A stretch of 64,000 nt of DNA. It comes from Pseudalkalibacillus berkeleyi (GTDB lineage Bacteria > Bacillota > Bacilli > Bacillales > Fictibacillaceae). Below are positions 1-64,000 of this stretch, piece after piece. Location: positions 310,001 through 374,000 of the forward strand of contig NZ_JAKIJS010000001.1 in assembly GCF_021608225.1 (NCBI RefSeq). The letters run 5' to 3'. Position 1 is the first letter of the stretch. Every line of letters starts with the position of its first letter. The translations under genes and the position numbers were made by a program. The notes under the pieces are model-generated. The model did not search any database. It was not told where the DNA came from and saw only the letters and a list, made by a program, of their open reading frames with translations.

Positions 1-15
1 TAGAGGTATTGAGAA

Positions 16-228
16 ATGAGAAGAGATAAGAAGTTTTTAATTGGTGCTGTAATAGGAACGGCTATAACCGCACTTTGTTGCTTCACACCCATTTTGATAA
101 TTCTTTTTGCGACGGTTGGGTTGGGGGCTTTAACAGGATACTTGGATTATGTATTGATTCCAGCACTGTTCGTTTTTATCGGATTAACGATTTACGCTTA
201 TAACAAATACAAAAAGGGGAGTGAATGA
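16..228 (+). CDS. merF: Mercury transport protein MerF
   Basis: Small inner-membrane protein that takes up Hg(II) and hands it to mercuric reductase. Two hydrophobic segments (about residues 8-30 and 46-62) and the signature ALCCFTP with vicinal Cys21-Cys22 in the first helix, followed by GLGALTGYLDYVLIPAL, mark it as MerF. It has 70 residues; known MerF proteins are usually near 80 and carry a second cysteine pair close to the C-terminus, which is absent here (tail KYKKGSE). GAGG precedes the ATG. The stop lies 3 nt before merA, so the two are co-transcribed and probably translationally coupled. A merR regulator would be expected to the left, outside the window. Confidence 0.9.
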   Translation: MRRDKKFLIGAVIGTAITALCCFTPILIILFATVGLGALTGYLDYVLIPALFVFIGLTIYAYNKYKKGSE

Positions 229-231
229 TTC

Positions 232-1623
232 ATGTACGATCTTATCGTCATAGGTTCAGGAGCGGCTTCATTTTCGGCAGCGATTCGAGCTGTCGAAGGT
301 GGTGCGAAAGTTGCGATGGTCGAGAAAGGTACAGTCGGTGGCACATGTGTGAACGTTGGTTGTGTTCCTTCGAAAACATTGTTGAGAGCGGGTGATATTC
401 AGCGTACCGCGAATCATCAACCTTTTAAAGGATTAAATCTTTCTGCAGAAGCCCCGGATCTTTCTAAATTGAAAAACCAAAAGGACGCACTTGTTAACCA
501 ACTCCGACAAGAAAAGTACGAGAACCTGATCGAGGATTATGGCTTTGAGTTCATAAAAGGAGAAGCTTCGTTCGTTGATGAGAAGACCATTACGGTATCA
601 GGTGAAAAATTTTCTACTAAGCATTTTCTCATCGCAACTGGCGCATCGCCTGCAATTCCTGCCATACCTGGTTTATCTGAAATAGACTTCTTGACGAGTA
701 CTACTGCACTTGATTTGACGGAAGTTCCAAAAAGCATTGCAATCATTGGTGCAGGATACGTTGCTATGGAACTCGGACAGTTGTTCCGCAACCTAGGATC
801 AGAAGTGACACTTTTGCAACGGAGTGACCGGGTTATGAAAGAGTACGATCAGGAGATATCAGACACTGTTGAAAAAGTACTTATAGACGAAGGCATTAAG
901 ATAAAGACAGGCGTTACCTATAAAAAAATAGATGAAGTAGACGACAAGAAGCGTATTCACTATATTCAGTCTGGAGCTAAACATACGATTGAAGCGGATG
1001 AAGTCATTGTTGCTGCAGGCAGAAATCCAAACACGACATCATTAAAGCTTGAAAATGCAGGTGTTGAGCTAGGGGACGCTGGAGAAGTAAAGACGAATGA
1101 ATACTTGCAGACGAATGTACCACACATTTATGCTGCAGGAGATGTCACGCTTGGACCTCAATTTGTATATGTTGCTGCCTATGAAGGTGGGCTTGTCGCG
1201 AAGAACATCCTGCAAGAGGAAAAACAGAAAGTGGATCTCAGCACCGTTCCAGCTGTAACTTTTACAAATCCATCAATTGCCTCAGTCGGAAAAACAGAGC
1301 AACAAGCGATTAAAGAAGGCTTGGAAGTCCAAACATCTGTCTTACCACTTGAGTCCGTGCCAAGAGCACTTGCTAACCAAGAAATGAACGGACTGTTTAA
1401 ACTTGTGATTGATGCGAATACGAAAAGGTTACTTGGTGCACAAGTCGTTTCAGAAAATGCTGGAGATGTGATTTATGCCGCAACCTTAGCGGTGAAATTC
1501 AATCTGACAGCCGATGATATCAAAGATACGATGGCACCGTACTTGACGATGGCAGAAGGTATTAAGCTCGCCAGCCTTTCATTCGATAAAGACGTATCGA
1601 AACTATCGTGCTGTGCGGGATAG
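232..1623 (+). CDS. merA: Mercuric reductase MerA
   Basis: Cytoplasmic FAD-dependent disulfide oxidoreductase reducing Hg(II) to volatile Hg(0) with NADPH. FAD-binding GSGAAS (residues 8-13), redox-active [13 protein letters not shown] (Cys39/Cys44), an NAD(P)-binding [11 protein letters not shown] near residue 170, the C-terminal dimerisation domain, and the MerA-specific C-terminal cysteine pair in SCCAG (Cys460-Cys461) that delivers Hg to the active site. At 463 residues it has no N-terminal heavy-metal-associated domain, which many but not all Bacillus MerA proteins carry. It follows merF by 3 nt and is closed by a strong terminator, so it is the last gene of the mer operon. Confidence 0.95.
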
Positions 1624-1636
1624 TACAATAACAAAA

Positions 1637-1661
1637 AGCGCCTTTAGGGAGGCGCTCTTTT
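1637..1661. terminator. Bidirectional Rho-independent terminator
   Basis: Stem AGCGCC/GGCGCT with an 8-nt loop, A-rich on the left and T-rich on the right. It sits between convergent merA and the SRPBCC gene and can end transcription from both sides. Confidence 0.85.
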
Positions 1662-1670
1662 ACATGTTCC

Positions 1671-2129
1671 TTAAATTTTCACAGCGGACAATGTTTTGCC
1701 TGTTTCAAGAAGGCTTTTCAGGTTACTGATAATAGCCGGCCATCCGTTGTTCACGCCTTGGAAAGTGTTCGGGTCATTACTAAAATCTCTTTCAGAGAGG
1801 TTTTCATGTATCACCGTCAACTTCACCGTATCGTCCATTTGCTTTAAGTCAAACGTCACGGTCATTTGCTGCACCCGATCAACAGGATCTTTTGGAGAAA
1901 GCCATGTATATTTCAACATTTCGTAAGGCTCACTTTTTAACACTGTTCCGTGAATATCAATCTCATCATTTTCACGTAGAAAGGTGACTTCTGCTCCTTT
2001 CGTCCAATCTGACACGACCCTATGCCCAAAGAAATATTGTTTCGTAAATTCTCCTGAAGTTAGTGCTTCCCAAATTTTTTCCGGTGTTGATGCAATATAA
2101 GTCGCATACACGAAGGTTCGGTTATTCAT
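1671..2129 (-). CDS. SRPBCC (AHSA1-type) domain protein
   Basis: 152-residue protein of the START/SRPBCC fold, AHSA1 subgroup: N-terminal TPEKIWEALTSGEFTKQYFFG, a central beta-rich part with YTWLSPKDP, and a C-terminal helix containing NGWPAIISNLKSLLETG, all typical of this hydrophobic-ligand-binding family. The substrate is unknown. Its start overlaps the stop of the upstream ArsR gene by 8 nt, a widespread ArsR-SRPBCC pairing in Bacillaceae in which both are co-transcribed. AGGAGG-like sequence precedes the ATG inside the end of the arsR-type gene. Confidence 0.85.
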   Translation of the reverse strand: MNNRTFVYATYIASTPEKIWEALTSGEFTKQYFFGHRVVSDWTKGAEVTFLRENDEIDIHGTVLKSEPYEMLKYTWLSPKDPVDRVQQMTVTFDLKQMDDTVKLTVIHENLSERDFSNDPNTFQGVNNGWPAIISNLKSLLETGKTLSAVKI

Positions 2130-2439
2130 TATTTTCCTCCTCTAATTTGTTTTTCATGTCGGTGAGCGATTTCACTTTGTTTTGATCAAATTTTCCAATC
2201 CACCGGTCATAAATGTTACCAATTGGAGCGGTGTTCAAATAATGGTGCTTCGTACGTCCTTTCCATACGACAGTAATAAGATCTGCATCCTCTAAAATTC
2301 TCAAGTGCTTCGTTGTTGCTTGCCTAGACATATCAAGATGCTCTACCAATTCGGAAAGTGTTTGTCCATTTGATTGGAAGAGTGAATCTAACAAATGTCT
2401 GCGATTTGAATCGGCCAATGCTTTAAATACTTTATCCAT
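2122..2439 (-). CDS. ArsR-family winged-helix repressor
   Basis: About 105 residues. Starts MDKVFKALADSNRRHLLDSL, the usual beginning of this family, followed by a winged helix with recognition helix SRQATTKHLRILEDADLI and the wing GRTKHHYLN. No cysteine metal site is visible, consistent with the non-metal ArsR proteins that pair with SRPBCC proteins. A longer frame upstream exists, but the family start and promoter position favour the ATG at 2439. The gene overlaps the SRPBCC gene by 8 nt. Almost no space remains between the -10 box and the ATG, so the mRNA is probably leaderless; an inverted repeat in the promoter spacer suggests autorepression. Confidence 0.85.
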   Translation of the reverse strand: MDKVFKALADSNRRHLLDSLFQSNGQTLSELVEHLDMSRQATTKHLRILEDADLITVVWKGRTKHHYLNTAPIGNIYDRWIGKFDQNKVKSLTDMKNKLEEENNE

Positions 2440-2475
2440 GAACCTATTATATGCAACTGAAAGGTTGCTTGTCAA
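2440..2475 (-). promoter_or_regulatory. Consensus sigma-A promoter giving a leaderless arsR-type transcript
   Basis: On the minus strand TTGACA (2475-2470), an 18-bp spacer and TATAAT (2451-2446) are followed after 6 nt by the ATG at 2439. Initiation about 7 nt past the -10 would fall at the start codon. The spacer holds the dyad GCAAC-CTTTCA-GTTGC, a candidate operator. Confidence 0.7.
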
Positions 2476-2481
2476 TCGGAT

Positions 2482-2508
2482 AAAAAGCAACGAATACTCG
2501 TTGCTTCA
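2482..2508 (-). terminator. Terminator of the dnaN paralog
   Basis: Minus-strand stem AAGCAACGA/TCGTTGCTT with a 3-4 nt loop followed by a T run, directly after the stop at 2514 and just before the arsR-type promoter. Confidence 0.8.
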
Positions 2509-2513
2509 AATAA

Positions 2514-3644
2514 TTAGGAGCGAACAGGTGAGATGAGGTGTAATTGGTCCTCTCGATTCGCAGGCTTTATCAATATTGGTCTCATCGAACCATTGAAACT
2601 GATAGAGACTTCTTGATCATTCATTGTTTTCAATGCATCGATTATGTACTGTCCATCGAATGTAATATCCAATGCTTTTTCTCCAGTGATTTGTTTTACA
2701 CTCTGCCATTCACATATTTGTCCAACTTCAGAAGAGAGGGATGATATTTGAATTTGGTCATCTTCTTCTGATAGTTTTAGCGTTACATTATTGTTCTGTT
2801 TATCACTTGCTAATATGTATGACCTATCGATTCCTTTCAATAGTTCCTTTGTATCCATAATGATTTCAGTCGTTGTTTCAGATGGAATTAATCCAGAGGT
2901 ACTTGGGTAATCGCCACCAATTAAACGTGAATATAATTTGATGTCTTCAGCCTCAAATAGGATATGATGGTCACTTATTGAGATCTCCAAATGCTCACAA
3001 AATGAAGAGCTGAGTTTCAAGAATTCAGTTAGTGTAGACTGAGGTATAATACATGAAATCTCACAATCGGACTGAATCGGTAAGGATCGCATTGCTAGTC
3101 TAATTGAATTGGTAGCTACTGCCAACAGCTTTTCGGTAGTGAAAGACACATGGATCCCTGTTAATGCAGGTCTAGATTGATTTGTAGAAACTGCAAAGGA
3201 TGTCTGCTTAATGACTTCAACAAGTTGAGCTGAGTTCATCTTTAACCGGACGTGAGTAGGAGCATCAGGAATATCGGGGAATTCTTCCAAACGAACCTGA
3301 TTTAATCTCGTATTGATTGACTCGGATTCGATATTGATAAACCGATCATCATTTACTGTTACTGAAATTTGATCTGGAAGTCGTTTAACTATTTCGGTAA
3401 AAGCTTTGCTTGGAACGTAAACTATGCCAGTTTTTTGGATACTTACGATTTGCTGATCTCCAATCTTAACAGGAATGTCTCTTTGTATGAAAAAATCTAA
3501 ATTTGTGCCAACGAGGGTCAATCTATCTTCTTTAGCTATAATTGAAATTCCTGATGTAACCGGGATGAGTGAGGATGAAGAAATGACTTTTCGTATGTCA
3601 GATAGTGCATCTAGAAAATGTGTTTTGTTAACGGTAAACTCCAT
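2514..3644 (-). CDS. DNA polymerase III beta clamp, second copy (DnaN paralog)
   Basis: 376-residue sliding clamp with the three-domain DnaN fold: N-terminal MEFTVNKTHFLDALSDIRKV, middle-domain motif FAVSTNQSRPALTGIHVSF, and C-terminal LHLISPVRS resembling the usual PVRT-type end. Clamps tether polymerases and mismatch-repair proteins to DNA. The neighbourhood (mer operon, no dnaA, recF or gyrB) is not that of the replication-origin dnaN, so this is an extra copy, as known in some Bacillus species. GGAAGGAG precedes the ATG. A hairpin with a T7 tract lies only about 16 nt upstream of the start, so read-through of an attenuator may be needed for expression. Confidence 0.85.
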   Translation of the reverse strand: MEFTVNKTHFLDALSDIRKVISSSSLIPVTSGISIIAKEDRLTLVGTNLDFFIQRDIPVKIGDQQIVSIQKTGIVYVPSKAFTEIVKRLPDQISVTVNDDRFINIESESINTRLNQVRLEEFPDIPDAPTHVRLKMNSAQLVEVIKQTSFAVSTNQSRPALTGIHVSFTTEKLLAVATNSIRLAMRSLPIQSDCEISCIIPQSTLTEFLKLSSSFCEHLEISISDHHILFEAEDIKLYSRLIGGDYPSTSGLIPSETTTEIIMDTKELLKGIDRSYILASDKQNNNVTLKLSEEDDQIQISSLSSEVGQICEWQSVKQITGEKALDITFDGQYIIDALKTMNDQEVSISFNGSMRPILIKPANREDQLHLISPVRS

Positions 3645-3660
3645 TTAATACTCCTTCCGT

Positions 3661-3689
3661 AAAAAAACGACCGACATATCTTGCCGATC
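3661..3689 (-). promoter_or_regulatory. Terminator-like hairpin in the leader of the dnaN paralog
   Basis: Minus-strand stem GATCGGCA/TGTCGGTC (8 pairs including two G-U), loop AGATA, then G and seven T, ending 16 nt before the ATG at 3644. A possible promoter lies upstream on the same strand (TTCAAG, 17 bp, CATAAT near 3726-3755), which would place the hairpin in the mRNA leader as an attenuator. It could instead simply terminate the upstream sigma-like gene. Confidence 0.5.
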
Positions 3690-3797
3690 CATTGTCCTAC
3701 CACTCTGTTAGTGGGGTGTTCCTTATTATGTACTTGGCATTTTCACACTTGAAGACTTTCTATTGTTATATTAACATTAAATTCCATAGAGTTGTAG

Positions 3798-4088
3798 TTA
3801 ACAAATTTTTGCTTCTGTACATTTGGTATGCATGCACTTTAACCGTTTTACAAGACAAATAGATAGATGTTTTTCTTTTGTGTTTAGGAATAATAGGGGA
3901 TTCTTCCAGATATCTTGAAATAAACTTCTTAATAACCGTTCTGATTTGATACGATCTGCGGTCATGTTCATTGCATAGTTAAATAACATTTTATGATAAA
4001 GATCATAACAATGATCTAGTGCGCCACGGTCTTTTTGAAGTACTTTTTCAAGTAATATCTTTTCAGAAGATTTCATTAGAAGACACAA
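3798..4088 (-). CDS. Sigma-70 region 2-like small protein
   Basis: 96 residues if started at TTG 4088 (AAGG 6 nt upstream), 92 if at ATG 4076. The stretch KDRGALDHCYDLYHKMLFNYAMNMT followed by SERLLRSLFQDIWKNP resembles region 2 of ECF sigma factors (LYEnYhpxLynfAlrmt...qdvFlklWk). Region 4, needed for -35 recognition, is absent, so this is either a shortened sigma-like protein or a decayed gene. The basic, Cys-containing tail (KRLKCMHTKCTEAKIC) is unusual. The ends of the resemblance are based on eye alignment only. Confidence 0.45.
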   Translation of the reverse strand: MCLLMKSSEKILLEKVLQKDRGALDHCYDLYHKMLFNYAMNMTADRIKSERLLRSLFQDIWKNPLLFLNTKEKHLSICLVKRLKCMHTKCTEAKIC

Positions 4089-4195
4089 CCCTTTCCTTAG
4101 GCGCTACTACTTTAGTTCTATTCCTTTTATCCCCAGTTAATAAACACATTTTTTTACAATTGTTACAATTACATAACATATAGGAGGCTAAGCCC

Positions 4196-4744
4196 ATGAA
4201 AAAAATCGCTGTAATTGGTTGTCCTGGTGCAGGGAAGTCGACGCTCTCCAAAAAGCTAGGGGAGAGTCTAGAAATTGAAGTATTCCATTTGGATCGACTT
4301 TACTGGAAGCCTGGTTGGGTTGAGACTCCGAGAGAAGATCTACGCGCCATTCAAGAACAAATTGTGAAGCAAGATACCTGGATTATTGATGGTAACTTTA
4401 GTGGAACTTTAGACATACGGTTAGAGGCGGCGGATACGATCGTGTTTCTAGACGTGCCAAGAATAAAGTGCTGTTATAGAGTCCTCAAGCGGAGGTTCAT
4501 GTATCATGGGAAAACTCGACCTGACATTGGTGAAGGGTGCCCAGAACGAATTCCATTAGAATTTCTACGCTACGTTTGGAAGTTCCAAAATGATCAGAGA
4601 CCTCAATTACTAGAGAGGCTCTCACGTCTAGATCATCAGAAATGCATGATCACCTTATCTAGTGAAAAGGATATTGACTTGTTCTTAGAACTTGCGAATC
4701 AAGAAAGGATATTAAGAGAAGAAATCAGCGCATCAAAGTTATAG
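4196..4744 (+). CDS. P-loop kinase-like protein (FlaR / topology-modulation family)
   Basis: 182 residues. Walker A GCPGAGKS at residues 8-15, the family block FHLDRLYWKPGWVETPRE, and IIDGNFSGTLDIRLEAADTIVFLDVPR, as in the adenylate-kinase-like proteins usually annotated as DNA topology modulation protein FlaR. The biochemical substrate is not established; a small-molecule kinase is likely. AGGAGG precedes the ATG and a terminator follows, so it is monocistronic. It is divergent from the sigma-like gene on its left. Confidence 0.8.
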   Translation: MKKIAVIGCPGAGKSTLSKKLGESLEIEVFHLDRLYWKPGWVETPREDLRAIQEQIVKQDTWIIDGNFSGTLDIRLEAADTIVFLDVPRIKCCYRVLKRRFMYHGKTRPDIGEGCPERIPLEFLRYVWKFQNDQRPQLLERLSRLDHQKCMITLSSEKDIDLFLELANQERILREEISASKL

Positions 4745-4752
4745 AAGATCAA

Positions 4753-4781
4753 GACGCCCCGAGTTTAAAGGGCGTTTTTTT
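4753..4781 (+). terminator. Rho-independent terminator
   Basis: Stem ACGCCC/GGGCGT followed by seven T, 9 nt after the kinase-like gene. Confidence 0.85.
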
Positions 4782-4945
4782 GCGCATAAAATAAGCTTGT
4801 CTTTTAGAGAAAAACAGGTATTTTGTCCTGGAAATTTCAAATAAATTAGACAACTAGTAGTACATGGATTTTAAACTTTTGTACGTAGGAAGTAGCCGTT
4901 CTTATATGGAAGCCCTATTAGAATACAAATAGGGAGGACATCTTT

Positions 4946-6427
4946 ATGAACAGAACATTAGCCATCTTCGCATCAATCATGTTGACTTTCAGCATGGTAG
5001 TCCCATCAGTAGAAGCAGCGAGCGTCAAGTTGGAAGGAGAAGCGAGTGTGCCCGTTTTATCTAGTGAGAACGTACAACTAGTGAATAATATTCCACACCT
5101 GTCAATCATATCTGCAGCTTTTTCCAGTAAGGAACCTTTCATGTATGCAAACACACTAACTGGAATTGCAATTTATGATATTTCAGATCCAACAAATCCT
5201 CAGTTGAAAGGAGAACTACCAGAAGCTCATTTTGAAAATGAAGATATGACATTTGGAGAAAGGGAGGATGGTACTAAGTTCGTCATCATTGGATATGATC
5301 CTGCTGGTGTAACACCGACCTATGATGATAAGAGTATATCGACAGGTGCTGAAATTGCAGTTGTTGATGTATCCGATCCAGCCAATCCTTATATCGCATC
5401 TCGTGTACAAACGACTACTCGTACGCATACCGTTACGTGTGCCAATGATGAATGTACGTATGCATATACTTCGGGAAGCGAAGATAAGGATGGAAATCCA
5501 GCATTTTCAATTATTAACTTGGAAGACCCTGCGAACCCTTTTGAAGAGAAAGTGTTTCCGAGCTCAGTTGATACAGTTGGCCATGATTGGGATATAGACT
5601 CATCTGGTATCGCATGGCACACTGGACTTGCTGGTACGGTCGCCTACGATATTTCTGACCCAGTGAATCCAAGAGTTCTGAACTCAACCGACGAAAGGGG
5701 ATTGAACGGAACTTCATGGAATAACTTTATTCATCACAACACGCTGAGACCAAACGGAGATCAATTTGTCAGTCGTGCACCAGAAGATATGGAGACAGAT
5801 GAAAGTACTGAAAGAAGTGCGAATCAAGTTCGTTCAGGAGAAGTTGTTATGGTTACAGAAGAGGATTACTTACACCCAGGAACGTGTGAAGATGAAGGAT
5901 CATTCCAAACTTGGCATTTGCAAAACTTAGACGAATTTTCTGGGGAAGGAAATGTTGCACCGGGTTCGGGATCAGTTGAGCCACTTGACTCTTGGAATTC
6001 AAAAATATTAGGAACAGATGAAAATACGAAAGCTGGATTTATATGCTCAGCACACTATTCTTCCTACCATGAGGATGGATTTGTGTCGATTGGGTATTAT
6101 CAACAAGGTGTTCGTATTCTGGATGTAAGAAACCCAACGGATATCAAGCAAATTGGCTACTGGTTTACTGGCATCCAAGAAGCGTGGGGCGCACAATGGG
6201 TACCTGCTCGAAATGAGAAAGGTCAAACAACTGGAGAGCATACGAATTATGTTTATGCGTATGATCCGACAAGAGGATTGGATATTTTGAAAGTGACTTT
6301 CCCAAATGAGTCACCGGCGAATACTTTAAATCTAGAAGCACAAATCAGCCTAGACATGATTCAAGTACCTGCTACTGATTTGTCTGAAGCACTTCAAGAC
6401 AAGATGTCACACAGTCATAGTCACTAA
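4946..6427 (+). CDS. Secreted LVIVD-repeat protein
   Basis: 493 residues with a signal peptide (MNRTLAIFASIMLTFSMVVPSVEAA, cleavage near residue 25). Repeated blocks of the type YDISDPTNPQLKG, VVDVSDPANPYIAS, YDISDPVNPRV and LDVRNPTDIKQIG are LVIVD repeats, which form beta-propeller-like surface domains of unknown function in secreted bacterial proteins. The C-terminus is His-rich (MSHSHSH), possibly metal binding. GGGAGG lies upstream of the ATG. It is flanked by terminators on both sides, so it stands alone; it is next to, but not part of, the siderophore operon. Confidence 0.75.
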   Translation: MNRTLAIFASIMLTFSMVVPSVEAASVKLEGEASVPVLSSENVQLVNNIPHLSIISAAFSSKEPFMYANTLTGIAIYDISDPTNPQLKGELPEAHFENEDMTFGEREDGTKFVIIGYDPAGVTPTYDDKSISTGAEIAVVDVSDPANPYIASRVQTTTRTHTVTCANDECTYAYTSGSEDKDGNPAFSIINLEDPANPFEEKVFPSSVDTVGHDWDIDSSGIAWHTGLAGTVAYDISDPVNPRVLNSTDERGLNGTSWNNFIHHNTLRPNGDQFVSRAPEDMETDESTERSANQVRSGEVVMVTEEDYLHPGTCEDEGSFQTWHLQNLDEFSGEGNVAPGSGSVEPLDSWNSKILGTDENTKAGFICSAHYSSYHEDGFVSIGYYQQGVRILDVRNPTDIKQIGYWFTGIQEAWGAQWVPARNEKGQTTGEHTNYVYAYDPTRGLDILKVTFPNESPANTLNLEAQISLDMIQVPATDLSEALQDKMSHSHSH

Positions 6428-6460
6428 ATATGCAGTTTCCCTCATAGTAATTCTCTTATT

Positions 6461-6493
6461 TAAGAGCACTCAGCAATGCTGGGTGTTCTTTTT
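6461..6493 (+). terminator. Rho-independent terminator
   Basis: Twelve-pair stem AAGAGCACTCAG/CTGGGTGTTCTT (G-U pairs included), loop CAATG, then T run, closing the LVIVD gene. Confidence 0.8.
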
Positions 6494-6598
6494 TAGTCCT
6501 GGATAGGTAAAAAGACTCACTTACATACAGATTTATGCAAGAATAGCCAAATAATTGAGGGATATCTGTATCTTATGAATCGGATTACGAGAATTCAA

Positions 6599-6657
6599 TT
6601 GACATTGAGAATCAATATCAATTAATATTAGTATTGCTTAAATGATAATCATTTTCA
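6599..6657 (+). promoter_or_regulatory. Siderophore operon promoter with two Fur boxes
   Basis: TTGACA (6599-6604) and a weak -10 (TAATAT, 6623-6628). TGAGAATCAATATCA (6606-6620) matches the 7-1-7 Fur consensus TGATAATNATTATCA at 12 of 14 defined positions and fills the promoter spacer; TGATAATCATTTTCA (6643-6657) matches at 13 of 14 and lies in the 5' leader. Iron-replete repression by Fur is strongly suggested. Confidence 0.85.
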
Positions 6658-6701
6658 ATAACTTGACATATAACGATGATTCGAAAGAGGAGGGGACGAT
6701 T

Positions 6702-8669
6702 TTGACAACCATACTTAAAGATGACCCACTTAAATTAGCAGATTACGGAACTGAAGTTCTCGCACATTTGCAAACTGATTTTCCTTATTTAGTAGATGCT
6801 TATCATGCAAATTTAAAACATGCAGAAAAGACCATTCTCCATCAGCTCATTCAAGCAATTTTACGAGAGAAAATTGTAGACATTGAATGGGAAAATGTAG
6901 ATTCCTCCAGTCAAATGAGTGCCGCAATCAAGTTGAATAAGGAAGAGCAAATCATTGTTCCAATTAAAAAGCTATATACGTTGAAACATATTGATATTGA
7001 TGGTGAAATCCTTTACTCAGACCGCCTAGGGGAGAAGAGTACAATTATCAATCCTGATCAACTCTTAACCTTACTCATTGTGAACGGGATCGCTGTAACA
7101 TTTGATAATATTGAACAGTTTTGCAACGAAATTACGAATAGCACTTATAATTATGCGCTAGCATTGACAAGTGCGGAACATAGACAGAAGTTCATTAAAG
7201 TTGATGCTTCCAATATCGAAGCTTCCAACACGATTGAATATATTCAAAGAAAACAACAACTCCATCAGAACTATAGTCCACTTACGTTTTTTGAACAATG
7301 GGTTATCCAAGGGCACACAATCCATCCGTGTTCAAGAACGAGACTTGGTTTGTCACCAAATGATGTAACAGGTTTTGCCCCAGAATGGGAAGGACAACCG
7401 AGCGTTGTTCCTGTTGCGGTCCATAAAGATCACTGCAGACTGACGCATCATGACACACATTCAACAACTCAGATCATTTTTGATGAGTATCCGACGGTAA
7501 AGCGCGCATTCTATGAAACACTTGAAAACAACCAGCTTGAACCGTCTCAGTTTGAACTGATTCCTGTTCATCCGTGGCAGCTTGAACATACGATTCGAAA
7601 ATTTTACAAGCAAGAGCTCAACTCAAATGTGATTATCCCAATTGAGGATACATCCATTGAGACGGGGGCTTTAATTTCATTCAGGTCATTGGCTCCACTT
7701 AACAGCCTAACGAATCATCACATTAAGACGGCTATAAATGTTCAAATGACGAGCGCTGTACGAACTGTATCTGCCGCTTCAACAAAAAACGGACCCGTAA
7801 TCTCAGAGGTGTTGCGTACCATTCAAAATGACGATTCGTTCCTTTCGAATGCTTTAAGCTTCATGCGTGAAAGTGCAGGCATCCATTATGAACCGGAGGA
7901 TCCGGAGAGTCCTGAAGAACGCCACTTTCTGCAAAAGAATTTGGCTTCCATTTTACGAGAAAATCCAGAAAAAACGCTCGAAGAAGGTGAGATTGCGATT
8001 CCGGCAGCAGCTTTAATTGCGGAGTCACCGGTTACACAGCAACTCATTCTTGAAGAATTAGTGCGAACGTACGCAGGTCACAACGCGTTAAAGATAGAGG
8101 ATGCGGCAGTGGATTATATAGAAAAATACGCAAATGTTCTATTGCCAGGCGTGCTGACACTCATTACGAAGTATGGCATTAGCATGGAGGTTCATCTTCA
8201 GAACAGTGTATGTGTATTCCGGAATGGACTACCGGAGCGTATGATTGTGAGGGATAACGGTGGAATTAGGATTCATGAAGAGAGGTTAAAGGCGTTTATG
8301 ACGTTTGATGATCTCGATAACAGTACGAACTTGATCACGACTGAACGTGAACCGTTAATTGAAATCTTCTTCCATGCGATTATTCATAACCACCTTGGTG
8401 AGATGATTGTTGCATTATCTCGCGCACTCGAAATGAGTGAAGAAAGACTGTGGGCATCTGTCAAAAACGTTATTGACCACGTTTATATCGCATTACTACG
8501 GGATGCCTCTATACCAAAAGAGAATTTCGAAGATCAACAGCTCGTCTTCTCTGAGCAATCTCGATTGAAAGCACTAGTGAAAATGAGACTCACAGACAAG
8601 TTTACGGAAAATGCCTATGTAGATGTAGCAAATCCTTTATTTTCTAAAGACGAGGTGTTCACAAAATGA
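6702..8669 (+). CDS. NIS siderophore synthetase 1 (IucA/IucC family)
   Basis: ATP-dependent enzyme condensing a carboxylate such as citrate with an amine or alcohol. 655 residues from TTG 6702, chosen because AGAGGAGGGG sits 8 nt before it; an in-frame ATG at 6642 would lie inside a Fur box without a ribosome site. Family motifs: GHTIHPCSRTRLG (usual GHpxHPxxKxRxG, here Arg where Lys is usual), HPWQLEH, SAVRTVSAAS, the segment AESPVTQQLILEELV, and KYGISMEVHLQNSVCVF with RDNGGIRIHEERL. First gene of a four-gene operon whose members overlap or nearly touch; it overlaps synthetase 2 by 4 nt. Subtype (A, B or C) cannot be assigned by eye. Confidence 0.9.
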   Translation: MTTILKDDPLKLADYGTEVLAHLQTDFPYLVDAYHANLKHAEKTILHQLIQAILREKIVDIEWENVDSSSQMSAAIKLNKEEQIIVPIKKLYTLKHIDIDGEILYSDRLGEKSTIINPDQLLTLLIVNGIAVTFDNIEQFCNEITNSTYNYALALTSAEHRQKFIKVDASNIEASNTIEYIQRKQQLHQNYSPLTFFEQWVIQGHTIHPCSRTRLGLSPNDVTGFAPEWEGQPSVVPVAVHKDHCRLTHHDTHSTTQIIFDEYPTVKRAFYETLENNQLEPSQFELIPVHPWQLEHTIRKFYKQELNSNVIIPIEDTSIETGALISFRSLAPLNSLTNHHIKTAINVQMTSAVRTVSAASTKNGPVISEVLRTIQNDDSFLSNALSFMRESAGIHYEPEDPESPEERHFLQKNLASILRENPEKTLEEGEIAIPAAALIAESPVTQQLILEELVRTYAGHNALKIEDAAVDYIEKYANVLLPGVLTLITKYGISMEVHLQNSVCVFRNGLPERMIVRDNGGIRIHEERLKAFMTFDDLDNSTNLITTEREPLIEIFFHAIIHNHLGEMIVALSRALEMSEERLWASVKNVIDHVYIALLRDASIPKENFEDQQLVFSEQSRLKALVKMRLTDKFTENAYVDVANPLFSKDEVFTK

Positions 8670-10684
8670 CCATTCAATTAATCAATAAACCGACTGTGCA
8701 ACAATCGAATAAGGCCGCAATGCTTGATGAAGAAGTGAACTGTATTCGTTACATAATGAAGCAGAAGCCTTCTTATGTCGTTCAATACGTTGGAAACCTG
8801 GAAAAAGGTCGACAAGGGATTCTCCATAAACTTGCATCTTCCATTTTGAGAGAAGATATTCTTAACCTAAATTCGAATGCAATCGATTTGAAAAGAATCG
8901 GATCTGTGTTTGCTGTAAATATGGCACATGGACAAAGCCTTTCAGATGAATTCTTTTATCAAATTCAAGGGTATCCGATACGTGAAGATATCACTTATAA
9001 AGTAGTGGAAGTGGAAAATGGCACGATTGTATTTCCGATAAAAGATGAATTTGCCTTTCAACGGATTGAGACGACGGATGAAATTATTCATATCAATGAG
9101 CATGGGCTCACAACAATTTCATTAGCCTCTCATTTGTTAAAAATGTTGTTCACAAACACACAACAGTTGAACTTAGATGCGTTTATCCAAGAGCTGGACA
9201 ATGGCACAGCAAATATGACACTTGCTTATATGTACATGGATGTTTGGAAAGAAGACATCCAAACTGAGGCAAGCCAGTTGTCAACGACTGGAACGTTCGA
9301 TTATTTGCTAGCCAAAAAGAAAAGTAATCGTGATTTCTCACCGAGCTTATTTTTTGAACAGCTCGTATTAGAAGGTCACCATTTGCATCCAGGTGCAAAA
9401 ACGAAGATCGGTCTTACACAGAAAGATGTCTTTAAATTCTCTCCAGAATTTCATCAAACTTTTGATGTCCGATTTGTTGCTGTAAAAAAAGAATATGTAA
9501 AATCGACAACAGACAACCCATTGCTGACAGTAGGGTTTGAAGAAGAGTTAGCACGATGTAAAGAGGAGTTAGAACAACGCGATTACGTGACGGATGATTA
9601 TGAAATCTTTCCAGTACATGAATGGCAATTCGAACAAGCGTTACCTTCAATATATGCAAAGGAAATTGCAGCGGATCAAGTCATTTTAATCAAGAACGTG
9701 ACGATGGAGGCAGAAGCGACATCTTCATTTAGAACCGTTTATCCGAAGAAACAGCATGCGCCTGCACTCAAGCTTGCAGTAAATAGTCAAATGACATCTA
9801 CGGTCCGGTCCATTTCAACGCAAACGGCTTTAAATTCAACAAGATTTACAGACATGATCACATCCATTATGGACATAGAATCACAGCTGTATGATTTTAT
9901 TCCTTTGAACGAAATTGCTGGTGCAGCATTTAAGTCAGAAGAAGAATTGAAGAGTCGTAACCTGACGATGCTCATGCGAGAGAATGTAGAGGACAAGCTT
10001 GTTGAAGGTGAGCTCGCAATTGCAGGACCAGCTTTATATGCTGAGTCACCGTTGACTGGACGGACTATTTTAGATGAGCTCGTTAATCAATATGCTGAGA
10101 CGAACAACTTAACAAGGAACCGAGCTGCGTTTCCGTTTTTTGAAGACTACATTACAACTGTCATTCCTGGTTATCTGACATTGATGGTTAAATACGGAAT
10201 CGCACTTGAAGGTCACCTACAGAATAGCATCCCTGTTTTCAAAGACGGTAGGTTAACTCGATTCTTTTTCCGTGACTGGGGTGGAGCGCGGATTTACAAG
10301 GAAAGGCTCAGGCAACAAGGCATAGACCTTAAGTTTACGCCTGGATCAGTTTCGGTGACAGAAGATTGTTCAGAAATGCATAATAAACTTTATTACACGG
10401 TATTCCAAAATCATCTAGGGGAGATTATCAGACAGCTTGTCCATTACTCTGGAATTAAGGAAGAAGAGTTCTGGAAACGTGTGAAAAATGTATGTGAATC
10501 TACGTTGCAATCTTTGGCTGAGCATGGTGGGCTTGATGAACAGATCGCTGAAGATCGCGCATTTCTTTTCCAACAGATTGTGATGCATAAATCGTTGACC
10601 AAAATGAGATTGTCTGACGGAAAAGGGTATTGTTACAGCGAGGTTCAAAATCCGCTTTATGCAGCGGAAGAGCTAAATGATTAA
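8666..10684 (+). CDS. NIS siderophore synthetase 2 (IucA/IucC family)
   Basis: 672 residues, paralogous to its neighbour. LEGHHLHPGAKTKIGLT carries the family HPxxK core intact, followed by VHEWQFEQAL, STVRSISTQTALNS, AESPLTGRTILDELV, KYGIALEGHLQNSIPVF and RDWGGARIYKERL, the last contributing to the nucleotide/citrate site and FhuF-like C-terminal region. Two sequential NIS enzymes plus a decarboxylase resemble staphyloferrin A, staphyloferrin B and rhizoferrin loci, where each synthetase adds one citrate to a diamine-type backbone. Start ATG overlaps the first synthetase (ATGA type) and its stop overlaps the MFS start by 8 nt. Confidence 0.9.
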   Translation: MTIQLINKPTVQQSNKAAMLDEEVNCIRYIMKQKPSYVVQYVGNLEKGRQGILHKLASSILREDILNLNSNAIDLKRIGSVFAVNMAHGQSLSDEFFYQIQGYPIREDITYKVVEVENGTIVFPIKDEFAFQRIETTDEIIHINEHGLTTISLASHLLKMLFTNTQQLNLDAFIQELDNGTANMTLAYMYMDVWKEDIQTEASQLSTTGTFDYLLAKKKSNRDFSPSLFFEQLVLEGHHLHPGAKTKIGLTQKDVFKFSPEFHQTFDVRFVAVKKEYVKSTTDNPLLTVGFEEELARCKEELEQRDYVTDDYEIFPVHEWQFEQALPSIYAKEIAADQVILIKNVTMEAEATSSFRTVYPKKQHAPALKLAVNSQMTSTVRSISTQTALNSTRFTDMITSIMDIESQLYDFIPLNEIAGAAFKSEEELKSRNLTMLMRENVEDKLVEGELAIAGPALYAESPLTGRTILDELVNQYAETNNLTRNRAAFPFFEDYITTVIPGYLTLMVKYGIALEGHLQNSIPVFKDGRLTRFFFRDWGGARIYKERLRQQGIDLKFTPGSVSVTEDCSEMHNKLYYTVFQNHLGEIIRQLVHYSGIKEEEFWKRVKNVCESTLQSLAEHGGLDEQIAEDRAFLFQQIVMHKSLTKMRLSDGKGYCYSEVQNPLYAAEELND

Positions 10685-11897
10685 AGCGGCATTCAACCAG
10701 GCGCATGCACTCAAGTCGAAATCATTTCGTCAATTCATGCTCGGGAGTTTCTTTGTACGTACGACAGATTGGATGGACTTGACACTATTGAACTGGCTCG
10801 TCTATCAATGGACTCAATCCCCAGTAGCTCTGGGGGTTTTGAATGCTTGTCGTCTCATGCCAATTTTTATTTTTGGATTACAAGCAGGTGTTCTTGCCGA
10901 TCGTTATGACCGCAAGAAGGTCCTTCTCATCAGTTATGCTGGTATTTTTATTAGTACATTACTTCTCGCATATTTCGTCTTTGCAGACTTTTCGATCCTT
11001 TGGTTATATGCGGTCGTATTCGGCAGATCATTATTTATGACTATAGAAGTCCCAGTTCGGAACGCCTTTTTAGCAGATCTCGTAAACGGCGAGCAACTAC
11101 CGAATGCAATATCGATTCAGACGTTGATCATTAATGTTGCACGAATGATCGGACCTGCACTTGCTGGTTGGCTATTACTCCATATGAACGCACCCGATTT
11201 GTTTATTCTCATAGCGCTAGGAACGATTGTCGTTACACTTGCGTTAAACGGAATGAAGGTGACGGAAAAGAAGAAGTGTGTGATTGAACGCTCAGTCACA
11301 TCGCAAAAAACGGAACTAAAAGAAACATTCCAATACATTAAAGAAAACCATCTCATCGTCTCCATTTTGTTGATTGCTGTTGCGCCAATGATTTTTGGAT
11401 TCCCATATACGACGATGCTGCCATTGTTTGTAGAAGAGCTGATGGACATGGGGCCTGATGGATTTGGACTTTTACTTTCGGTTTCATCTGTAGGTGCCAT
11501 TATTGCAACGCTTGTCCTGTCTATGAAACCACCACGTCATCAAGGGAAGATCCTTGTCTTTTCAGCATTAGGCTTTGGTCTGTTTCTCGGATTCTTTATT
11601 ATGTTCAATGGGAATTATTTGTTGTCGATTCTCCTTATGTTGAGCGTTGGTTTTACGAGTCAATTGTATCGAACGACAAGTAGAATCACTCTACAAATGC
11701 AGGTTGCCGATCAATTAAGGGGAAGAGTATTAAGTATCGCGCTAATGGACCGGGCATATATTCCACTTGGGGCATTGATCATAGGTTTTGTTGCGGCTGA
11801 ATTCGGTGCCTTGGCTGCAGGCTTATTTATGGGGTTCGGATGCTTTATTACGACCCTGCTCATCGTTTGGAAGAGACCGGATTTATGGCACACTTAA
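10677..11897 (+). CDS. MFS transporter, probable siderophore exporter
   Basis: 406 residues with about twelve hydrophobic segments. The MFS loop motif is seen as GVLADRYDRKKVLLISY (residues about 70-87), and the N-terminus FRQFMLGSFFVRTTDWMDLTLLNWLVYQWTQSPVALG matches the MFS_3/enterobactin-exporter-like group. Its start lies inside the end of synthetase 2, and it is followed after 15 nt by the decarboxylase; a built-in exporter is normal for NIS loci (SfaA, SbnD and FslB are analogues). No uptake receptor or ABC importer is present, so uptake must be encoded elsewhere. Confidence 0.85.
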   Translation: MIKAAFNQAHALKSKSFRQFMLGSFFVRTTDWMDLTLLNWLVYQWTQSPVALGVLNACRLMPIFIFGLQAGVLADRYDRKKVLLISYAGIFISTLLLAYFVFADFSILWLYAVVFGRSLFMTIEVPVRNAFLADLVNGEQLPNAISIQTLIINVARMIGPALAGWLLLHMNAPDLFILIALGTIVVTLALNGMKVTEKKKCVIERSVTSQKTELKETFQYIKENHLIVSILLIAVAPMIFGFPYTTMLPLFVEELMDMGPDGFGLLLSVSSVGAIIATLVLSMKPPRHQGKILVFSALGFGLFLGFFIMFNGNYLLSILLMLSVGFTSQLYRTTSRITLQMQVADQLRGRVLSIALMDRAYIPLGALIIGFVAAEFGALAAGLFMGFGCFITTLLIVWKRPDLWHT

Positions 11898-11912
11898 GTT
11901 GGAGGTAATTGG

Positions 11913-13118
11913 ATGCTTACGTTAGAAAAGAAAAATAAAGTTGAAGCTTATATTCAGGAACAATTGCAGCATCGTGAAAGTGGAGACCCAATATGCGCTT
12001 ACGTGTATGATCTTGAAAGGTTAAAGACCCATGCAAAAGGCATTAAAGAAAGTCTGCCGGCATCATGTAGGTTGTATTATGCTGTAAAAGCAAATCCAGA
12101 CAGGCGATTGCTTGAGGTGTTGGAACCGGTGATCGATGGTTTTGAAGTCGCTTCTTACGGAGAAATCAGTAACGTTGGAGAGGTATCTGATAAGCCGATG
12201 CTGTTTGGTGGACCAGGAAAGAAAGATCGAGAAATTAGAACCGCTCTGCAAACGAATGTGGAATATTTGAACGTAGAGAGTTTCCATGAGTTGAACCGGA
12301 TGATGCATATTGCAGAACAGCTAAGTGTCACCATCCCGGTCTTGCTGCGAGTCAATTTAAGTAAGAATGTATCCGATAGTCATATAAGAATGTCAGGGGT
12401 ACCAACACAGTTCGGTGTTGATGAAAGGGACATTCCAGGGTTGATTACACATGCACTTCAATCCGATTACATTGATATAAAAGGTTTCCATTTTCACGCG
12501 ATGTCGAACAACTTGGATGCAAAATCACATGTCAAATTCGTTGGGATGTGTATTGAAAAATCGCTATCTTGGAAAAAGCAGTTTGCGCTTGATGCTTCTA
12601 TAGTTAACGTCGGAGGCGGCATTGGCATCAACTACTGGAATCCTGAAGAGCCCTTTGAATGGAATATACTTGCTGATGGATTAGCAGACTATCATGAAAC
12701 GTATCAGGAACAAGATTTGACGCTCTTCCTCGAGATAGGGCGTTACATGGTTGCGGGTTGTGGCTCTTACGTATCCGAGGTGCTTGATGTAAAGACAAAC
12801 CATGATGAACACTTTGCCGTTATTCGTGGCGGATCGCATCATTTACGAATGCCTGCAGCATGGAAAATTAGCCATCCGTTTAACGTATTTTCAGTTGAGG
12901 AGTGGCATTATCCATTTGTCCGCCCAGAGGTAATCGATGCAAAGCTAACAATTGCAGGCGAATTATGCACACCGAATGATGTGCTTGTTCGAAAAGAGCA
13001 TGTTGATCGGCTTAGAGCGGGAGATATTGTGATCTTTCAGTATGCAGGCGCATATGGTTGGACGATCTCACACCACGATTTCCTCAGCCATCCCCATCCA
13101 GAGATTGTTTTTATATAG
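11913..13118 (+). CDS. PLP-dependent decarboxylase of siderophore pathway
   Basis: 401 residues, fold III PLP decarboxylase (Orn/Lys/DAP family). YYAVKANPDRRLL contains the PLP lysine (about residue 58), followed by GFEVASYGEI, the HFHAMS and GGGIGINYW phosphate-binding segments, LEIGRYMVAGCG, and GELCTPNDVL with the active-site Cys-x3-Asp of ornithine/diaminopimelate decarboxylases. It is not lysA, given its place in the siderophore operon with GGAGG 10 nt before the ATG. By analogy with FslC or SbnH it would make a diamine such as putrescine from ornithine, or decarboxylate an amino-acid/citrate conjugate. No diaminopropionate-synthesis genes (sbnA/sbnB-like) are present, which favours ornithine; that part is inference. 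Confidence 0.8.
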   Translation: MLTLEKKNKVEAYIQEQLQHRESGDPICAYVYDLERLKTHAKGIKESLPASCRLYYAVKANPDRRLLEVLEPVIDGFEVASYGEISNVGEVSDKPMLFGGPGKKDREIRTALQTNVEYLNVESFHELNRMMHIAEQLSVTIPVLLRVNLSKNVSDSHIRMSGVPTQFGVDERDIPGLITHALQSDYIDIKGFHFHAMSNNLDAKSHVKFVGMCIEKSLSWKKQFALDASIVNVGGGIGINYWNPEEPFEWNILADGLADYHETYQEQDLTLFLEIGRYMVAGCGSYVSEVLDVKTNHDEHFAVIRGGSHHLRMPAAWKISHPFNVFSVEEWHYPFVRPEVIDAKLTIAGELCTPNDVLVRKEHVDRLRAGDIVIFQYAGAYGWTISHHDFLSHPHPEIVFI

Positions 13119-13174
13119 CGTTCAGAACCTAGCCGCGAGGTTTTACGGGTTTACATCAGAATAAATATCAAAGC

Positions 13175-13221
13175 AAAACGCACTAGATTTCATTCAGAAT
13201 GAAATTCATAGTGCGTTTTTA
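13175..13221 (+). terminator. Terminator of siderophore operon
   Basis: Stem AAAACGCACTA/TAGTGCGTTTT enclosing a second inner repeat ATTTCAT/ATGAAAT, then T-rich sequence. Confidence 0.85.
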
Positions 13222-13471
13222 TATGTTATATTAACGATTCCGAAAGGAAGTGAAAATCTCTAATAATTGCAGAAGGAGTTATTCGTACCGCGAAAATGCT
13301 AAAAACAGATTTTGACGGATCGAATAGAGCGTATTGTACCAGTAACCTGCTTCTACAAAATTTAAATAGTGGAGTTTTGAATAACATCTATGTTAGTTTA
13401 ATCATTGTTGAGATGAACTGATTTCCCATTAAAACATGAACTTATTTCATAAATAGAAGAGAGAGATTGTA
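13222..13471. other. Intergenic region without recognised gene
   Basis: After the operon terminator about 250 bp remain before the UPF0316 gene. A 41-codon frame at 13296-13421 has no ribosome site at suitable distance and no recognisable product. AGAGAGAG precedes the next ATG. I see nothing else. Confidence 0.5.
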
Positions 13472-14032
13472 ATGTTATCGGCGCTACTGATTTTTATCCT
13501 ACAAATTATTTTTGTTCCTGTATTAACTCTTCGAACGATCTTCTTGGTTAAAGGTAGGACGGTATCCGCAGCTAGTATAGGGTTGTTAGAGGCGGGTATA
13601 TACATTATTAGCTTAGGCATTGTATTTGCGGATTTGTCTAATATCTACAATATTATTGCTTACATTATAGGCTTTAGTGTAGGACTTTTACTAGGTGGAG
13701 CATTAGAAAAGAAACTTGCGATTGGCTATATCACATATAACGTAAACTTGCTTGATAAATGCGAGGAATTGGTTACTGCACTTAGAACTGCAGGCTTTGG
13801 TGTTACTGTATTTGAGGGGGAAGGAATTGATACAACTCGTTACAGATTAGATGTAGTTTCGAAGCGTTCTAGAGAAGAAGAGGTACTTGAAATTATTAAC
13901 GATATTGCACCTAAAGCATTTCTAACGTCATATGAGATTCGTTCCTTTAAAGGTGGTTACTTGACAAATTCTATGAAAAGACGGTCTAAACTTTTCAAGA
14001 AAAGAATGAAACAAAAATCAAAAGCAAGTTAA
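13472..14032 (+). CDS. UPF0316 membrane protein (DUF5698-DUF2179)
   Basis: 186 residues: three transmembrane segments in the first 85 residues, containing [24 protein letters not shown], then a soluble DUF2179-type domain with [24 protein letters not shown] and [18 protein letters not shown], and a basic tail. This is the UPF0316 family of Bacillus. DUF2179 domains resemble the cytoplasmic domain of YitT-type proteins; the function is unknown. Single gene, closed by a terminator about 80 nt downstream. Confidence 0.85.
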
Positions 14033-14440
14033 CCCACTCTTAATACACTTTACGGGTTCGTGATATCTGCAACTAAAATAGACCCCTTTTTATTATTAAT
14101 AAACAAGAAGCTTAGCAGGCCAAAAGACAAAATTTTTGGTCTGCTATTTTTTGTGGATTCGTGATCAAGGGAAATGGTTTCCGGACTGGACCACTAGATC
14201 CATATAAGGATTTATCTACACGTTTTTAGCTTGTTCTTCAACTTTTGATCCCAGCTTTTCCACAACTTTAGGAACATGGAATCACTTCACATGAATGGGT
14301 AACGCTTACGCGCATGCCAACTAGCTGAAAAGCCTTATAAGTCGATTTTTCTCCTCACACTCACAAGCGTTTGTTTACTAACGAATAGGTCTGTACAATA
14401 AGACGAAAAATTCAGATATTTCAATAGGGGAGGAATTTAC
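14033..14440. other. Intergenic region with one terminator
   Basis: Contains a terminator (14113-14152) and about 290 bp of leader before the AbgT gene, including a GTAACGCTTAC near-palindrome at about 14299 that does not fit the CcpA consensus. No gene seen. AGGGGAGGAA precedes the next ATG. Confidence 0.5.
14113..14152 (+). terminator. Rho-independent terminator
   Basis: Stem TAGCAGGCCAAAA/TTTTGGTCTGCTA followed by T6, downstream of the UPF0316 gene. Confidence 0.8.
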
Positions 14441-16009
14441 ATGGGTGTTCCACAGCAAAAAACCGATGATAATCAGTTTCAAACTGGAAAACGAAGAGGC
14501 ATGTTTAACAAGTTTCTCGATTGGATTGAAAGAAACGGAAACAAACTGCCTGATGTTCTCACGTTATTTGCTATTTTTACAGCGATCATACTACTGGCTT
14601 CATTTGTTGCAGGGAGGTTGAACTGGAGTGCGGTTAATCCAGCCACGAAAGAAACCGTTAATGCCGTCAATCTGCTAGACGACAAAGGAATCGTGAAAAT
14701 TCTAACAGAAATGGTCAACAACTTCATGGCATTTCCACCACTTGGTCTCGTGCTCGTTGTTATGCTTGGTGTCGGTTTAGCTGAATCAACAGGACTTGTT
14801 TCAGCGTTTATGCGAAAGGTTGTTTTAGCATCACCGAAGGCATTGATCCTGCCGATCATTGTCATCATAGGTATGTTCGGAAACGCTGCAGCTGACGCAG
14901 CTTTAATTGTCCTGCCACCTATAGCTGCCTTCGTTTTTGTAACGATGGGCCGTCATCCAATCGCCGGGCTAGCACTTGGCTATGCTTCTGTCGCGGGTGG
15001 TTTCAGCGCAAATTTGATACTAAGTATGCTCGATGTGTTGCTAGCTGGTTTTACAGAATCTAGCGCTCAAATTGTCGACAAAGGGTACAAGGCGAATCCA
15101 GCGATGAATTACTATTTCCTCGTTGCTTCTACCTTCGTGTTAGTGCCTGTAGCTGTATTCGTCTGTTCAAAAATTGTCGAACCAAGACTCGGAGCCTATA
15201 CGTTAAATGCAAAGGTCGAAACTGATTCTAAATTGAGTCAAAGTGAGCGGAGAGGATTAGTATGGGCTGGGGTTGGTGTCTTCTTTTACCTCTTACTCTT
15301 ATGCTTTCTCACGATTCCAGAGGGTGCGTTACTGCGGAATGCAGAGTCCAATTCACTCATTGAAGATTCACCTTTCATGAATGGGATCGTACCGATTATG
15401 CTCTTCTTCTTTTTCATACCTGCGCTCCTTTATGGAATCGGAGCGAAGGTCATAAAGTCTGATAAAGATGTAGCTGACCACCTGTCCAAAGCAATGTCTG
15501 GTATGGGGTATTATATTGTTCTAGCGTTTATTGCTGCACAAATGATTACTTATTTCAACTGGAGCAACCTTGGCACAATCATTGCGATTAAAGGGGCAGG
15601 CTTCTTAAAAGAGTCTGGTATGACAGGGTTACCATTATTACTCGCATTTATATTGTTTTGTGCACTCGTTAATTTGTTGATTGCGAGTTCTTCAGCTAAA
15701 TGGGCGTTATTAGGACCTGTATTTGTCCCGATGTTCATGTTTATGGACTATAGCCCCGCATTCACACAAATGGCTTATCGTATCGGGGATTCGATTACAA
15801 ATGCAGTGACGCCAATGCTTGCTTATTTTGCAATTCTACTCACCTTTGCAAAGAAATATGATCCGAAAATGGGTGTTGGAACGTTGATTTCCGTTTTGTT
15901 GCCTTACTCGATTGGGTTTGCTATTTTTTGGACGATTTTATTTGCAGTTTGGTATTGGCTTGGATTGCCGCTTGGTCCAGGGGAATATATTCATCTGAAA
16001 TCTTCTTAG
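14441..16009 (+). CDS. AbgT-family transporter
   Basis: 522 residues, about eleven to thirteen membrane segments. N-terminal RNGNKLPDVLTLFAIFTAIILLAS, the block LGLVLVVMLGVGLAESTGLVSAFMRK, GNAAADAALIVLPPIAAFVF, and the C-terminal LIASSSAKWALLGPVFVPMFM with DSITNAVTPMLAYFAILL are hallmarks of AbgT proteins. Family members move p-aminobenzoyl-glutamate or export sulfonamides; the substrate cannot be set here. A strong AGGGGAGGA site precedes the ATG. No peptidase (abgA/abgB) is next to it, so a folate-salvage role is unsupported. Confidence 0.85.
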   Translation: MGVPQQKTDDNQFQTGKRRGMFNKFLDWIERNGNKLPDVLTLFAIFTAIILLASFVAGRLNWSAVNPATKETVNAVNLLDDKGIVKILTEMVNNFMAFPPLGLVLVVMLGVGLAESTGLVSAFMRKVVLASPKALILPIIVIIGMFGNAAADAALIVLPPIAAFVFVTMGRHPIAGLALGYASVAGGFSANLILSMLDVLLAGFTESSAQIVDKGYKANPAMNYYFLVASTFVLVPVAVFVCSKIVEPRLGAYTLNAKVETDSKLSQSERRGLVWAGVGVFFYLLLLCFLTIPEGALLRNAESNSLIEDSPFMNGIVPIMLFFFFIPALLYGIGAKVIKSDKDVADHLSKAMSGMGYYIVLAFIAAQMITYFNWSNLGTIIAIKGAGFLKESGMTGLPLLLAFILFCALVNLLIASSSAKWALLGPVFVPMFMFMDYSPAFTQMAYRIGDSITNAVTPMLAYFAILLTFAKKYDPKMGVGTLISVLLPYSIGFAIFWTILFAVWYWLGLPLGPGEYIHLKSS

Positions 16010-16035
16010 AAGAGGTAGCCCTCCCCTTTATGATG

Positions 16036-16266
16036 CTATTGATAACGGATTATTCGTTTCGTATGACGGAACCTGTGAAGTTGACTGTCGGACTGACCGA
16101 ATTCAAGAGATTCTAAGATCTTCTCTTCTGTGTAACCTGTCAAAGCACAAATACGCTTAACATTAGGGAACTTTTGATGATTCTCATATTCGAGCAAAAT
16201 AGCTATTTGACAGTGATGAAGAATCGTGGAGTAGTAGCATTTCTGCTCATTGACAAAGTCGTTCAC
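16036..16266 (-). CDS. Small protein resembling sigma-70 region 3
   Basis: 76 residues from GTG 16266, with GAGGATGAGG just upstream. RICALTGYTEEKILESLEFGQS resembles sigma region 3 helix-turn-helix of SigB/SigF-type factors (EIAexLdvseEEVLEtmEmGqS), and the preceding part (CQIAILLEYENHQKFPNVK) also fits that alignment. Regions 2 and 4 are missing. It could be a small standalone regulator found in Bacillaceae or a remnant. The frame ends about 27 bp from the convergent AbgT stop. Confidence 0.5.
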   Translation of the reverse strand: MNDFVNEQKCYYSTILHHCQIAILLEYENHQKFPNVKRICALTGYTEEKILESLEFGQSDSQLHRFRHTKRIIRYQ

Positions 16267-16506
16267 GGTTCCTCATCCTCTCTATCACAAGACGTGGGTA
16301 AACAGGGAAGGGAGGGCTAATTTAACTAGTTCCCATTAACTAACCGACTGAAACCTAGGGTGATAAAACGAATGGTATATTGGGGCTATTTTTGTCGAAA
16401 GTGGTTTTAAATGGGGCCATGGTGGAAATTAAAAAAGAGGTTATTCATCTTGCATAGAAAGCAACATTGTGCAAAAGTATAGTCTTAAATGACTATAAAG
16501 GACTGA

Positions 16507-17073
16507 TTGAAGTTGTCGATTCAACAGAAAATCTTGCCTGCTGTCCGTAACATGAAGGACTTTGAAAAGCTCTTGGAAAGTTCTTATGAATATCTTGTCA
16601 TTCTCGATAGCCATATTAGCCAATTAAAGAGTATCGTACAAATGGGGAAACGGCATAATAAGAAAATGCTGATTCATGTCGACCTCATTCACGGACTAAG
16701 CAATGACGATTATGCAGCTGAGTTCTTATGCCAGGATATAAAGGCGGACGGGTTAATCTCAACACGGACAAATGTCATATTGACCGCGAAGAAGAAAGGT
16801 GTACTAGCTATTCAAAGGCTATTCCTACTTGATTCTAGTGCGCTAAATAAAAGTTATTCTCTGCTAAAGAAGACGCAACCAGATTATATTGAAGTATTAC
16901 CCGGCTTAATGCCGAACATTATCCGTGAAGTACATGAACAAACGAAAATCCCTATATTCGCTGGTGGGTTAATTCGAACAGTGGATGATGTTGAACAAGC
17001 ACTTGGAGCTGGTGCGAGTGCAGTTACAACGTCGAGGGGTGAGTTGTGGAAATATTATGTTAAGGATTTGTAA
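16507..17073 (+). CDS. glpP: Glycerol-3-phosphate-responsive antiterminator GlpP
   Basis: 188 residues of the GlpP family, TIM-barrel-like RNA-binding regulator that, with glycerol-3-phosphate, prevents termination in glp leaders. Recognisable blocks: [51 protein letters not shown] and [26 protein letters not shown] start with AAAGGA 5 nt upstream. It directly precedes glpF, as in Bacillus subtilis, and both glpF and glpD leaders downstream carry a matching target. Confidence 0.95.
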
Positions 17074-17080
17074 ACAATTC

Positions 17081-17109
17081 TTGACAACGCTTTCCTAATC
17101 ATGTAACTT
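17081..17109 (+). promoter_or_regulatory. glpFK promoter with CcpA (cre) site
   Basis: TTGACA (17081-17086) and a weak -10 TAACTT (17104-17109), 17 bp apart. TGACAACGCTTTCC (17082-17095) matches the cre consensus TGWAANCGNTNWCA except at positions 4 and 14 and overlaps the -35, so catabolite repression of glpFK is likely. Confidence 0.65.
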
Positions 17110-17112
17110 GGT

Positions 17113-17197
17113 AATCAAGTTAATAACATGTGACGGAGAAACGGAGATCCACACTTATTCCTCATTCAGAAATGAGGCAATACGTGTGGATTTTTTT
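17113..17197 (+). promoter_or_regulatory. GlpP-controlled leader with terminator (glpF)
   Basis: AATCAAGTTAATAAC (17113-17127) and GGAGAAACGGAGA (17135-17147) are repeated almost exactly in the glpD leader. They are followed by a terminator: stem TCCACAC/GTGTGGA with inner CTCATT/AATGAG, then T7. GlpP with glycerol-3-phosphate is expected to prevent termination. Confidence 0.9.
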
Positions 17198-17295
17198 GTA
17201 CTTATACTGGATTTCAAAACTTTTATAAACAGTCTTTTTCTCTGTCAAATATGAAAGGGTTTACACAATTGTTAAATTGAGAAGGAGGAATTATC

Positions 17296-18138
17296 ATGTC
17301 AGCTTTTATGGCAGAAATTATTGGAACAATGATTTTGATCATTTTAGGAGGAGGCGTCGTTGGAGGCGTCGTACTAAATAAAACAAAAGCACAGGATTCA
17401 GGTTGGATCGTTATTACAATGGGATGGGGGCTTGCTGTTGCAATTGCTGTTTATGCAGTTGGCGGCGTCAGTGGGGCGCACATCAATCCGGCTGTAACCT
17501 TAGGTTTAGCATCTATCGGAGAGTTTCCTTGGGCTGATGTCCCAATGTATATAACAGCTCAAATGATTGGAGCCTTCATCGGTGCAGTAATCGTGTACTT
17601 TCACTATTTACCGCACTGGAGAGCAACTGAGGATCCAAACTTGAAACTGGCTGTTTTCTCAACAGATCCTGCGATCCGTCATACATTTTCAAACTTGTTA
17701 AGTGAAGTCATCGGTACATTCGTATTACTTATGGGCTTACTTGCAATTGGGGCTAACGAATTCACTGAAGGTCTTAATCCATTAATTGTCGGATTCTTAA
17801 TTATTGCAATTGGTATGTCGTTAGGTGGGACAACCGGGTATGCGATTAACCCTGCCCGTGACTTAGGACCAAGAATTGCACACTTCGTATTACCGATTCC
17901 AGGAAAGAAATCATCTGATTGGGCATACTCATGGATTCCAGTAGTCGGACCTATTCTTGGAGGCGTGTTCGGCGCTCTATTTTACAAGAAGTTCTTTACA
18001 GGAACAGATTCAATTGCATTTTGGATCGTTGGGGCACTCGTGCTTGGCGTACTCGCAATTGCATATGCAACAAGTGAAAAGGACGCACCAGAAAATGTAA
18101 AAGAAAAAGTTTCAGAGTTAGGATTAACAAACCAATAA
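17296..18138 (+). CDS. glpF: Glycerol facilitator GlpF
   Basis: 280-residue aquaglyceroporin of the cytoplasmic membrane. Both pore motifs are present: HINPAVTLG (NPA at residues 64-66) and AINPARDLGPR (NPA at 185-187), the Asp after NPAR being typical of glycerol-conducting members. Six membrane segments plus the re-entrant loops. GAGAAGGAGG precedes the ATG. It lies behind the GlpP leader and 32 nt before glpK, forming glpFK. Confidence 0.95.
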   Translation: MSAFMAEIIGTMILIILGGGVVGGVVLNKTKAQDSGWIVITMGWGLAVAIAVYAVGGVSGAHINPAVTLGLASIGEFPWADVPMYITAQMIGAFIGAVIVYFHYLPHWRATEDPNLKLAVFSTDPAIRHTFSNLLSEVIGTFVLLMGLLAIGANEFTEGLNPLIVGFLIIAIGMSLGGTTGYAINPARDLGPRIAHFVLPIPGKKSSDWAYSWIPVVGPILGGVFGALFYKKFFTGTDSIAFWIVGALVLGVLAIAYATSEKDAPENVKEKVSELGLTNQ

Positions 18139-18146
18139 TGAAATGA

Positions 18147-19661
<1,515 letters not shown>

Positions 19662-19682
19662 AAAACAATTATGATATGATGA

Positions 19683-19772
19683 AATCAAGTTAATAACTGG
19701 TTGGAGAAATGGAGAGACCGCAACGGCTTATAAGCAATTCGCTTATAGGTATCAGTTGTGGTCTCTTTTTTA
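19683..19772 (+). promoter_or_regulatory. GlpP-controlled leader with terminator (glpD)
   Basis: AATCAAGTTAATAAC (19683-19697) is identical to the glpF leader element and GGAGAAATGGAGA (19703-19715) differs by one base. The terminator stem GAGACCGCAAC/GTTGTGGTCTC with a long inner loop ends in T6. A TATGAT -10 sits at 19675-19680, at the end of glpK. The second purine-rich element runs into the 5' arm of the terminator, suggesting that GlpP binding competes with hairpin formation. Confidence 0.9.
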
Positions 19773-19912
19773 TGGTTAATTGTAAAAAAATGAATAGAGC
19801 GTACTAAATCTCGTACTTGTTAAAAAGGATTCATTTACACCGTTGCTTTGGGAAAGAATAAAGTATAAGCAGACGAGGTTTTCGGGTATGTAATCTATAT
19901 AGGAGGAGAGTA

Positions 19913-21601
19913 ATGATGAACGGCTCATTTTCAGGAAAAGAACGTGTAAATAAACTACAACAAATGCAAGAGGAAGAATACGACGTATTAGTCATTGGTG
20001 GAGGCATTACTGGAGCAGGTATTTCACTCGATGCTGCTTCACGAGGCATGAAAACAGGACTTGTGGAAATGCAGGATTTTGCAGCAGGTACATCTAGTCG
20101 TTCCACTAAGCTTGTCCATGGTGGCCTTCGTTATTTGAAACAATTTGAAGTGAAGATGGTTGCAGAAGTTGGGAAAGAACGTGCAATCGTATATGAAAAC
20201 GGACCACACGTAACAACACCTGAATGGATGGTTTTACCGATTTATGAAAATGGTACATTCGGTAAATTCAGTACATCAATTGGATTGCGTGTATACGACT
20301 TCCTAGCAGGGGTCAAGCGGAAAGAGCGCCGTAAAATGCTCAGTGTGGATGAAACATTGAATCGAGTACCAACATTGAAAAAAGACGGCATTAAAGGTGG
20401 CGGGTATTATGTCGAGTACCGTACAGATGATGCCAGGTTAACAATAGAAGTAATGAAGAAAGCAATTGAACATGGTGTAAATGCAGCTAACTACGCAAAA
20501 GTGGAAGACTTTATCTATGAAGACGGCAAAGCGGTTGGTGCTGTGATCCGTGATGTTATAAACGGTGAAACTTACAACGTTCGTGCGAAAAAAATCGTCA
20601 ATGCTGCTGGCCCATGGGTTGATAAGCTCCGTGAACAAGATAAATCTAAAAAAGGGAAAACGTTACACTTAACTAAAGGTGTTCACCTCGTCTTTGACCA
20701 AAGTAGCATGCCGCTAGATCAAGCAGTGTACTTTGACACAAAAGACGGGCGTATGGTCTTTGCGATACCGCGTGACGGCAAGACGTATGTCGGTACAACC
20801 GATACGACGTACGATGCAGACATCGCACATCCTCGAATGACGATTGAAGACCGTGACTATATTATCGATGCAATCCATTACATGTTCCCGGATGTGAATG
20901 TTACAGCGGACGATGTTGAATCTAGCTGGGCTGGACTTCGACCACTTATTCATGAAGAAGGGAAGGACCCTTCTGAGATTTCACGAAAAGATGAAATCTT
21001 CATCTCAAATTCTGGTTTAATCACGATCGCAGGCGGAAAGCTGACTGGATACCGGAAGATGGCTGAAAGCATTGTGGACTTAGTGAGAGATCAGTTGAAG
21101 GAATCTGGATTTGACGCATCATACCCAGATTGTCAGACGAAAGAGATGCGTATTTCAGGTGGAGAAGTAGGCGGCTCAGCCAAGTTCCCTGAATTTAAAA
21201 AAGAGAAGGTGCAAAAAGGTGTTGCGATAGGTCTCGATACAGACATTGCTCGACTTCTTGTACAACGGTATGGCTCTAATATCGATCGCATTTATGAATT
21301 GGTGAAGCGTTACGGGGATGCTGAAGACCTCGGATTATCTAAAGAAGTTTACGCGATGATCGAGTATGGTATTGAAGAGGAAATGGTCAGTAAGCCTGTT
21401 GATTTCTTCATTAGACGAACAGGTGCATTATTCTTCGATATTAACTGGGTAAGAGAATGGAAAAAACCAGTTGTGGATTACATGGCTACACAATTTGGTT
21501 GGACAGAAGAAGAGAAAATGCGTTACATGGCAGAGCTCGATCAATACATTCATGACGCAGTAACACCACTGGATCAAAGCAAAACTGAAAAAGCAATCTA
21601 A
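19913..21601 (+). CDS. glpD: Aerobic glycerol-3-phosphate dehydrogenase GlpD
   Basis: 562 residues. Membrane-associated FAD enzyme oxidising glycerol-3-phosphate to dihydroxyacetone phosphate and feeding electrons to quinone. FAD motif [23 protein letters not shown] near residue 23, [41 protein letters not shown] and the C-terminal DAO_C domain. Start at the first ATG of ATGATG behind AGGAGGAGAG. Last gene of the glycerol block, separately transcribed and controlled by its own GlpP leader. Confidence 0.95.
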
Positions 21602-21612
21602 ATAAATCGGAG

Positions 21613-21640
21613 AAAGGCTATCCCTAAGGATAGCCTTTTC
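21613..21640 (+). terminator. glpD terminator
   Basis: Perfect stem AAGGCTATCC/GGATAGCCTT, loop CTAA, followed by TTC. A short T tract but strong stem. Confidence 0.8.
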
Positions 21641-21716
21641 ATTTATGTGATGTGGCTTTGCAGATATTTTCGTGCAAAACTCCGATTTTATTGTACATTT
21701 CCTTTTTTTAAGGCGG

Positions 21717-21740
21717 AAACCGGGGATTTCCCCGGTTTTT
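21717..21740. terminator. Second hairpin after glpD
   Basis: AAACCGGGG/CCCCGGTTT with a 4-nt loop and T5, flanked by T7 on its left side; usable in both directions between convergent glpD and the deiminase-like gene. Confidence 0.65.
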
Positions 21741-21784
21741 ACTTTATTAAATGAGATATTTTTTGAGTGGAATTTCAGCTTATC

Positions 21785-21910
21785 GATCAAAACTCCGATT
21801 TTATCGTGCAAAACTCAGGATTTATCGTGCAAAACTCCGATTTTATCGTGCAAAACTCCAATTTTATCGTGCAAAACTCCAATTTTATCGATCAAGCACC
21901 CAATTTTCAT
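21785..21910. repeat. 21-bp tandem repeat array (six units)
   Basis: Six contiguous 21-bp units of type GTGCAAAACTCCRATTTTATC, the first and last diverged, plus one detached unit at 21672-21692. Length is a multiple of three, so open frames run through it, but none has a ribosome site or recognisable product. It lies between convergent glpD and the deiminase-like gene, ending 10 bp from the latter's stop. Confidence 0.9.
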
Positions 21911-21919
21911 CCAATCTAT

Positions 21920-22864
21920 TCACGTCTCACGTCTTAATGGCAGGGTCATACATCTAATGCCGCCGCCACCTTTTTCTAATTCTGTTACGTTGACTTCAAT
22001 ACACTTTAATTTTTTCAATTTGGGATGATCTTTGAAGATGCTTTTCCGTCTTTGTTTGCTAATTAAAATGGTTTCGGGATCGAGGTTGAGGAAATTGATA
22101 TCTGCTAGTGAATCCGTCACTTTTGATGTCCAATGGGTTTCAAAGCCGTGACGCTTCAACAAATTATGAAGCATCTCATGCTTTGAAGCTTTTTCAGTCA
22201 TTGTGAGGACCGGTAAGTATCGCAAATAGCATTTGGAAAGAATCATATTTTCACCAGCCAGATTTAGATTCATATCTGTATGAAGCGTATCAGAACGTCG
22301 CGGTAAGTCAATAATTGCAATCTCTGAAAACCCCGCTTTGAAAATTTCACCCTTTACTTGTTCAATACTTAGAATACTCGTACGCATCCCAACATTTATG
22401 AGCACAACATCACGGTTCAAGATCATGACGTCTCCGAATTCCAAAGCTTTTAAACCATTGTTCGCTTCCGCCTTAAATGGTTCTTCGTACCACTTTTTGA
22501 ATAAACGATGAGCATGTATGTATTCAGGCTGTCTCATTGAAATGCCAGCTTCACCAGGAAGGATCGTTTCCCCGAAAACACATGCCAAATCTCGTACATA
22601 TATGCGGTTCAGCAGTTGCTCGTTCATATGAAAGTCTTCTACAGAAAGGTATTTAGCGTAATTGATAACTTGAACACCAGCATCTTCAAGTGCTCGGCAA
22701 AGTCTTGCATGATTTTCTGTAGCTCTTTTCTGATTTACTGGCTTTTCCCAAAGAACATCTTCGGCTGTCTGCTGATCCCGCACATCCAAAATGGAAGGCG
22801 GGCATACGATGACAGTTTTCAACGTATCGGTCTCTGACCAGCAGCTTGGCTTTATGTTCAACAT
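21920..22864 (-). CDS. Arginine deiminase / amidinotransferase-fold protein
   Basis: 314 residues from ATG 22864 (AGGGAGGAAG 6 nt upstream; a longer frame lacks this). Guanidino-group-modifying superfamily: N-terminal VIVCPPSILDV, RDLACVFGETILPGEAG, catalytic-His region DTLHTDMNLNLAGEN, and C-terminal GGGGIRCMTLPLRR with the nucleophilic Cys. Members hydrolyse or transfer the amidino group of arginine, methylarginines or related compounds; this branch is often annotated dimethylarginine dimethylaminohydrolase-like. Substrate unknown. It is divergent from the amino-acid permease, which may transport a related compound. Confidence 0.8.
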   Translation of the reverse strand: MLNIKPSCWSETDTLKTVIVCPPSILDVRDQQTAEDVLWEKPVNQKRATENHARLCRALEDAGVQVINYAKYLSVEDFHMNEQLLNRIYVRDLACVFGETILPGEAGISMRQPEYIHAHRLFKKWYEEPFKAEANNGLKALEFGDVMILNRDVVLINVGMRTSILSIEQVKGEIFKAGFSEIAIIDLPRRSDTLHTDMNLNLAGENMILSKCYLRYLPVLTMTEKASKHEMLHNLLKRHGFETHWTSKVTDSLADINFLNLDPETILISKQRRKSIFKDHPKLKKLKCIEVNVTELEKGGGGIRCMTLPLRRET

Positions 22865-22993
22865 CAAATGCTTCCTCCCTTTCATAATTTACCTTGTATT
22901 AGCGTATCCAGCCAAGCCATATTCAATCCAATACATAATCGTAAAATTTCTCCGAAAACTAACCGTAAAGATTTTGTGAGAGGAGGAGGTTTG

Positions 22994-24310
22994 TTGAAGA
23001 AATGTGTGGACGCACCAGCTCTATCCTGGTGGCAGCTTTCACTGATTGGTGTTGGATGCATCATTGGGACAGGTTTCTTTCTCGGGTCTTCGATCGCCAT
23101 TCAGAAGAGTGGTCCATCAGTATTAATCGCTTTTTTTCTTGCAGCAGTTGGTACTTACATCGTTTTTAACGCGATGGCTCGCATGACGGTTGAGTATCCA
23201 GAGCGAGGGTCATTTCGTACTTTTGCGAAAAAAGCATACGGAAAATCAGCTGGGTTTGGAGCGGGGTGGATTTTCTGGACTTCAGAAATGCTCATCATGG
23301 GTAGTCAGCTAACAGCACTGGCGATTTTTACACAAGTATGGTTTCCATCATTACCGTTATGGTTACTTGCGACTGTCTATGCCGTGATTGGTCTCACCAT
23401 TATCTTGTTAGGTGTCGACGATTTTGAGCGTGTTGAAAACATATTTGGTCTTATAAAAGTTGCTGCAATCATTATGTTCATCATCATTGGAAGTTTAGCG
23501 CTCTTTGGTGTTTTAGAAGTCAAGAAAGAGAGTGTGATGGAACAGCAAGGTTTAGGTACCTATTTTGAAAAAGGAACGATCGGATTATGGACAGCGCTCA
23601 TTTACGCATTTTACACTTTCGGAGGTATCGAGGTGATGGGCTTGATGGCGACTGAGCTGAAAGATAAAGGTGATGCGCCTAAGTCGGGGAAACTGATGTT
23701 GATTGCTTTAGCTGTAATGTATAAGGTTTCAATCGGGTTCGTCTTGTTACTCGTTTCCTGGAAAGAGATCAGCATAGATGAAAGTCCATTTTTGACGGCA
23801 CTGAATGATTACAATTTGCCTTATATTCCGCATGTTTTCAATGGCATGCTAATTGTGGCTGGTTTTTCGACGATGGTCGCAGCGCTTTATGGGGTAACGA
23901 CGATGATTGTTACCTTGTCCAAAGACGGTGATGCGCCTAAAGCTTTTTCGAAAAAAGGAAGATTGGACGTACCGGTGCCTGCTCTTGTCCTAACCGCAGG
24001 TGGACTAATTGCATCAATCGTGATCTCACTCATTTTTCCTGAAAAAATGTATGAATATATCACAACCGCTGCAGGCTTGATGCTCTTGTACACTTGGTTA
24101 CTCATCCTATTATCTTTCGTTAAATTAATGAAAAAGAATATGTGGGATTGGATGAAGATAAGTTTAGGCGGCGTGCTGATTTTGCTGGCGGTGAGTGGCA
24201 CGCTGTTTGATGAAACGAGCAGACCCGGTTTGTATGTGAGCCTGCTGTTCCTCATAATTATTGGGAGTACGGCGTGGTTACGTAATCTGAAGAAAAGTGA
24301 TGTAGTATAA
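22994..24310 (+). CDS. APC-superfamily amino acid permease
   Basis: About 438 residues with twelve membrane segments. WWQLSLIGVGCIIGTGFFLGSSIAIQKSGPSV is the classic TM1 of amino acid permeases, followed by MARMTVEYPERGSFRTFAKKAYG and YAFYTFGGIEVMGLMATEL in TM6. No ATG is available in the right place; TTG 22994, 7 nt after GGAGG, is chosen. Divergently transcribed from the deiminase-like gene, with a short shared upstream region, so joint control is possible. Substrate unknown; proline/GABA/alanine-type permeases are closest in feel. Confidence 0.85.
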   Translation: MKKCVDAPALSWWQLSLIGVGCIIGTGFFLGSSIAIQKSGPSVLIAFFLAAVGTYIVFNAMARMTVEYPERGSFRTFAKKAYGKSAGFGAGWIFWTSEMLIMGSQLTALAIFTQVWFPSLPLWLLATVYAVIGLTIILLGVDDFERVENIFGLIKVAAIIMFIIIGSLALFGVLEVKKESVMEQQGLGTYFEKGTIGLWTALIYAFYTFGGIEVMGLMATELKDKGDAPKSGKLMLIALAVMYKVSIGFVLLLVSWKEISIDESPFLTALNDYNLPYIPHVFNGMLIVAGFSTMVAALYGVTTMIVTLSKDGDAPKAFSKKGRLDVPVPALVLTAGGLIASIVISLIFPEKMYEYITTAAGLMLLYTWLLILLSFVKLMKKNMWDWMKISLGGVLILLAVSGTLFDETSRPGLYVSLLFLIIIGSTAWLRNLKKSDVV

Positions 24311-24312
24311 CA

Positions 24313-25074
24313 TTATTTACGTAATGACTTCAGTTTATTTTTCATATACGTATACGGGCATTTAGAGGGTGATTGCTCATCATCACTCAGAAAATACTGC
24401 TTCCATTCGTGGTTATCAGATTGACCATACCATTTCAGGTCTGGATGTATCGGGGCGTGGTCATAATCGGAGAGTCTTTTGCGAATCGCCTTCTTCATTT
24501 TACGACCAAACACCGTTGAATCATTGATTTCATCAAATACCCATCGTGGCTGAAACGCCATCATAAAACAGGGAAAGCTGCGACTTTTACGAAAAATGTG
24601 AGCAGGCGTCGCACAAAACGCAAAATAAGGTTCACCATTGAAGCAAAACTCCCACTCATGATGAGAAGGATCAGTCGGAATATTCGCGGGCCACTCTTTT
24701 TCATCGATCGCGCTCAGTCTGTTGAGGACAGACCAGAACAATGACTCGAAATCCTCTACACAATAGTCTGATATCATCTCTTGTGGCGTTTTGAAAAATA
24801 CGACAAGCGAGGCATATTTTCCGGTGGTTCTTGCAGTTTCGCCGTACGCTTTTAATAAGGATGCTAATTCAGAAGGCGCATCTTCATTTCTTGGATCCGA
24901 AGTGAATCCGAATCGTAGGTTATCTGATAAGAAGCCTTGTCGACCTGGGATGCAAGGATATGTGTTTTCAGGATCTGCAATCATAGAAGCGAAATGATGA
25001 AAGGCATCCTTCTGCCACTCCTCTTGTTCGGACAGATTATGCTCAAGCCAACTTTTCGTATACAATTCAGCCAT
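24313..25074 (-). CDS. YqcI/YcgG family protein
   Basis: 253 residues with blocks characteristic of the YqcI/YcgG family: YPCIPGRQGFLSDNLRFGFTSDPR at the N-terminus, YASLVVFFKTP, FCFNGEPYFAFCATPAH, and FMMAFQPRWVFD. No biochemical function is established for this family. GGAGGGG precedes the ATG. Its stop is 2 bp from the convergent permease stop, so the two share the 3' region without an obvious terminator between them. Confidence 0.85.
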   Translation of the reverse strand: MAELYTKSWLEHNLSEQEEWQKDAFHHFASMIADPENTYPCIPGRQGFLSDNLRFGFTSDPRNEDAPSELASLLKAYGETARTTGKYASLVVFFKTPQEMISDYCVEDFESLFWSVLNRLSAIDEKEWPANIPTDPSHHEWEFCFNGEPYFAFCATPAHIFRKSRSFPCFMMAFQPRWVFDEINDSTVFGRKMKKAIRKRLSDYDHAPIHPDLKWYGQSDNHEWKQYFLSDDEQSPSKCPYTYMKNKLKSLRK

Positions 25075-25175
25075 TTACGTCCCCTCCTAGCTACACAACA
25101 TACTATTAGGGAACACCTAAATGGGTGAATGTCTATTTATTGGAGAGGTGGAAGGCGAGGATAATGGCAGTTATT

Positions 25176-25799
25176 TTATATGAACATTTGGTATGCTTGG
25201 TAGCCGAAGTAACAGCCGAATGCGATTAGGAAAAGACCTGCGACAATAGAGATGCCTGACAGGATTTGCGGTTTCAAATAACCACGAAGTCCGCTTGCAA
25301 CGGAAGCCATAATAAGATCCCAAATTAAGATGCCTATAAAAATGCCAGAGCTGTAAATGAAAAGCTGGAAGCTTCCATTGGAATGAGCGGTTTTTGCGAG
25401 AACCGATCCGTAGATACCAAGCCAAAATAGGATATTCAGAGGATTAGATAATGCCATGTAAAAACCAGTGCGGAATGACTTTGTCGCGCTTTCCTGAATC
25501 GACTTCCCACTCGACATGCTCTGTTTAGAATGAACGATACTCTCAACTCCTGTATAAACGAGGACGAAGAATCCGAACAACCATAGGAATGTTTTTACAA
25601 AAGGCATGTCCAAAAATTGCGCAACGCCAAAATAGATGAGCAGCATGAATAGAAGGTCAGCCACCATCGCACCGATCCCAACGATCCATGCGTTCAAAAA
25701 TCCGAATTTTATCCCCTTGTCTAACTGTGCAGCATTAATAGGACCTATCGGAGCGGATAAGGAAAGACCTAACACAATGTAACCGAAAAATATTCCCAA
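25176..25799 (-). CDS. LysE/RhtB-family amino acid exporter
   Basis: About 207 residues with six membrane segments. The N-terminal GLSLSAPIGPINAAQLDKGIKFGFLNAWIVGIGAMVAD is the LysE signature, and SNPLNILFWLGIYG in the middle also fits the family. Family members export lysine, homoserine, threonine or cysteine metabolites. TTG 25799 is preferred because GAGGTG lies 6 nt before it; GTG at 25808 would overlap that site. The 21-bp repeat array 2 lies directly upstream. Confidence 0.8.
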   Translation of the reverse strand: MGIFFGYIVLGLSLSAPIGPINAAQLDKGIKFGFLNAWIVGIGAMVADLLFMLLIYFGVAQFLDMPFVKTFLWLFGFFVLVYTGVESIVHSKQSMSSGKSIQESATKSFRTGFYMALSNPLNILFWLGIYGSVLAKTAHSNGSFQLFIYSSGIFIGILIWDLIMASVASGLRGYLKPQILSGISIVAGLFLIAFGCYFGYQAYQMFI

Positions 25800-25910
25800 T
25801 TTAATCACCTCATGAACTTGTCTGCTTTTTAAAATGTTTATTCAGAAGTGTGAGATTGTAACACTTTATTTGAAGGTGAAGCGCAATTTTTCGTAGTAGA
25901 AAGGTACCGA

Positions 25911-26055
25911 GTTCCACAAGTAGGAGCAAAAGTTCCACAAGCAGGAGCAAAAGTTCCACAAGTAGGAGCAAAAGTTCCACAAGCAGGAGCAGATGTTCTA
26001 CAAGCAGGAGCAAAAGTTCCCCAAGCAACACCGAAGGTTCCCCAAGCAAGAGAAT
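25911..26055. repeat. 21-bp tandem repeat array 2 (about seven units)
   Basis: Units of GTTCCACAAGYAGGAGCAAAA repeat about 6.9 times, decaying to the right. YAGG alternates TAGG/CAGG in successive units. One plus-strand frame reads VPQ[VA]GAK heptads and one minus frame reads LLLLVEL, but neither has a convincing start and ribosome site. It lies between the peroxiredoxin stop and the LysE start. Confidence 0.9.
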
Positions 26056-26089
26056 AAACCCTCCAAGAAACTGATCATTTGTCCACATT

Positions 26090-26707
26090 TTACATTCTTC
26101 CAAGTCCTCTTGTGCGCATCACTATTCCTGATTGTCCAGGTAACCAATTAGCGGGTATGCCTTCACCTGTTTTCTCCGCGTATTGAAGGCCTTGGAGTAA
26201 TCGGAGAATTTCAAATACATTTCGACCGACTGTAAGGGGATTCACTAGCTTTGAGACGATTACCCCTTCTGGATTGATCAAAACTGTCGCACGGTAAGCA
26301 GCTCCAACACTTTCATTTAATACACGATAACTTCGACAAATCTCTTGTGTACGATCACTTACAAGTGGGTACTGAACGACTGCGGCTTTAGGGGACACTT
26401 CGGTAAAAACTTTATGGGCGTAAACACTGTCAGTACTGATTGCGAGCACTTCTGCATTTAAGCCTTTAAACTGTGGATAAAGGGCAGCGACCGCTGCGAG
26501 TTCGGTCGGTCAGACGAAGGTGAAATCACTCCCATAAAAGAAGAGGATCACCCACTTTCCTTTGTAACCTTCTAATGAGAGATCGACAATCTTTTTTTCG
26601 GGGTTAATATATGCTTGTGCAGAAAAGTTAGGTGCAAGATCTCCAGGCTGAGCACAAAAAGGCTGTACACAGGCATCATTTGCACCCGGATATTGATCGT
26701 GTCTCAT
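26090..26707 (-). CDS. prxU: Selenocysteine-containing peroxiredoxin (PrxU-like)
   Basis: Thiol peroxidase of the AhpC/TSA fold, 205 residues when the TGA at 26512-26510 is read as selenocysteine. The frame runs uninterrupted on both sides: GSDFTFV-TGA-PTELAAV exactly reproduces the DFTFVCPTEL active site with Sec66 in place of the peroxidatic Cys. A hairpin meeting bacterial SECIS rules follows. Start ATG 26707 has GAGGTGAT upstream. C-terminal GIPANWLPG shows that the resolving Cys of AhpC (VCPANW) is absent, while two extra cysteines lie at the N-terminus ([11 protein letters not shown]). The alternative is a nonsense mutation in an ordinary gene; preserved reading frame and hairpin argue against it. 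selA, selB and selC must be elsewhere. Confidence 0.8.
26484..26509 (-). promoter_or_regulatory. Candidate bacterial SECIS element
   Basis: In the mRNA the UGA is followed after 12 nt by GCAGC-GGUC-GCUGC, a perfect 5-bp stem with loop GGUC; the loop begins 17 nt after the UGA, as in E. coli fdhF (18 nt, also GGUC). An alternative 6-bp stem CGACCG/CGGUCG is also possible. Apical G and U are the residues contacted by SelB. Confidence 0.75.
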
Positions 26708-26834
26708 ATCGATCACCTCACTTATTGTTATAGAGAAATACTTTATAAAAAGAGCACCTACATCTAAGGTACTATTGGTAAATATATCTTTTGATGAATT
26801 GGTAACATGAAAGAAGTTTGCCATAATGGAAGAT

Positions 26835-26916
26835 AACGAATCCTACATTTAGGTAGGAGCCGTCCGCCGGAATTGGTTAGTGGATCCCCATTAGACCAGT
26901 TTCGGCTTTCTTCGTT
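26835..26916 (+). other. Structured intergenic element of unknown identity
   Basis: Outer pair AACGAA/TTCGTT encloses hairpin TCCTAC-ATTTAG-GTAGGA and a long hairpin (26867-26905) whose arms CCGGAATTGG and CCAGTTTCGG pair fully, then GTTAGTGG with CCATTAGAC around ATCC. The G-U pairs fit a plus-strand RNA better than a minus-strand one. It lies in the roughly 290-bp gap between prxU and the sensor kinase. I do not recognise it as a known riboswitch or tRNA. Confidence 0.55.
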
Positions 26917-27001
26917 TTCAAGGAATTCTTTATTAATTTTAAGTTTCAAGGTAAAATAAAATTATTAACAGAAAATTTCGATAGAAGGGTGGTGGGATGA
27001 A

Positions 27002-28846
27002 ATGGGACAGGACATTCAGTTGTTTAAAAAGGAACGCTACGCGAATTTATATTTACTTCTCATTTCGATTATAGGATGGGTGTCAATCGGTATTTCTAGC
27101 TTATACTTGGATACGCCAGAGAATTCCATTGTTTTATTATTATTCGTGCTATTTCTTTTCATAACTGAATTCTTCCCGATGGCGGTTTGGAAAGGACATA
27201 GTTCACTTAGCTTTCCACTCGTATTTACCATCTACCTTGTCTATGGATTATCTTGGGTTGTCGTGACTTATGGATTCGTCGTTTTTGCAGTTAACTATTT
27301 TCAAAGGCGACCGTTACGCATTTTGTTCTTCAATCCAGCCCTATTAGTCCTCAGCTTCATCATTGGGGAAACCGTTTCCCGCTGGCTGATCGGGGACAAT
27401 TATTTATCAGGTACTCTCATTGCTATGGTTCTGATCACGGTTCTGTTTTATATCTTCAACAATATACTCGTGGATATTGTTTTGATTCTCCGTCCACAAT
27501 CGTATACGAAGAAAATATGGGTGAAGAAGTTCAAGTCGGAGTTAATCAGCTTTCTCATTGCAATCATATATATCGGAATCATGTTTTACCTAGGAAAACA
27601 AAATCGTGGTGTAATCGATGTATTCTCATATTTCTTCTTCTTCTCACCACTTGTCGGGCTTGCCTTACTCAGCTCGATCATTGCAAGACTACAAACGGAG
27701 CGTAATCGTTTAAATGCTTTATTTGATATATCGACTGATCTGAATCGCGGTTTACCGTCAAACGAGTGGGTTGATTCCATCCGTTCTAGCTTAAATCAAT
27801 TTGTCGATGCAGATGCGAGTATTTTATGGGTCAAAGAAAACGGGCAGTGGAAGGTCCATTTTCATAATGGACAAGTAAATGAACATGCTTGTAATAGTGT
27901 TGATGAGCTTCGGCAGCTTGATGAAATTAACGAACTCACTATCGTTCATGATCGAAAAAAGCATCCACACTACTCAGCGTCTTATTTTAATAAAGGACTA
28001 AAATCAATTATTTTTGCACCGATTATGCTAGAGGATCATTTGCTTGGAATGTTTACCATTGCGAAAAGCCGTAGTAATAGCTTCAGTACTGAAGAAATAC
28101 AGTCGATTGCTACGCTTGCAAATCAGCTTGCTGTTGTCATCAAAACGAGGACACTCATTTCCGAACAGGAAAAGCGAACGGTGCTAGAAGAACGCAACCG
28201 TATTGCGAGAGAAATTCATGACGGGGTTGCTCAATCTTTAGCGGGAGCAGTTATGAAGCTCGAAACAGCAGATCGGAAGTTTCATCAAAAACCACCTGAA
28301 GCTCATCGTCTCGTTACAGATAGTCTTGGTAAGCTCCGACTAAGTTTGAAAGAAATTCGGGAATCTATTTATGCGCTTCGTCCTTATGAGACAGAGCGAG
28401 TAGGTTTGAAGCAGGCAGTATTGAAGCGAATTGATGTAATCAAAAAGGAAACAGGACTGAATATTCATTTTGAAGAACGCGGCAAATCTGTTTATTTAAG
28501 CCCGATGGTAGAAAAAGTGATGTACGACATTTTTCAAGAAAGTGTTCAAAATATTATTAAACATGCACAAGCAACTAAGATAGAAGTACTTCTCAGTTAT
28601 CAAAAAGAACACGTCTTACTGAAGGTAGCTGACAATGGTATTGGGTTTTCACTACTCGATGCTATGATCAAAGCGAAAAACGATCCACACTTTGGGATTC
28701 TTAGTATGAACGAACAAGCAGAGAAAATTGAAGCGGTGTTACAAATCGATAGTAAAGAAGGTAAAGGTTCGGAAATAAATTTACACGTTCCGAAGCTAGG
28801 TATGGAAGGGGGAATGAGCGATGATCAACGTCATGCTAGTGGATGA
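27002..28846 (+). CDS. Membrane sensor histidine kinase with GAF domain
   Basis: 614 residues: six to eight membrane segments (about 15-230), a GAF domain (about 235-385, ending with SFSTEEIQSIATLANQLAVVIKTR), then HisKA_3 dimerisation with phospho-acceptor His406 in RIAREIHDGVAQSLAG, and a HATPase (NIIKHAQATKIEV, VADNGIGFSL, HFGILSMNEQAE). This is the NarL-type kinase group (LiaS/DesK/YhcY-like). GGGTGG precedes the ATG. Its 3' end overlaps the response regulator by 26 nt, so they are cognate. The signal is unknown. Confidence 0.9.
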   Translation: MGQDIQLFKKERYANLYLLLISIIGWVSIGISSLYLDTPENSIVLLLFVLFLFITEFFPMAVWKGHSSLSFPLVFTIYLVYGLSWVVVTYGFVVFAVNYFQRRPLRILFFNPALLVLSFIIGETVSRWLIGDNYLSGTLIAMVLITVLFYIFNNILVDIVLILRPQSYTKKIWVKKFKSELISFLIAIIYIGIMFYLGKQNRGVIDVFSYFFFFSPLVGLALLSSIIARLQTERNRLNALFDISTDLNRGLPSNEWVDSIRSSLNQFVDADASILWVKENGQWKVHFHNGQVNEHACNSVDELRQLDEINELTIVHDRKKHPHYSASYFNKGLKSIIFAPIMLEDHLLGMFTIAKSRSNSFSTEEIQSIATLANQLAVVIKTRTLISEQEKRTVLEERNRIAREIHDGVAQSLAGAVMKLETADRKFHQKPPEAHRLVTDSLGKLRLSLKEIRESIYALRPYETERVGLKQAVLKRIDVIKKETGLNIHFEERGKSVYLSPMVEKVMYDIFQESVQNIIKHAQATKIEVLLSYQKEHVLLKVADNGIGFSLLDAMIKAKNDPHFGILSMNEQAEKIEAVLQIDSKEGKGSEINLHVPKLGMEGGMSDDQRHASG

Positions 28847-29459
28847 TCATGCAGTACTAAGGGATGGATTGTCGAATATCTTTGAAATGGAAGATGACAT
28901 TAATGTTGTGGGTGAAGCTGTTAGTGGAAATGAAGCGCTAGAATCTATAGCGGAAATCAATCCAGATGTCGTATTACTTGATATCAATTTACCCGATAAA
29001 AATGGGGTAGAGCTGACGTCCATACTGAAGAAGGATTACCCAGATGTTAAAGTGCTCATCTTAACGATGCATAGCCACGATGAGTATTTCATGGCTGCCA
29101 TTCGGGAAGGGGCGGATGGTTACTTGCTGAAGGATGCACCATCTATACAAGTAGTTGAAGCGATCCGAACGGTTGCAAAAGGTGAATCAGTCATTGACCC
29201 ATCACTTACGAAAAAGTTACTCGGTTTCTACAACCAAAAGAATGACCCAACGGATAAGAATGAATTGACCGACCGAGAAAAAGAAGTGCTTCTCTGTCTC
29301 GTTGAAGGCCTAAGCAATAAAGAAATTGGAGAAAAGCTGTATATAAGTGACAAGACCGTTAAGATTCATGTGAGTAAAATCTTTCGGAAGATTAACGTGA
29401 AAAGCCGATCTCAAGCGGTTATCTACGCCGTGCAAAATCAGCTCGTACCGTTGCCGTAA
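28821..29459 (+). CDS. NarL/LuxR-type response regulator
   Basis: 212 residues. Receiver domain with acidic DDHAV at the N-terminus, phospho-acceptor Asp54 in VVLLDINLP, switch residues LTMHS and LLKDA; C-terminal LuxR-type helix-turn-helix with LTDREKEVLLCLVEGLSNKEIGEKLYISDKTVKIHVSKIF. Starts within the end of the kinase gene and is followed by a strong terminator. No target operon can be named. Confidence 0.95.
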   Translation: MINVMLVDDHAVLRDGLSNIFEMEDDINVVGEAVSGNEALESIAEINPDVVLLDINLPDKNGVELTSILKKDYPDVKVLILTMHSHDEYFMAAIREGADGYLLKDAPSIQVVEAIRTVAKGESVIDPSLTKKLLGFYNQKNDPTDKNELTDREKEVLLCLVEGLSNKEIGEKLYISDKTVKIHVSKIFRKINVKSRSQAVIYAVQNQLVPLP

Positions 29460-29475
29460 TCATATAAGAGGAAAG

Positions 29476-29507
29476 CACCCATCTGATTTTAGATGGGTGT
29501 TTTTTTG
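29476..29507 (+). terminator. Rho-independent terminator
   Basis: Stem CACCCATCT/AGATGGGTG, loop GATTTT, then T7. Ends the two-component operon. Confidence 0.9.
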
Positions 29508-29691
29508 TGGATAATATATTCATTACACACTTATAATTGAATACTACTTTTTCTCATGCTGTATAACTTTTGTACGACCCCGAATAGTGCAAATGAAAAA
29601 AAGAATAAGCCATTCGCGTAATAGTCAAATGAACATCGTCAGAGGATAATAGAAGTATAGAATTTTTATACTATTCTGACGGGGAGGATAC

Positions 29692-32160
29692 ATGATCATG
29701 AGGAAAGTCTTTTCAGTATTGCTCGCGATTGCAATCGTATTTCCACTATTATTCACACAGGTGCCAAATGCGAATGCGCAATCCGGAGCAACGATAGACC
29801 CATTACTTACGGAGAAATTAGCAAATACAACAGGTGCAGTTCAGGTCATCGTCACCTTTGAAGGTGATGGAAAACCGACTGCAGAACAGCTGGACATCTT
29901 AGAGGCAGCAGGAGTAAACACGGGAATTACAATGAATGCTTTACCGATCGCGGGAGTCCTAGCGACGAAAGCACAAGTCGATGCATTAGCTTCAAATTCT
30001 GAAATCCGTTCACTTTATTTGAATGAAAAAGTGAAGTACTACAACGCGGACGCAACAGAAATAACGGGCGTTGATAAAGCTAGAATCGACGCAAAAATGA
30101 CGAAGGAAAACGGTGGCATGCCTGTATCAGGTAAAGGTGTCGGTGTCGTCGTGAACGATAGTGGAGTAGATGGAACGCACAAGGACCATCAATTACGCAA
30201 AAACCTCGTGCAAAATGTTCTAGGAAGCACGAACCTTAACAGCATTGTCTCAGGTGTCATTCCAATTACGTACACAGAAGATGTGCCGAATACCGATACG
30301 AACTCTGGACACGGTACGCACGTTGCCGGAACAGTTGGTGGAACAGGCGCAATGTCAGGTGGAAAATATGAAGGAGCTGCACCAGGAGCTGACCTAATCG
30401 GTTATGGAACAGGTGGTGCATTGTTCGTCCTTGATGGAATCGGTGGTTTTGACTACGCAATTTCACACCAAGAGAAATACAACATCGGATTAATCACGAA
30501 CTCTTGGGGATCTTCTGGCGGGTTTGATCCAGATCACCCAGTCAATGTTGCAAGTAAAGAAGCATACGACAGAGGGATTACGGTACTTTTTGCAGCAGGA
30601 AATGAAGGCCCTGGTGAAGATACGCACAACCCTTACTCAAAAGCACCTTGGGTCATTTCAGTAGCAGCAGGGGTGAAGGATGGATCGCTCGCAGATTTCT
30701 CATCTCGTGGTACAAAAGGTGTTGGTGGAACATTTACAGTAGACGGTGAAGAATGGACGTGGGTAGACCAGCCAACAATTACTGCACCTGGTGTAGATAT
30801 CATCTCAACTCGCGTCATTGCACCCGTATCTTCTTTAGCATTAGCAGATGATGCAGAACAGATTGAATCAGCGCATCTACCGTATTACACATTAATGAGC
30901 GGAACGTCGATGGCAACACCGCACGTTGCTGGTATCGTTGCATTGATGCTTGAAGCAAATCAGAATTTGACGCCAGATGAGATTAAGACAATTTTACAAG
31001 ATACAGCGACAAACATGCCTGGATATGAAGCTTGGGAAGTTGGCGCAGGCTATGTCAATGCATATAACGCAGTGGATCAAGCAATGTTCGGAACAGAATA
31101 CGGAAAGACGACGAACATGAATCAAGACTTTAATAGTTCTGCAGATTCAGAGATTGAACGCGAGGAATTTTCGGTTGACTATAATCCTGCAACACTTGTA
31201 TCAGATAATCAGCACGAGTTCACAGTCGAAGAAGGATTAACGAGCTTAGTAGCTAAAGTAAACGGAAAAGGAATACTAGAAGAAACAGGTAACCCGATTA
31301 ACTTGGTGCTCATCTCACCAGATGGAACGGAGTACAGCTCAGGAATCAGCCTACTATTTACACTTTACACAGATCGTACAGTTTCGGTTAACGCACCGAT
31401 GGCTGGAACGTGGAAAGCGGAAATCAGAGGGATTCGCGGAGCTGAAGAAAACCCAGTTGGATCAGGAACACCTGAGAATGTAAAAGGAACACTCACGTAC
31501 AAATCAGTTAGCGGTTTTACGGGACTTAATGATATAGAAGGACACCCCGCAGCAGCCGCAATCAAAACGAGTGTAAATGAAAGATTAGTAGATGGATTAG
31601 CTAATGGTTCATATCTGCCAGATGCTAACTTACTAAGAAAAGAAATGGCAAAATACTTGGTGATGGGAGCAGAAATCCGACAACAGCTTCCAGCTGAAAG
31701 TACGATATCAGATGTAAACGTTGCTGATCAGCCATTTGTTGAAGCAGTTGTTGCAAAAGGTGCAGCACTCAAGGGTGGATCTTATGAAACGAACGGTGTT
31801 ATGAAAGCAACGTCTAGTTCTTTCAATCCGAATGGAACAGTTTCAAAAGCTGAGGTCGCTTACTCACTTGTCCAAAGCTTAGGTTTACAAGAACAAGCGG
31901 AAGGTCATGAAGGAGATGTCACTGTACAGTATGGTGATGAGCGCTTAATGATCGAGGATGCTTCAGATATCCCAGCAGAGTTGAAAGGCTATGTTCAACT
32001 AGCTTTGGATTTGAATATCTTGAACGCAAAGTTTAACGTCACGCAAAGACCTTACGATCATGAACCAACCGTACACGCAACGTTCGCACCGAACGAAACT
32101 GTAAAACGCGGTGACTTTGCAGTTGCAATCTCCCGCTACTTCAATGCGTACCATCAATAA
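29692..32160 (+). CDS. Secreted subtilisin-like serine protease (S8) with SLH-like tail
   Basis: 822 residues. Signal peptide (about 1-30), an inhibitor-I9-type propeptide (about 45-120), then the S8 catalytic domain with Asp156 (VVVNDSGVDGTH), His207 (NSGHGTHVAGT), oxyanion Asn in TNSWGSSGG, and Ser406 (SGTSMATPHVAG). A beta-rich domain follows, then a C-terminal third with SLH-like repeats (HPAAAAIKTSVNERLVDGLANGSYLPDANLLRKEMAKYL; VKRGDFAVAISRYF), suggesting attachment to cell-wall polymers. GGGGAGGA precedes the first ATG. Monocistronic and terminator-flanked. Confidence 0.9.
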   Translation: MIMRKVFSVLLAIAIVFPLLFTQVPNANAQSGATIDPLLTEKLANTTGAVQVIVTFEGDGKPTAEQLDILEAAGVNTGITMNALPIAGVLATKAQVDALASNSEIRSLYLNEKVKYYNADATEITGVDKARIDAKMTKENGGMPVSGKGVGVVVNDSGVDGTHKDHQLRKNLVQNVLGSTNLNSIVSGVIPITYTEDVPNTDTNSGHGTHVAGTVGGTGAMSGGKYEGAAPGADLIGYGTGGALFVLDGIGGFDYAISHQEKYNIGLITNSWGSSGGFDPDHPVNVASKEAYDRGITVLFAAGNEGPGEDTHNPYSKAPWVISVAAGVKDGSLADFSSRGTKGVGGTFTVDGEEWTWVDQPTITAPGVDIISTRVIAPVSSLALADDAEQIESAHLPYYTLMSGTSMATPHVAGIVALMLEANQNLTPDEIKTILQDTATNMPGYEAWEVGAGYVNAYNAVDQAMFGTEYGKTTNMNQDFNSSADSEIEREEFSVDYNPATLVSDNQHEFTVEEGLTSLVAKVNGKGILEETGNPINLVLISPDGTEYSSGISLLFTLYTDRTVSVNAPMAGTWKAEIRGIRGAEENPVGSGTPENVKGTLTYKSVSGFTGLNDIEGHPAAAAIKTSVNERLVDGLANGSYLPDANLLRKEMAKYLVMGAEIRQQLPAESTISDVNVADQPFVEAVVAKGAALKGGSYETNGVMKATSSSFNPNGTVSKAEVAYSLVQSLGLQEQAEGHEGDVTVQYGDERLMIEDASDIPAELKGYVQLALDLNILNAKFNVTQRPYDHEPTVHATFAPNETVKRGDFAVAISRYFNAYHQ

Positions 32161-32164
32161 TTGT

Positions 32165-32198
32165 AAAACTCAGCCCAAAACAATTGGGCTGAGTTTTT
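32165..32198. terminator. Bidirectional terminator
   Basis: Perfect stem AAAACTCAGCCCAA/TTGGGCTGAGTTTT, loop ACAAC-type, between convergent protease and PlcR-like genes. Confidence 0.85.
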
Positions 32199-33096
32199 AA
32201 TTTGAAGGTAAGATTGCAGTAGAGTTTGACTTCAAATAATTATTTTGAATGAGAGTAACATACGATTTTTTATTCTGAAGGCTGAATACCTGTATAGCTT
32301 TCTGAAAGGATTCCTGTGCAAGAGATAAATGATTCAGCTTATGATAGTTCCGTCCGACCTGGAAATAAAGTTCACCAATTAAGTAGAAACTTTCATTTTC
32401 TATACATGATTGGATTCCTTCTTTTGCAATACTAATTGATTCATTATATTTTTCTAAGTTGGTTAATGCGTTTGAATAGTTATAACATAGTCGTGAAAAC
32501 ACTTTTTTTTCATTTTTAAAGGGAAGGCGTTTATATTGAATGAGTGCCTTTTGAAACGTTTCATCTGCTAAATTGTATTGCTCCGTTTCTAAATATATAA
32601 TACCTATGCTATTCAGAATTTCTAGTTCACGTTCTATATAATAATCTTTGCTATGATTGGTCATTTCTAGAGAATTATTTAGTAGTTCAATAGCCCTTTT
32701 GGCATCATTATTTACATGATAAATACATATCCCTTCATGCCATCTCAGCAATTGTTTCATTGCTAAATTGTTCTGGAACAATGGGTTATTCTTTTCTGAA
32801 CGAATCATCCGTTGTAAATTTACATAGTCTTTTTTTCTTACGGCGTTTCGTAGAAAATAGAAAAAATCATCTATGTATTCGTAATTATTACTTTCACTAC
32901 TTTCAAAGAAATAATCAATCTTCACACCTAATTTCTTTGAAATATGATATAAAGTATTTGCTAGAGGAGCGGTCTGGTTGTTTTCAATCTTACTAATCTC
33001 AGCTTGTGTGCAGATACCTTTACATAACTCCTTTTGAGAGATTCCCATAGTCTTCCGCAATTTTCTTACCTCTTCACCCACCATAATGAAATCCAT
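32197..33096 (-). CDS. PlcR/NprR-like peptide-sensing transcription factor
   Basis: 299 residues from ATG 33096 (AGGGGGGAAG upstream; the longer frame has no ribosome site). N-terminal helix-turn-helix EEVRKLRKTMGISQKELCKGICTQAEISKIENNQ, then a helical array of TPR-like repeats (for example LNSIGIIYLETEQYNLADETFQKAL and LIGELYFQVGRNYHKLNHLSLAQESFQKAI). This is the RRNPP architecture (Rap, Rgg, NprR, PlcR, PrgX), in which an imported peptide binds the TPR part. A divergent gene for a PapR-like peptide starts 186 bp away, followed by RiPP genes, so it is the likely activator of that locus. Confidence 0.85.
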   Translation of the reverse strand: MDFIMVGEEVRKLRKTMGISQKELCKGICTQAEISKIENNQTAPLANTLYHISKKLGVKIDYFFESSESNNYEYIDDFFYFLRNAVRKKDYVNLQRMIRSEKNNPLFQNNLAMKQLLRWHEGICIYHVNNDAKRAIELLNNSLEMTNHSKDYYIERELEILNSIGIIYLETEQYNLADETFQKALIQYKRLPFKNEKKVFSRLCYNYSNALTNLEKYNESISIAKEGIQSCIENESFYLIGELYFQVGRNYHKLNHLSLAQESFQKAIQVFSLQNKKSYVTLIQNNYLKSNSTAILPSN

Positions 33097-33207
33097 CGAC
33101 TTCCCCCCTAAAACAATATTCATATAATTATATATTGTACCAAAATTTAACGAAAAATTACAAAAATTACGGAAAATACCTGTCAAAATGGTTTGAAAGA
33201 GAAATGT

Positions 33208-33232
33208 ACCTATTACCTAATACCTGTATAAT
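33208..33232 (+). promoter_or_regulatory. Signal-peptide promoter with heptad direct repeats
   Basis: ACCTATT-ACCTAAT-ACCTGTA, three consecutive 7-bp repeats (33208-33228), run into the -10 TATAAT (33227-33232). No -35 is seen at the right distance, so activation by a regulator is likely. The block TGTATAATCAATT recurs in the promoter of the radical SAM gene. Confidence 0.55.
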
Positions 33233-33282
33233 CAATTTAACATCAATTACTTAAGGCTATTTAGTATAGGAGGTGTATATAT

Positions 33283-33432
33283 ATGATTAAGAAACTCATG
33301 ACAAATGTAACGGTTGCGTTAATGGTCGTTGCTTTTTCTACTGGTTCTTTAGATGGCATTGAAGAAATAAAAGTAGAAAAATCTGTTGAGGTAGATATAC
33401 TTTCTGATGAGAAATTACCACCAGAGCACTAA
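33283..33432 (+). CDS. PapR-like secreted signal peptide precursor
   Basis: 49 residues, MIKKLMTNVTVALMVVAFSTGSL as basic-plus-hydrophobic secretion signal, an acidic middle, and the C-terminus EKLPPEH. Size, architecture and C-terminal LPxE pattern resemble PapR of the Bacillus cereus group, whose end is ADLPFEF or a variant. AGGAGGTG lies 7 nt before the ATG. It is divergent from the PlcR-like regulator, whereas papR normally follows plcR on the same strand. Mature heptapeptide is predicted from the C-terminus. Function is inferred from architecture and neighbours. Confidence 0.75.
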   Translation: MIKKLMTNVTVALMVVAFSTGSLDGIEEIKVEKSVEVDILSDEKLPPEH

Positions 33433-33532
33433 ATGCATGTAATAGTTTGTTTACGTAATAAACCTTACAATACATAAAAGGCAACTGCTAAATAACATAA
33501 TTTTTGCCTTTATGATAAAGGTGGTAAATGTT

Positions 33533-33697
33533 GTGGCGGAAAATAATAAATCTTTAACTCCAGAAGCATTTAAGGTAAATGAAAATGGTAAAGTTATAGT
33601 TAACGATGCTCGATTGATTGATTTGATTAGAGCGAGTGTCGATGAAGCCAATACAGGCAAAAGAGGGATTGCGCCTGATCTTTCAATAAAGCCTTAA
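33533..33697 (+). CDS. RiPP precursor peptide 1
   Basis: 54 residues from GTG 33533 (AAAGGTGG 8 nt upstream; an upstream ATG at 33512 lacks a site). The leader SLTPEAFKVNENGKVIVNDARLIDLI is shared with precursor 2, where SLTP, FKVNENG, D, L and the D-I-A-DE pattern recur in the same spacing. The C-terminal core differs (GKRGIAPDLSIKP against GEQGIKVSVSVSV). A partial hairpin AAAGGCAA/TTGCCTTT lies between the signal-peptide gene and this one, and a terminator follows. Shared leader with divergent core is the hallmark of RiPP precursor sets. No database family could be checked. Confidence 0.75.
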   Translation: MAENNKSLTPEAFKVNENGKVIVNDARLIDLIRASVDEANTGKRGIAPDLSIKP

Positions 33698-33732
33698 ATT
33701 TTTTATTATTTCTTCATTAAATGTCTAAGTGT

Positions 33733-33760
33733 AACCTCGGAATCGTTCCGGGGTTTTTTA
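33733..33760 (+). terminator. Terminator after precursor 1
   Basis: AACCTCGGAA/TTCCGGGGTT with loop TCG, then T6. It separates signal peptide plus precursor 1 from the radical SAM operon. Confidence 0.8.
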
Positions 33761-33860
33761 CTTTCTGTTTGGTGTATCTAAACAACTATTGAATTTCAAA
33801 ATATTCTTATAATTATTATTAGCATAGAAAATAGGAGGAAACCAGATGTTACATAGGTGA

Positions 33861-33917
33861 GGGTCTTGTATAGAACTATAGACCCAAAAAATATATTTTT
33901 GCACTGACATGTATAAT
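33861..33917 (+). promoter_or_regulatory. Radical SAM operon promoter with palindrome
   Basis: GGGTC-TTG-TATAG-AA-CTATA-GACCC (33861-33885) is an interrupted palindrome centred about 40 bp upstream of the -10 TATAAT (33912-33917), followed by AAAAATATATTTTT, another palindrome. No -35 is seen. TGTATAATCAATT matches the signal-peptide promoter, so common control by the PlcR-like protein is plausible. Confidence 0.5.
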
Positions 33918-33963
33918 CAATTCAAGAGATTAGAGATAAGTCTATATGGGAAGGTGAATATTT

Positions 33964-35880
33964 TTGAGAGTAGCGCTGATAAACATGCCGTTTGGATCGA
34001 TATACAGACCTTCAATAGGTTTAAGTTTACTTAAGTCTGGATTAGAAAATAATGACATTGATTGTGATATTCATTATCTGAATCTGAAATTTGCTGACAT
34101 GGTTTCACCAGAATTATATAATGCCATTTCTGAAGGTCATACATTTTCAAGTAATGCGTTAGCGGGTGAAATGGTTTTCTCTAAATCGTTATTCGGGAAA
34201 GACACACTAGATTCTTATATCAAAGAAGCAAAAGTGAAGTTAGGCAACCCGAGTGAAGATTTTGAGATTATCTATGAGATACAATCACATGTTGAATCCT
34301 TCATGGAAGCTTGCTTAACAGAAATTGATTGGAGTAAGTATTCAGTAATTGGGTTTACAAGTGTCTTTGAACAGAATGTAGCTTCAATAAGCTTCGCGAA
34401 AAGACTGAAAGAAAAGTACCCAGAGAAATTCATTATTTTTGGTGGAGCGAACTGTGAAGAAACAATGGGAACAGAGTTAATTCGTCAGTTTTCATTTATC
34501 GATGCGATATGTTCTGGAGAAGGTGATGATTCATTTGTAACTTTCATTTCGGAATGGAAAACGAAAAATAACATTCCAAATGTAGGTGGGATATTGTTAC
34601 AAGATGGACTCGAAGATAAAAAAGAGAGAGAAACCCCTAGATCTAAATCAATAGTCAACCTTGATAACTTACCATACCCTGATTATTCAGATTATTTTGA
34701 ACAATTTGTCGAGTGCCATTACGGAGATCAGGTGGAAAATTCACGTTTTCTTTTTGAATCCTCTAGAGGATGTTGGTGGGGACAAAAGCACCACTGTGTA
34801 TTTTGCGGTCTTAATGGCACAAATATGAACTTCCGAAGCAAGTCGGCAGATAGAGCGTTGGAAGAGCTTATGTACTTGAGTAATAAATATAAAGACTATA
34901 CCACAAAGGCTTCCGCAGTAGATAACATCATAGACATGGCTTATTTCAAAAGCTTATTGCCAGAACTGAAAGAAAAAGGGCTCGATTTGGATATGTTTTA
35001 TGAAACCAAAGCAAATTTGAAAAAAAGTCAAATCGAACTTTTCAGAGATGCAAACTTTAGAACGATCCAACCCGGCATTGAGAGTCTTCAAACTTCTGTC
35101 CTTAAGCTTATGAATAAAGGTGTCACTATGCTACAAAATATCCAACTTTTGAAATGGTCCAAAGAATTTGGTGTCCTACCGATATGGAATATTCTATATG
35201 GTTTCCCGAAAGAAGACCCTGAAGAATATCAACGTTTGCCTGAATTGGTTAATAAAATTACACATTTGACACCTCCAGGGAGTGTTGCTCAAATACGGCT
35301 TGATCGGTTTAGTCCATATTTTAACAATTATAAGGAGAACGGACTCACTTCTGTACGAGCCATGTGGCCCTATAAGCATATTTACAGTGGGATAGAGGAA
35401 AATTCAGTTGATAGAATTGCCTATCATTTTGACTATGATTATTCAGAACCACGTGATCCACTGGCTTATACCAGCGATTTGCGTAAAGCAGTATCTTCAT
35501 GGCGGGAGTTTCATTCCAACAGCGATTTATTTTTTGTTGATAAGGAAAATGGCTTGATCGTTGTGGATATGAGAGATTCAGAGAATATTGAAATCACCGT
35601 TTTGAAAGATGAGGAACGTTTGTTGTTCATGTCATTAGATGCGGCTAAAAGTCTATCAAATGCTCATAAAGAGGTTCAAAAAGCAGGGTACGACATTTCC
35701 TTAGAGGAAGCTTCTTCCATTGTGGAAGGATTTATCCAAAAATCATTAGTATTAGAGGAAGATGGAAGGTTCATAAGTTTGGCTCTAAATACCTCCATTT
35801 ATAGTCCGAAAAAAGCATCTCTTATCCGTCTTTCTGAATGGAATAAGAAAAAAACAGAAAAAACAGCCGTATACGCTTAA
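33964..35880 (+). CDS. RiPP maturation radical SAM protein 1
   Basis: 638 residues. N-terminal cobalamin-binding-like part (MPFGSIYRPSIGLSLLKSGLE; IGFTSVFEQNVASI; IIFGGANCEETMG; GEGDDSF), then radical SAM domain with the characteristic SSRGCWWGQKHHCVFCGLNG, whose Cys270, Cys278 and Cys281 form a Cx7CxxC cluster site, as in the RiPP maturation radical SAM protein 1 family (TIGR03975-like). TTG start with GGAAGGTGA at 6-7 nt. It heads an operon with precursor 2, the M16 peptidase, an ArsR-like protein and the HExxH protein. Expected role: C-C, C-S or methyl modification of the precursor core; the reaction cannot be read from sequence. Confidence 0.85.
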   Translation: MRVALINMPFGSIYRPSIGLSLLKSGLENNDIDCDIHYLNLKFADMVSPELYNAISEGHTFSSNALAGEMVFSKSLFGKDTLDSYIKEAKVKLGNPSEDFEIIYEIQSHVESFMEACLTEIDWSKYSVIGFTSVFEQNVASISFAKRLKEKYPEKFIIFGGANCEETMGTELIRQFSFIDAICSGEGDDSFVTFISEWKTKNNIPNVGGILLQDGLEDKKERETPRSKSIVNLDNLPYPDYSDYFEQFVECHYGDQVENSRFLFESSRGCWWGQKHHCVFCGLNGTNMNFRSKSADRALEELMYLSNKYKDYTTKASAVDNIIDMAYFKSLLPELKEKGLDLDMFYETKANLKKSQIELFRDANFRTIQPGIESLQTSVLKLMNKGVTMLQNIQLLKWSKEFGVLPIWNILYGFPKEDPEEYQRLPELVNKITHLTPPGSVAQIRLDRFSPYFNNYKENGLTSVRAMWPYKHIYSGIEENSVDRIAYHFDYDYSEPRDPLAYTSDLRKAVSSWREFHSNSDLFFVDKENGLIVVDMRDSENIEITVLKDEERLLFMSLDAAKSLSNAHKEVQKAGYDISLEEASSIVEGFIQKSLVLEEDGRFISLALNTSIYSPKKASLIRLSEWNKKKTEKTAVYA

Positions 35881-35902
35881 AATTGAAAGGAGGTGAATGA
35901 TT

Positions 35903-36067
35903 ATGTCAGAGAAGAAAGTGAGCTTAACGCCGGATGTGTTCAAGGTCAATGAAAATGGTGAAGTAGTTATCAGCGATTCTCAGTTGGTAGATCAAATTGA
36001 AAAAGCTACCGATGAGATGGCTGCTGGAGAACAAGGTATTAAAGTATCGGTATCCGTGAGTGTTTAA
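35903..36067 (+). CDS. RiPP precursor peptide 2 (VSVSVSV core)
   Basis: 54 residues: leader SLTPDVFKVNENGEVVISDSQLVDQI, linker KATDEMAAGEQGI, C-terminus KVSVSVSV. The alternating Val-Ser end is an attractive substrate for a beta-hydroxylase or radical enzyme. AAAGGAGGTG precedes the ATG. It starts 22 nt after the radical SAM stop. A weak hairpin (about 36089-36112) follows, which could set the precursor-to-enzyme ratio. Leader is about 55 percent identical to precursor 1 by eye. Confidence 0.8.
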   Translation: MSEKKVSLTPDVFKVNENGEVVISDSQLVDQIEKATDEMAAGEQGIKVSVSVSV

Positions 36068-36153
36068 GAAAAATCTATTGATAAATTCAGGGGGGGTCAC
36101 TGATTGGCTCCCTAAATCTTTTAATTCATCAAGCATCATAGAGGAGGGATACT

Positions 36154-37404
36154 TTGTATTACGAATATATTTCTAAAGCGATGCTTGAAAACTGTATGAA
36201 AGTGATCGTTAGAAGGACTAAACAATCTAGAAATTTATCTGTTGGTATGTATGTAAATCATGGATCGAAAGATGAAAACAACAAAAATAACGGAATTTCC
36301 CATTTCATTGAACATATGGCATTTAGCCACGAGAATATGAATCCCAATGCAAAGAAGATGGTAGGGAATTTACTGGACAGTGGAGCGTTATATGAAGCAT
36401 TCACTGGAAAAGAGATGACAAGGTGTTGTATTACGTCACAGAGAAAATACCTACCTGATATCATAAAAACATTATCTGAGATAGTGAAGCTTCACAACCT
36501 TCCTGATGAGAGAATTCAACATGAAAGAGCAATCATACTACAGGAGGCGGAAACCTATTTTGCTTCTTCAAAAGTCAAAACCGAACTTGCAGAACGTGCA
36601 CTATGGGGTGAGCGATCTTTAGGTTTATTTGTCATCGGAAACCAAGATAATATTTCTCGATTTACAAAGGAAGAAATAGAAAGCCGATTTAGACAATTTT
36701 ATTCACCTAGTAACACCATGATTGTTATCCAAGGTGATGTCGATCCAGACGAAACAATCGGGCAGATTGCAGAAGCGTTTGATTTTTGGAAAAGTGAAGC
36801 AGTCAGTAACCCGTCACCATTGCTTGAGGTTTCTCCAAGTGTATTAGGAATAGGAAATGCCAATAGAGTCAATTTGACTGCGACATTTGTAGGACCTTCA
36901 TTTCGATCGAGAAAAAGACATGCGATGGCTTTGCTCTCAGACATTTTGGGAGAAGGATTGAAATCACGGTTATTTGTAGAACTTAGAGAAAAAAGAGAGC
37001 TAGTCTATTCGGTATATTCGTATGCACTGAGTTACGGTCTTGGTGGATACATGGCAATTGATTTCAATTGTTCCAAAGAGTCACTCGAAGAAAGTTTTAA
37101 GGTTGTAATGAACATCATCGATGATATTCAAAACAACGGTGTCACAGATGAGGAAATCGAACGTGCACGTGCTTCGCGTATTACCTCGACATTACAGATC
37201 CCTAATGATGCAGTCAGACATTTGAATACAACAGGTCGCTATGCATTATATAACAAAGATTTTTTCGTAGATACTGAAGTTTTTGATTTAATGAGCGTAA
37301 CCAAGGAAGAAGTTAGAGAGATTGCTAGGGAAATGTGTGATCAGTCTAATATGGCTTTGTCTGCACTTGGCACAGATTCTGAGTCACTGGTAACTCTACT
37401 TTAA
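36154..37404 (+). CDS. M16-family metallopeptidase, probable leader peptidase
   Basis: 416 residues. Inverted zinc motif HFIEH at residues 50-54 (His50, Glu53, His54) and a downstream ERAIILQEAE supplying the third ligand, then the C-terminal half with ELREKRELVYSVYSYALSYG carrying the Arg-Tyr pair of single-chain M16B enzymes. Both halves of the active site can be seen, although M16B peptidases usually act as pairs or homodimers. TTG start behind GAGGAGGG. In a RiPP operon it probably removes the precursor leader. It might alternatively degrade leader fragments. Confidence 0.85.
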   Translation: MYYEYISKAMLENCMKVIVRRTKQSRNLSVGMYVNHGSKDENNKNNGISHFIEHMAFSHENMNPNAKKMVGNLLDSGALYEAFTGKEMTRCCITSQRKYLPDIIKTLSEIVKLHNLPDERIQHERAIILQEAETYFASSKVKTELAERALWGERSLGLFVIGNQDNISRFTKEEIESRFRQFYSPSNTMIVIQGDVDPDETIGQIAEAFDFWKSEAVSNPSPLLEVSPSVLGIGNANRVNLTATFVGPSFRSRKRHAMALLSDILGEGLKSRLFVELREKRELVYSVYSYALSYGLGGYMAIDFNCSKESLEESFKVVMNIIDDIQNNGVTDEEIERARASRITSTLQIPNDAVRHLNTTGRYALYNKDFFVDTEVFDLMSVTKEEVREIAREMCDQSNMALSALGTDSESLVTLL

Positions 37405-37419
37405 AAAAGAGGTGGTAAT

Positions 37420-37968
37420 ATGACAAAACCAGCTGAATACATAGCTAATGCTGATAGCAATTTCCTGGATACGATCTTACATGAGGGCGGTATGGAAGTA
37501 TTGAGCCTTCTATCAGTTTCTTCTCTTACAGCAACAGAAGTTTCAAGGCAAGTTAAAGTTCCGTTAGCAAAAGTAAACTATATCCTAAAAATCTTAGAAA
37601 AAAACAACCTAGTTTATGTAGGGAGTAAAAGATATAAAGAAGATTTCGTGGAGTCAGCGTATAAAGCAGATGTAAACTCATTTGGAATTAAATTAAGTAA
37701 TCAAAATTCCAATGAGGTTGAAAAAATAAGATTAATCTCTTATATGATTGAAGAAGTACGAAATGGAATGCTTAACGCAGTATCTGGGAAAGCGCCGGCT
37801 GAATTTTCAATTGTAAAAGCCAGAATACCGAAAGAAAAATTAAAGGAATATATCCAAGGTTTGAATGACCTGAAAGATGATATTGACTCGAACCAGGAAA
37901 GTGATGATGATCCTTACACATTTGCCGTATCATTGTTCCCCGATATCAAAAAGGATGGAGTGAATTAA
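37420..37968 (+). CDS. Winged-helix (ArsR-like) protein of the RiPP operon
   Basis: 182 residues. Residues about 20-75 form a winged helix (MEVLSLLSVSSLTATEVSRQVKVPLAKVNYILKILEKNNLVYV), the rest is a helical acidic part that ends in DSNQESDDDPYTFAVSLFPDIKK, with no recognised domain. GAGGTGG precedes the ATG; 15 nt after the M16 gene and 3 nt before the HExxH gene. It may be an operon-specific regulator, or its winged helix may serve as a precursor recognition element as in some RiPP proteins; the second idea is speculative. Confidence 0.6.
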   Translation: MTKPAEYIANADSNFLDTILHEGGMEVLSLLSVSSLTATEVSRQVKVPLAKVNYILKILEKNNLVYVGSKRYKEDFVESAYKADVNSFGIKLSNQNSNEVEKIRLISYMIEEVRNGMLNAVSGKAPAEFSIVKARIPKEKLKEYIQGLNDLKDDIDSNQESDDDPYTFAVSLFPDIKKDGVN

Positions 37969-37971
37969 ATA

Positions 37972-39201
37972 ATGTTATCATTCCTACAACCTTCAAGTAT
38001 GGAAAATGATCAAATTTATAAACTCAGTATAAGATATTTTTCTAAAAAGCTCGAAACAGTCTTAAGGAAATTTGAAAAATCAGGAAGTATACCTCCTGAT
38101 ATTGCATCAAATATAAAAGATGCATTATACAATCCTGATTTTATAAGAGATGTGTACCATCCAGGGCTGAATTATTTCATAAGTTTGATGAAAACATTTT
38201 CTACCGAAGAATTCCTCAATAAAATTAATGGTTCCAACTTGACTGAGAAATTCATGAATTATTTAATTGTACCCTGCGCAAAGCATGGGGTGACACTTCG
38301 AAGCAAAATCGAGTGTAACGGTGACGGGATAATAGATATTCCTAGTTTAAATTACAAAATTAAGTTAGCAGATCGTGTACCAAATTGCTCAGTGATAACC
38401 TCTAAAAATAAGGTAACATTTTTGATAGATGGTGTGAGTATGGGGAGCATTCGTATAGAATATGATTCTAATATACAGGTTGAACTAACAGATGCAAAGG
38501 ATATTAGCTTAATTCGTAAATCTTGTGACACTACCGGAGTTATTAACTTCGAGCTGACAGATTCGACTATCAGTCAATACCTTGCAGAGAATTCGGAATT
38601 ACTTAATATTAGAAAAAAGGATTTGGAAGATAATCAATTCCGAAGCATTGAGTTTACGACGAATGATCATGCCTTCTATAATACTTGTTTAAATTCAATT
38701 CGAGATATTTGGCCCGAATATTATTTGGAGATAGAAGGCCACATAAAATTGATTGCAATTATGGATACGAATGCATTTGGGGGGTTCACCTCAGGTGTAT
38801 TGCCTGATGCTATCTTCCTATCACATAACCCCTATGATTACTTGTGGGTAACTGAAAACATTATCCATGAATGTGCCCACTCAAGGTTGGATCAACTTTT
38901 TGTCATTGATCCGATCATCTTGAACGATGATGACGAAAGATACAAGTCTCCTTGGCGGGAAGATCCACGACCACTAAAAGGCGTGTTACATGGTGCCTAT
39001 GCTTTTGCAAGAGTAGCAATTTGGTTGGAAAAGCTTCACCACTTCTACCCTGTTGATGAAGTTTTGAATAGGCTGGATGTTGTGAAACAACAATTGAGCG
39101 AAGCAATAGAGGTAATAGAGAAAAATGGATATCTAAGTCCGATAGGTGAACATTTATTTAAGGAGATATCATCTGTTGTAAAGCCTTTATCATACACTTA
39201 A
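37972..39201 (+). CDS. HExxH-type peptide beta-hydroxylase-like protein
   Basis: 409 residues. IIHECAHSRLDQLFVIDPIIL gives His299-Glu300-His303, and the following PWREDPRPLKGVLHGAYAFARV is the second hallmark of the HExxH-motif RiPP modification family (TIGR04267-like), now described as 2-oxoglutarate-dependent peptide beta-hydroxylases rather than peptidases. In a number of genomes it occurs next to RiPP radical SAM protein 1, as here. The most likely substrate is the Val/Ser core of precursor 2. AAAAAGGATGGAGTG just before the start overlaps the end of the upstream gene. Confidence 0.75.
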   Translation: MLSFLQPSSMENDQIYKLSIRYFSKKLETVLRKFEKSGSIPPDIASNIKDALYNPDFIRDVYHPGLNYFISLMKTFSTEEFLNKINGSNLTEKFMNYLIVPCAKHGVTLRSKIECNGDGIIDIPSLNYKIKLADRVPNCSVITSKNKVTFLIDGVSMGSIRIEYDSNIQVELTDAKDISLIRKSCDTTGVINFELTDSTISQYLAENSELLNIRKKDLEDNQFRSIEFTTNDHAFYNTCLNSIRDIWPEYYLEIEGHIKLIAIMDTNAFGGFTSGVLPDAIFLSHNPYDYLWVTENIIHECAHSRLDQLFVIDPIILNDDDERYKSPWREDPRPLKGVLHGAYAFARVAIWLEKLHHFYPVDEVLNRLDVVKQQLSEAIEVIEKNGYLSPIGEHLFKEISSVVKPLSYT

Positions 39202-39355
39202 TTCGATGTAGAAATATCTTCAGAAGCCCAATGATAATTTAGGAGTTTAATATCTCAGTCTGATGTAATAAGTAAATTGCAGCAATCATTTGATTGATGA
39301 CTTTACAGGGTGATTGAGTATCTACTTGGAAAAATAATTGAGATGGAGGGGAAAC

Positions 39356-40603
39356 ATGTCTGAATCATCAGCAGAAGCTAAGATCATTACGGAAAGTGAA
39401 GAACAAAAGGATAGTTTCAAGAACCTGATCGCAATTAAAGATTATCGTTTATTGATTGCTGGCCAGTTTGTTTCTGCATTGGGAGATGGGGTATATGCCC
39501 TATCACTTATTTGGGCTATGAAAATATTGACTGGATCAGCTTTGCTTATGTCATTTGTATTGGCTGCCGAAGTGGTTCCAACGATACTATTTGGTATCAT
39601 ATCTGGGGTACTTGTTGATAGAGGAAACCAAAAAATGTATATGCTTCTAGCAGATATTTTCAGAGGTATAGTGGTAGTCACCCTTGTACTTCTATTCTGG
39701 TTCAATATGCTCAACCCTTGGATGCTGATTGCAGCAGCAGTATTGGTATCTTCGTTCGATGCATTTTTCTTGCCTGCTAAGACAGTGGCCATCAAAACGA
39801 TTGTACCTGATCATTTAATGACTCGTGCTCAAAGTGTATCTGCTACCATCCAAACCGTTGTAGGTTTAGCAGCTCCTGCACTTGCCGGTGTATTGTTGTT
39901 ATATAGCCTTTCAACTGCATTCCTTTTCAATGCTGCGACTTTCTTTATTTCGTTCCTTTTCATTCTGTTTATAAAAAACAAAGCTTTGTCAGAAAAATCA
40001 ACAGAAAAATTGAATTTAAAAATATTCGGTAAAGATCTCAAAACCGGGTTTAAAACAATTGTAAAAGTGCCGATTTTAAGAGGAATGATTATATATTTAG
40101 TACTAATCAATTTCATGTTGGCGCCAATTGCTATATTATTTCCGTTATTCGTAGACAATGTGTCCCAGCTTGCGATTGTAGAAATTGCATTTTTCATTGG
40201 TATTCTCGTTGGATCAATTTCAATCAACTTTATGAATAAATTCCCCAAAATTGTACCTATGGTCACAGGGTTAATTCTCATGTTAGGTGCATTTGGCGCA
40301 TTAGCATTTACAAATAACTTTATCATTATTACAGCTTTAGTAGCTATTGCAGGGATTGGTAGCCCATTAGTAAGCATCGCATTGCAATCATTGTTTATGG
40401 TGAAGGTACCTAGGGAAGTATTAGGAAGATCTCAAAGTACGATGAGGGTGTTATTGGAATCAAGTAAACCAATCTCACTCCTGTTAACAGGTGCATTACT
40501 GGTACATTTCAGCATCAGTTCATTCTTCCTCGGAATCGCCATCTTCGGTGGTATCGTCGTTCTTATGATGATCTTGAATCCTGTCATTAGAAAAGCAGAG
40601 TAA
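39356..40603 (+). CDS. MFS transporter, probable RiPP exporter
   Basis: 415 residues from ATG 39356 (GGAGGGG upstream; an earlier frame start lacks one). Twelve membrane segments; IISGVLVDRGNQKMYMLLADIFRG is the loop 2-3 motif of the MFS_3/NarK-like exporter group. Lies 154 bp after the HExxH gene on the same strand and is closed by the terminator that ends the locus. Role as product exporter or immunity is inferred from position only. Confidence 0.8.
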   Translation: MSESSAEAKIITESEEQKDSFKNLIAIKDYRLLIAGQFVSALGDGVYALSLIWAMKILTGSALLMSFVLAAEVVPTILFGIISGVLVDRGNQKMYMLLADIFRGIVVVTLVLLFWFNMLNPWMLIAAAVLVSSFDAFFLPAKTVAIKTIVPDHLMTRAQSVSATIQTVVGLAAPALAGVLLLYSLSTAFLFNAATFFISFLFILFIKNKALSEKSTEKLNLKIFGKDLKTGFKTIVKVPILRGMIIYLVLINFMLAPIAILFPLFVDNVSQLAIVEIAFFIGILVGSISINFMNKFPKIVPMVTGLILMLGAFGALAFTNNFIIITALVAIAGIGSPLVSIALQSLFMVKVPREVLGRSQSTMRVLLESSKPISLLLTGALLVHFSISSFFLGIAIFGGIVVLMMILNPVIRKAE

Positions 40604-40617
40604 TAGGTCACCTATAC

Positions 40618-40649
40618 AAACGTTCTATGTATCTACATAGAACGTTTTC
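40618..40649 (+). terminator. Terminator at end of RiPP locus
   Basis: Perfect stem AAACGTTCTATGTA/TACATAGAACGTTT, loop TC (probably opening to CTAC-like loop), followed by TCTTT. Confidence 0.8.
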
Positions 40650-40757
40650 TTTATGCTTTATTGAAGGAAATTAATGATTGAGTTCACCAAGTTAATTTGA
40701 AATAATTTGTATTAAGAGAATGAGAAGAAATGTGCTGAAGATTGTGGGGGAGATAAA

Positions 40758-40913
40758 TTGAAATTTCTTGTTGTTATTCCGCTTATTCTTTTTGGGGCTT
40801 TTTTGTTTGGACTAACAATTGACAGCCTTGGAGATATTGGAAACTTAATATTGAAATTACTAGGTGGAGTTTGTCTATTTGTTGCAATATTAATTGGTAG
40901 AAAGAAGAAATAG
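40758..40913 (+). CDS. Small two-helix membrane protein
   Basis: 51 residues, starts TTG 40758 with GGGGGAG 5 nt upstream. Two hydrophobic segments (about 3-19 and 29-46) and a basic end RKKK. No family recognised. It opens a run of four small membrane proteins with tight spacing. Confidence 0.55.
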   Translation: MKFLVVIPLILFGAFLFGLTIDSLGDIGNLILKLLGGVCLFVAILIGRKKK

Positions 40914-40948
40914 CACATCATAAATAAATGTTATTTAAGGAGATTGGT

Positions 40949-41155
40949 ATGTTCGTTGGTCGAATTTTGTTTTTATTAGGTATAGTATTTGTTTTATTTA
41001 GTATCGTTATGTTAATTTTGGTTCCTTTTTCAAATGGTGGAGGTGGTTATACTATGCCATTATTTGGATTGCTTAATGGATTTATTGCCATAGGAGTCGG
41101 TGAGATGGTCATCGATTTGAATCATAGAAGAGTCTCGAATCCAGAAACTAAATAG
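40949..41155 (+). CDS. Small two-helix membrane protein
   Basis: 68 residues from ATG 40949 (AAGGAGATTGG upstream). Two membrane segments (RILFLLGIVFVLFSIVMLILV; PLFGLLNGFIAIGVGEMVI) separated by a Gly-rich loop SNGGGGYT. Hypothetical; likely co-transcribed with its neighbours. Confidence 0.6.
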   Translation: MFVGRILFLLGIVFVLFSIVMLILVPFSNGGGGYTMPLFGLLNGFIAIGVGEMVIDLNHRRVSNPETK

Positions 41156-41202
41156 TTTTATCATTTTACATGGTTTATGCGAGGGGATTAAGGAGGGGAA
41201 AT

Positions 41203-41526
41203 ATTTACTGGGAGACGTTGCCAAACTGGGTTTGGGTAATCTATTACACGGTTTTAGTTGTAACGTTCGTAGCTGCAATATTTAGTATGACTATTAAAAA
41301 GCACATGATCGTTTTTTCCTTTGTAGTAATTTTGAACACAATTACATTACCGATTGCAGGCTTAATGAATAGTATGGGGCGAGGAAAAGGAATGAATGAA
41401 CTAGAATTTTTTATTATTCAGTTACAAAAAGGTTCATTTTGGTCCATTTCTATAGTAATTGGGTATTTGTTTTTATTAGTATGGTGGGTTTTATTCATTA
41501 AAAAGCATACGAGTTTGGAGGTTTAA
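41203..41526 (+). CDS. Small membrane protein with apparent ATT start
   Basis: About 107 residues. AGGAGGGG ends 4 nt before an in-frame ATT, which is followed by YWETLPNWVWVIYY, an N-terminus I associate with Bacillus proteins beginning MYWETLPxW. The only ATG in frame (41170) has no ribosome site. The ATT may be a genuine rare initiator or a mutated ATG. Three membrane segments; unknown function; one nt before the DUF4181 gene. Confidence 0.6.
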   Translation: MYWETLPNWVWVIYYTVLVVTFVAAIFSMTIKKHMIVFSFVVILNTITLPIAGLMNSMGRGKGMNELEFFIIQLQKGSFWSISIVIGYLFLLVWWVLFIKKHTSLEV

Positions 41527-41527
41527 A

Positions 41528-41914
41528 TTGAATTTTTTCACAGGTGTAAGTTTAGTAACCTTAATTGCAATATATCTATGGATTAGTCAGTACTATTTAA
41601 AAAGACACCTTGGTATACAGAACAAATGGCGTTGGTTACTTTCAGAGGATAGAAATAAGCTCGCTGTTATGATTGATGTTATTATATTAGTCTTATTCAT
41701 CTTTACATATATGTTTTTCAATTTTGAGGAAAATCATTATTCAACAATGGTAAGAGTTAGCCCGATGTTTATGTTGTTTTTCCTTCAAAATATTAATCAA
41801 GGCATTGAAAAATTTCTTGTACACCGATCTGATCAATCATATTACCATAATTGGTTAGGAGCATTTGTCATACTAGTCACATTCATTATTATGTTTATAG
41901 GAGAACAACAGTAA
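41528..41914 (+). CDS. DUF4181-like membrane protein
   Basis: 128 residues, TTG start behind GGAGGTT. YYLKRHLGIQNKWRWLLSEDRNKL followed by three hydrophobic segments and INQGIEKFLVHRSDQSYYHNW resembles the DUF4181 family of Bacillus. Function unknown. Last gene of the small-protein run; a terminator follows after about 95 bp. Confidence 0.7.
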   Translation: MNFFTGVSLVTLIAIYLWISQYYLKRHLGIQNKWRWLLSEDRNKLAVMIDVIILVLFIFTYMFFNFEENHYSTMVRVSPMFMLFFLQNINQGIEKFLVHRSDQSYYHNWLGAFVILVTFIIMFIGEQQ

Positions 41915-42010
41915 GGAAATATCTATCCTATGTTTAATTTTGTGGAGGAGAATATACACACATCACAAGGGAAGATGAACATGATTCCTTTATAATGAGT
42001 AATGATACGA

Positions 42011-42047
42011 AAAAGGCACGCTCACTGAATGCGAACGTGCCTTTTTT
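42011..42047. terminator. Bidirectional terminator
   Basis: AAAAGGCACG/CGTGCCTTTT with a 15-nt loop, T6 on the right and A-rich left, between convergent DUF4181 and M3 genes. Confidence 0.85.
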
Positions 42048-42055
42048 CATTCTTC

Positions 42056-43747
42056 TTATTTAATATATGATTCTGTTTGATCTATCCATTCTTCAATATA
42101 TGATAAAACCGGTTTTAGACTGTTTGCTTCAAATGGAGAGGAAATATGGGCTTGTTTTATTAGATCATTAAATGGAAGCTTACCTCCATTTCGACACATC
42201 TCCAAATAGTTCACCCATGTTTCCTTTGGACTCTCTTGATTGTTTTTCCATAGCTGGACTGCACAAAAGTGTGCGAGATCATAGTCCATAAAATAAAATG
42301 GGGTAGTAAACAAATGACCTATTTCATAAAATTTTGTTCCACTTTCTAAAAATTCATTTCCATCATAATCTCGTTCTGGAAGATATTTATGTTCTAGTTC
42401 TCTCCACTTAGTTTTCCTTTGATTGACTGAAACATCTGGATGATCATATAGGTAGTGTTCGAATTCATCTACAGCACTTGCAAAAGGCATATACATAAAA
42501 GGAGTAATCAACTGCTCATACTGGTAACGTTTTGAATCCTCACCAAAGAAAGACTCAAACCATGGCCATGCAAGACGCTCCATTCCAAATGAAAATATTT
42601 CTGCAGAGTCGTATGGGATAATATATTCAGGTATATTCCAGTGTCGTGACATAGTAAATTGAAAAGCATGTCCGGTTTCATGTGTTAGAATGCGTACGTC
42701 ATTTGCTGTTCCCTGTAAATTAGCAAACAGATAGGGGTGTTTATTATAACTGATGTATGTAGCAAAGTTCCCACCCATTTTATTCGTTCGTGAACTTAGA
42801 TCCATTAAATTGTTGGCTATCAGTTCATTGTAAAAAGCTTTTGTCTCTGGCGATTGTTCAGTAAGGAACTTTCTATAATGATTTAATACATCTTGATGAG
42901 AGTCAGTAATAGTTCGGGATCCGTTCTCGAATAAATATCCTTCATCATAGTATTTTAGTTTTTCAACACCAATTCGATTTTTTTGAGATTCACGTAGTTT
43001 AGATACAAATGGAACACCATAATTTTTAACTTGGTTGCGATAAATGGATAAATCCGATGAAGTATGTCCAGTTCGATTCATTCTTTTGTAACCTAATTGT
43101 ATAAAGGAGGAATATCCTAACTTAGTTGCAATTTTGTTTCTTGTACAAACAAGTTCATGTAATATTTCATCAAATTGGCTTTCATTATCTTTGAAAAACT
43201 TATATTTTGCTTCATGCGCTTTTTTACGTGTGAGTTTATCTGAGGAGTTTAGATATGGAGTGATGGTTGAAAGACTTAATTCTTTATTAGAGAAGCTGAT
43301 TACTGCCTCTCCTAGAAGAGCGTGGTACTCCATAATGAGCTGGCTTTCTTTTTTTAGATCATCTTCAATAGCTTTAGAGTATGTATCATGCTTTAATTCT
43401 GCAAGTTGAAAAATTTGTTTACCCCATTGTTCTTCTAGATAATTTCTATAAGTGGCATTAAGAATGGAATTATAGTATTGCCCCACTAAAGTTTGATAAC
43501 GAGGCTCTATCTTACTAAGAATCGAGAACTCCTCTTTGAACATTCCATCATTCATATCTCGAAAATGTTGAAGTCTTACATAGTTATAGGTAGTTTCAAA
43601 AATAAAACGTTGGTCGTTAATTTTACGGAACCACTCAGACTGCTCCTTGTAATTACTAGCTTTCTCAAATCGATTTAACAAATAATTAAACTCATTTTCA
43701 TACTTTTCCATATTGATACCGATATATTTCTCAATAATTTCTCCCAT
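42056..43747 (-). CDS. M3-family oligoendopeptidase (PepF-like)
   Basis: 563 residues. Cytoplasmic zinc peptidase cleaving short peptides. HETGHAFQFTM gives the HExxH zinc site, with the C-terminal third ligand region DSAEIFSFGMERLAWPWFE. N-terminal helical part (LLNRFEKASNYKEQSEWFRKIND) is typical. GAAGGGA lies before the ATG. Monocistronic. Adjacent genes give no clue to substrate. Confidence 0.9.
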   Translation of the reverse strand: MGEIIEKYIGINMEKYENEFNYLLNRFEKASNYKEQSEWFRKINDQRFIFETTYNYVRLQHFRDMNDGMFKEEFSILSKIEPRYQTLVGQYYNSILNATYRNYLEEQWGKQIFQLAELKHDTYSKAIEDDLKKESQLIMEYHALLGEAVISFSNKELSLSTITPYLNSSDKLTRKKAHEAKYKFFKDNESQFDEILHELVCTRNKIATKLGYSSFIQLGYKRMNRTGHTSSDLSIYRNQVKNYGVPFVSKLRESQKNRIGVEKLKYYDEGYLFENGSRTITDSHQDVLNHYRKFLTEQSPETKAFYNELIANNLMDLSSRTNKMGGNFATYISYNKHPYLFANLQGTANDVRILTHETGHAFQFTMSRHWNIPEYIIPYDSAEIFSFGMERLAWPWFESFFGEDSKRYQYEQLITPFMYMPFASAVDEFEHYLYDHPDVSVNQRKTKWRELEHKYLPERDYDGNEFLESGTKFYEIGHLFTTPFYFMDYDLAHFCAVQLWKNNQESPKETWVNYLEMCRNGGKLPFNDLIKQAHISSPFEANSLKPVLSYIEEWIDQTESYIK

Positions 43748-43882
43748 ATTCGTCCAATCCCTTCAGTGTGATTACATATATTGTAATGTATATTACCCTT
43801 TAAAGTAAATATAATTATTTTGAAGCGTAATAATTCTAATGGTGGGTTTTGGCTCTCATCATTTTTATAGAGGCGGTTTCAT

Positions 43883-44179
43883 ATGTTTAAACAGTATATA
43901 AGATTTAATTTGTTACTACTGCCACTTTACCTACTATTAGGTATGGCACTAATCATAGGCATACTATTGACCGCAGAACGTGAAGGGTACTTTACCCATA
44001 TGGCAATAGTTATCCTGCAATTATGGGTGTTAACAATCATTCCAAATATTATTTACTGTGTGATGAAAAGAAATGAGCCGGGGAATATTTTAGGATTTCT
44101 AATCACATTGGTGGTATGCCCTGTTCCATACTTCATCATAGCTGTAATAATGAGGGTGACATATGTTCAACAGTTTTAA
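43883..44179 (+). CDS. Hypothetical three-helix membrane protein
   Basis: 98 residues, AGAGGCGG before the ATG. Hydrophobic segments at about 8-30, 40-60 and 68-93. No family recognised. Stands alone between the M3 peptidase and the interrupted GyrI-like gene. Confidence 0.6.
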   Translation: MFKQYIRFNLLLLPLYLLLGMALIIGILLTAEREGYFTHMAIVILQLWVLTIIPNIIYCVMKRNEPGNILGFLITLVVCPVPYFIIAVIMRVTYVQQF

Positions 44180-44298
44180 TATGAATCAGATGGAAAATTA
44201 GGATAAATTCATTGGAATAAAAAGGATAATGATAGATGGTTATGGAAGATTTCTGAAGAAGCTTAGATAACCTAAAATGATGAGAGGAGACTGAACTT

Positions 44299-44775
44299 AT
44301 GGAAAAAGTTAATTCTATTAGGACATGTGGAGTAGAGGAGGTTTCCGAAAAGAAGCTGGTCGGCTTTCGCGTCGTTTGTGACGATATGAACGGATATATC
44401 CAAGAAATTCCTAAGGCCTAGATGTTACTAAGTAGACGTAAATCAGAAATAAAGCACTTAGTAGAACCAGTCAAGCTTATTGGTGCATTCAAATCTTCTG
44501 AGACTAAAGAAGACAATGGCTACTGGGTTTGTTATGAAGTCCGAAATTTTGAGGATGTTCCTGAAGGGATGGTTCGTCTCTTTACCCCAGCACAAATGTA
44601 TGCAGTTCTTCACTATGAAGGTCACGCCTCTAAAATTCACCAAGTTTATTCTCATTTGCATCAATGGATTGAGGAGAACGGCTACAATAGACTACGAGAA
44701 AAATGGTCACTAGAAATTTATTCTAAATGGACAGAAAACGAAGACAATGTGAAACTTTGTGATCCAGTCGACTAA
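44299..44775 (+). pseudogene. GyrI-like (effector-binding) gene interrupted by TAG
   Basis: One continuous frame of 158 codons with an amber TAG at 44419-44421. The first 40 codons (MEKVNSIRTCGVEEVSEKKLVGFRVVC...IQEIPKA) and the part after the stop (SRRKSEIKHLVEPVKLIGAF, GYWVCYEVRNFEDVPEGMV, YAVLHYEG, HQWIEENGY, EIYSKW) match the two halves of a GyrI-like small-molecule-binding protein in unbroken alignment. GAGAGGAG precedes the first ATG. An ATG directly follows the stop, so a shortened product could be made by reinitiation. Confidence 0.75.
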
Positions 44776-44903
44776 TTGCAATTAGAAAGATTACAGTCTA
44801 TCAGTGTACAAATGTTCATTTTTTTCATCTCTATTATATTCAATCTGGATGAAAGTCTATCTTTTTGTTATAAAGGAAAGAGTACAACGTTATAGAGAAT
44901 TGT

Positions 44904-44939
44904 GAGCGATGCCTTATTTAGAGTAATCGCTCCTTTTTA
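44904..44939 (+). terminator. Rho-independent terminator
   Basis: GAGCGAT/ATCGCTC with a 15-nt loop, then CT5. Lies in the 215-bp gap after the GyrI-like gene. Confidence 0.7.
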
Positions 44940-44990
44940 TTTTGAATACAGTATAAATGGTGCATTAATCCAGTTAAAGGGGTTGTTGGC

Positions 44991-45161
44991 ATGACAGATA
45001 AAAAGGGATAAGATAAGTCTTCTAAAGGTGGTCCATACATAGGTGTTGGGATCGCATTAGGAGTTGCGCTCGGTGTAGCTTTTGATCGAATTGCAATCGG
45101 AATTGCGCTTGGTGTTGCTCTTGGAGCAGCAGCTGATCATTACAAAAAAATCAAAAAATAA
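44991..45161 (+). pseudogene. Glycine-zipper small membrane gene with early TAA
   Basis: AAAGGGG and ATG are followed after six codons (MTDKKG) by TAA at 45009-45011; the frame then continues without break for 49 codons (GGPYIGVGIALGVALGVAF, AIGIALGVALGAAADHYKK), a Gly/Ala-rich zipper typical of a family of about 60-residue Bacillus proteins. The reading frame is otherwise intact, so the mutation looks recent, or the base call is wrong. Confidence 0.65.
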
Positions 45162-45215
45162 ACAAATAGATAGTGGGACAAGGTACCTGTCCCCTCGTCC
45201 CAGGAGGATTATTGA

Positions 45216-47207
45216 ATGTTAAATAGGCAACAGATTGAAGCAGTGGAATATATAGAAGGACCATTATTGATTTTAGCTGGTCCGGGTTCTGGGAAAACTC
45301 GAACCATTTCAAGTCGTTATGAACACTTGTTAAGACTTGGCGTGAAACCGAAAGAAATTCTGATGGTAACATTCACGCGTAAAGCTGCGAACGAGATGAA
45401 ATCTAGGATCGCTCATAACTTTCAAAATTTCAGAATGGAAGAGACCTGGGTAGAGACTTTTCATAGGATCTGTATGGAGATCTTGAAGAAAGATGGGAAT
45501 CATTTAGGTGTCCCTAGGGACTTTAAAATTTGTAATCAATATGAATCCAAAACGATTGTGCAAAATATTATTAATCGTTTTGATTTGAGAGATGGAAATG
45601 ATGAGGAAGAGGATCGAGTAACTAAAGAGGTAGCATTAGATGCTATGAATAAATTAAAGACGAACCTTATATCTCCTCATGCGCTAAAAAATGAGGTTCC
45701 GACTCTCCGTTGTATGAACTGGGATCAGTCTAAGAAGATTATTGATGATTTGAAAGAGAATGACACTAGTCTGTTCAATGCGCTTAAAGTAATCTACCCA
45801 GAATATCAGAAGGAATTATTAAGGAATAGATTAATGGATTTCGATGACATGATGTTCTATACCGTAGGATTGCTTGATAAGTGTCCAGAAGTGTTAGAAA
45901 GGTATCAAGAGCAGTTCAAATATATCATGGTCGATGAAATGCAGGACACAAATCATGTGCAATTTAAAATACTAGAGCTTCTAGCTGGAGATAAACAGAA
46001 TATTTGTGTCGTAGGCGATGATGCTCAAAGCATTTACGGCTTCCGGGGTGCTGCAATTGAAAACATCTTAGACTTTGATCGCCATTTTTCAGGAACTAAC
46101 GTCGTGAAATTAGAGCAAAACTACCGTTCGACAAAACGGATTGTTGATTTTTCTAATTCTATTATTCGTCATAATAAAAACCAGAAAGTAAAATCGTTAT
46201 TTACTGAAAATGAACTAGGTGAAAAGATTACAGTCATGAAAGCTGATAATGATGAACAGGAAGCGGAAGTAGTTGCTAAGCGTATTCTAGCAATGCATCA
46301 AGAAGAACGTTTTGACTTTAACGAATTGGCTGTACTTTTCAGAAATAACTCTCACATGAATAAATTTGCGAAAGTTTTCGATGAACATAGCATTCCTTTT
46401 CGAATTACTGGGGATATTGAATTTGTTGATCGCATCGAAATAAGAGATATCTTGGCTTATCTAAAACTGATTGAAAATCCTGAAGATGCAACACAATTAA
46501 GAAGGATTATTAATAAGCCGAAGAGAGGCATCGGTCGAAAGTCTATAGAGTATATCTTTGATCATATCGGTGAAAATGCGATTGGCTTTTTAAAGGAGAA
46601 AGAAACACTTTCTAAGATGACAAAAGCTGGACAAAAAGGGATTAAAGATTTAGTAGCTGTTATTGAATCATGCGGTCCTATTTTACATGAAAGAGGTCTT
46701 TCGTACACAATTGAACACCTGTTAAGAGCATTGGATTATGAAAATAAGGTATATAGCAAAAGTTTAGATTGGATGAAGGACGAGGTTTCGGAAAGCTTGA
46801 ATGAGCTAATCAGATTAGCGAAAATGGCAGAGTCAGAAAAGCCTGGTCTGTCCGTTGAAGCGTTCAGAGAATATCTTGCTAATCTTTATGTGGAGGATGA
46901 GAATCAAAAGTCAAAAGTGACATTGATGACGATTCATAAATCAAAAGGACTTGAGTTTCCTGTCGTGTTTGTATCTGGAATGGACAATTTAACGTTCCCG
47001 AACGAACAGAAAGAGGACTTCGAATCAGAACTGGAAGAAGAGAGAAGAGTCCTTTACGTAGCAGCAACGAGAGCAGAAAAAAGACTATTCCTTTCCTATC
47101 CACTTTCAAGGGAAAAACGGGTAGAAGGTACGATGAAAAAGTTAAAATCCGAAAAGTCATTGTTCCTTAAAGAAATCGGTGACTCTGAATATATTGAAGA
47201 ATTGTAA
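45216..47207 (+). CDS. UvrD/PcrA-like superfamily I DNA helicase
   Basis: 663 residues, ATP-dependent 3'-5' helicase type. LNRQQIEAVEYIEGPLLILAGPGSGKTRTI (Q motif and Walker A), motif Ia TFTRKAANEMK, motif II IMVDEMQDTNHVQF, motif III VGDDAQSIYGFRGA, motif IV LEQNYRSTKRIV, motif V TLMTIHKSKGLEFPVVF, motif VI EERRVLYVAATRAEKRLFLSY. Shorter than PcrA (about 730) and not next to ligA or pcrB, so it is a paralog. AGGAGGAT before the ATG. Motif II carries DEMQD where DEyQD is most common. Confidence 0.9.
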   Translation: MLNRQQIEAVEYIEGPLLILAGPGSGKTRTISSRYEHLLRLGVKPKEILMVTFTRKAANEMKSRIAHNFQNFRMEETWVETFHRICMEILKKDGNHLGVPRDFKICNQYESKTIVQNIINRFDLRDGNDEEEDRVTKEVALDAMNKLKTNLISPHALKNEVPTLRCMNWDQSKKIIDDLKENDTSLFNALKVIYPEYQKELLRNRLMDFDDMMFYTVGLLDKCPEVLERYQEQFKYIMVDEMQDTNHVQFKILELLAGDKQNICVVGDDAQSIYGFRGAAIENILDFDRHFSGTNVVKLEQNYRSTKRIVDFSNSIIRHNKNQKVKSLFTENELGEKITVMKADNDEQEAEVVAKRILAMHQEERFDFNELAVLFRNNSHMNKFAKVFDEHSIPFRITGDIEFVDRIEIRDILAYLKLIENPEDATQLRRIINKPKRGIGRKSIEYIFDHIGENAIGFLKEKETLSKMTKAGQKGIKDLVAVIESCGPILHERGLSYTIEHLLRALDYENKVYSKSLDWMKDEVSESLNELIRLAKMAESEKPGLSVEAFREYLANLYVEDENQKSKVTLMTIHKSKGLEFPVVFVSGMDNLTFPNEQKEDFESELEEERRVLYVAATRAEKRLFLSYPLSREKRVEGTMKKLKSEKSLFLKEIGDSEYIEEL

Positions 47208-47277
47208 AAGGAATCATGCTTACATTCTGTCATGTGCGTATTAAACTCGTGTTAGAGTAAAGAAAGGAGTCTGTACG

Positions 47278-47814
47278 ATGAATATATATATTGTACGACA
47301 CTGTAAAGCTGAGGGGCAGCCAGCTGAGTCACCGCTCACAGATGTTGGAAAAAAACAAGCTGAGGAGTTAGCTAGCTTTTTTGCTGATAAAAGCATAGAC
47401 ACGATAGTTTCAAGTCCATTTAGACGAGCGCGACAATCTATTGAACCTACAGCTATTAAACTTGGAATACAGTTAAAACTAGATGATCGTTTGTCTGAAC
47501 GTGTACTTTGCTCAGAATCTACTGAAGACTGGAAACAAAAATTAAGGGGCTCATTTAATGAGTTAGATCTTAAATTAGCTGGTGGTGAATCTAGTAGAGA
47601 AGCTATGAGTAGAGCAGTAGAGGTTGTTGGTGATTTAAGGACCTCGGGAGTTGAAAACACAATACTTGTTACGCATGGAAATTTGATGACTTTATTGCTT
47701 AAGCATTTTAATGATCGTTTCGGATATGATGAATGGGAGCAATTAAAAAACCCGGATGTTTTTCTTTTAACAATTAATAATCATGAACACAATTTAACTA
47801 GGGTTTGGGAGTAA
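47278..47814 (+). CDS. Histidine phosphatase family protein
   Basis: 178 residues. IVRHCKAEG is the RHG-type phosphoacceptor motif with Cys in place of Gly, followed by LTDVGKKQAEELA, VSSPFRRARQS, LSERVLCSE and the second catalytic His in TILVTHGNLMTLLL. Substrate unknown. AAAGGAG 8 nt before the ATG. A second, standard-motif homolog lies at 51797; the two flank the Kongming-like operon. Confidence 0.85.
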   Translation: MNIYIVRHCKAEGQPAESPLTDVGKKQAEELASFFADKSIDTIVSSPFRRARQSIEPTAIKLGIQLKLDDRLSERVLCSESTEDWKQKLRGSFNELDLKLAGGESSREAMSRAVEVVGDLRTSGVENTILVTHGNLMTLLLKHFNDRFGYDEWEQLKNPDVFLLTINNHEHNLTRVWE

Positions 47815-47820
47815 GAACGC

Positions 47821-48600
47821 TCAAACTCTTAATTTTATTAATGCTTCTTTCACATTTCGAACTGTGCGGATTGTGGAGATATCTTGTCCGAGTTGAACCG
47901 TCTTTTGGGCAAGCGCTGGTCTGATTCCTGATAATACGGGTTGGATTCCGAGTAATTGTAGAATTGAATTGATCTTAAATAGGAAATTGACGACATCAAG
48001 ATTCATTTGATAGATACCTGAAAAATCGATAATCAAATACTCTAGCTGATGCTTAGTCAGTTGGTTGGGAATGAAGTCTAAAAGGTGGTTTACTTTGTCT
48101 GAATCAAATGATCCAACAAGTGGGATGATGCCGATGCCTTCAGAAATAGGAACTATGGTAGAAGAAATCTCCATAATTTCTTTGGATGCTGTCTTTAATT
48201 GTCTTTCTGCTTCTTTACGTGAGGTAATATCTCTAATAATGGATTGAACTGCGATATGATTACCGAATAGAACTGGATGACAATAGATTTCAATGTCTGC
48301 AAGAGTCCCATCATTTAGATAGATTCTGTCTTCGATTAATTCACCAATCAGATCTTCTTCTTGATTGCGACGAATCCGTTCTCTTATAAAAGGTCGTGAA
48401 CGTTCTTCAAATAGATCAACAATATTAGCCCCAATTATCTCTTCTTTTTTTGCTTTCAAAAATTGAGCACCAGATTCGTTAATAAAAAGGACTTTTTGGT
48501 CTGAATGGATGATTGTTGTTTCAAAAGAGAACTCGACAATTTGACGATACAAATCCTCAGGGTCAAGTGTGGCAAGACTAGTTCTAGACACCTTTCTCAT
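47821..48600 (-). CDS. PAS-STAS protein, RsbR-like
   Basis: 259 residues from ATG 48600 (GGGGGT 6 nt before). PAS domain (about 15-130: FSFETTIIHSDQKVLFINESGAQFLKAKKEEIIG, IIRDITSRKEAERQLK) and C-terminal STAS domain (about 140-255: IIPLVGSFDSDKV, LIIDFSGIYQMNLDVVNFLFK, LSGIRPALAQKTVQLG), as in stressosome RsbR paralogs. The DxTG phosphorylation Thr of RsbR is replaced by Ser (DFSG). It is not next to rsbS or rsbT. Role in general stress signalling is an inference from fold. Confidence 0.8.
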   Translation of the reverse strand: MRKVSRTSLATLDPEDLYRQIVEFSFETTIIHSDQKVLFINESGAQFLKAKKEEIIGANIVDLFEERSRPFIRERIRRNQEEDLIGELIEDRIYLNDGTLADIEIYCHPVLFGNHIAVQSIIRDITSRKEAERQLKTASKEIMEISSTIVPISEGIGIIPLVGSFDSDKVNHLLDFIPNQLTKHQLEYLIIDFSGIYQMNLDVVNFLFKINSILQLLGIQPVLSGIRPALAQKTVQLGQDISTIRTVRNVKEALIKLRV

Positions 48601-49029
48601 AACCATACCCCCAAACACCCGAAATTTTTTATGTTCCCTTTATTGTATCACCGATTCGTACTTATTGAATGTGGCTCGTTGCAAACTTTTTGTTATGAAT
48701 AAAAAAAGAGGCGCTGCATTATCAAGTGTAAGTAACGCTATGATCAGCGGTTAATGCACCAATTTAGAATATGTAATCTAGTAAATATAGCATGTTTTCG
48801 AAACCTTCCTGAAAAACTTCATGGAATAATATGCTAAAATTGTAGTTAGATACAATTGCTCGTTATTCAGCAAAAGGGCAGCATTCTATACTAAGAGGTT
48901 ACTAAAATTATTCTATAATAGGGCTAGATTGTTGAATAAGTGGATTTGAATATAATTAATTGAAAGATTCATGGTATAATATGGATTAAAAAAGCAGACG
49001 GAAGAACTTACTGGAAAGGAAAACAAATT
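48601..49029. other. Intergenic region upstream of the defence operon
   Basis: AT-rich. Holds TGCATTA/TAATGCA (48715-48758, long loop), a 7-bp dyad AATTGTA-GTTAGA-TACAATT (48838-48857), and two copies of TTCATGGWATAATATG, the second being the probable promoter of the downstream operon. No gene seen. Confidence 0.6.
48972..48980 (+). promoter_or_regulatory. Extended -10 promoter of the Kongming-like operon
   Basis: TGGTATAAT has the TGN extension and no good -35 at 17 bp. It lies 49 nt before the first start codon. A near copy TTCATGGAATAATATG occurs about 140 bp upstream. Confidence 0.55.
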
Positions 49030-50007
49030 TTGATAAACGTGGAATATAATCAATTTAAAAGTATGGAAAAGAGAGACTTACATGTGCACCTTAATGGTGC
49101 AATTCCTAAGGAAAATATTATTAAATTTATTAAAGAACAAAATATAGTAATACCGGATGGGTTTAATCTTAATACAAACTTACAGATCAAAAACCCTGTA
49201 AGTTCTTTAAGAGAATATTTTTTACCTTGGGAAGTTTTAAAATTACTTCCTAGAGATTATGACACACTATGTAACATGGTTGAAAAAGCTATTGAAAAGT
49301 TAGTGAGTGACAATATTAATTATGTTGAGTTTAGGAACTCGCCTTTTTACATAAGTAAATTAAATAATATTCCTTTGAACGAAGCTGTCTCTTGGCTTGT
49401 AAACGCTTTACTTGACAACTCTATAAAATTTAACATTGATGCTAGATTAATACTCTCCTTAACTAGGCATGAATTAAATGATGGTCAAGGAATTGAATTA
49501 TTAAAAGCTATAAAAGCATCCAATAGATATAACGTTATTGTTGGTGTTGATATGTCTGGAGATGAAGATGTCTTTGTTCCAAAGGAAATTAATAAATTTT
49601 TTCTAAAAGCAAAAGAAGAATACGGCCTTAACATAACTATACATGCAGGAGAAACGGGGAATTTTGAAAATATAAAATGGGCTATTTCTGAGTGTAATGC
49701 GGATAGGATTGGCCACGGCAGTGCAGCTAAGTTCTCGGAATACACATTAAATTTAATTAAAGAAAGAGACGTGTGCCTAGAAGTATGCTTATATAGTAAT
49801 TTAATGTCAGGTAATTGTGCGGATCTTTATGAACATCCTATAAGAACTTTTTTGGAATGGGATATTCCATTTGTTCTATGTACCGATAACCCTTCAGTAC
49901 ATGGCAAGCTATTATCGGAAGAATATTTATTATTCTTAAAATATTTTGATAGATTAGATGTAATAAATGATATGGAAATCAGAACAGAAAAATATTCTTT
50001 TGGTTAA
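49030..50007 (+). CDS. komA: Adenosine deaminase-like protein, KomA-like
   Basis: 325 residues of the metal-dependent adenosine deaminase fold. HVHLNG gives His18 and His20, IHAGETG gives His205 and Glu207, DRIGHG gives His229, and CTDNPSVHG gives Asp286, all metal or catalytic positions. The usual TDD pair reads TDN (Asn287). In the published Kongming system the deaminase converts dAMP to dIMP during infection, leading to the signal dITP. TTG start behind AAAGGA. It stops 11 nt before the HAM1-like gene; AT content is clearly higher than in surrounding genes, suggesting transfer. Confidence 0.8.
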   Translation: MINVEYNQFKSMEKRDLHVHLNGAIPKENIIKFIKEQNIVIPDGFNLNTNLQIKNPVSSLREYFLPWEVLKLLPRDYDTLCNMVEKAIEKLVSDNINYVEFRNSPFYISKLNNIPLNEAVSWLVNALLDNSIKFNIDARLILSLTRHELNDGQGIELLKAIKASNRYNVIVGVDMSGDEDVFVPKEINKFFLKAKEEYGLNITIHAGETGNFENIKWAISECNADRIGHGSAAKFSEYTLNLIKERDVCLEVCLYSNLMSGNCADLYEHPIRTFLEWDIPFVLCTDNPSVHGKLLSEEYLLFLKYFDRLDVINDMEIRTEKYSFG

Positions 50008-50017
50008 GGAGAAAAAA

Positions 50018-50575
50018 ATGAAAATAAGATTCATGTCAGGGAATGTAAATAAACTAAAAGAAGCTCAGGATATTTTGTCAACAATAGGACTTGAAGTTGT
50101 GTCTGTGAATACAAAAATTAATGAAATTCAAACTGAGGATTCAATAGAACTTGTTTATGATAAGGTTATAAAGGCATTCAAACAAGTAGGTAGACCGCTT
50201 TTTGTTGAACATACTGGATTATATGTTGAACACTTTGAAGGGTTGCCTGGAGGGCTTACTCAAATTTTTTGGGATAAGTTGCAAGCAGATAAGTTTTGTG
50301 AAATTTTTGGCAATAACCATAATGTGAAAGCAGTGGCTAAAACAACTATCGGTTATATTGATGGTAAAAACACAAAAATATTTGAAGGGGAAATTGAAGG
50401 TGAAATATCTACATCTCCTAGAGGCGATAGAAGTTTTCAGTGGGATTGTGTATTTATACCAAAGGGTTATGATAAGACATTTGCTGAACTCGGAGAAAAG
50501 AAGAATGAAATTTCAATGAGAAGAAAAGCATTAGACAAATTTTCTTTGTATTTAAGGGAGGGTGAAGATGAATAA
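50018..50575 (+). CDS. komB: HAM1/ITPase-like protein, KomB-like
   Basis: 185 residues from ATG 50018 (AAGGAG upstream). SGNVNKLKEAQ is the purine-NTP pyrophosphatase start, and GLPGGLTQIFW, FEGEIEGEIS, PRGDRSFQWDCVF and KKNEISMRRKAL align throughout with HAM1/RdgB. The catalytic Asp of the ExDTG segment is His65 (VEHTGLY), FGWDP reads FQWDC, and the conserved SHR reads SMR (Met167). The protein is therefore likely a nucleotide-binding sensor, matching the role of KomB. Overlaps the SIR2 gene by 8 nt. Confidence 0.8.
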   Translation: MKIRFMSGNVNKLKEAQDILSTIGLEVVSVNTKINEIQTEDSIELVYDKVIKAFKQVGRPLFVEHTGLYVEHFEGLPGGLTQIFWDKLQADKFCEIFGNNHNVKAVAKTTIGYIDGKNTKIFEGEIEGEISTSPRGDRSFQWDCVFIPKGYDKTFAELGEKKNEISMRRKALDKFSLYLREGEDE

Positions 50576-51392
50576 AAATTACCAAGAGTTAATCGAAGCG
50601 ATTAGAAAAAAGAATATTATATTGTTTGTTGGTGCTGGAGTGTCTGCAAGTCTTGGCCTACCAACCTTTAGAGATTTAATAAACCATATAGCTGAAAGAA
50701 TGGGTTATGAACAGGAAATTTATAATGTCTTGGGAGGGGGAGATTATTTAACATTAGCTGAATACTATAAAATCAAAAAAGGCTCAATTGGTGAGCTAAG
50801 AAGTTGGATGGACACTAATTGGCATAATCCTAACATAAAAATTAATGAATCTAAAATACATGAATTAATTATCAAACTTGATTTCCCTATAATTTACACA
50901 ACAAATTATGATAGATGGATTGAGAAAGCATATGATTATCATAAAAAAGGCTATACAAAGATAAAAAATGTAGCTGATATAAAAGATACTAAAAATGGAA
51001 AAACACAAATCATTAAATTCCACGGTGATTTTGATGATGATAACTCCATTGTCTTAACAGAAACTAGTTACTTCGATAGATTAAATTTTGATGGCCCATT
51101 AGATATTAAACTAAGATCCGATACCTTAGGTAAAGGTATTTTGTTTATTGGTTACAGTTTAGATGACATAAACATCAGGTATTTACTTTACAAATTAACA
51201 AAGTTATGGGAATCATCTTCTAGACCTGAACTAAAGCCAAAGTCATTTGTTTTTCTACCACGTCCTAACGAAATTAAAAAGACCATATTAGAAAACAAAG
51301 GTGTAAATGTAATTAATTCAGAAATAGACAATTTAAGTAAAGCAACTGAAGAATTTCTTGAGACCTTATGGCTTGAAATAAAAAATAGTTAG
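50568..51392 (+). CDS. komC: SIR2-domain NADase, KomC-like
   Basis: 274 residues from ATG 50568 (GGGAGG 6 nt before). SIR2 fold: LFVGAGVSASLGLPTFRDL (Gly22-Ser26), IIYTTNYDRW (Asn113), IIKFHGDFDDD (His152) and LFIGYSLDDINIRYLLYKL. Defence SIR2 proteins hydrolyse NAD+, starving the infected cell. In Kongming the SIR2 protein forms a complex with the HAM1-like protein, which agrees with the tight overlap of the two genes. Effector of the system by inference. Confidence 0.8.
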   Translation: MNKNYQELIEAIRKKNIILFVGAGVSASLGLPTFRDLINHIAERMGYEQEIYNVLGGGDYLTLAEYYKIKKGSIGELRSWMDTNWHNPNIKINESKIHELIIKLDFPIIYTTNYDRWIEKAYDYHKKGYTKIKNVADIKDTKNGKTQIIKFHGDFDDDNSIVLTETSYFDRLNFDGPLDIKLRSDTLGKGILFIGYSLDDINIRYLLYKLTKLWESSSRPELKPKSFVFLPRPNEIKKTILENKGVNVINSEIDNLSKATEEFLETLWLEIKNS

Positions 51393-51401
51393 TACATCTT
51401 C

Positions 51402-51445
51402 AACAATCGGGCGCAATTCTAGAGTATTGGAGTGCGTCCATTGTT
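51402..51445. repeat. Imperfect inverted repeat after the SIR2 gene
   Basis: AACAAT-C-GGGCGCA pairs with TGCGTCCATTGTT around a 17-nt loop (one bulge, one G-U). No T tract follows, so it may be a short repeated intergenic sequence rather than a terminator. Part of a 404-bp gap (51393-51796). Confidence 0.5.
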
Positions 51446-51527
51446 CCGTTATAGGGGCGAAGATGGAAGATAAATACTCCAGCAATCCTTAGTTACTTTA
51501 AAATCACTTAAAGAAACGAGGGAGAAG

Positions 51528-51679
51528 ATGACAGAGATTTAAGAAATTGGTTTTATTTGTGTCACCAACGAACAAGGAATAATTGTGAATGAATCGAACT
51601 TGAACAAAATGGGTTCGAATTTTGGATATTTATGTTTACTCCAATAAGTGATGAAATTATTTCGGTATTTTTGGATTAA
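51528..51679 (+). pseudogene. Short degenerate gene
   Basis: GGGAGAAG and ATG start MTEI, followed at once by TAA, then EIGFICVTNEQGIIVNESN in frame; a one-base shift restores EQNGFEFWIFMFTPISDEIISVFLD and a stop. Continuity of the two pieces suggests a former protein of about 50 residues. I do not recognise it. Confidence 0.45.
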
Positions 51680-51796
51680 AGTGTGGTATAGATATATGAC
51701 TGACCAGCTACTATATAATTTCACTAAAGGTGCTAAAGTAAAAGAGCAATAGAGTTGAAGCACAAAATATGAGTAGCTTATGGGAGGGAGGATATA

Positions 51797-52372
51797 TTGA
51801 GTACAATTGTTTATATGGTGAGACATGGTGAATCGCCAAAAGAGGGAAATGATAGGACAAGAGGTTTAACAGAAAAAGGTTATATGGATGCTCAACGAGT
51901 AACTGACATATTGAAGAAAGATAAGAAAATTGATGTAGTTGTTTCAAGTCCATACATACGTTCAATATCAACTGTTAAAGAGTTAGCTAAACAGATAGGG
52001 CAGCAAGTTTTAGTTTTTGAGGATTTAAGGGAGAGGGATTTTTCAACTAAAGTGAGTAGATTAGCTGATAATGAACTACGTCCACTTTTGGAAGAGTCAT
52101 TTCTTGATTCGTATTACTCCTTCGAAGGAGGAGAATCAAACGCTGATTGTCAAAAAAGAGCTATAAAAGTTTTAAAAGAATTACTAAACACTTATAGAGG
52201 TAAGGAAATAGTGATAGGAACCCACGGTGCTGTTATGACCTTGATGATGCGATATTTTGATAGCAATTATGACTTGAATTTTTTACATAGTACATCAAAA
52301 CCTGATATTTATAGAATGGAATTCAATGAACAGGAATTGGTGAATGTCGAAAGAATCTGGGGAAAAGCCTAA
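51797..52372 (+). CDS. Histidine phosphatase family protein
   Basis: 191 residues. VYMVRHGESPKEG has the intact RHG motif, followed by RGLTEKGYMDAQRV, VVSSPYIRSISTV, LRERDFST and second His in IVIGTHGAVMTLMM. Homologous to the enzyme at 47278 but in standard form. TTG start behind GGGAGGGAGG. Substrate unknown; could be a sugar or nucleotide phosphate phosphatase. Confidence 0.85.
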   Translation: MSTIVYMVRHGESPKEGNDRTRGLTEKGYMDAQRVTDILKKDKKIDVVVSSPYIRSISTVKELAKQIGQQVLVFEDLRERDFSTKVSRLADNELRPLLEESFLDSYYSFEGGESNADCQKRAIKVLKELLNTYRGKEIVIGTHGAVMTLMMRYFDSNYDLNFLHSTSKPDIYRMEFNEQELVNVERIWGKA

Positions 52373-52436
52373 GTATCTTGATTTGAGGTCTTTCACAATA
52401 GGGAGCATTGAATTATATAAGCATTGGAACAAACAA

Positions 52437-52480
52437 AAGCCGCATCTCGCTCCGTTAAGGATTGAGATGCGGCTTATTTT
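52437..52480. terminator. Bidirectional terminator
   Basis: AAGCCGCATCTC/GAGATGCGGCTT with a 15-nt loop and T-rich flanks, between convergent histidine phosphatase and M36 genes. Confidence 0.85.
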
Positions 52481-52504
52481 AGCTTTTATAATGATTAAGC
52501 TTTT

Positions 52505-55500
52505 CTAGTAAGGGCTTGTTGCAGTGAAAGTGAATGGTACGTTTGCGCCAGTGTATAGACCGACATAGACGTATTTCGTTCCACCTGGGATCACGCCTGA
52601 TTCATTTGCCCCGGCTGTAGCAACGCCACCGATTGGTTCGAAGTTTTTGTTATAGAAATACACATCGTAATCATACTCCCCATCACTTGCACCTTCTAAT
52701 TTGAAGTTGTGGATGCCATCTGCATATTGTTCAGGAAGCGTGATGACATATCCATCTGCACCTTGGGATGCAGGCTCAGGATTTTGAGTTGTGACAAACT
52801 CGTTTTCTGTTACTGCAAGCGTTGCTGGGACACCAGCTAAGCTTCCGATACCTGTTCCAGCGTTACCTGCTTGAACGGTTCCTTCCGCTACAAATGGTTC
52901 TTCTGTAGCAATCGTTATTGGCTCAATTTTCGATTTGCCAGAAGCGAACGCTTGAATTTCAGCAACCTGTACGTAGCCTTTAGAGTTATCCTGTGCATCA
53001 TGCGAAATGAACTTCAAGTACTTCGCTTTAACAGGTTCAGCTAAGTCATAACCTCTGTAGTGCAAGTCTGCAACTGTTGGACGAGGTTTTTGTGCTGTGA
53101 ACTTTTCTCTCACCACTGTCGTCCAGTTTTCACCGTCTTCAGAAACTTGAACGCTGAAGTTTTTCAGAGTAGCAAATCGTGCTTTCGAAACGTCTTTCAT
53201 TGCACTCACTTGAATGTGTGAAACGTTGACCGCTTGATCACCAGCTAGGTCGACAACGAACTCGGATCCTTTAAATCCATTTTCTTGCGTGTCGGTTGCG
53301 TATACACTTGCTTCTGTATCATCAATCGCAAGTTTCACCGGATTACTGTCGGACTCTCCAGAAACGCTCTTGATCGATGCACCGTTAAAGGAAGAAGCTA
53401 CGTTAGGCTCTAGCTTGAACTTGAGCTTGTTTTTTTGACCAGGTGTGATTTCTACGTCACGGATCGTTCTAGAACCGAATCCACGGGCTTGAATGGTGAT
53501 GTCATATGTTCCTTCAACAATATAAGAAGCAAATCCACCTTTGTTAGAAGTGGTTGACACTGGCGTCGTACGTGCTTCAAATTCACCAATCATGATACGA
53601 GCATCTTCAATTGGTTTGTTGGTAGCTGCATTAATGACTTTACCGACAAGTTGGCCATTTCGCTCACCGTCAGGGTGGTTGAATCCAGGAATCGGATCTG
53701 TATCGTCACCACTGTTAGAGTATGCGTTAGCGCCTAATCCACGTTGTGCGAAAGCTGTCCATAACGCATCATAGTGAGCACCATCATATCTCTCGAAATC
53801 AGCTGCGATAATTGCCGTTCTCATATCTTCCATCGATGGGTCGGGAACAGAAATCGGCATCGCATCCATAACGAGGTGTTCTGCAATCGATTCGCCTTCA
53901 CTTTTACCATAGCGCTCAATTAACTCTTCTCTCATCTGCCATAAAATTGCCGCCCAAATGTCTCCGTCAGAGTGAACTTCCGGTCCGCCTACATCATAAC
54001 CGACATCACTGTAGTTGTAAGGTGCGTCGTCTAGTGAGTAGCTTCGGATTCCGCGCTCGTCGTTACCCGTCACATATGCACCGACAACAGGCTTCTCTTG
54101 CTTACCGTTCTTGATGAGGTAATGCATGCCGAACCAGTCACCCCAGCCTTCGCCCATCGATCCAGATTGATGGCTGCCAAGTGCTTCTCCCCCGGCTACG
54201 TAACGGTTGGAAAGGGCATGAGAGTATTCGTGATAGATGATTCCTGCATCATAGTCCCCATCTGCATATTCTCCTTCAAATGCACCTGCGATTGGCTCCC
54301 ATAAGAACATTCCGCTCCACGCTGGAATGCCATCCGGCAATGTCAGCATGTAGGCGTTATCTCGACCGGTGTAAGTTGGAGCGCCACCAGAAGCTGCGCC
54401 TGCTTGAACGAGACCGAGAATCGCATCTCCATCTAATCCGCCTTTACCGAAGTTAGATGCTTGTAAGTTCCCTGCAGGTTCTGTCCATCCAAGGTTATAG
54501 AAGTAATCATGGAACAAGTTGTGATGGTAGAAAAGGTTCGTCGCCGCACTGTGGACATCTTCTGCATAGGATGGAGGCACCGTTGCACCTTGTGTTTCTT
54601 GCCATGCATTATTGAAGTTGTATTTAAGTTTGCCAGTTGGAGCGACAGGACGTACTGCTTGGTCAGCAGGTACGAGGAAGTTACTCCAGTTCGCATAAGA
54701 GTTAGCATTGTTTCCGAACGTCGTCACACCAAGATTTGTACCAGGCGTCATCCATCCATAAGGAGATGCATTTGAATCACCTTTGAATGATTTAACGACT
54801 TGAGTTCCACCTTGTGGTGCTCCTGGATAGTTTTCAAAGATCAATCCTTCAGGATCTGTCAGGTAATCGACGAGAGAACGCTTATATAGCTGTTCGCCTG
54901 TTTCTGCATCAATGACCATTTCATAACCTTCGTTCAATTTTTCAATGAAAAGGACACGGTAAGCTGGTCGTACACCATTTTTCGTGATGAAGGTCGCCTT
55001 TTTAACGCGTTGTTCTGTCGGTAGAACATCACCCGCAGCAAATACGTCCCAGCCTTTTTCAGTACCTGTTAATTCTGGTGTATATTGAAGGCTCTTTGCC
55101 TCTAAGTCGATCGCTTTGTTGAGAGCGTCCGTCGAACTTAACACAAATTCACCAGCAAGTGATTTCGAACGACTTGCATTTCCTGTTACCGATAAAATTT
55201 TCCCTTCTTTGTTGACGGCTACAATGATTCGTCCACCGTAAACGGATTCGATTCCGTCAAACGTCTGTTGGAACGTAACAGGATGAAGGCCAGTGCCCTT
55301 CATTGCATAATCACGTACAACTTTTAACGAATCGATTTCAGCTGCTTTTAATCCGAAAAGGGATGCATTTTCTTTCAGCCATTCTCGAGCGATTGTTTCT
55401 GCATTTTTGTTTGAAGCTTCTGAGAGATAACCTTTCTCTTTTACAATCGTAGATGGTGTACCAAAGAGGTTGTTCCATTTTATTTTAACTCCAGCACCAG

Positions 55501-55720
55501 CTTGTTCAATCAATGTATCTGCAGCACCGAGTTGAACACTCGTCGGAACGACTTGATTCAACACATTCCGCACATCGTAATTTGCTGATAGGTTATGTTC
55601 ATGCAAAATATTTTCTACATTATGACCCGCCGTTTCTGCAGCATTACCGCCACTACTTACAAGAACTTGACCTGCAAGTAAGCTGACGCTGAGTGCAGTA
55701 AGTATACTTCTCTTTTTCAA
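52505..55720 (-). CDS. Secreted M36 (fungalysin-type) metalloprotease with discoidin domain
   Basis: 1071 residues. Signal peptide (about 1-28), FTP/PepSY-like propeptide (about 60-290), M36 catalytic domain with HEYSH at 497-501 (His497, Glu498, His501) and GSMGEGWGDWFGMHY giving the third ligand, then a carboxypeptidase-regulatory-like domain (about 690-770, LVGKVINAATNKPIEDARI), an F5/8-type discoidin domain (about 775-930), and a pre-peptidase-like C-terminal region. Discoidin and C-terminal domains suggest binding of carbohydrate or particulate protein. A secreted nutrient-scavenging protease is likely. Confidence 0.9.
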   Translation of the reverse strand: MKKRSILTALSVSLLAGQVLVSSGGNAAETAGHNVENILHEHNLSANYDVRNVLNQVVPTSVQLGAADTLIEQAGAGVKIKWNNLFGTPSTIVKEKGYLSEASNKNAETIAREWLKENASLFGLKAAEIDSLKVVRDYAMKGTGLHPVTFQQTFDGIESVYGGRIIVAVNKEGKILSVTGNASRSKSLAGEFVLSSTDALNKAIDLEAKSLQYTPELTGTEKGWDVFAAGDVLPTEQRVKKATFITKNGVRPAYRVLFIEKLNEGYEMVIDAETGEQLYKRSLVDYLTDPEGLIFENYPGAPQGGTQVVKSFKGDSNASPYGWMTPGTNLGVTTFGNNANSYANWSNFLVPADQAVRPVAPTGKLKYNFNNAWQETQGATVPPSYAEDVHSAATNLFYHHNLFHDYFYNLGWTEPAGNLQASNFGKGGLDGDAILGLVQAGAASGGAPTYTGRDNAYMLTLPDGIPAWSGMFLWEPIAGAFEGEYADGDYDAGIIYHEYSHALSNRYVAGGEALGSHQSGSMGEGWGDWFGMHYLIKNGKQEKPVVGAYVTGNDERGIRSYSLDDAPYNYSDVGYDVGGPEVHSDGDIWAAILWQMREELIERYGKSEGESIAEHLVMDAMPISVPDPSMEDMRTAIIAADFERYDGAHYDALWTAFAQRGLGANAYSNSGDDTDPIPGFNHPDGERNGQLVGKVINAATNKPIEDARIMIGEFEARTTPVSTTSNKGGFASYIVEGTYDITIQARGFGSRTIRDVEITPGQKNKLKFKLEPNVASSFNGASIKSVSGESDSNPVKLAIDDTEASVYATDTQENGFKGSEFVVDLAGDQAVNVSHIQVSAMKDVSKARFATLKNFSVQVSEDGENWTTVVREKFTAQKPRPTVADLHYRGYDLAEPVKAKYLKFISHDAQDNSKGYVQVAEIQAFASGKSKIEPITIATEEPFVAEGTVQAGNAGTGIGSLAGVPATLAVTENEFVTTQNPEPASQGADGYVITLPEQYADGIHNFKLEGASDGEYDYDVYFYNKNFEPIGGVATAGANESGVIPGGTKYVYVGLYTGANVPFTFTATSPY

Positions 55721-55955
55721 TTTAAATCCTCCCCAAGTGTTTTAGCATTACTAGCCTTTTTCGCCAGTATATAGGCGTTCCCTTCCCGTCATACCGCAAA
55801 TACTGACAACAGTCTATATGGTTTATTTGTTAGCACTACACCTACGTAATACGAAGGATATAGAAGGTGTAGACTTTCCTAATAAGATAGAACTAGAAAA
55901 GGAAATTGCGTTTTTTTCAAGAATAAGGAAGGGAGATAAAAAGGGGGATTGAGAA

Positions 55956-56717
55956 ATGTTAATGTATCCAACTGCAACAACAAGAGAAGAGAAGTTTGAA
56001 ATGATCGAACGTGTAAAAAGTCGATTAATCGAAGCCTATGGCGAGAAGATAATCGCAATCGGTGTTTACGGGTCGATTGGTCAGGAAAAGGAAGGAGCAT
56101 ATTCAGATATCGAGATGCACGTTGTATCTGAGGATGGTTTTAAGGTTGAAAGACAAGAGTTCATCATAGGTAAATTTAAGATTGAGCTAGATACGTCAGA
56201 GAGAAGTGAACTGTTTGCTGAGGCAGCTGAAGTAACAGACAACTGGCCGATTAAAGCAGGTTCATTCGTACATATTAGGTCGATTTATGATCCAATTGGT
56301 TTGTTTGAGGAAATAAAAAAGCTACCACATACAGGAACAGACAGTGAATTTAGAGATGTAATGAGAGAGTTCATGATCTGGGAGCCTTACGAAACGATGG
56401 GTAAAATGAGGAACAATTATGAGAGTGGTAACTTAGAATACATACCAGTCGGAGCGCGGGACCTTGCTTGGCAAACAGCGAAATTGATTGGTTTAGCGAA
56501 TCGGAAGTTTTACACAACAAGAGCTCGAACCTTTGAAGAATCACTTCATATGGAGACGAAGCCAGAAGGGTATGAAGTCATAGCACGAAAAGTAATGGAA
56601 GGTGACTTCACAGATAAAGAAGATGTTTACGAAATGTGTGAGAAGCTTTGGACTGGATTGAACGCATGGTTTGAAGAGCTTGGAATTGAATATAGAGTGG
56701 AAGAGTTACCATTTTAA
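55956..56717 (+). CDS. ANT(4')-like aminoglycoside nucleotidyltransferase
   Basis: 253 residues, aligning over its whole length with kanamycin nucleotidyltransferase: TREEKFEMIERVKSRLIEAYGEKI, GVYGSIGQEKEGAYSDIEMHVV (nucleotidyltransferase Gly-Ser and Asp-x-Glu metal residues), DNWPIKAGSFVHI, MIWEPYETMGKMRN (position of the catalytic-base Glu), KLIGLANRKFYTTRA and the LPF end. Such enzymes adenylylate the 4'-hydroxyl of aminoglycosides. No transposon, plasmid or resistance genes adjoin, so this is a chromosomal homolog whose activity is uncertain. Confidence 0.8.
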   Translation: MLMYPTATTREEKFEMIERVKSRLIEAYGEKIIAIGVYGSIGQEKEGAYSDIEMHVVSEDGFKVERQEFIIGKFKIELDTSERSELFAEAAEVTDNWPIKAGSFVHIRSIYDPIGLFEEIKKLPHTGTDSEFRDVMREFMIWEPYETMGKMRNNYESGNLEYIPVGARDLAWQTAKLIGLANRKFYTTRARTFEESLHMETKPEGYEVIARKVMEGDFTDKEDVYEMCEKLWTGLNAWFEELGIEYRVEELPF

Positions 56718-56726
56718 TAAGAACAA

Positions 56727-56770
56727 GAGTGTACGTCCAAGGGTTTCACTCTCCTCTTTAGTACACTCTA
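56727..56770. terminator. Probable bidirectional terminator
   Basis: AGAGTGTAC/GTACACTCT around a loop of about 25 nt; limited T tracts. Between convergent nucleotidyltransferase and coat protein genes. Right boundary approximate. Confidence 0.55.
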
Positions 56771-56780
56771 AGATTGTATT

Positions 56781-57503
56781 TTATTGCCTAAACTGATTCG
56801 GTTGTTGAGCTGGCGCGAAGCTATGGAGCATTTGGTTCATGTCTTGTGGAGTGAGCTGCGGTACTTGGTAATAATGGCGCTTGTTTTGATATAAGAAAAT
56901 TTCGTATGCCATTTCGATAAAGTTCGGCACACTGTCCGCAATCACTCGGCGCAACACAGGATTGGTCATTTCGAATGCTGTCATCCCTAACAACGATCCA
57001 GTCGATTTGATTAAGCCGAGCATGTATCCAGATACACCTTGGTCGTTCACCTCATTAGCTGAAGTAAAAGGCTTTTTCGGTTGTCCTGGCGTCAAACCGT
57101 AAACGGTATTATTATTTTGTTGCATTTTATAAACGCGTGTTGAGTGAGACGGTTTTTCTCCAGTTGAGAACGCTTCGACACAGATGTTATACAAATCTGT
57201 AATGAAAGCGTGCTGGCGATAAAGTATCGTACGAAGCTCTTGATCCTTTACGTATTGATCGAAAATCAAATATTGATCTAGCACACTGATGAACGTTGCG
57301 AGCACTTCATGGCTGTCGAACATTTCGTGCCCGCCATGATTCATGTTTGGTGGTGTCGGTGCAGGATTTGGCTGCATTCCGGGCTGCTGCGTGCGATTTT
57401 GTGGCATAGCGGCAGCTGGTGGTGTACCGAATTGATTCATTTTAGGTTGTTGCATCCCTGGTTGCGGTTGTTGACCGCCACCTTGATTCATTGAATTGTT
57501 CAT
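56781..57503 (-). CDS. Spore coat protein, CotF/YhcQ-like
   Basis: 240 residues. N-terminal 60 residues rich in Gln, Pro, Asn and Met (MNNSMNQGGGQQPQPGMQQP...), then a helical CotF-like domain (LATFISVLDQYLIFDQYVKDQELRTILYRQHAFITDLYN; NPVLRRVIADSVPNFIEMAYEIFLYQNK). Resembles YhcQ, a spore coat component. Expression under a mother-cell sigma factor is expected but no promoter is assigned. AGGAGG before the ATG. Evidence that the organism sporulates. Confidence 0.8.
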   Translation of the reverse strand: MNNSMNQGGGQQPQPGMQQPKMNQFGTPPAAAMPQNRTQQPGMQPNPAPTPPNMNHGGHEMFDSHEVLATFISVLDQYLIFDQYVKDQELRTILYRQHAFITDLYNICVEAFSTGEKPSHSTRVYKMQQNNNTVYGLTPGQPKKPFTSANEVNDQGVSGYMLGLIKSTGSLLGMTAFEMTNPVLRRVIADSVPNFIEMAYEIFLYQNKRHYYQVPQLTPQDMNQMLHSFAPAQQPNQFRQ

Positions 57504-57607
57504 ATGTTTTTCCTCCTATACAATTCTAGCTACGTAGTTAGTGTTTCATTTGGATAGGAAATCATGTATACAATGTGGAATATAGAGAGGAAGGGAGAAG
57601 TGAGTAG

Positions 57608-58453
57608 ATGTTAAAAGAACGATTAACAACACTTAATGAAATGCCTGATGAAGAAATACATAAGGTAGATCTTGAAGATCTTACACGAAAGATGATTGAA
57701 TCAATTGGTGATACAGACCCAGAGTTAAGGGACAAGCTTATTTTCAGTACTTTTGCAAAGTTGATTACAGGTCGTCACCTGTCAGAAACGTTAATGATAG
57801 AAATACTTAGCTCATGTATGAATGATGACCATTTGTATTACTGTATCGGAGAGAAGGGTACAGACTCCGTTTTCACACGATCTTTCTCTGCTCTTGTCGT
57901 GGCAGTGATTTTAATGGAAGACGGAAAGAATAGGTTTATACCAGAAGAGCTAGCTAAAGAAGCTTGTGATCGAGCGTTTAATTATCTTTTAATAGAAAAA
58001 GATCTACGAGGGTGTGTCGAGGGCAAAGGATGGGCACATGCTGTGGCACATGGTGCAGATCAGCTGGCAGTTGCCATCCAACATCCAGTGATCGACACTT
58101 CAACCTTTTTCGCGAAGGGTCTTGAAGCTGTGAAACATTGTGTACTTCGAGATGAAGGTGTTTACACGGACAATGAAGAAGAGCGTTTACTTATGGTGAT
58201 TCACAGTTTGATTGAAAGAGGCATATCCGAAAAAGATCTGAATCATTGGATCCACGCCATGTGGCATCAGCTTAGTGAAAAGAAAGACCAAGAAGGTTGG
58301 TCTGATTCATACTTTCATATGCGGACAAATCTCAATCACTTTATGCGCACGATGTATTTCCTGCCGCTTCTTGAAGAGAAGATGCCATCCATTCGTATGA
58401 AAATTGAACAACACTTAATGGATGCCCATCGGTCAATGTACCAAATGAGCTAA
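57608..58453 (+). CDS. DUF2785 family protein
   Basis: 281 residues. FTRSFSALVVAVILMED, YLLIEKDLRGCVEGKGWAHAVAHGADQLAVAIQHP and RTNLNHFMRTMYFLPLL are typical DUF2785 blocks; the fold is probably all-helical. Function unknown. GGAAGGGAG before the ATG. Monocistronic with terminator. Confidence 0.85.
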   Translation: MLKERLTTLNEMPDEEIHKVDLEDLTRKMIESIGDTDPELRDKLIFSTFAKLITGRHLSETLMIEILSSCMNDDHLYYCIGEKGTDSVFTRSFSALVVAVILMEDGKNRFIPEELAKEACDRAFNYLLIEKDLRGCVEGKGWAHAVAHGADQLAVAIQHPVIDTSTFFAKGLEAVKHCVLRDEGVYTDNEEERLLMVIHSLIERGISEKDLNHWIHAMWHQLSEKKDQEGWSDSYFHMRTNLNHFMRTMYFLPLLEEKMPSIRMKIEQHLMDAHRSMYQMS

Positions 58454-58483
58454 ATACTATGATGAATAGTATAGTTGAAAAAG

Positions 58484-58511
58484 AAAAACTTGGCTTTGCC
58501 AAGTTTTCTTT
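58484..58511. terminator. Bidirectional terminator
   Basis: AAAACTTGGC/GCCAAGTTTT, loop TTT, T-rich on both strands, between convergent DUF2785 and lipoprotein genes. Confidence 0.85.
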
Positions 58512-59022
58512 ATCTCATATTTTCCAATAAACCATCATCATTTACATTTCGTATCAATGTAATTTTACCATCGTCATTGATGTTGATGACGCCAGTGACG
58601 GTAGCAGTGTTGGTTTGATCATTTCTACTGTATTCCAATTCGACTTCGTAGTTGTACGCATACTGATCAGTTTGATCTACCTTTTGTATGACAATCGATT
58701 TTGACTGAAGTTGATATCCGCCACCATGTGCGAATCGTAGAAATAAGAGTGCGTTATTTGTATTCACCATCTTCTCCAAGTCAGCTACGAGAGGGTCGTA
58801 GTGTTTTTTCATATAGGCTTCTAGTTCAGGTGGATAAGCCCCCTCTTGATCAAGAATCTTGCTTAATTTTTCATTTGGGCCATTGAACTCGTTTTCAAGA
58901 TACGCTTGTATGGTTTGTATATGTTCTTGATCTTTCGAAGTCGAACACCCGACAACAAAAATGAAGACAACAGCTATAATGGCGAATTTCTTAATGAACC
59001 CGAACAACCAACCTTTTCTCAT
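58510..59022 (-). CDS. Hypothetical lipoprotein
   Basis: 170 residues. Signal FIKKFAIIAVVFIFVVGCSTSK with lipobox VVGC (lipidated Cys about 26), then a soluble domain with LRFAHGGGYQLQSKSIVIQKV and a beta-rich C-terminal half. Exported and anchored to the outer face of the membrane. No function recognised. GGAGAGGG before the ATG. Confidence 0.75.
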   Translation of the reverse strand: MRKGWLFGFIKKFAIIAVVFIFVVGCSTSKDQEHIQTIQAYLENEFNGPNEKLSKILDQEGAYPPELEAYMKKHYDPLVADLEKMVNTNNALLFLRFAHGGGYQLQSKSIVIQKVDQTDQYAYNYEVELEYSRNDQTNTATVTGVININDDGKITLIRNVNDDGLLENMR

Positions 59023-59160
59023 ATTTCTTCACCCTCTCCTTGGTTTCCAAAACCTTCCTTATTTTTATATACGAATGACCTTAAGATAAGTTTCAGTAAC
59101 CTAAATAAAAGGATCCAAATCAATTTGCGATTTGGACCTAATAAGCTACCCTTTGATGTT

Positions 59161-59505
59161 CTAAGAATCTAAATTCACCCAAATGACGGCTCCCATCGGA
59201 TGTTGATAAGGCACAGGATTTGCAAATATTTGCGGGTTTTCAAGCACCCATGCATGCGTGTTCTTGTATGGCATCACCTGACATTCATCTCTAGAAATCC
59301 CATGATAACGCTCGCCAGATTGATACGTGGTTGCATTTAATTTTTTACAATCTACTAAATCGACTGTTCCATAAACATGACCAGACCCACTTTTTATGAG
59401 AGCGATTTGACCTCGAATTTTCGTGTTTGATCCTCGGATTTCCCACGTTTTGTGACCTTCTAGGATCTGTTCGATCCACGGCGATTTGATGATTAATCCT
59501 TTCAT
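59161..59505 (-). CDS. ASCH domain protein
   Basis: 114 residues. MKGLIIKSPWIEQILEGHKTWEIRGSNTKIRGQIALIKSG contains the beta-barrel signature of ASCH (PUA-like) domains, with conserved KSPW and KTWEIR; ASCH proteins bind RNA or modified bases. AAAGGATGT before the ATG. It lies 14 bp after the permease gene on the same strand, so it may be the last gene of that operon. Confidence 0.75.
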   Translation of the reverse strand: MKGLIIKSPWIEQILEGHKTWEIRGSNTKIRGQIALIKSGSGHVYGTVDLVDCKKLNATTYQSGERYHGISRDECQVMPYKNTHAWVLENPQIFANPVPYQHPMGAVIWVNLDS

Positions 59506-59519
59506 ATGTACATCCTTTC

Positions 59520-60569
59520 TTATTCGTTTGCGCTCCTTTTTCGCTTAAAATCCACTGTGATCGGTTTAAAATCTTTTTTTGTGAGTATAGTATTTGATCG
59601 TTCATTGGATCTTTGTATTATTTTCGGTGCAACAGATAAACGGTTGTACTCCTGTTCGAAGCCCATCAAGGCCATTTTGGCTGCTAAAATTGTTAATGTA
59701 AAAAACAATACAGGAACAGCTGTGATTTGTGGGTGACCAGCCCATATGAACTCCCACCACGAACCAAGCAACCCGGACCATTCGTTAGATATTGAATATT
59801 CTCTAGAAGTATCATACATGTCCTTCGTAATACCTAAACCACCTAGAAAAATTCTTAATAATCCAAGATGTGCAAGTAACAATAGAACTTGAATCAATTC
59901 ACGTAAGAAAATCATGAAAAACTGAGGGAGTAGGTAGGGCATTAAGTGCTTACGAATCATTTGCCACTTACTTGCACCAAGTACTCTCACACCTTCCATG
60001 AACTCTTTCTTCATGATCCGGTCTGTCTCATTCATGACGAGAGCTGATATAGTAGGTATGGCAATGGCTGTGAACACGATTACTATGATGAAGAATTGTT
60101 TAGAAAAGCTGAGCGAATAGCCACCTTCATAAAAGCGTTCATATAAGAGCACCCAAATTAAACTAAAATAAGCAAGTAATGTCGCTGGAAAGTAGTTGAC
60201 AGCATCTGCAATTGAAGCTACCCACTTCTTCATTTTACCGAAAAACATCCCAAAGAAAATGCCGAGTGTAGATGAAATCAGCAACCTTAACAGTGCTACT
60301 GCAAATGCAATCCCTAACGTATATTTCGTCCCAATCAACATTAAGTATAAGATGTCTCGACCGAAATGGTCTGTTCCAAAGGGAAAATAGTCTGTCGGTT
60401 TGTATGGATGCTTAATGGGCTCGCCGTTTTCATCAAATAAAAAATAAATGACAGGGATTTCATCATTCTTGAAAAAATAATAACCAAGGCTTGTGAAAAA
60501 GAGACCGAGAATGAAAAGTGTTCCAATCATGAACAACGGATTGCGCAGTAAACGAATGCCTAACATCAT
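59520..60569 (-). CDS. ABC peptide transporter permease (DppC-like)
   Basis: 349 residues with six membrane segments. FPFGTDHFGRDILYLMLIGTKYTL is the N-terminal signature of DppC/OppC permeases, and EFMEGVRVLGASKWQMIRKHLMPYLLPQ is the EAA loop that contacts the ATPase. Start overlaps the DppB-like gene by 4 nt. No substrate-binding protein or ATPase gene is nearby, so partners must be encoded elsewhere or the pair is an orphan. Confidence 0.85.
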   Translation of the reverse strand: MMLGIRLLRNPLFMIGTLFILGLFFTSLGYYFFKNDEIPVIYFLFDENGEPIKHPYKPTDYFPFGTDHFGRDILYLMLIGTKYTLGIAFAVALLRLLISSTLGIFFGMFFGKMKKWVASIADAVNYFPATLLAYFSLIWVLLYERFYEGGYSLSFSKQFFIIVIVFTAIAIPTISALVMNETDRIMKKEFMEGVRVLGASKWQMIRKHLMPYLLPQFFMIFLRELIQVLLLLAHLGLLRIFLGGLGITKDMYDTSREYSISNEWSGLLGSWWEFIWAGHPQITAVPVLFFTLTILAAKMALMGFEQEYNRLSVAPKIIQRSNERSNTILTKKDFKPITVDFKRKRSANE

Positions 60570-61471
60570 ATGATCACCTCTTTACCAGTTGTTCGACGAA
60601 TGATCATTTTACTTAGTAATAAAATGATGAAAATAGGTATGTAAAAGAGAATGAGACTGAGCGCGATTACGTCAGTTTGTTGGTAATTCAGTATGTATTT
60701 GGTTAGCCCGCTAATGTTGAATAGCCGCTCTAAAATAATCAAGTTCGATAACATGATCCAGATAATCGAATTTGTATGACTTGTAATTCCGATAATTGCA
60801 TTACGAAAAATGTGTTTTAGATAGAGAAAATTAGGCCGCAAACCTTTGCTGGCCGCAAATTCTACATAGGGTTGCTCATATTCCTCCAGTGTCATGAACA
60901 AGGACACTTTAAAGAAGAAAAGCATCGGTAGGAGCGATAAGACAACAATTGGAACGAAGTACACTTTCTCAAAGCCTCCAGCAATGGGAAACAGTAGGAT
61001 GTCCGTTTTCTTAAACAACCAAATGATGAAGAATTGAACAACAAAAATGACAAAGATGTCAGGTAACGCTTCCAAAAGTGAAAGAACATTGGAAATCCTC
61101 TGTTTGATTCGTTTGGAGAAAAAAGAGGTCAAATATGTTAGTAAAACCCCACCTAAGACGGCAACGAAAAGAGCGCTTAGAAAGATGCGCATTGAATAAA
61201 AGTAATAATCCCAAAAGACAGGAAATACGGAATACTGCTTATCACTCCAATTGTAAAAATCTTGCCTGAATTTGAAACTGTAGATGTCTTTATACACCAT
61301 CATTTCATGAGGATGAATCAATGAGAGGACTGTACTTTTTACATAGCCGAAATAATTGGACAAACTGAAATCAAAACCATACATCGTCATTCCAAGGAAT
61401 GAAGAGATGAGCACAATGCCTACAACGACAGCTAATAAACGCAACGCACTATTTATAATTGTTCGAAACAA
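60566..61471 (-). CDS. ABC peptide transporter permease (DppB-like)
   Basis: 301 residues, six membrane segments. EYEQPYVEFAASKGLRPNFLYLKHIFRNAIIGI is the EAA loop of DppB/OppB permeases. Unlike standard DppB (about 310-340 residues) the N-terminal TM1 region is unusual, and the sequence is diverged. First gene of a two-permease unit, ATGA-type overlap with the DppC-like gene. Confidence 0.8.
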   Translation of the reverse strand: MFRTIINSALRLLAVVVGIVLISSFLGMTMYGFDFSLSNYFGYVKSTVLSLIHPHEMMVYKDIYSFKFRQDFYNWSDKQYSVFPVFWDYYFYSMRIFLSALFVAVLGGVLLTYLTSFFSKRIKQRISNVLSLLEALPDIFVIFVVQFFIIWLFKKTDILLFPIAGGFEKVYFVPIVVLSLLPMLFFFKVSLFMTLEEYEQPYVEFAASKGLRPNFLYLKHIFRNAIIGITSHTNSIIWIMLSNLIILERLFNISGLTKYILNYQQTDVIALSLILFYIPIFIILLLSKMIIRRTTGKEVII

Positions 61472-61636
61472 GAGACCACCACCATAACCCCTTTTATATA
61501 AAGACGATGATTAATGTGGCCGGTTGGGAAAAAAAGGGGATTTGCATCCAACATACAATTGACTATTCTAAAAAAACAAATCATATGATAAGTTAATACT
61601 ATCAAAATTTTCCAATAATGTGGAAGGTGAGATGTT

Positions 61637-61810
61637 TTGAAAAAGAACTATACCGTATTATTCATCCTCTTGTTTAGTGCTTCCATTACAGGTGGATTGG
61701 CACTCGATGGTGTTGTTGAGTATTCTATGCTTTTCGGATATGGAATGGCAACGATCTTTCTATTGCTTGCAGGATACGCTCAAGGTAGAAGAAGCAAGAA
61801 GACAGAGTAG
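61637..61810 (+). CDS. Small two-helix membrane protein
   Basis: 57 residues from TTG 61637 (GGAAGGTGAG upstream). Two hydrophobic stretches (TVLFILLFSASITGGLAL; MLFGYGMATIFLLLAGY) and a basic tail. Unrecognised. First of a run of small genes. Confidence 0.55.
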   Translation: MKKNYTVLFILLFSASITGGLALDGVVEYSMLFGYGMATIFLLLAGYAQGRRSKKTE

Positions 61811-61836
61811 ATAGGTTAGGTATCGGAGGAATATTG

Positions 61837-61995
61837 ATGAGCTTTTTGACTTGGATGGCAATCGCAATCGTAATTACAACGAGTATAGTAGCTGTCAACA
61901 GTCGTAAGAAAACGGAGAAGAAACATGTCGTTGCTCTTATTTGGTTTATAGTCGCAGTTATTTTGTTTTTCGTATGGTGGTTTACTCGGAAGTGA
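61837..61995 (+). CDS. Small two-helix membrane protein
   Basis: 52 residues, ATG 61837 with CGGAGGA upstream. Segments FLTWMAIAIVITTSIVAV and VALIWFIVAVILFFVWWF separated by a basic loop SRKKTEKK. Unrecognised; likely co-transcribed with the previous gene (26-nt gap). Confidence 0.55.
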   Translation: MSFLTWMAIAIVITTSIVAVNSRKKTEKKHVVALIWFIVAVILFFVWWFTRK

Positions 61996-62019
61996 ATGCC
62001 AGACTCTTAAGGAGTTCAT

Positions 62020-62181
62020 ATGAAACGAGACAAGAGTACACTTAAAAGGAAAGTGCAAGCGACATATAGAAAGAATCTAAATGAACAGCAGAAAAGAGAG
62101 GAAGGCTTAGGATTTCTTATACTCGTCTTTTTCGTATCAAGCCTGTTCCTACTGATTACTTCTTGTTTTAGTGGGTTGTAA
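62020..62181 (+). CDS. Small basic single-pass membrane protein
   Basis: 53 residues, ATG 62020 with AAGGAG upstream. Basic helical N-terminal half (MKRDKSTLKRKVQATYRKN...), one membrane segment LGFLILVFFVSSLFLLITSC. Unrecognised. It follows the previous gene by 24 nt. Confidence 0.55.
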   Translation: MKRDKSTLKRKVQATYRKNLNEQQKREEGLGFLILVFFVSSLFLLITSCFSGL

Positions 62182-62270
62182 TAAATACAAGCTCAGAATC
62201 ATTCAGGTTATATACATATAGCAACATGAAGTGAATTGAAATGATATGTTGAAAGTAGTGAGGAGAATCA

Positions 62271-62486
62271 ATGGTTTCTTCCGTATCAAATATAAATTTG
62301 AAAGTAAGTTTTATCATTTTATGTACATTTATATTTACAGTTTTATCATTGATCATTTCATATGGATACATTAATAGTAAAGAAATAAGTTCACTGACTT
62401 CTCAATGCTACGCAACAGATGGGGAAGTCATTTTGGAAATTAGTAATAACCTTACAAATAGTTATTCGTTTGAGTGTAAAAGATAG
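62271..62486 (+). CDS. Hypothetical single-pass membrane protein
   Basis: 71 residues, GAGGAGA before the ATG. One membrane segment (VSFIILCTFIFTVLSLIISYGYI), then an extracytoplasmic tail with CYATDGEVILEISNNLTNSYSFEC, two Cys that could form a disulfide. Unrecognised. Confidence 0.6.
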   Translation: MVSSVSNINLKVSFIILCTFIFTVLSLIISYGYINSKEISSLTSQCYATDGEVILEISNNLTNSYSFECKR

Positions 62487-62523
62487 GTAGTTAAACTAGT
62501 GTAACGTATTGAGGTGTGTGTCC

Positions 62524-62715
62524 ATGGCGAATACTTGTGTTAAATGTGAATCAATCATGGTGGAGGCTAAGCTAGACAGTTATCCAATTAGAGTATTCAA
62601 TGCAAAGGAAAAGCCGAATTCTAAGACTATGAGTGAAGTATTACCTTGTTATGTATGCTCAAATTGTGGCTTTATCGAACTTTACGCTACAAATCCTGAA
62701 AAATTAAGTTATTAG
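62524..62715 (+). CDS. Zinc-ribbon-like small protein
   Basis: 63 residues from ATG 62524 (GAGGTG upstream). CVKC near the start and CYVCSNCGF near the end make a treble-clef or zinc-ribbon-like pair. Cytoplasmic. Function unknown; similar small proteins are common in Bacillaceae. Confidence 0.65.
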   Translation: MANTCVKCESIMVEAKLDSYPIRVFNAKEKPNSKTMSEVLPCYVCSNCGFIELYATNPEKLSY

Positions 62716-62736
62716 TGACATAAGGGAAGTGGGAAC

Positions 62737-62955
62737 ATAGACAAAAAGAAAATCGTTTTCGGTCTGACTTTTATTATCGTTTTAGTGTTTTACTATAAAG
62801 CTTTTCAGTTAATAGAAACCTATGTATTTCCACTGTGGTTTACGGATCCGACAATTATTCAACTCCTTATCATGTTACTAGCTGGAATGTTCTTAATCAT
62901 TATCTCTCTAGTTACTACCAAAAAACTTATCGATTATTATATTCAATTCAAATAG
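62737..62955 (+). CDS. Small membrane protein with apparent ATA start
   Basis: 72 residues if begun at ATA 62737, 7 nt after AAGGGAAG. No ATG, GTG or TTG occurs in this frame between the upstream stop and that codon. Two membrane segments (KIVFGLTFIIVLVFYKAF; IIQLLIMLLAGMFLIIISL), basic tail. Either a rare AUA start or a broken start codon. Confidence 0.5.
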   Translation: MDKKKIVFGLTFIIVLVFYYKAFQLIETYVFPLWFTDPTIIQLLIMLLAGMFLIIISLVTTKKLIDYYIQFK

Positions 62956-63095
62956 GTAGCTATTATTAGATTCATTATTAATAGTTTGTTTATGCTTTCC
63001 GGAGAGATTTTTCTAAAGGTGTAATTCTTTCTATTGGAAAAGATTATCGGTGAATTTAGAGCAATATGTGTCACCAATTAGGGAGGACAACCAGA

Positions 63096-63206
63096 ATGAA
63101 AATCATTGTTACAAGTATTTTCGTACAAGACCAAGACAAAGCACTAGAGTTTTATTCAAGATTTCTGGGCTTTATAAAAAAGCAGGACGTACCCGTAGGA
63201 CTCTGA
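63096..63206 (+). pseudogene. Truncated VOC/glyoxalase-family gene
   Basis: GGGAGGA and ATG begin MKIIVTSIFVQDQDKALEFYSRFLGF, the standard N-terminus of VOC (glyoxalase/bleomycin-resistance) proteins of about 120-140 residues, but the frame ends after 36 residues and no further VOC sequence follows. A remnant. Confidence 0.7.
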
Positions 63207-63259
63207 TTCAAATCATACAGAAATAACTTTTTCATAAAAAGTACGAATATAGAATCAAG

Positions 63260-63304
63260 AGGCTGACCTAAGTAGGCAGGTAAATGTCCCTTATTAGTCA
63301 GCCC
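63260..63304 (-). terminator. Possible tatC terminator
   Basis: GGCTGAC/GTCAGCC around a loop of about 29 nt, 40 nt past the tatC stop on the minus strand; weak T tract. Confidence 0.45.
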
Positions 63305-63346
63305 TCATGTACATTTATTCTTTTATTCCATATTGATAACTGGTAT

Positions 63347-64000
63347 TCAGCTCACACTTTTCAAATCAGGTCTTTCTTTCTGTTGCTTCTTTTTATAGAT
63401 CATTTTGGCGAAGGATATGCTGATCTCATAGAGTAATAGCAATGGCACAGTTACTAAAATATCTGAGATAAAGTCAGGTGGTGTAACTGAAACTGCGACA
63501 ACAACTAGCACAAAATAGGCGATTTTCCTGGCTTTGATCAGAATCATCGGGTTTAATAATCCGATAGTCGTAAGGAACGTGATGACGACTGGTAATTCAA
63601 ATAGCAAACCAAAAGGTAACGTCATCTGTAACATAAACCTAAAGTATTTTTCAGTCGTATACATCTGTTGGAAATGGTCACCTGATAATCCTTCCATAAA
63701 AGATAAGACCATTGGAAATACAATAAAATAACCGAATGAAATACCAATCAGAAATAATATGAATAATACTGGGATGAATAAGAGTGTCGCTTTCCGTTCT
63801 TTCATATTTAAAGCAGGAAAAATATATTTATACGTTTGATAAGCTGCAAATGGAATCGTCAATGAAAGCGCACAAACACCAGCAAGTATGACATAGACCC
63901 AAAGAATTTCAGAAGGACCAAGGATAACAAGCTTTTGGTCGATATCCCTGATTAACCATTCATAAATCTCTTCAACAAAAATGAAGGCTGTGATAAAGAA
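63347..64000 (-). CDS. tatC: Sec-independent translocase TatC (partial, N-terminus beyond window)
   Basis: Frame continues to the right edge; at least 217 residues of TatC, the core of the twin-arginine export channel. Visible: FVEEIYEWLIRDIDQKLVILGPSE, TIPFAAYQTYKYIFPAL, ERKATLLFIPVLFILFLIGISFGYFIVFP, FGLLFELPVVITFL and the family SVTPPDFISDILVTVPLLLLYEISI. Four to five of the six membrane segments are inside the window. tatA is expected further right. The TTG at 63862 is internal, not the start. Confidence 0.9.
   Translation of the reverse strand, partial: FFITAFIFVEEIYEWLIRDIDQKLVILGPSEILWVYVILAGVCALSLTIPFAAYQTYKYIFPALNMKERKATLLFIPVLFILFLIGISFGYFIVFPMVLSFMEGLSGDHFQQMYTTEKYFRFMLQMTLPFGLLFELPVVITFLTTIGLLNPMILIKARKIAYFVLVVVAVSVTPPDFISDILVTVPLLLLYEISISFAKMIYKKKQQKERPDLKSVS

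Follow-up and report, generated by a model that had tools for sequence, protein, structure and literature searches.

The question raised by positions 32197-40603 of a 64,000-nt stretch of DNA (the window, to which all coordinates refer) is whether its genes form one pathway for a modified peptide, and whether that pathway answers to a peptide signal. The original prediction described a quorum-controlled RiPP locus, and every gene that it named is present in the window where it had been placed, plus a conserved gene that it had omitted, which encodes a winged-helix protein (37420..37968, + strand).

A biosynthetic block consisting of genes for a precursor, a radical SAM protein (rSAM), an M16 peptidase, the winged-helix protein, an HExxH protein and an MFS protein was found in 10 distinct loci of Bacilli, which comprise 7 of 75 distinct rSAM loci from a contig scan, two same-order relatives and the window. 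A lack of conserved co-occurrence in related genomes had been named beforehand as grounds for rejecting the predicted RiPP locus, so the recurrence of the whole block, together with a receptor whose PDB match is PlcR (see below), supports that interpretation. The whole block is missing from most of the 75 rSAM loci, so the rSAM by itself says little, and TIGR03975 clusters were set aside as likely false positives in one metagenome study (PMC9426513).

The two precursors, whose starts were placed by ribosome-binding sites, are 54 aa each: precursor 1 (33533..33697, + strand) begins with GTG at 33533 behind the Shine-Dalgarno sequence AAAGGTGG, and precursor 2 (35903..36067, + strand) begins with ATG at 35903. 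They had been called twins, which holds for their common leader but not for their cores, since VSVSVSV is found only in precursor 2 (IKVSVSVSV after GEQG) and precursor 1 ends in APDLSIKP (core IAPDLSIKP). At each of the 10 block loci one precursor ends, after GEQG, in a core of the form [VI]S[VI]S[VA]S[VFI]; cores unlike this alternating type occur in precursor 1 of the window and in the extra precursors of loci L009 and L092. Alignment of this precursor family shows that leader and core are conserved, and codon changes are mostly synonymous; for example, precursor 2 and its L092 relative differ by 23 synonymous and 9 non-synonymous changes among 54 codons. Codon counts stand in for dS, which reached saturation (value -1) in 5 of the 6 precursor pairs and in the MFS and receptor comparisons between L091 and L092. 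The recurrence of the block in 10 distinct loci and the mostly synonymous changes in precursor 2 therefore place the locus beyond chance. A terminator-like hairpin (33733..33755, + strand; 10 pairs, then TTTT) lies between the precursor 1 and rSAM genes, but the region has 8 terminator-like sites against a mean of 4.4 (sd 2.2) in shuffles, so that any single hairpin site is unproven.

What might be done to these precursors can be judged from the enzymes. The rSAM (33964..35880, + strand) scores 631.1 bits against TIGR03975, a family of B12-type RiPP C-methyltransferases (curated cut-off 281.85), matches TokK weakly (E 3.1e-4), and scores 16.6 bits against the Pfam B12-binding model, under the cut-off of 32.1. 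Its cluster motif, CWWGQKHHCVFC, is of the Cx7Cx2C type, which is present at all 10 block loci. PoyB and PoyC of the polytheonamide pathway are also B12 rSAM C-methyltransferases, and the Cx7Cx2C motif is reported for PoyC, which methylates Val/Ile and acts on the beta carbon of Val (PMC11285071). Formation of cyclopropylglycine on Val, as by TvgB (PMC9062424), was considered and set aside, since the window rSAM belongs to TIGR03975 and TvgB is a SPASM-type enzyme. The M16 protein (36154..37404, + strand; PF00675 and PF05193) is a probable leader peptidase, and its HFIEH-type motif is present at 10 of 10 block loci.

The HExxH protein (37972..39201, + strand; HECAH and PWREDPRP motifs) scores 85.1 bits against TIGR04267 (cut-off 40), and its predicted model matches SjiH (22ob, E 1.7e-13) and ChlH (8s5f, E 4.7e-10), so that family score, HExxH motif, fold and shared residues all fit the aKG-HExxH hydroxylases. 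HExxH doubles as a metallopeptidase motif, and the family member PflC is proteolytic without its leader peptide (PMC12636437), so one could suppose that this protein is a peptidase and that the pathway involves methylation and proteolysis only. This is very improbable given the above-cut-off hydroxylase match and a fold search in which SjiH and ChlH are matched and the top peptidase reaches only E 0.16. ChlH, BpmH, PflC/PosC and SjiH (the last known here by its PDB title alone) have family and fold in common with the window protein and act on different substrates; in the available part of the source, no pairing of ChlH, BpmH or PflC/PosC with an rSAM of the window type is described (PMC12636437).

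The block ends with an MFS protein (39356..40603, + strand; PF07690, E 1.3e-28), probably an export or immunity pump, which scores 195 bits against TIGR00900, below the cut-off of 319.6. The winged-helix protein, encoded at 10 of 10 block loci, scores 27.1 bits against TrmB (PF01978, cut-off 25.6), and the best 50 fold matches listed for its model (pLDDT 57.3) are mostly ArsR/MarR regulators, which points to a probable local regulator. A role as RiPP recognition element was also considered and not adopted: no PqqD-type chain is among those best 50 matches, for a model that is poor at this pLDDT.

Whether the block is controlled by a pheromone depends on the two genes beside it. RRNPP receptors are described as proteins of ~250-500 aa with TPRs and an HTH (PMC10075063), and the product of the gene at 32197..33081 (- strand) has 294 aa with HTH_3, TPR_8 and RNPP_C domains (PF18768, E 1.3e-19). 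Its only PDB sequence match at E 0.001 is PlcR (2qfc, residues 6-281, E 2.5e-16), a match along its length that bears out the predicted PlcR-like receptor. Adjoining it, and divergent from it, is a candidate pheromone precursor of 49 aa (33283..33432, + strand; Shine-Dalgarno sequence GGAGGTG) with a basic start, a hydrophobic stretch and the C-terminus EKLPPEH. In an RRNPP pair the signal is a small propeptide, encoded next to the receptor gene and exported by SEC. The gene papR sits downstream of plcR on the same strand. The predicted PlcR/PapR-like pair thus stands as to the receptor, has a candidate signal ORF next to it, and departs from plcR-papR in its divergent layout.

Of the 14 receptor homologues examined, 9 have next to them a small ORF of export type whose C-terminus contains LP, and small ORFs occupy the equivalent place in L091, L092 and L009. 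The receptor-peptide pair is present at only 4 of the 10 block loci, the other 6 being without the receptor, and hence is not invariably linked to the pathway. This absence, and the conservation of the winged-helix gene at all 10 loci, would be expected if receptor and small peptide were chance neighbours without control over the operon and the winged-helix protein were its regulator. We give this explanation little credence, since four loci, drawn from three genera and carrying receptors of two distant lineages, share this divergent receptor-peptide layout at the same position, and since in L140, a relative with only the receptor and the MFS gene, the break retains the intergenic part preceding the MFS gene.

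No significant PlcR box, the site that target promoters of the PlcR-PapR subfamily have nearby, was found: the best match in the window, 7 of 10 positions, was equalled in 918 of 1000 letter shuffles (P 0.92), and P values for L091, L092 and L009 were 0.21-0.22 against 1000 letter shuffles. A site, TGCA[TC]AAATGCATA, was spotted by eye in L091, L092, L009, L140 and L141, and was not seen by eye in the intergenic region of the window. The window has a 9-base direct repeat, AATACCTGT, at 33175 and 33219.

The account that we consider on balance likely is a pheromone-induced operon for PoyC-like C-methylation and oxidation of a ~9-residue product. The 49-aa peptide would be exported, trimmed to a C-terminal peptide ending in LPPEH and re-imported, and its binding would allow the PlcR-like receptor to turn on the divergent operon, with the winged-helix protein as a putative second, local regulator. 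The rSAM would then bind the common leader and, as PoyC does, place methyl groups (+14 Da each) on the beta carbons of core Val/Ile residues, giving residues of the tert-leucine type, and the HExxH enzyme may oxidise the peptide in an aKG-dependent reaction (+16 Da) or cleave it oxidatively at the C-terminus. The M16 peptidase is predicted to cleave at or near GEQG, and the MFS protein would export the extended peptide of ~9 alternating Ser and hydrophobic residues and protect the producer. A synthetic LPPEH peptide is a candidate inducer of this otherwise silent pathway. Both oxidative enzymes are from families with few characterised members, and the substrate is small (54 aa, ~9-residue core) and hence easily expressed.

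Comparison of the window with L091 revealed that their receptors are 23% identical, in contrast to 73% for the rSAM, 88% for the M16 peptidase, 74% for the winged-helix protein and 75% for the MFS protein (55% for the HExxH protein), whereas the L091 and L092 receptors are 64% identical. The window receptor is not orthologous to those of its relatives, and falls apart from the L091 and L092 receptors in a tree of 23 rows from two queries (L139 omitted as partial) whose two-group split is partly by construction. The identities suggest that the quorum-sensing cassette has been exchanged, and that such signal-receptor cassettes may be exchangeable between loci.

L140 and L141, from two genera, keep the receptor and the MFS gene alone, without any precursor. 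This state has two independent origins, so non-producers that retain receptor and pump arose at least twice, and their MFS genes are under purifying selection (dN/dS 0.036/0.55 and 0.014/0.48). That such relatives retain the pump suggests that the product is harmful and that the pump protects against it; on this one basis, close relatives are the most likely target of the product. A different function would be that the modified VSVSVSV peptide is itself the signal, with the MFS pump as its exporter and no antimicrobial involved. The small exported peptide, the adjacent receptor, the presence of two precursors and, the pump aside, the lack of a recognisable immunity gene would all accommodate this, but it is unlikely because a separate export-type peptide with a fitting C-terminal code adjoins the receptor and because protection better fits the two precursor-less relatives with receptor and pump.

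Under the preferred reading, a pheromone-induced operon with a protective pump, one may tentatively go further, to a possibility that we rate below an even chance: the locus would be a pheromone-gated weapon with an exchangeable cassette, and relatives that have lost both weapon and signal would eavesdrop through the receptor and switch on the protection of the pump. In its product, a short strand, Ser would alternate with residues that are beta-methylated and in part oxidised; to our knowledge, none like it is known. Full, receptor-swapped and receptor-plus-pump loci make it testable how signal-receptor pairs move between biosynthetic operons, and whether bacteria retain a quorum-sensing receptor only as a guard against producers.

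The polytheonamide precursor is long, unlike the 54-aa, short-core precursor of the window, and the TprA/PhrA locus of pneumococcus has lanthipeptide chemistry, also unlike the window. RRNPP-controlled RiPPs are already known. The receptor at TprA/PhrA is of the PlcR subfamily and adjoins a peptide cluster, as in the window (Hoover 2015, via PMC10075063). The streptococcal Rgg/SHP RaS-RiPPs (streptide, tryglysin) also combine an RRNPP receptor with a radical SAM-modified peptide (PMC13361665; PMC8092268), and the signal peptide is divergent in Rgg/SHP groups I and II (PMC13361665); the window differs from them in its PlcR-type receptor, B12-type rSAM, HExxH oxygenase, M16 peptidase, MFS protein and precursor. 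RRNPP_Detector identified, on the same idea of an RRNPP pair beside a BGC, 196 BGCs with an adjacent pair, 25 of them in Bacillaceae (PMC10075063). The block loci may be among these 196; neither the enzyme family nor the precursor family of these loci is analysed in the available part of that study, and no description of the two together was found in the open literature.

Searches of viral contigs found no HExxH relatives, and 11 plasmid records had distant HExxH matches, none at 80% query coverage. In an island test with three congeners, no S8 gene match was seen in the 12.5 kb examined of L115, which has no bearing on the test, and L113 and L114 have the short arrangement. A Niallia plasmid, on which the remaining block genes were not found within 25.9 kb (tblastn), encodes an rSAM that is 48% identical and a 56-aa ORF without the alternating core.

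The original prediction was of a quorum-controlled RiPP locus at 32197-40603, and every gene that it named was confirmed by ORF lists and family searches. The gene for the 294-aa receptor (32197-33081, minus strand) is divergent from a 49-aa ORF (33283-33432) that has a good ribosome-binding site, an export-type N-terminus and the C-terminus EKLPPEH. Beyond this candidate pheromone precursor (the signal) are genes for precursor 1 (33533-33697), a radical SAM (rSAM) protein (33964-35880; TIGR03975, 631 bits against a cut-off of 282), precursor 2 (35903-36067), an M16 peptidase, a winged-helix protein, an HExxH protein and an MFS transporter, whose gene ends at 40603. The HExxH protein matches TIGR04267 (85 bits, cut-off 40), a family named aKG-HExxH-type peptide beta-hydroxylase in NCBIfam, and the best Pfam or NCBIfam match of both precursors is no better than E 0.06. 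Precursor 1 is separated from the rSAM gene by a terminator-like hairpin (33733-33755), a structure that could set a high precursor-to-enzyme ratio.

A scan of genome contigs with the rSAM protein confirmed 123 relatives, the best 80 of which represent 75 distinct loci. By tblastn, the full block (precursor, rSAM, M16, winged helix, HExxH and MFS) was complete in seven of these 75 loci, found in Lysinibacillus (L004), Rossellomorea (L009), Paenibacillus (L005, L006, L008, L010) and Brevibacillus (L007); the remaining 68 include several short contigs. With a threshold of E 1e-80, the rSAM protein was also found in 4 of the 397 genomes of the order and in 6 of the 398 of the class (both counts include the window's own genome), and genomes G050 and G280 contributed two further full sets (L091 and L092, respectively), while the match in G721 was the same Brevibacillus locus already counted. 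The rSAM sites in G665 (two places) and G615 were without other block genes within 17-18 kb, with a distant MFS (22%) at the G615 site as the one exception, and the stretch examined at the sites in G098, G575 and G599 was 4.8 kb. With the window counted in, the full block is present at 10 distinct loci, bearing out the expectation that these genes co-occur in relatives. The MFS gene precedes the HExxH gene in the Paenibacillus and Brevibacillus loci, and only one of 34 genomes in the window's family, its own, contains the HExxH gene. A Niallia plasmid (L090, 12001-14096) encodes an rSAM protein that is 48% identical and a neighbouring 56-aa ORF without the core, with no further block gene found in 25.9 kb.

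Alignment of 12 precursors from the 10 loci, leaving out one L092 precursor with the deviating end IIPDICCYVC, revealed a leader pattern, [LI]-x-P-[DE]-x-F-x-V-N/G-rich-V, in which P, F, V, N, G and V are invariant, plus a GEQG ahead of the core in 10 of the 12. One precursor at each of the 10 loci has an alternating-strand C-terminal end, such as IKVSVSVSV (window), VVISISVSV, IRISVSASF, VQVSVSVSF or VTVSVSVSI, preceded in L005 by four additional residues. Deviating cores are present in window precursor 1 (IAPDLSIKP) and an extra L009 precursor (IKISLSMDN). Of the 54 codons of precursor 2, 22-25 differ synonymously and 9-12 non-synonymously from the counterparts at L091, L092 and L009, the pattern of a translated, selected gene.

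The rSAM proteins of all 10 full loci contain a Cx7Cx2C motif, which a review (PMC11285071) describes as unusual and assigns to PoyC, an enzyme that methylates the beta carbon of Val and Ile. The beta-branched residues that run between serines suggest that Val and Ile of the core may be methylated repeatedly; the match of the rSAM protein to the Pfam cobalamin-binding domain is under the cut-off. A model of the HExxH protein built from its own alignment (pLDDT 80) matched the folds of SjiH (22ob; E 1.7e-13, TM 0.62) and the aKG-dependent ChlH (8s5f; E 4.7e-10), the best peptidase in this search reaching only E 0.16, and HExxH and PWRxDxRPxxG motifs are common to all three proteins. The winged-helix protein, in a poor model, appears to resemble ArsR/MarR regulators.

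PlcR is the only PDB relative of the receptor by sequence (E 2.5e-16), and the receptor is the only RNPP_C match in its genome. Similar receptors (E 1e-25) are present in 176 of 397 order genomes, its own included. Among the best 14 homologues, some almost identical to one another, nine have a small neighbouring ORF that starts like an exported peptide and contains LP at its C-terminus, six of these ORFs being divergent and three downstream; a simple filter found no such ORF beside the other five. These C-termini are GLPNQH (three), ELPGLY (three), ELPYQH, ELPTIF and, in a 66-aa candidate pheromone precursor beside a PlcR-like receptor (L128, 2536-2736, genome G105), five copies of ELPPVH. The LPPEH end of the window's candidate pheromone fits this apparent code. 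A receptor and divergent small peptide also occupy the same position at L091, L092 and L009, but with the C-termini ELIPGNH, DFIEGNH and EIIEGNH; tblastn found no receptor of this kind at the other six full loci (best E 0.028, 21%). The L009 receptor frame (7731-8625, Rossellomorea aquimaris JM7) is broken by a frame change, either a sequencing error or decay.

Comparison of these loci separates the receptor side from the operon. Between the window and L091, the receptor and signal are 23% and 33% identical, and the rSAM, precursor, M16, winged-helix, HExxH and MFS proteins are 73, 77, 88, 74, 55 and 75% identical; between L091 and L092, the values are 64 and 35%, and 73, 84, 87, 77, 60 and 77%. 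Operon distances are therefore about equal, with the window receptor of a different lineage, and in a tree of 23 receptors gathered by two queries it groups with the receptors beside LP-type ORFs (split 100/100). From these sequences, the window's receptor/signal cassette is predicted to have been exchanged relative to L091 and L092. In addition, an L091-lineage receptor, paired with a divergent peptide of secreted type whose last residues are DPIIGHH, precedes a quite different cluster, biosynthetic-looking as judged from sequence alone, in G013 (L143, 8397-8567 and 7325-8326) and G321 (L142, 6123-7130, with L138, 1247-1384), so receptor/peptide pairs of this lineage may serve several pathways. 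This cluster is polyketide- or ligase-like, and G013 is a member of the window's own family.

Two genomes, G094 and G340, contain an L091-type receptor (71% and 65%) directly adjoined by a divergent MFS gene, and have no rSAM at E 1e-80 in a genome search, no block gene within 18 kb apart from receptor and MFS, and no precursor found. The G094 locus (L140) is collinear with L091 at both flanks, and its gap starts immediately ahead of the signal gene and stops immediately ahead of the MFS gene, with the receptor-proximal intergenic part retained; the G340 locus (L141) is only partially collinear with L092 outside receptor and pump. Queries with the L092 signal, a weak test since signals vary, found no counterpart in G094 and a chance-level match alone in G340 (E 0.85, inside a 307-aa frame). 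The MFS is intact in both loci and under purifying selection (dN 0.036, dS 0.55 for L091-L140; dN 0.014, dS 0.48 for L092-L141), with the receptor changing faster (dN/dS values 0.17/1.26 and 0.066/0.53). In the MFS tree, L140 groups with L091 and L141 joins L092 and L009. The simplest reading would be that production was lost and protection kept on two occasions, the other possibility being an ancestral receptor-pump pair in place of two losses. A single clade of L140 and L141 was rejected in the MFS tree (p-AU 1e-135). In the genus of G280, the MFS is present in three of 36 genomes, as two full loci and one receptor-plus-pump locus; the G776 locus is Rossellomorea aquimaris L009 again.

RiPPs under RRNPP control are already known, as in Rgg/SHP with RaS-RiPPs and TprA/PhrA; the novelty here would lie in how enzymes and precursor are combined, in the exchanged receptor and in the relatives with receptor and pump alone. 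The literature searched, with most subscription papers outside its coverage, did not describe this family of precursors and enzymes, and a search on the core letters returned unrelated papers only. A 2023 list contains 196 clusters that each adjoin an RRNPP pair, including 25 from Bacillaceae, and loci of the present block may figure among these (PMC10075063). A sponge metagenome study excluded TIGR03975 clusters as likely false positives (PMC9426513).

An S8 protease gene, which adjoins the receptor gene, ends at 32160 in the window. At L113 and L114, from two of three congeners examined, the S8 gene is followed after ~0.6-0.7 kb, which in L113 holds a 179-aa ORF, by the counterpart of the window gene starting at 47278. 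This short arrangement and a fall in G+C at 32 kb of the window (0.43 before, 0.33 after) indicate that the operon lies within ~15 kb (32160-47278) absent here from two congeners. The rest of this segment encodes small membrane proteins and contains oligopeptidase-like, GyrI-like and helicase-like genes.
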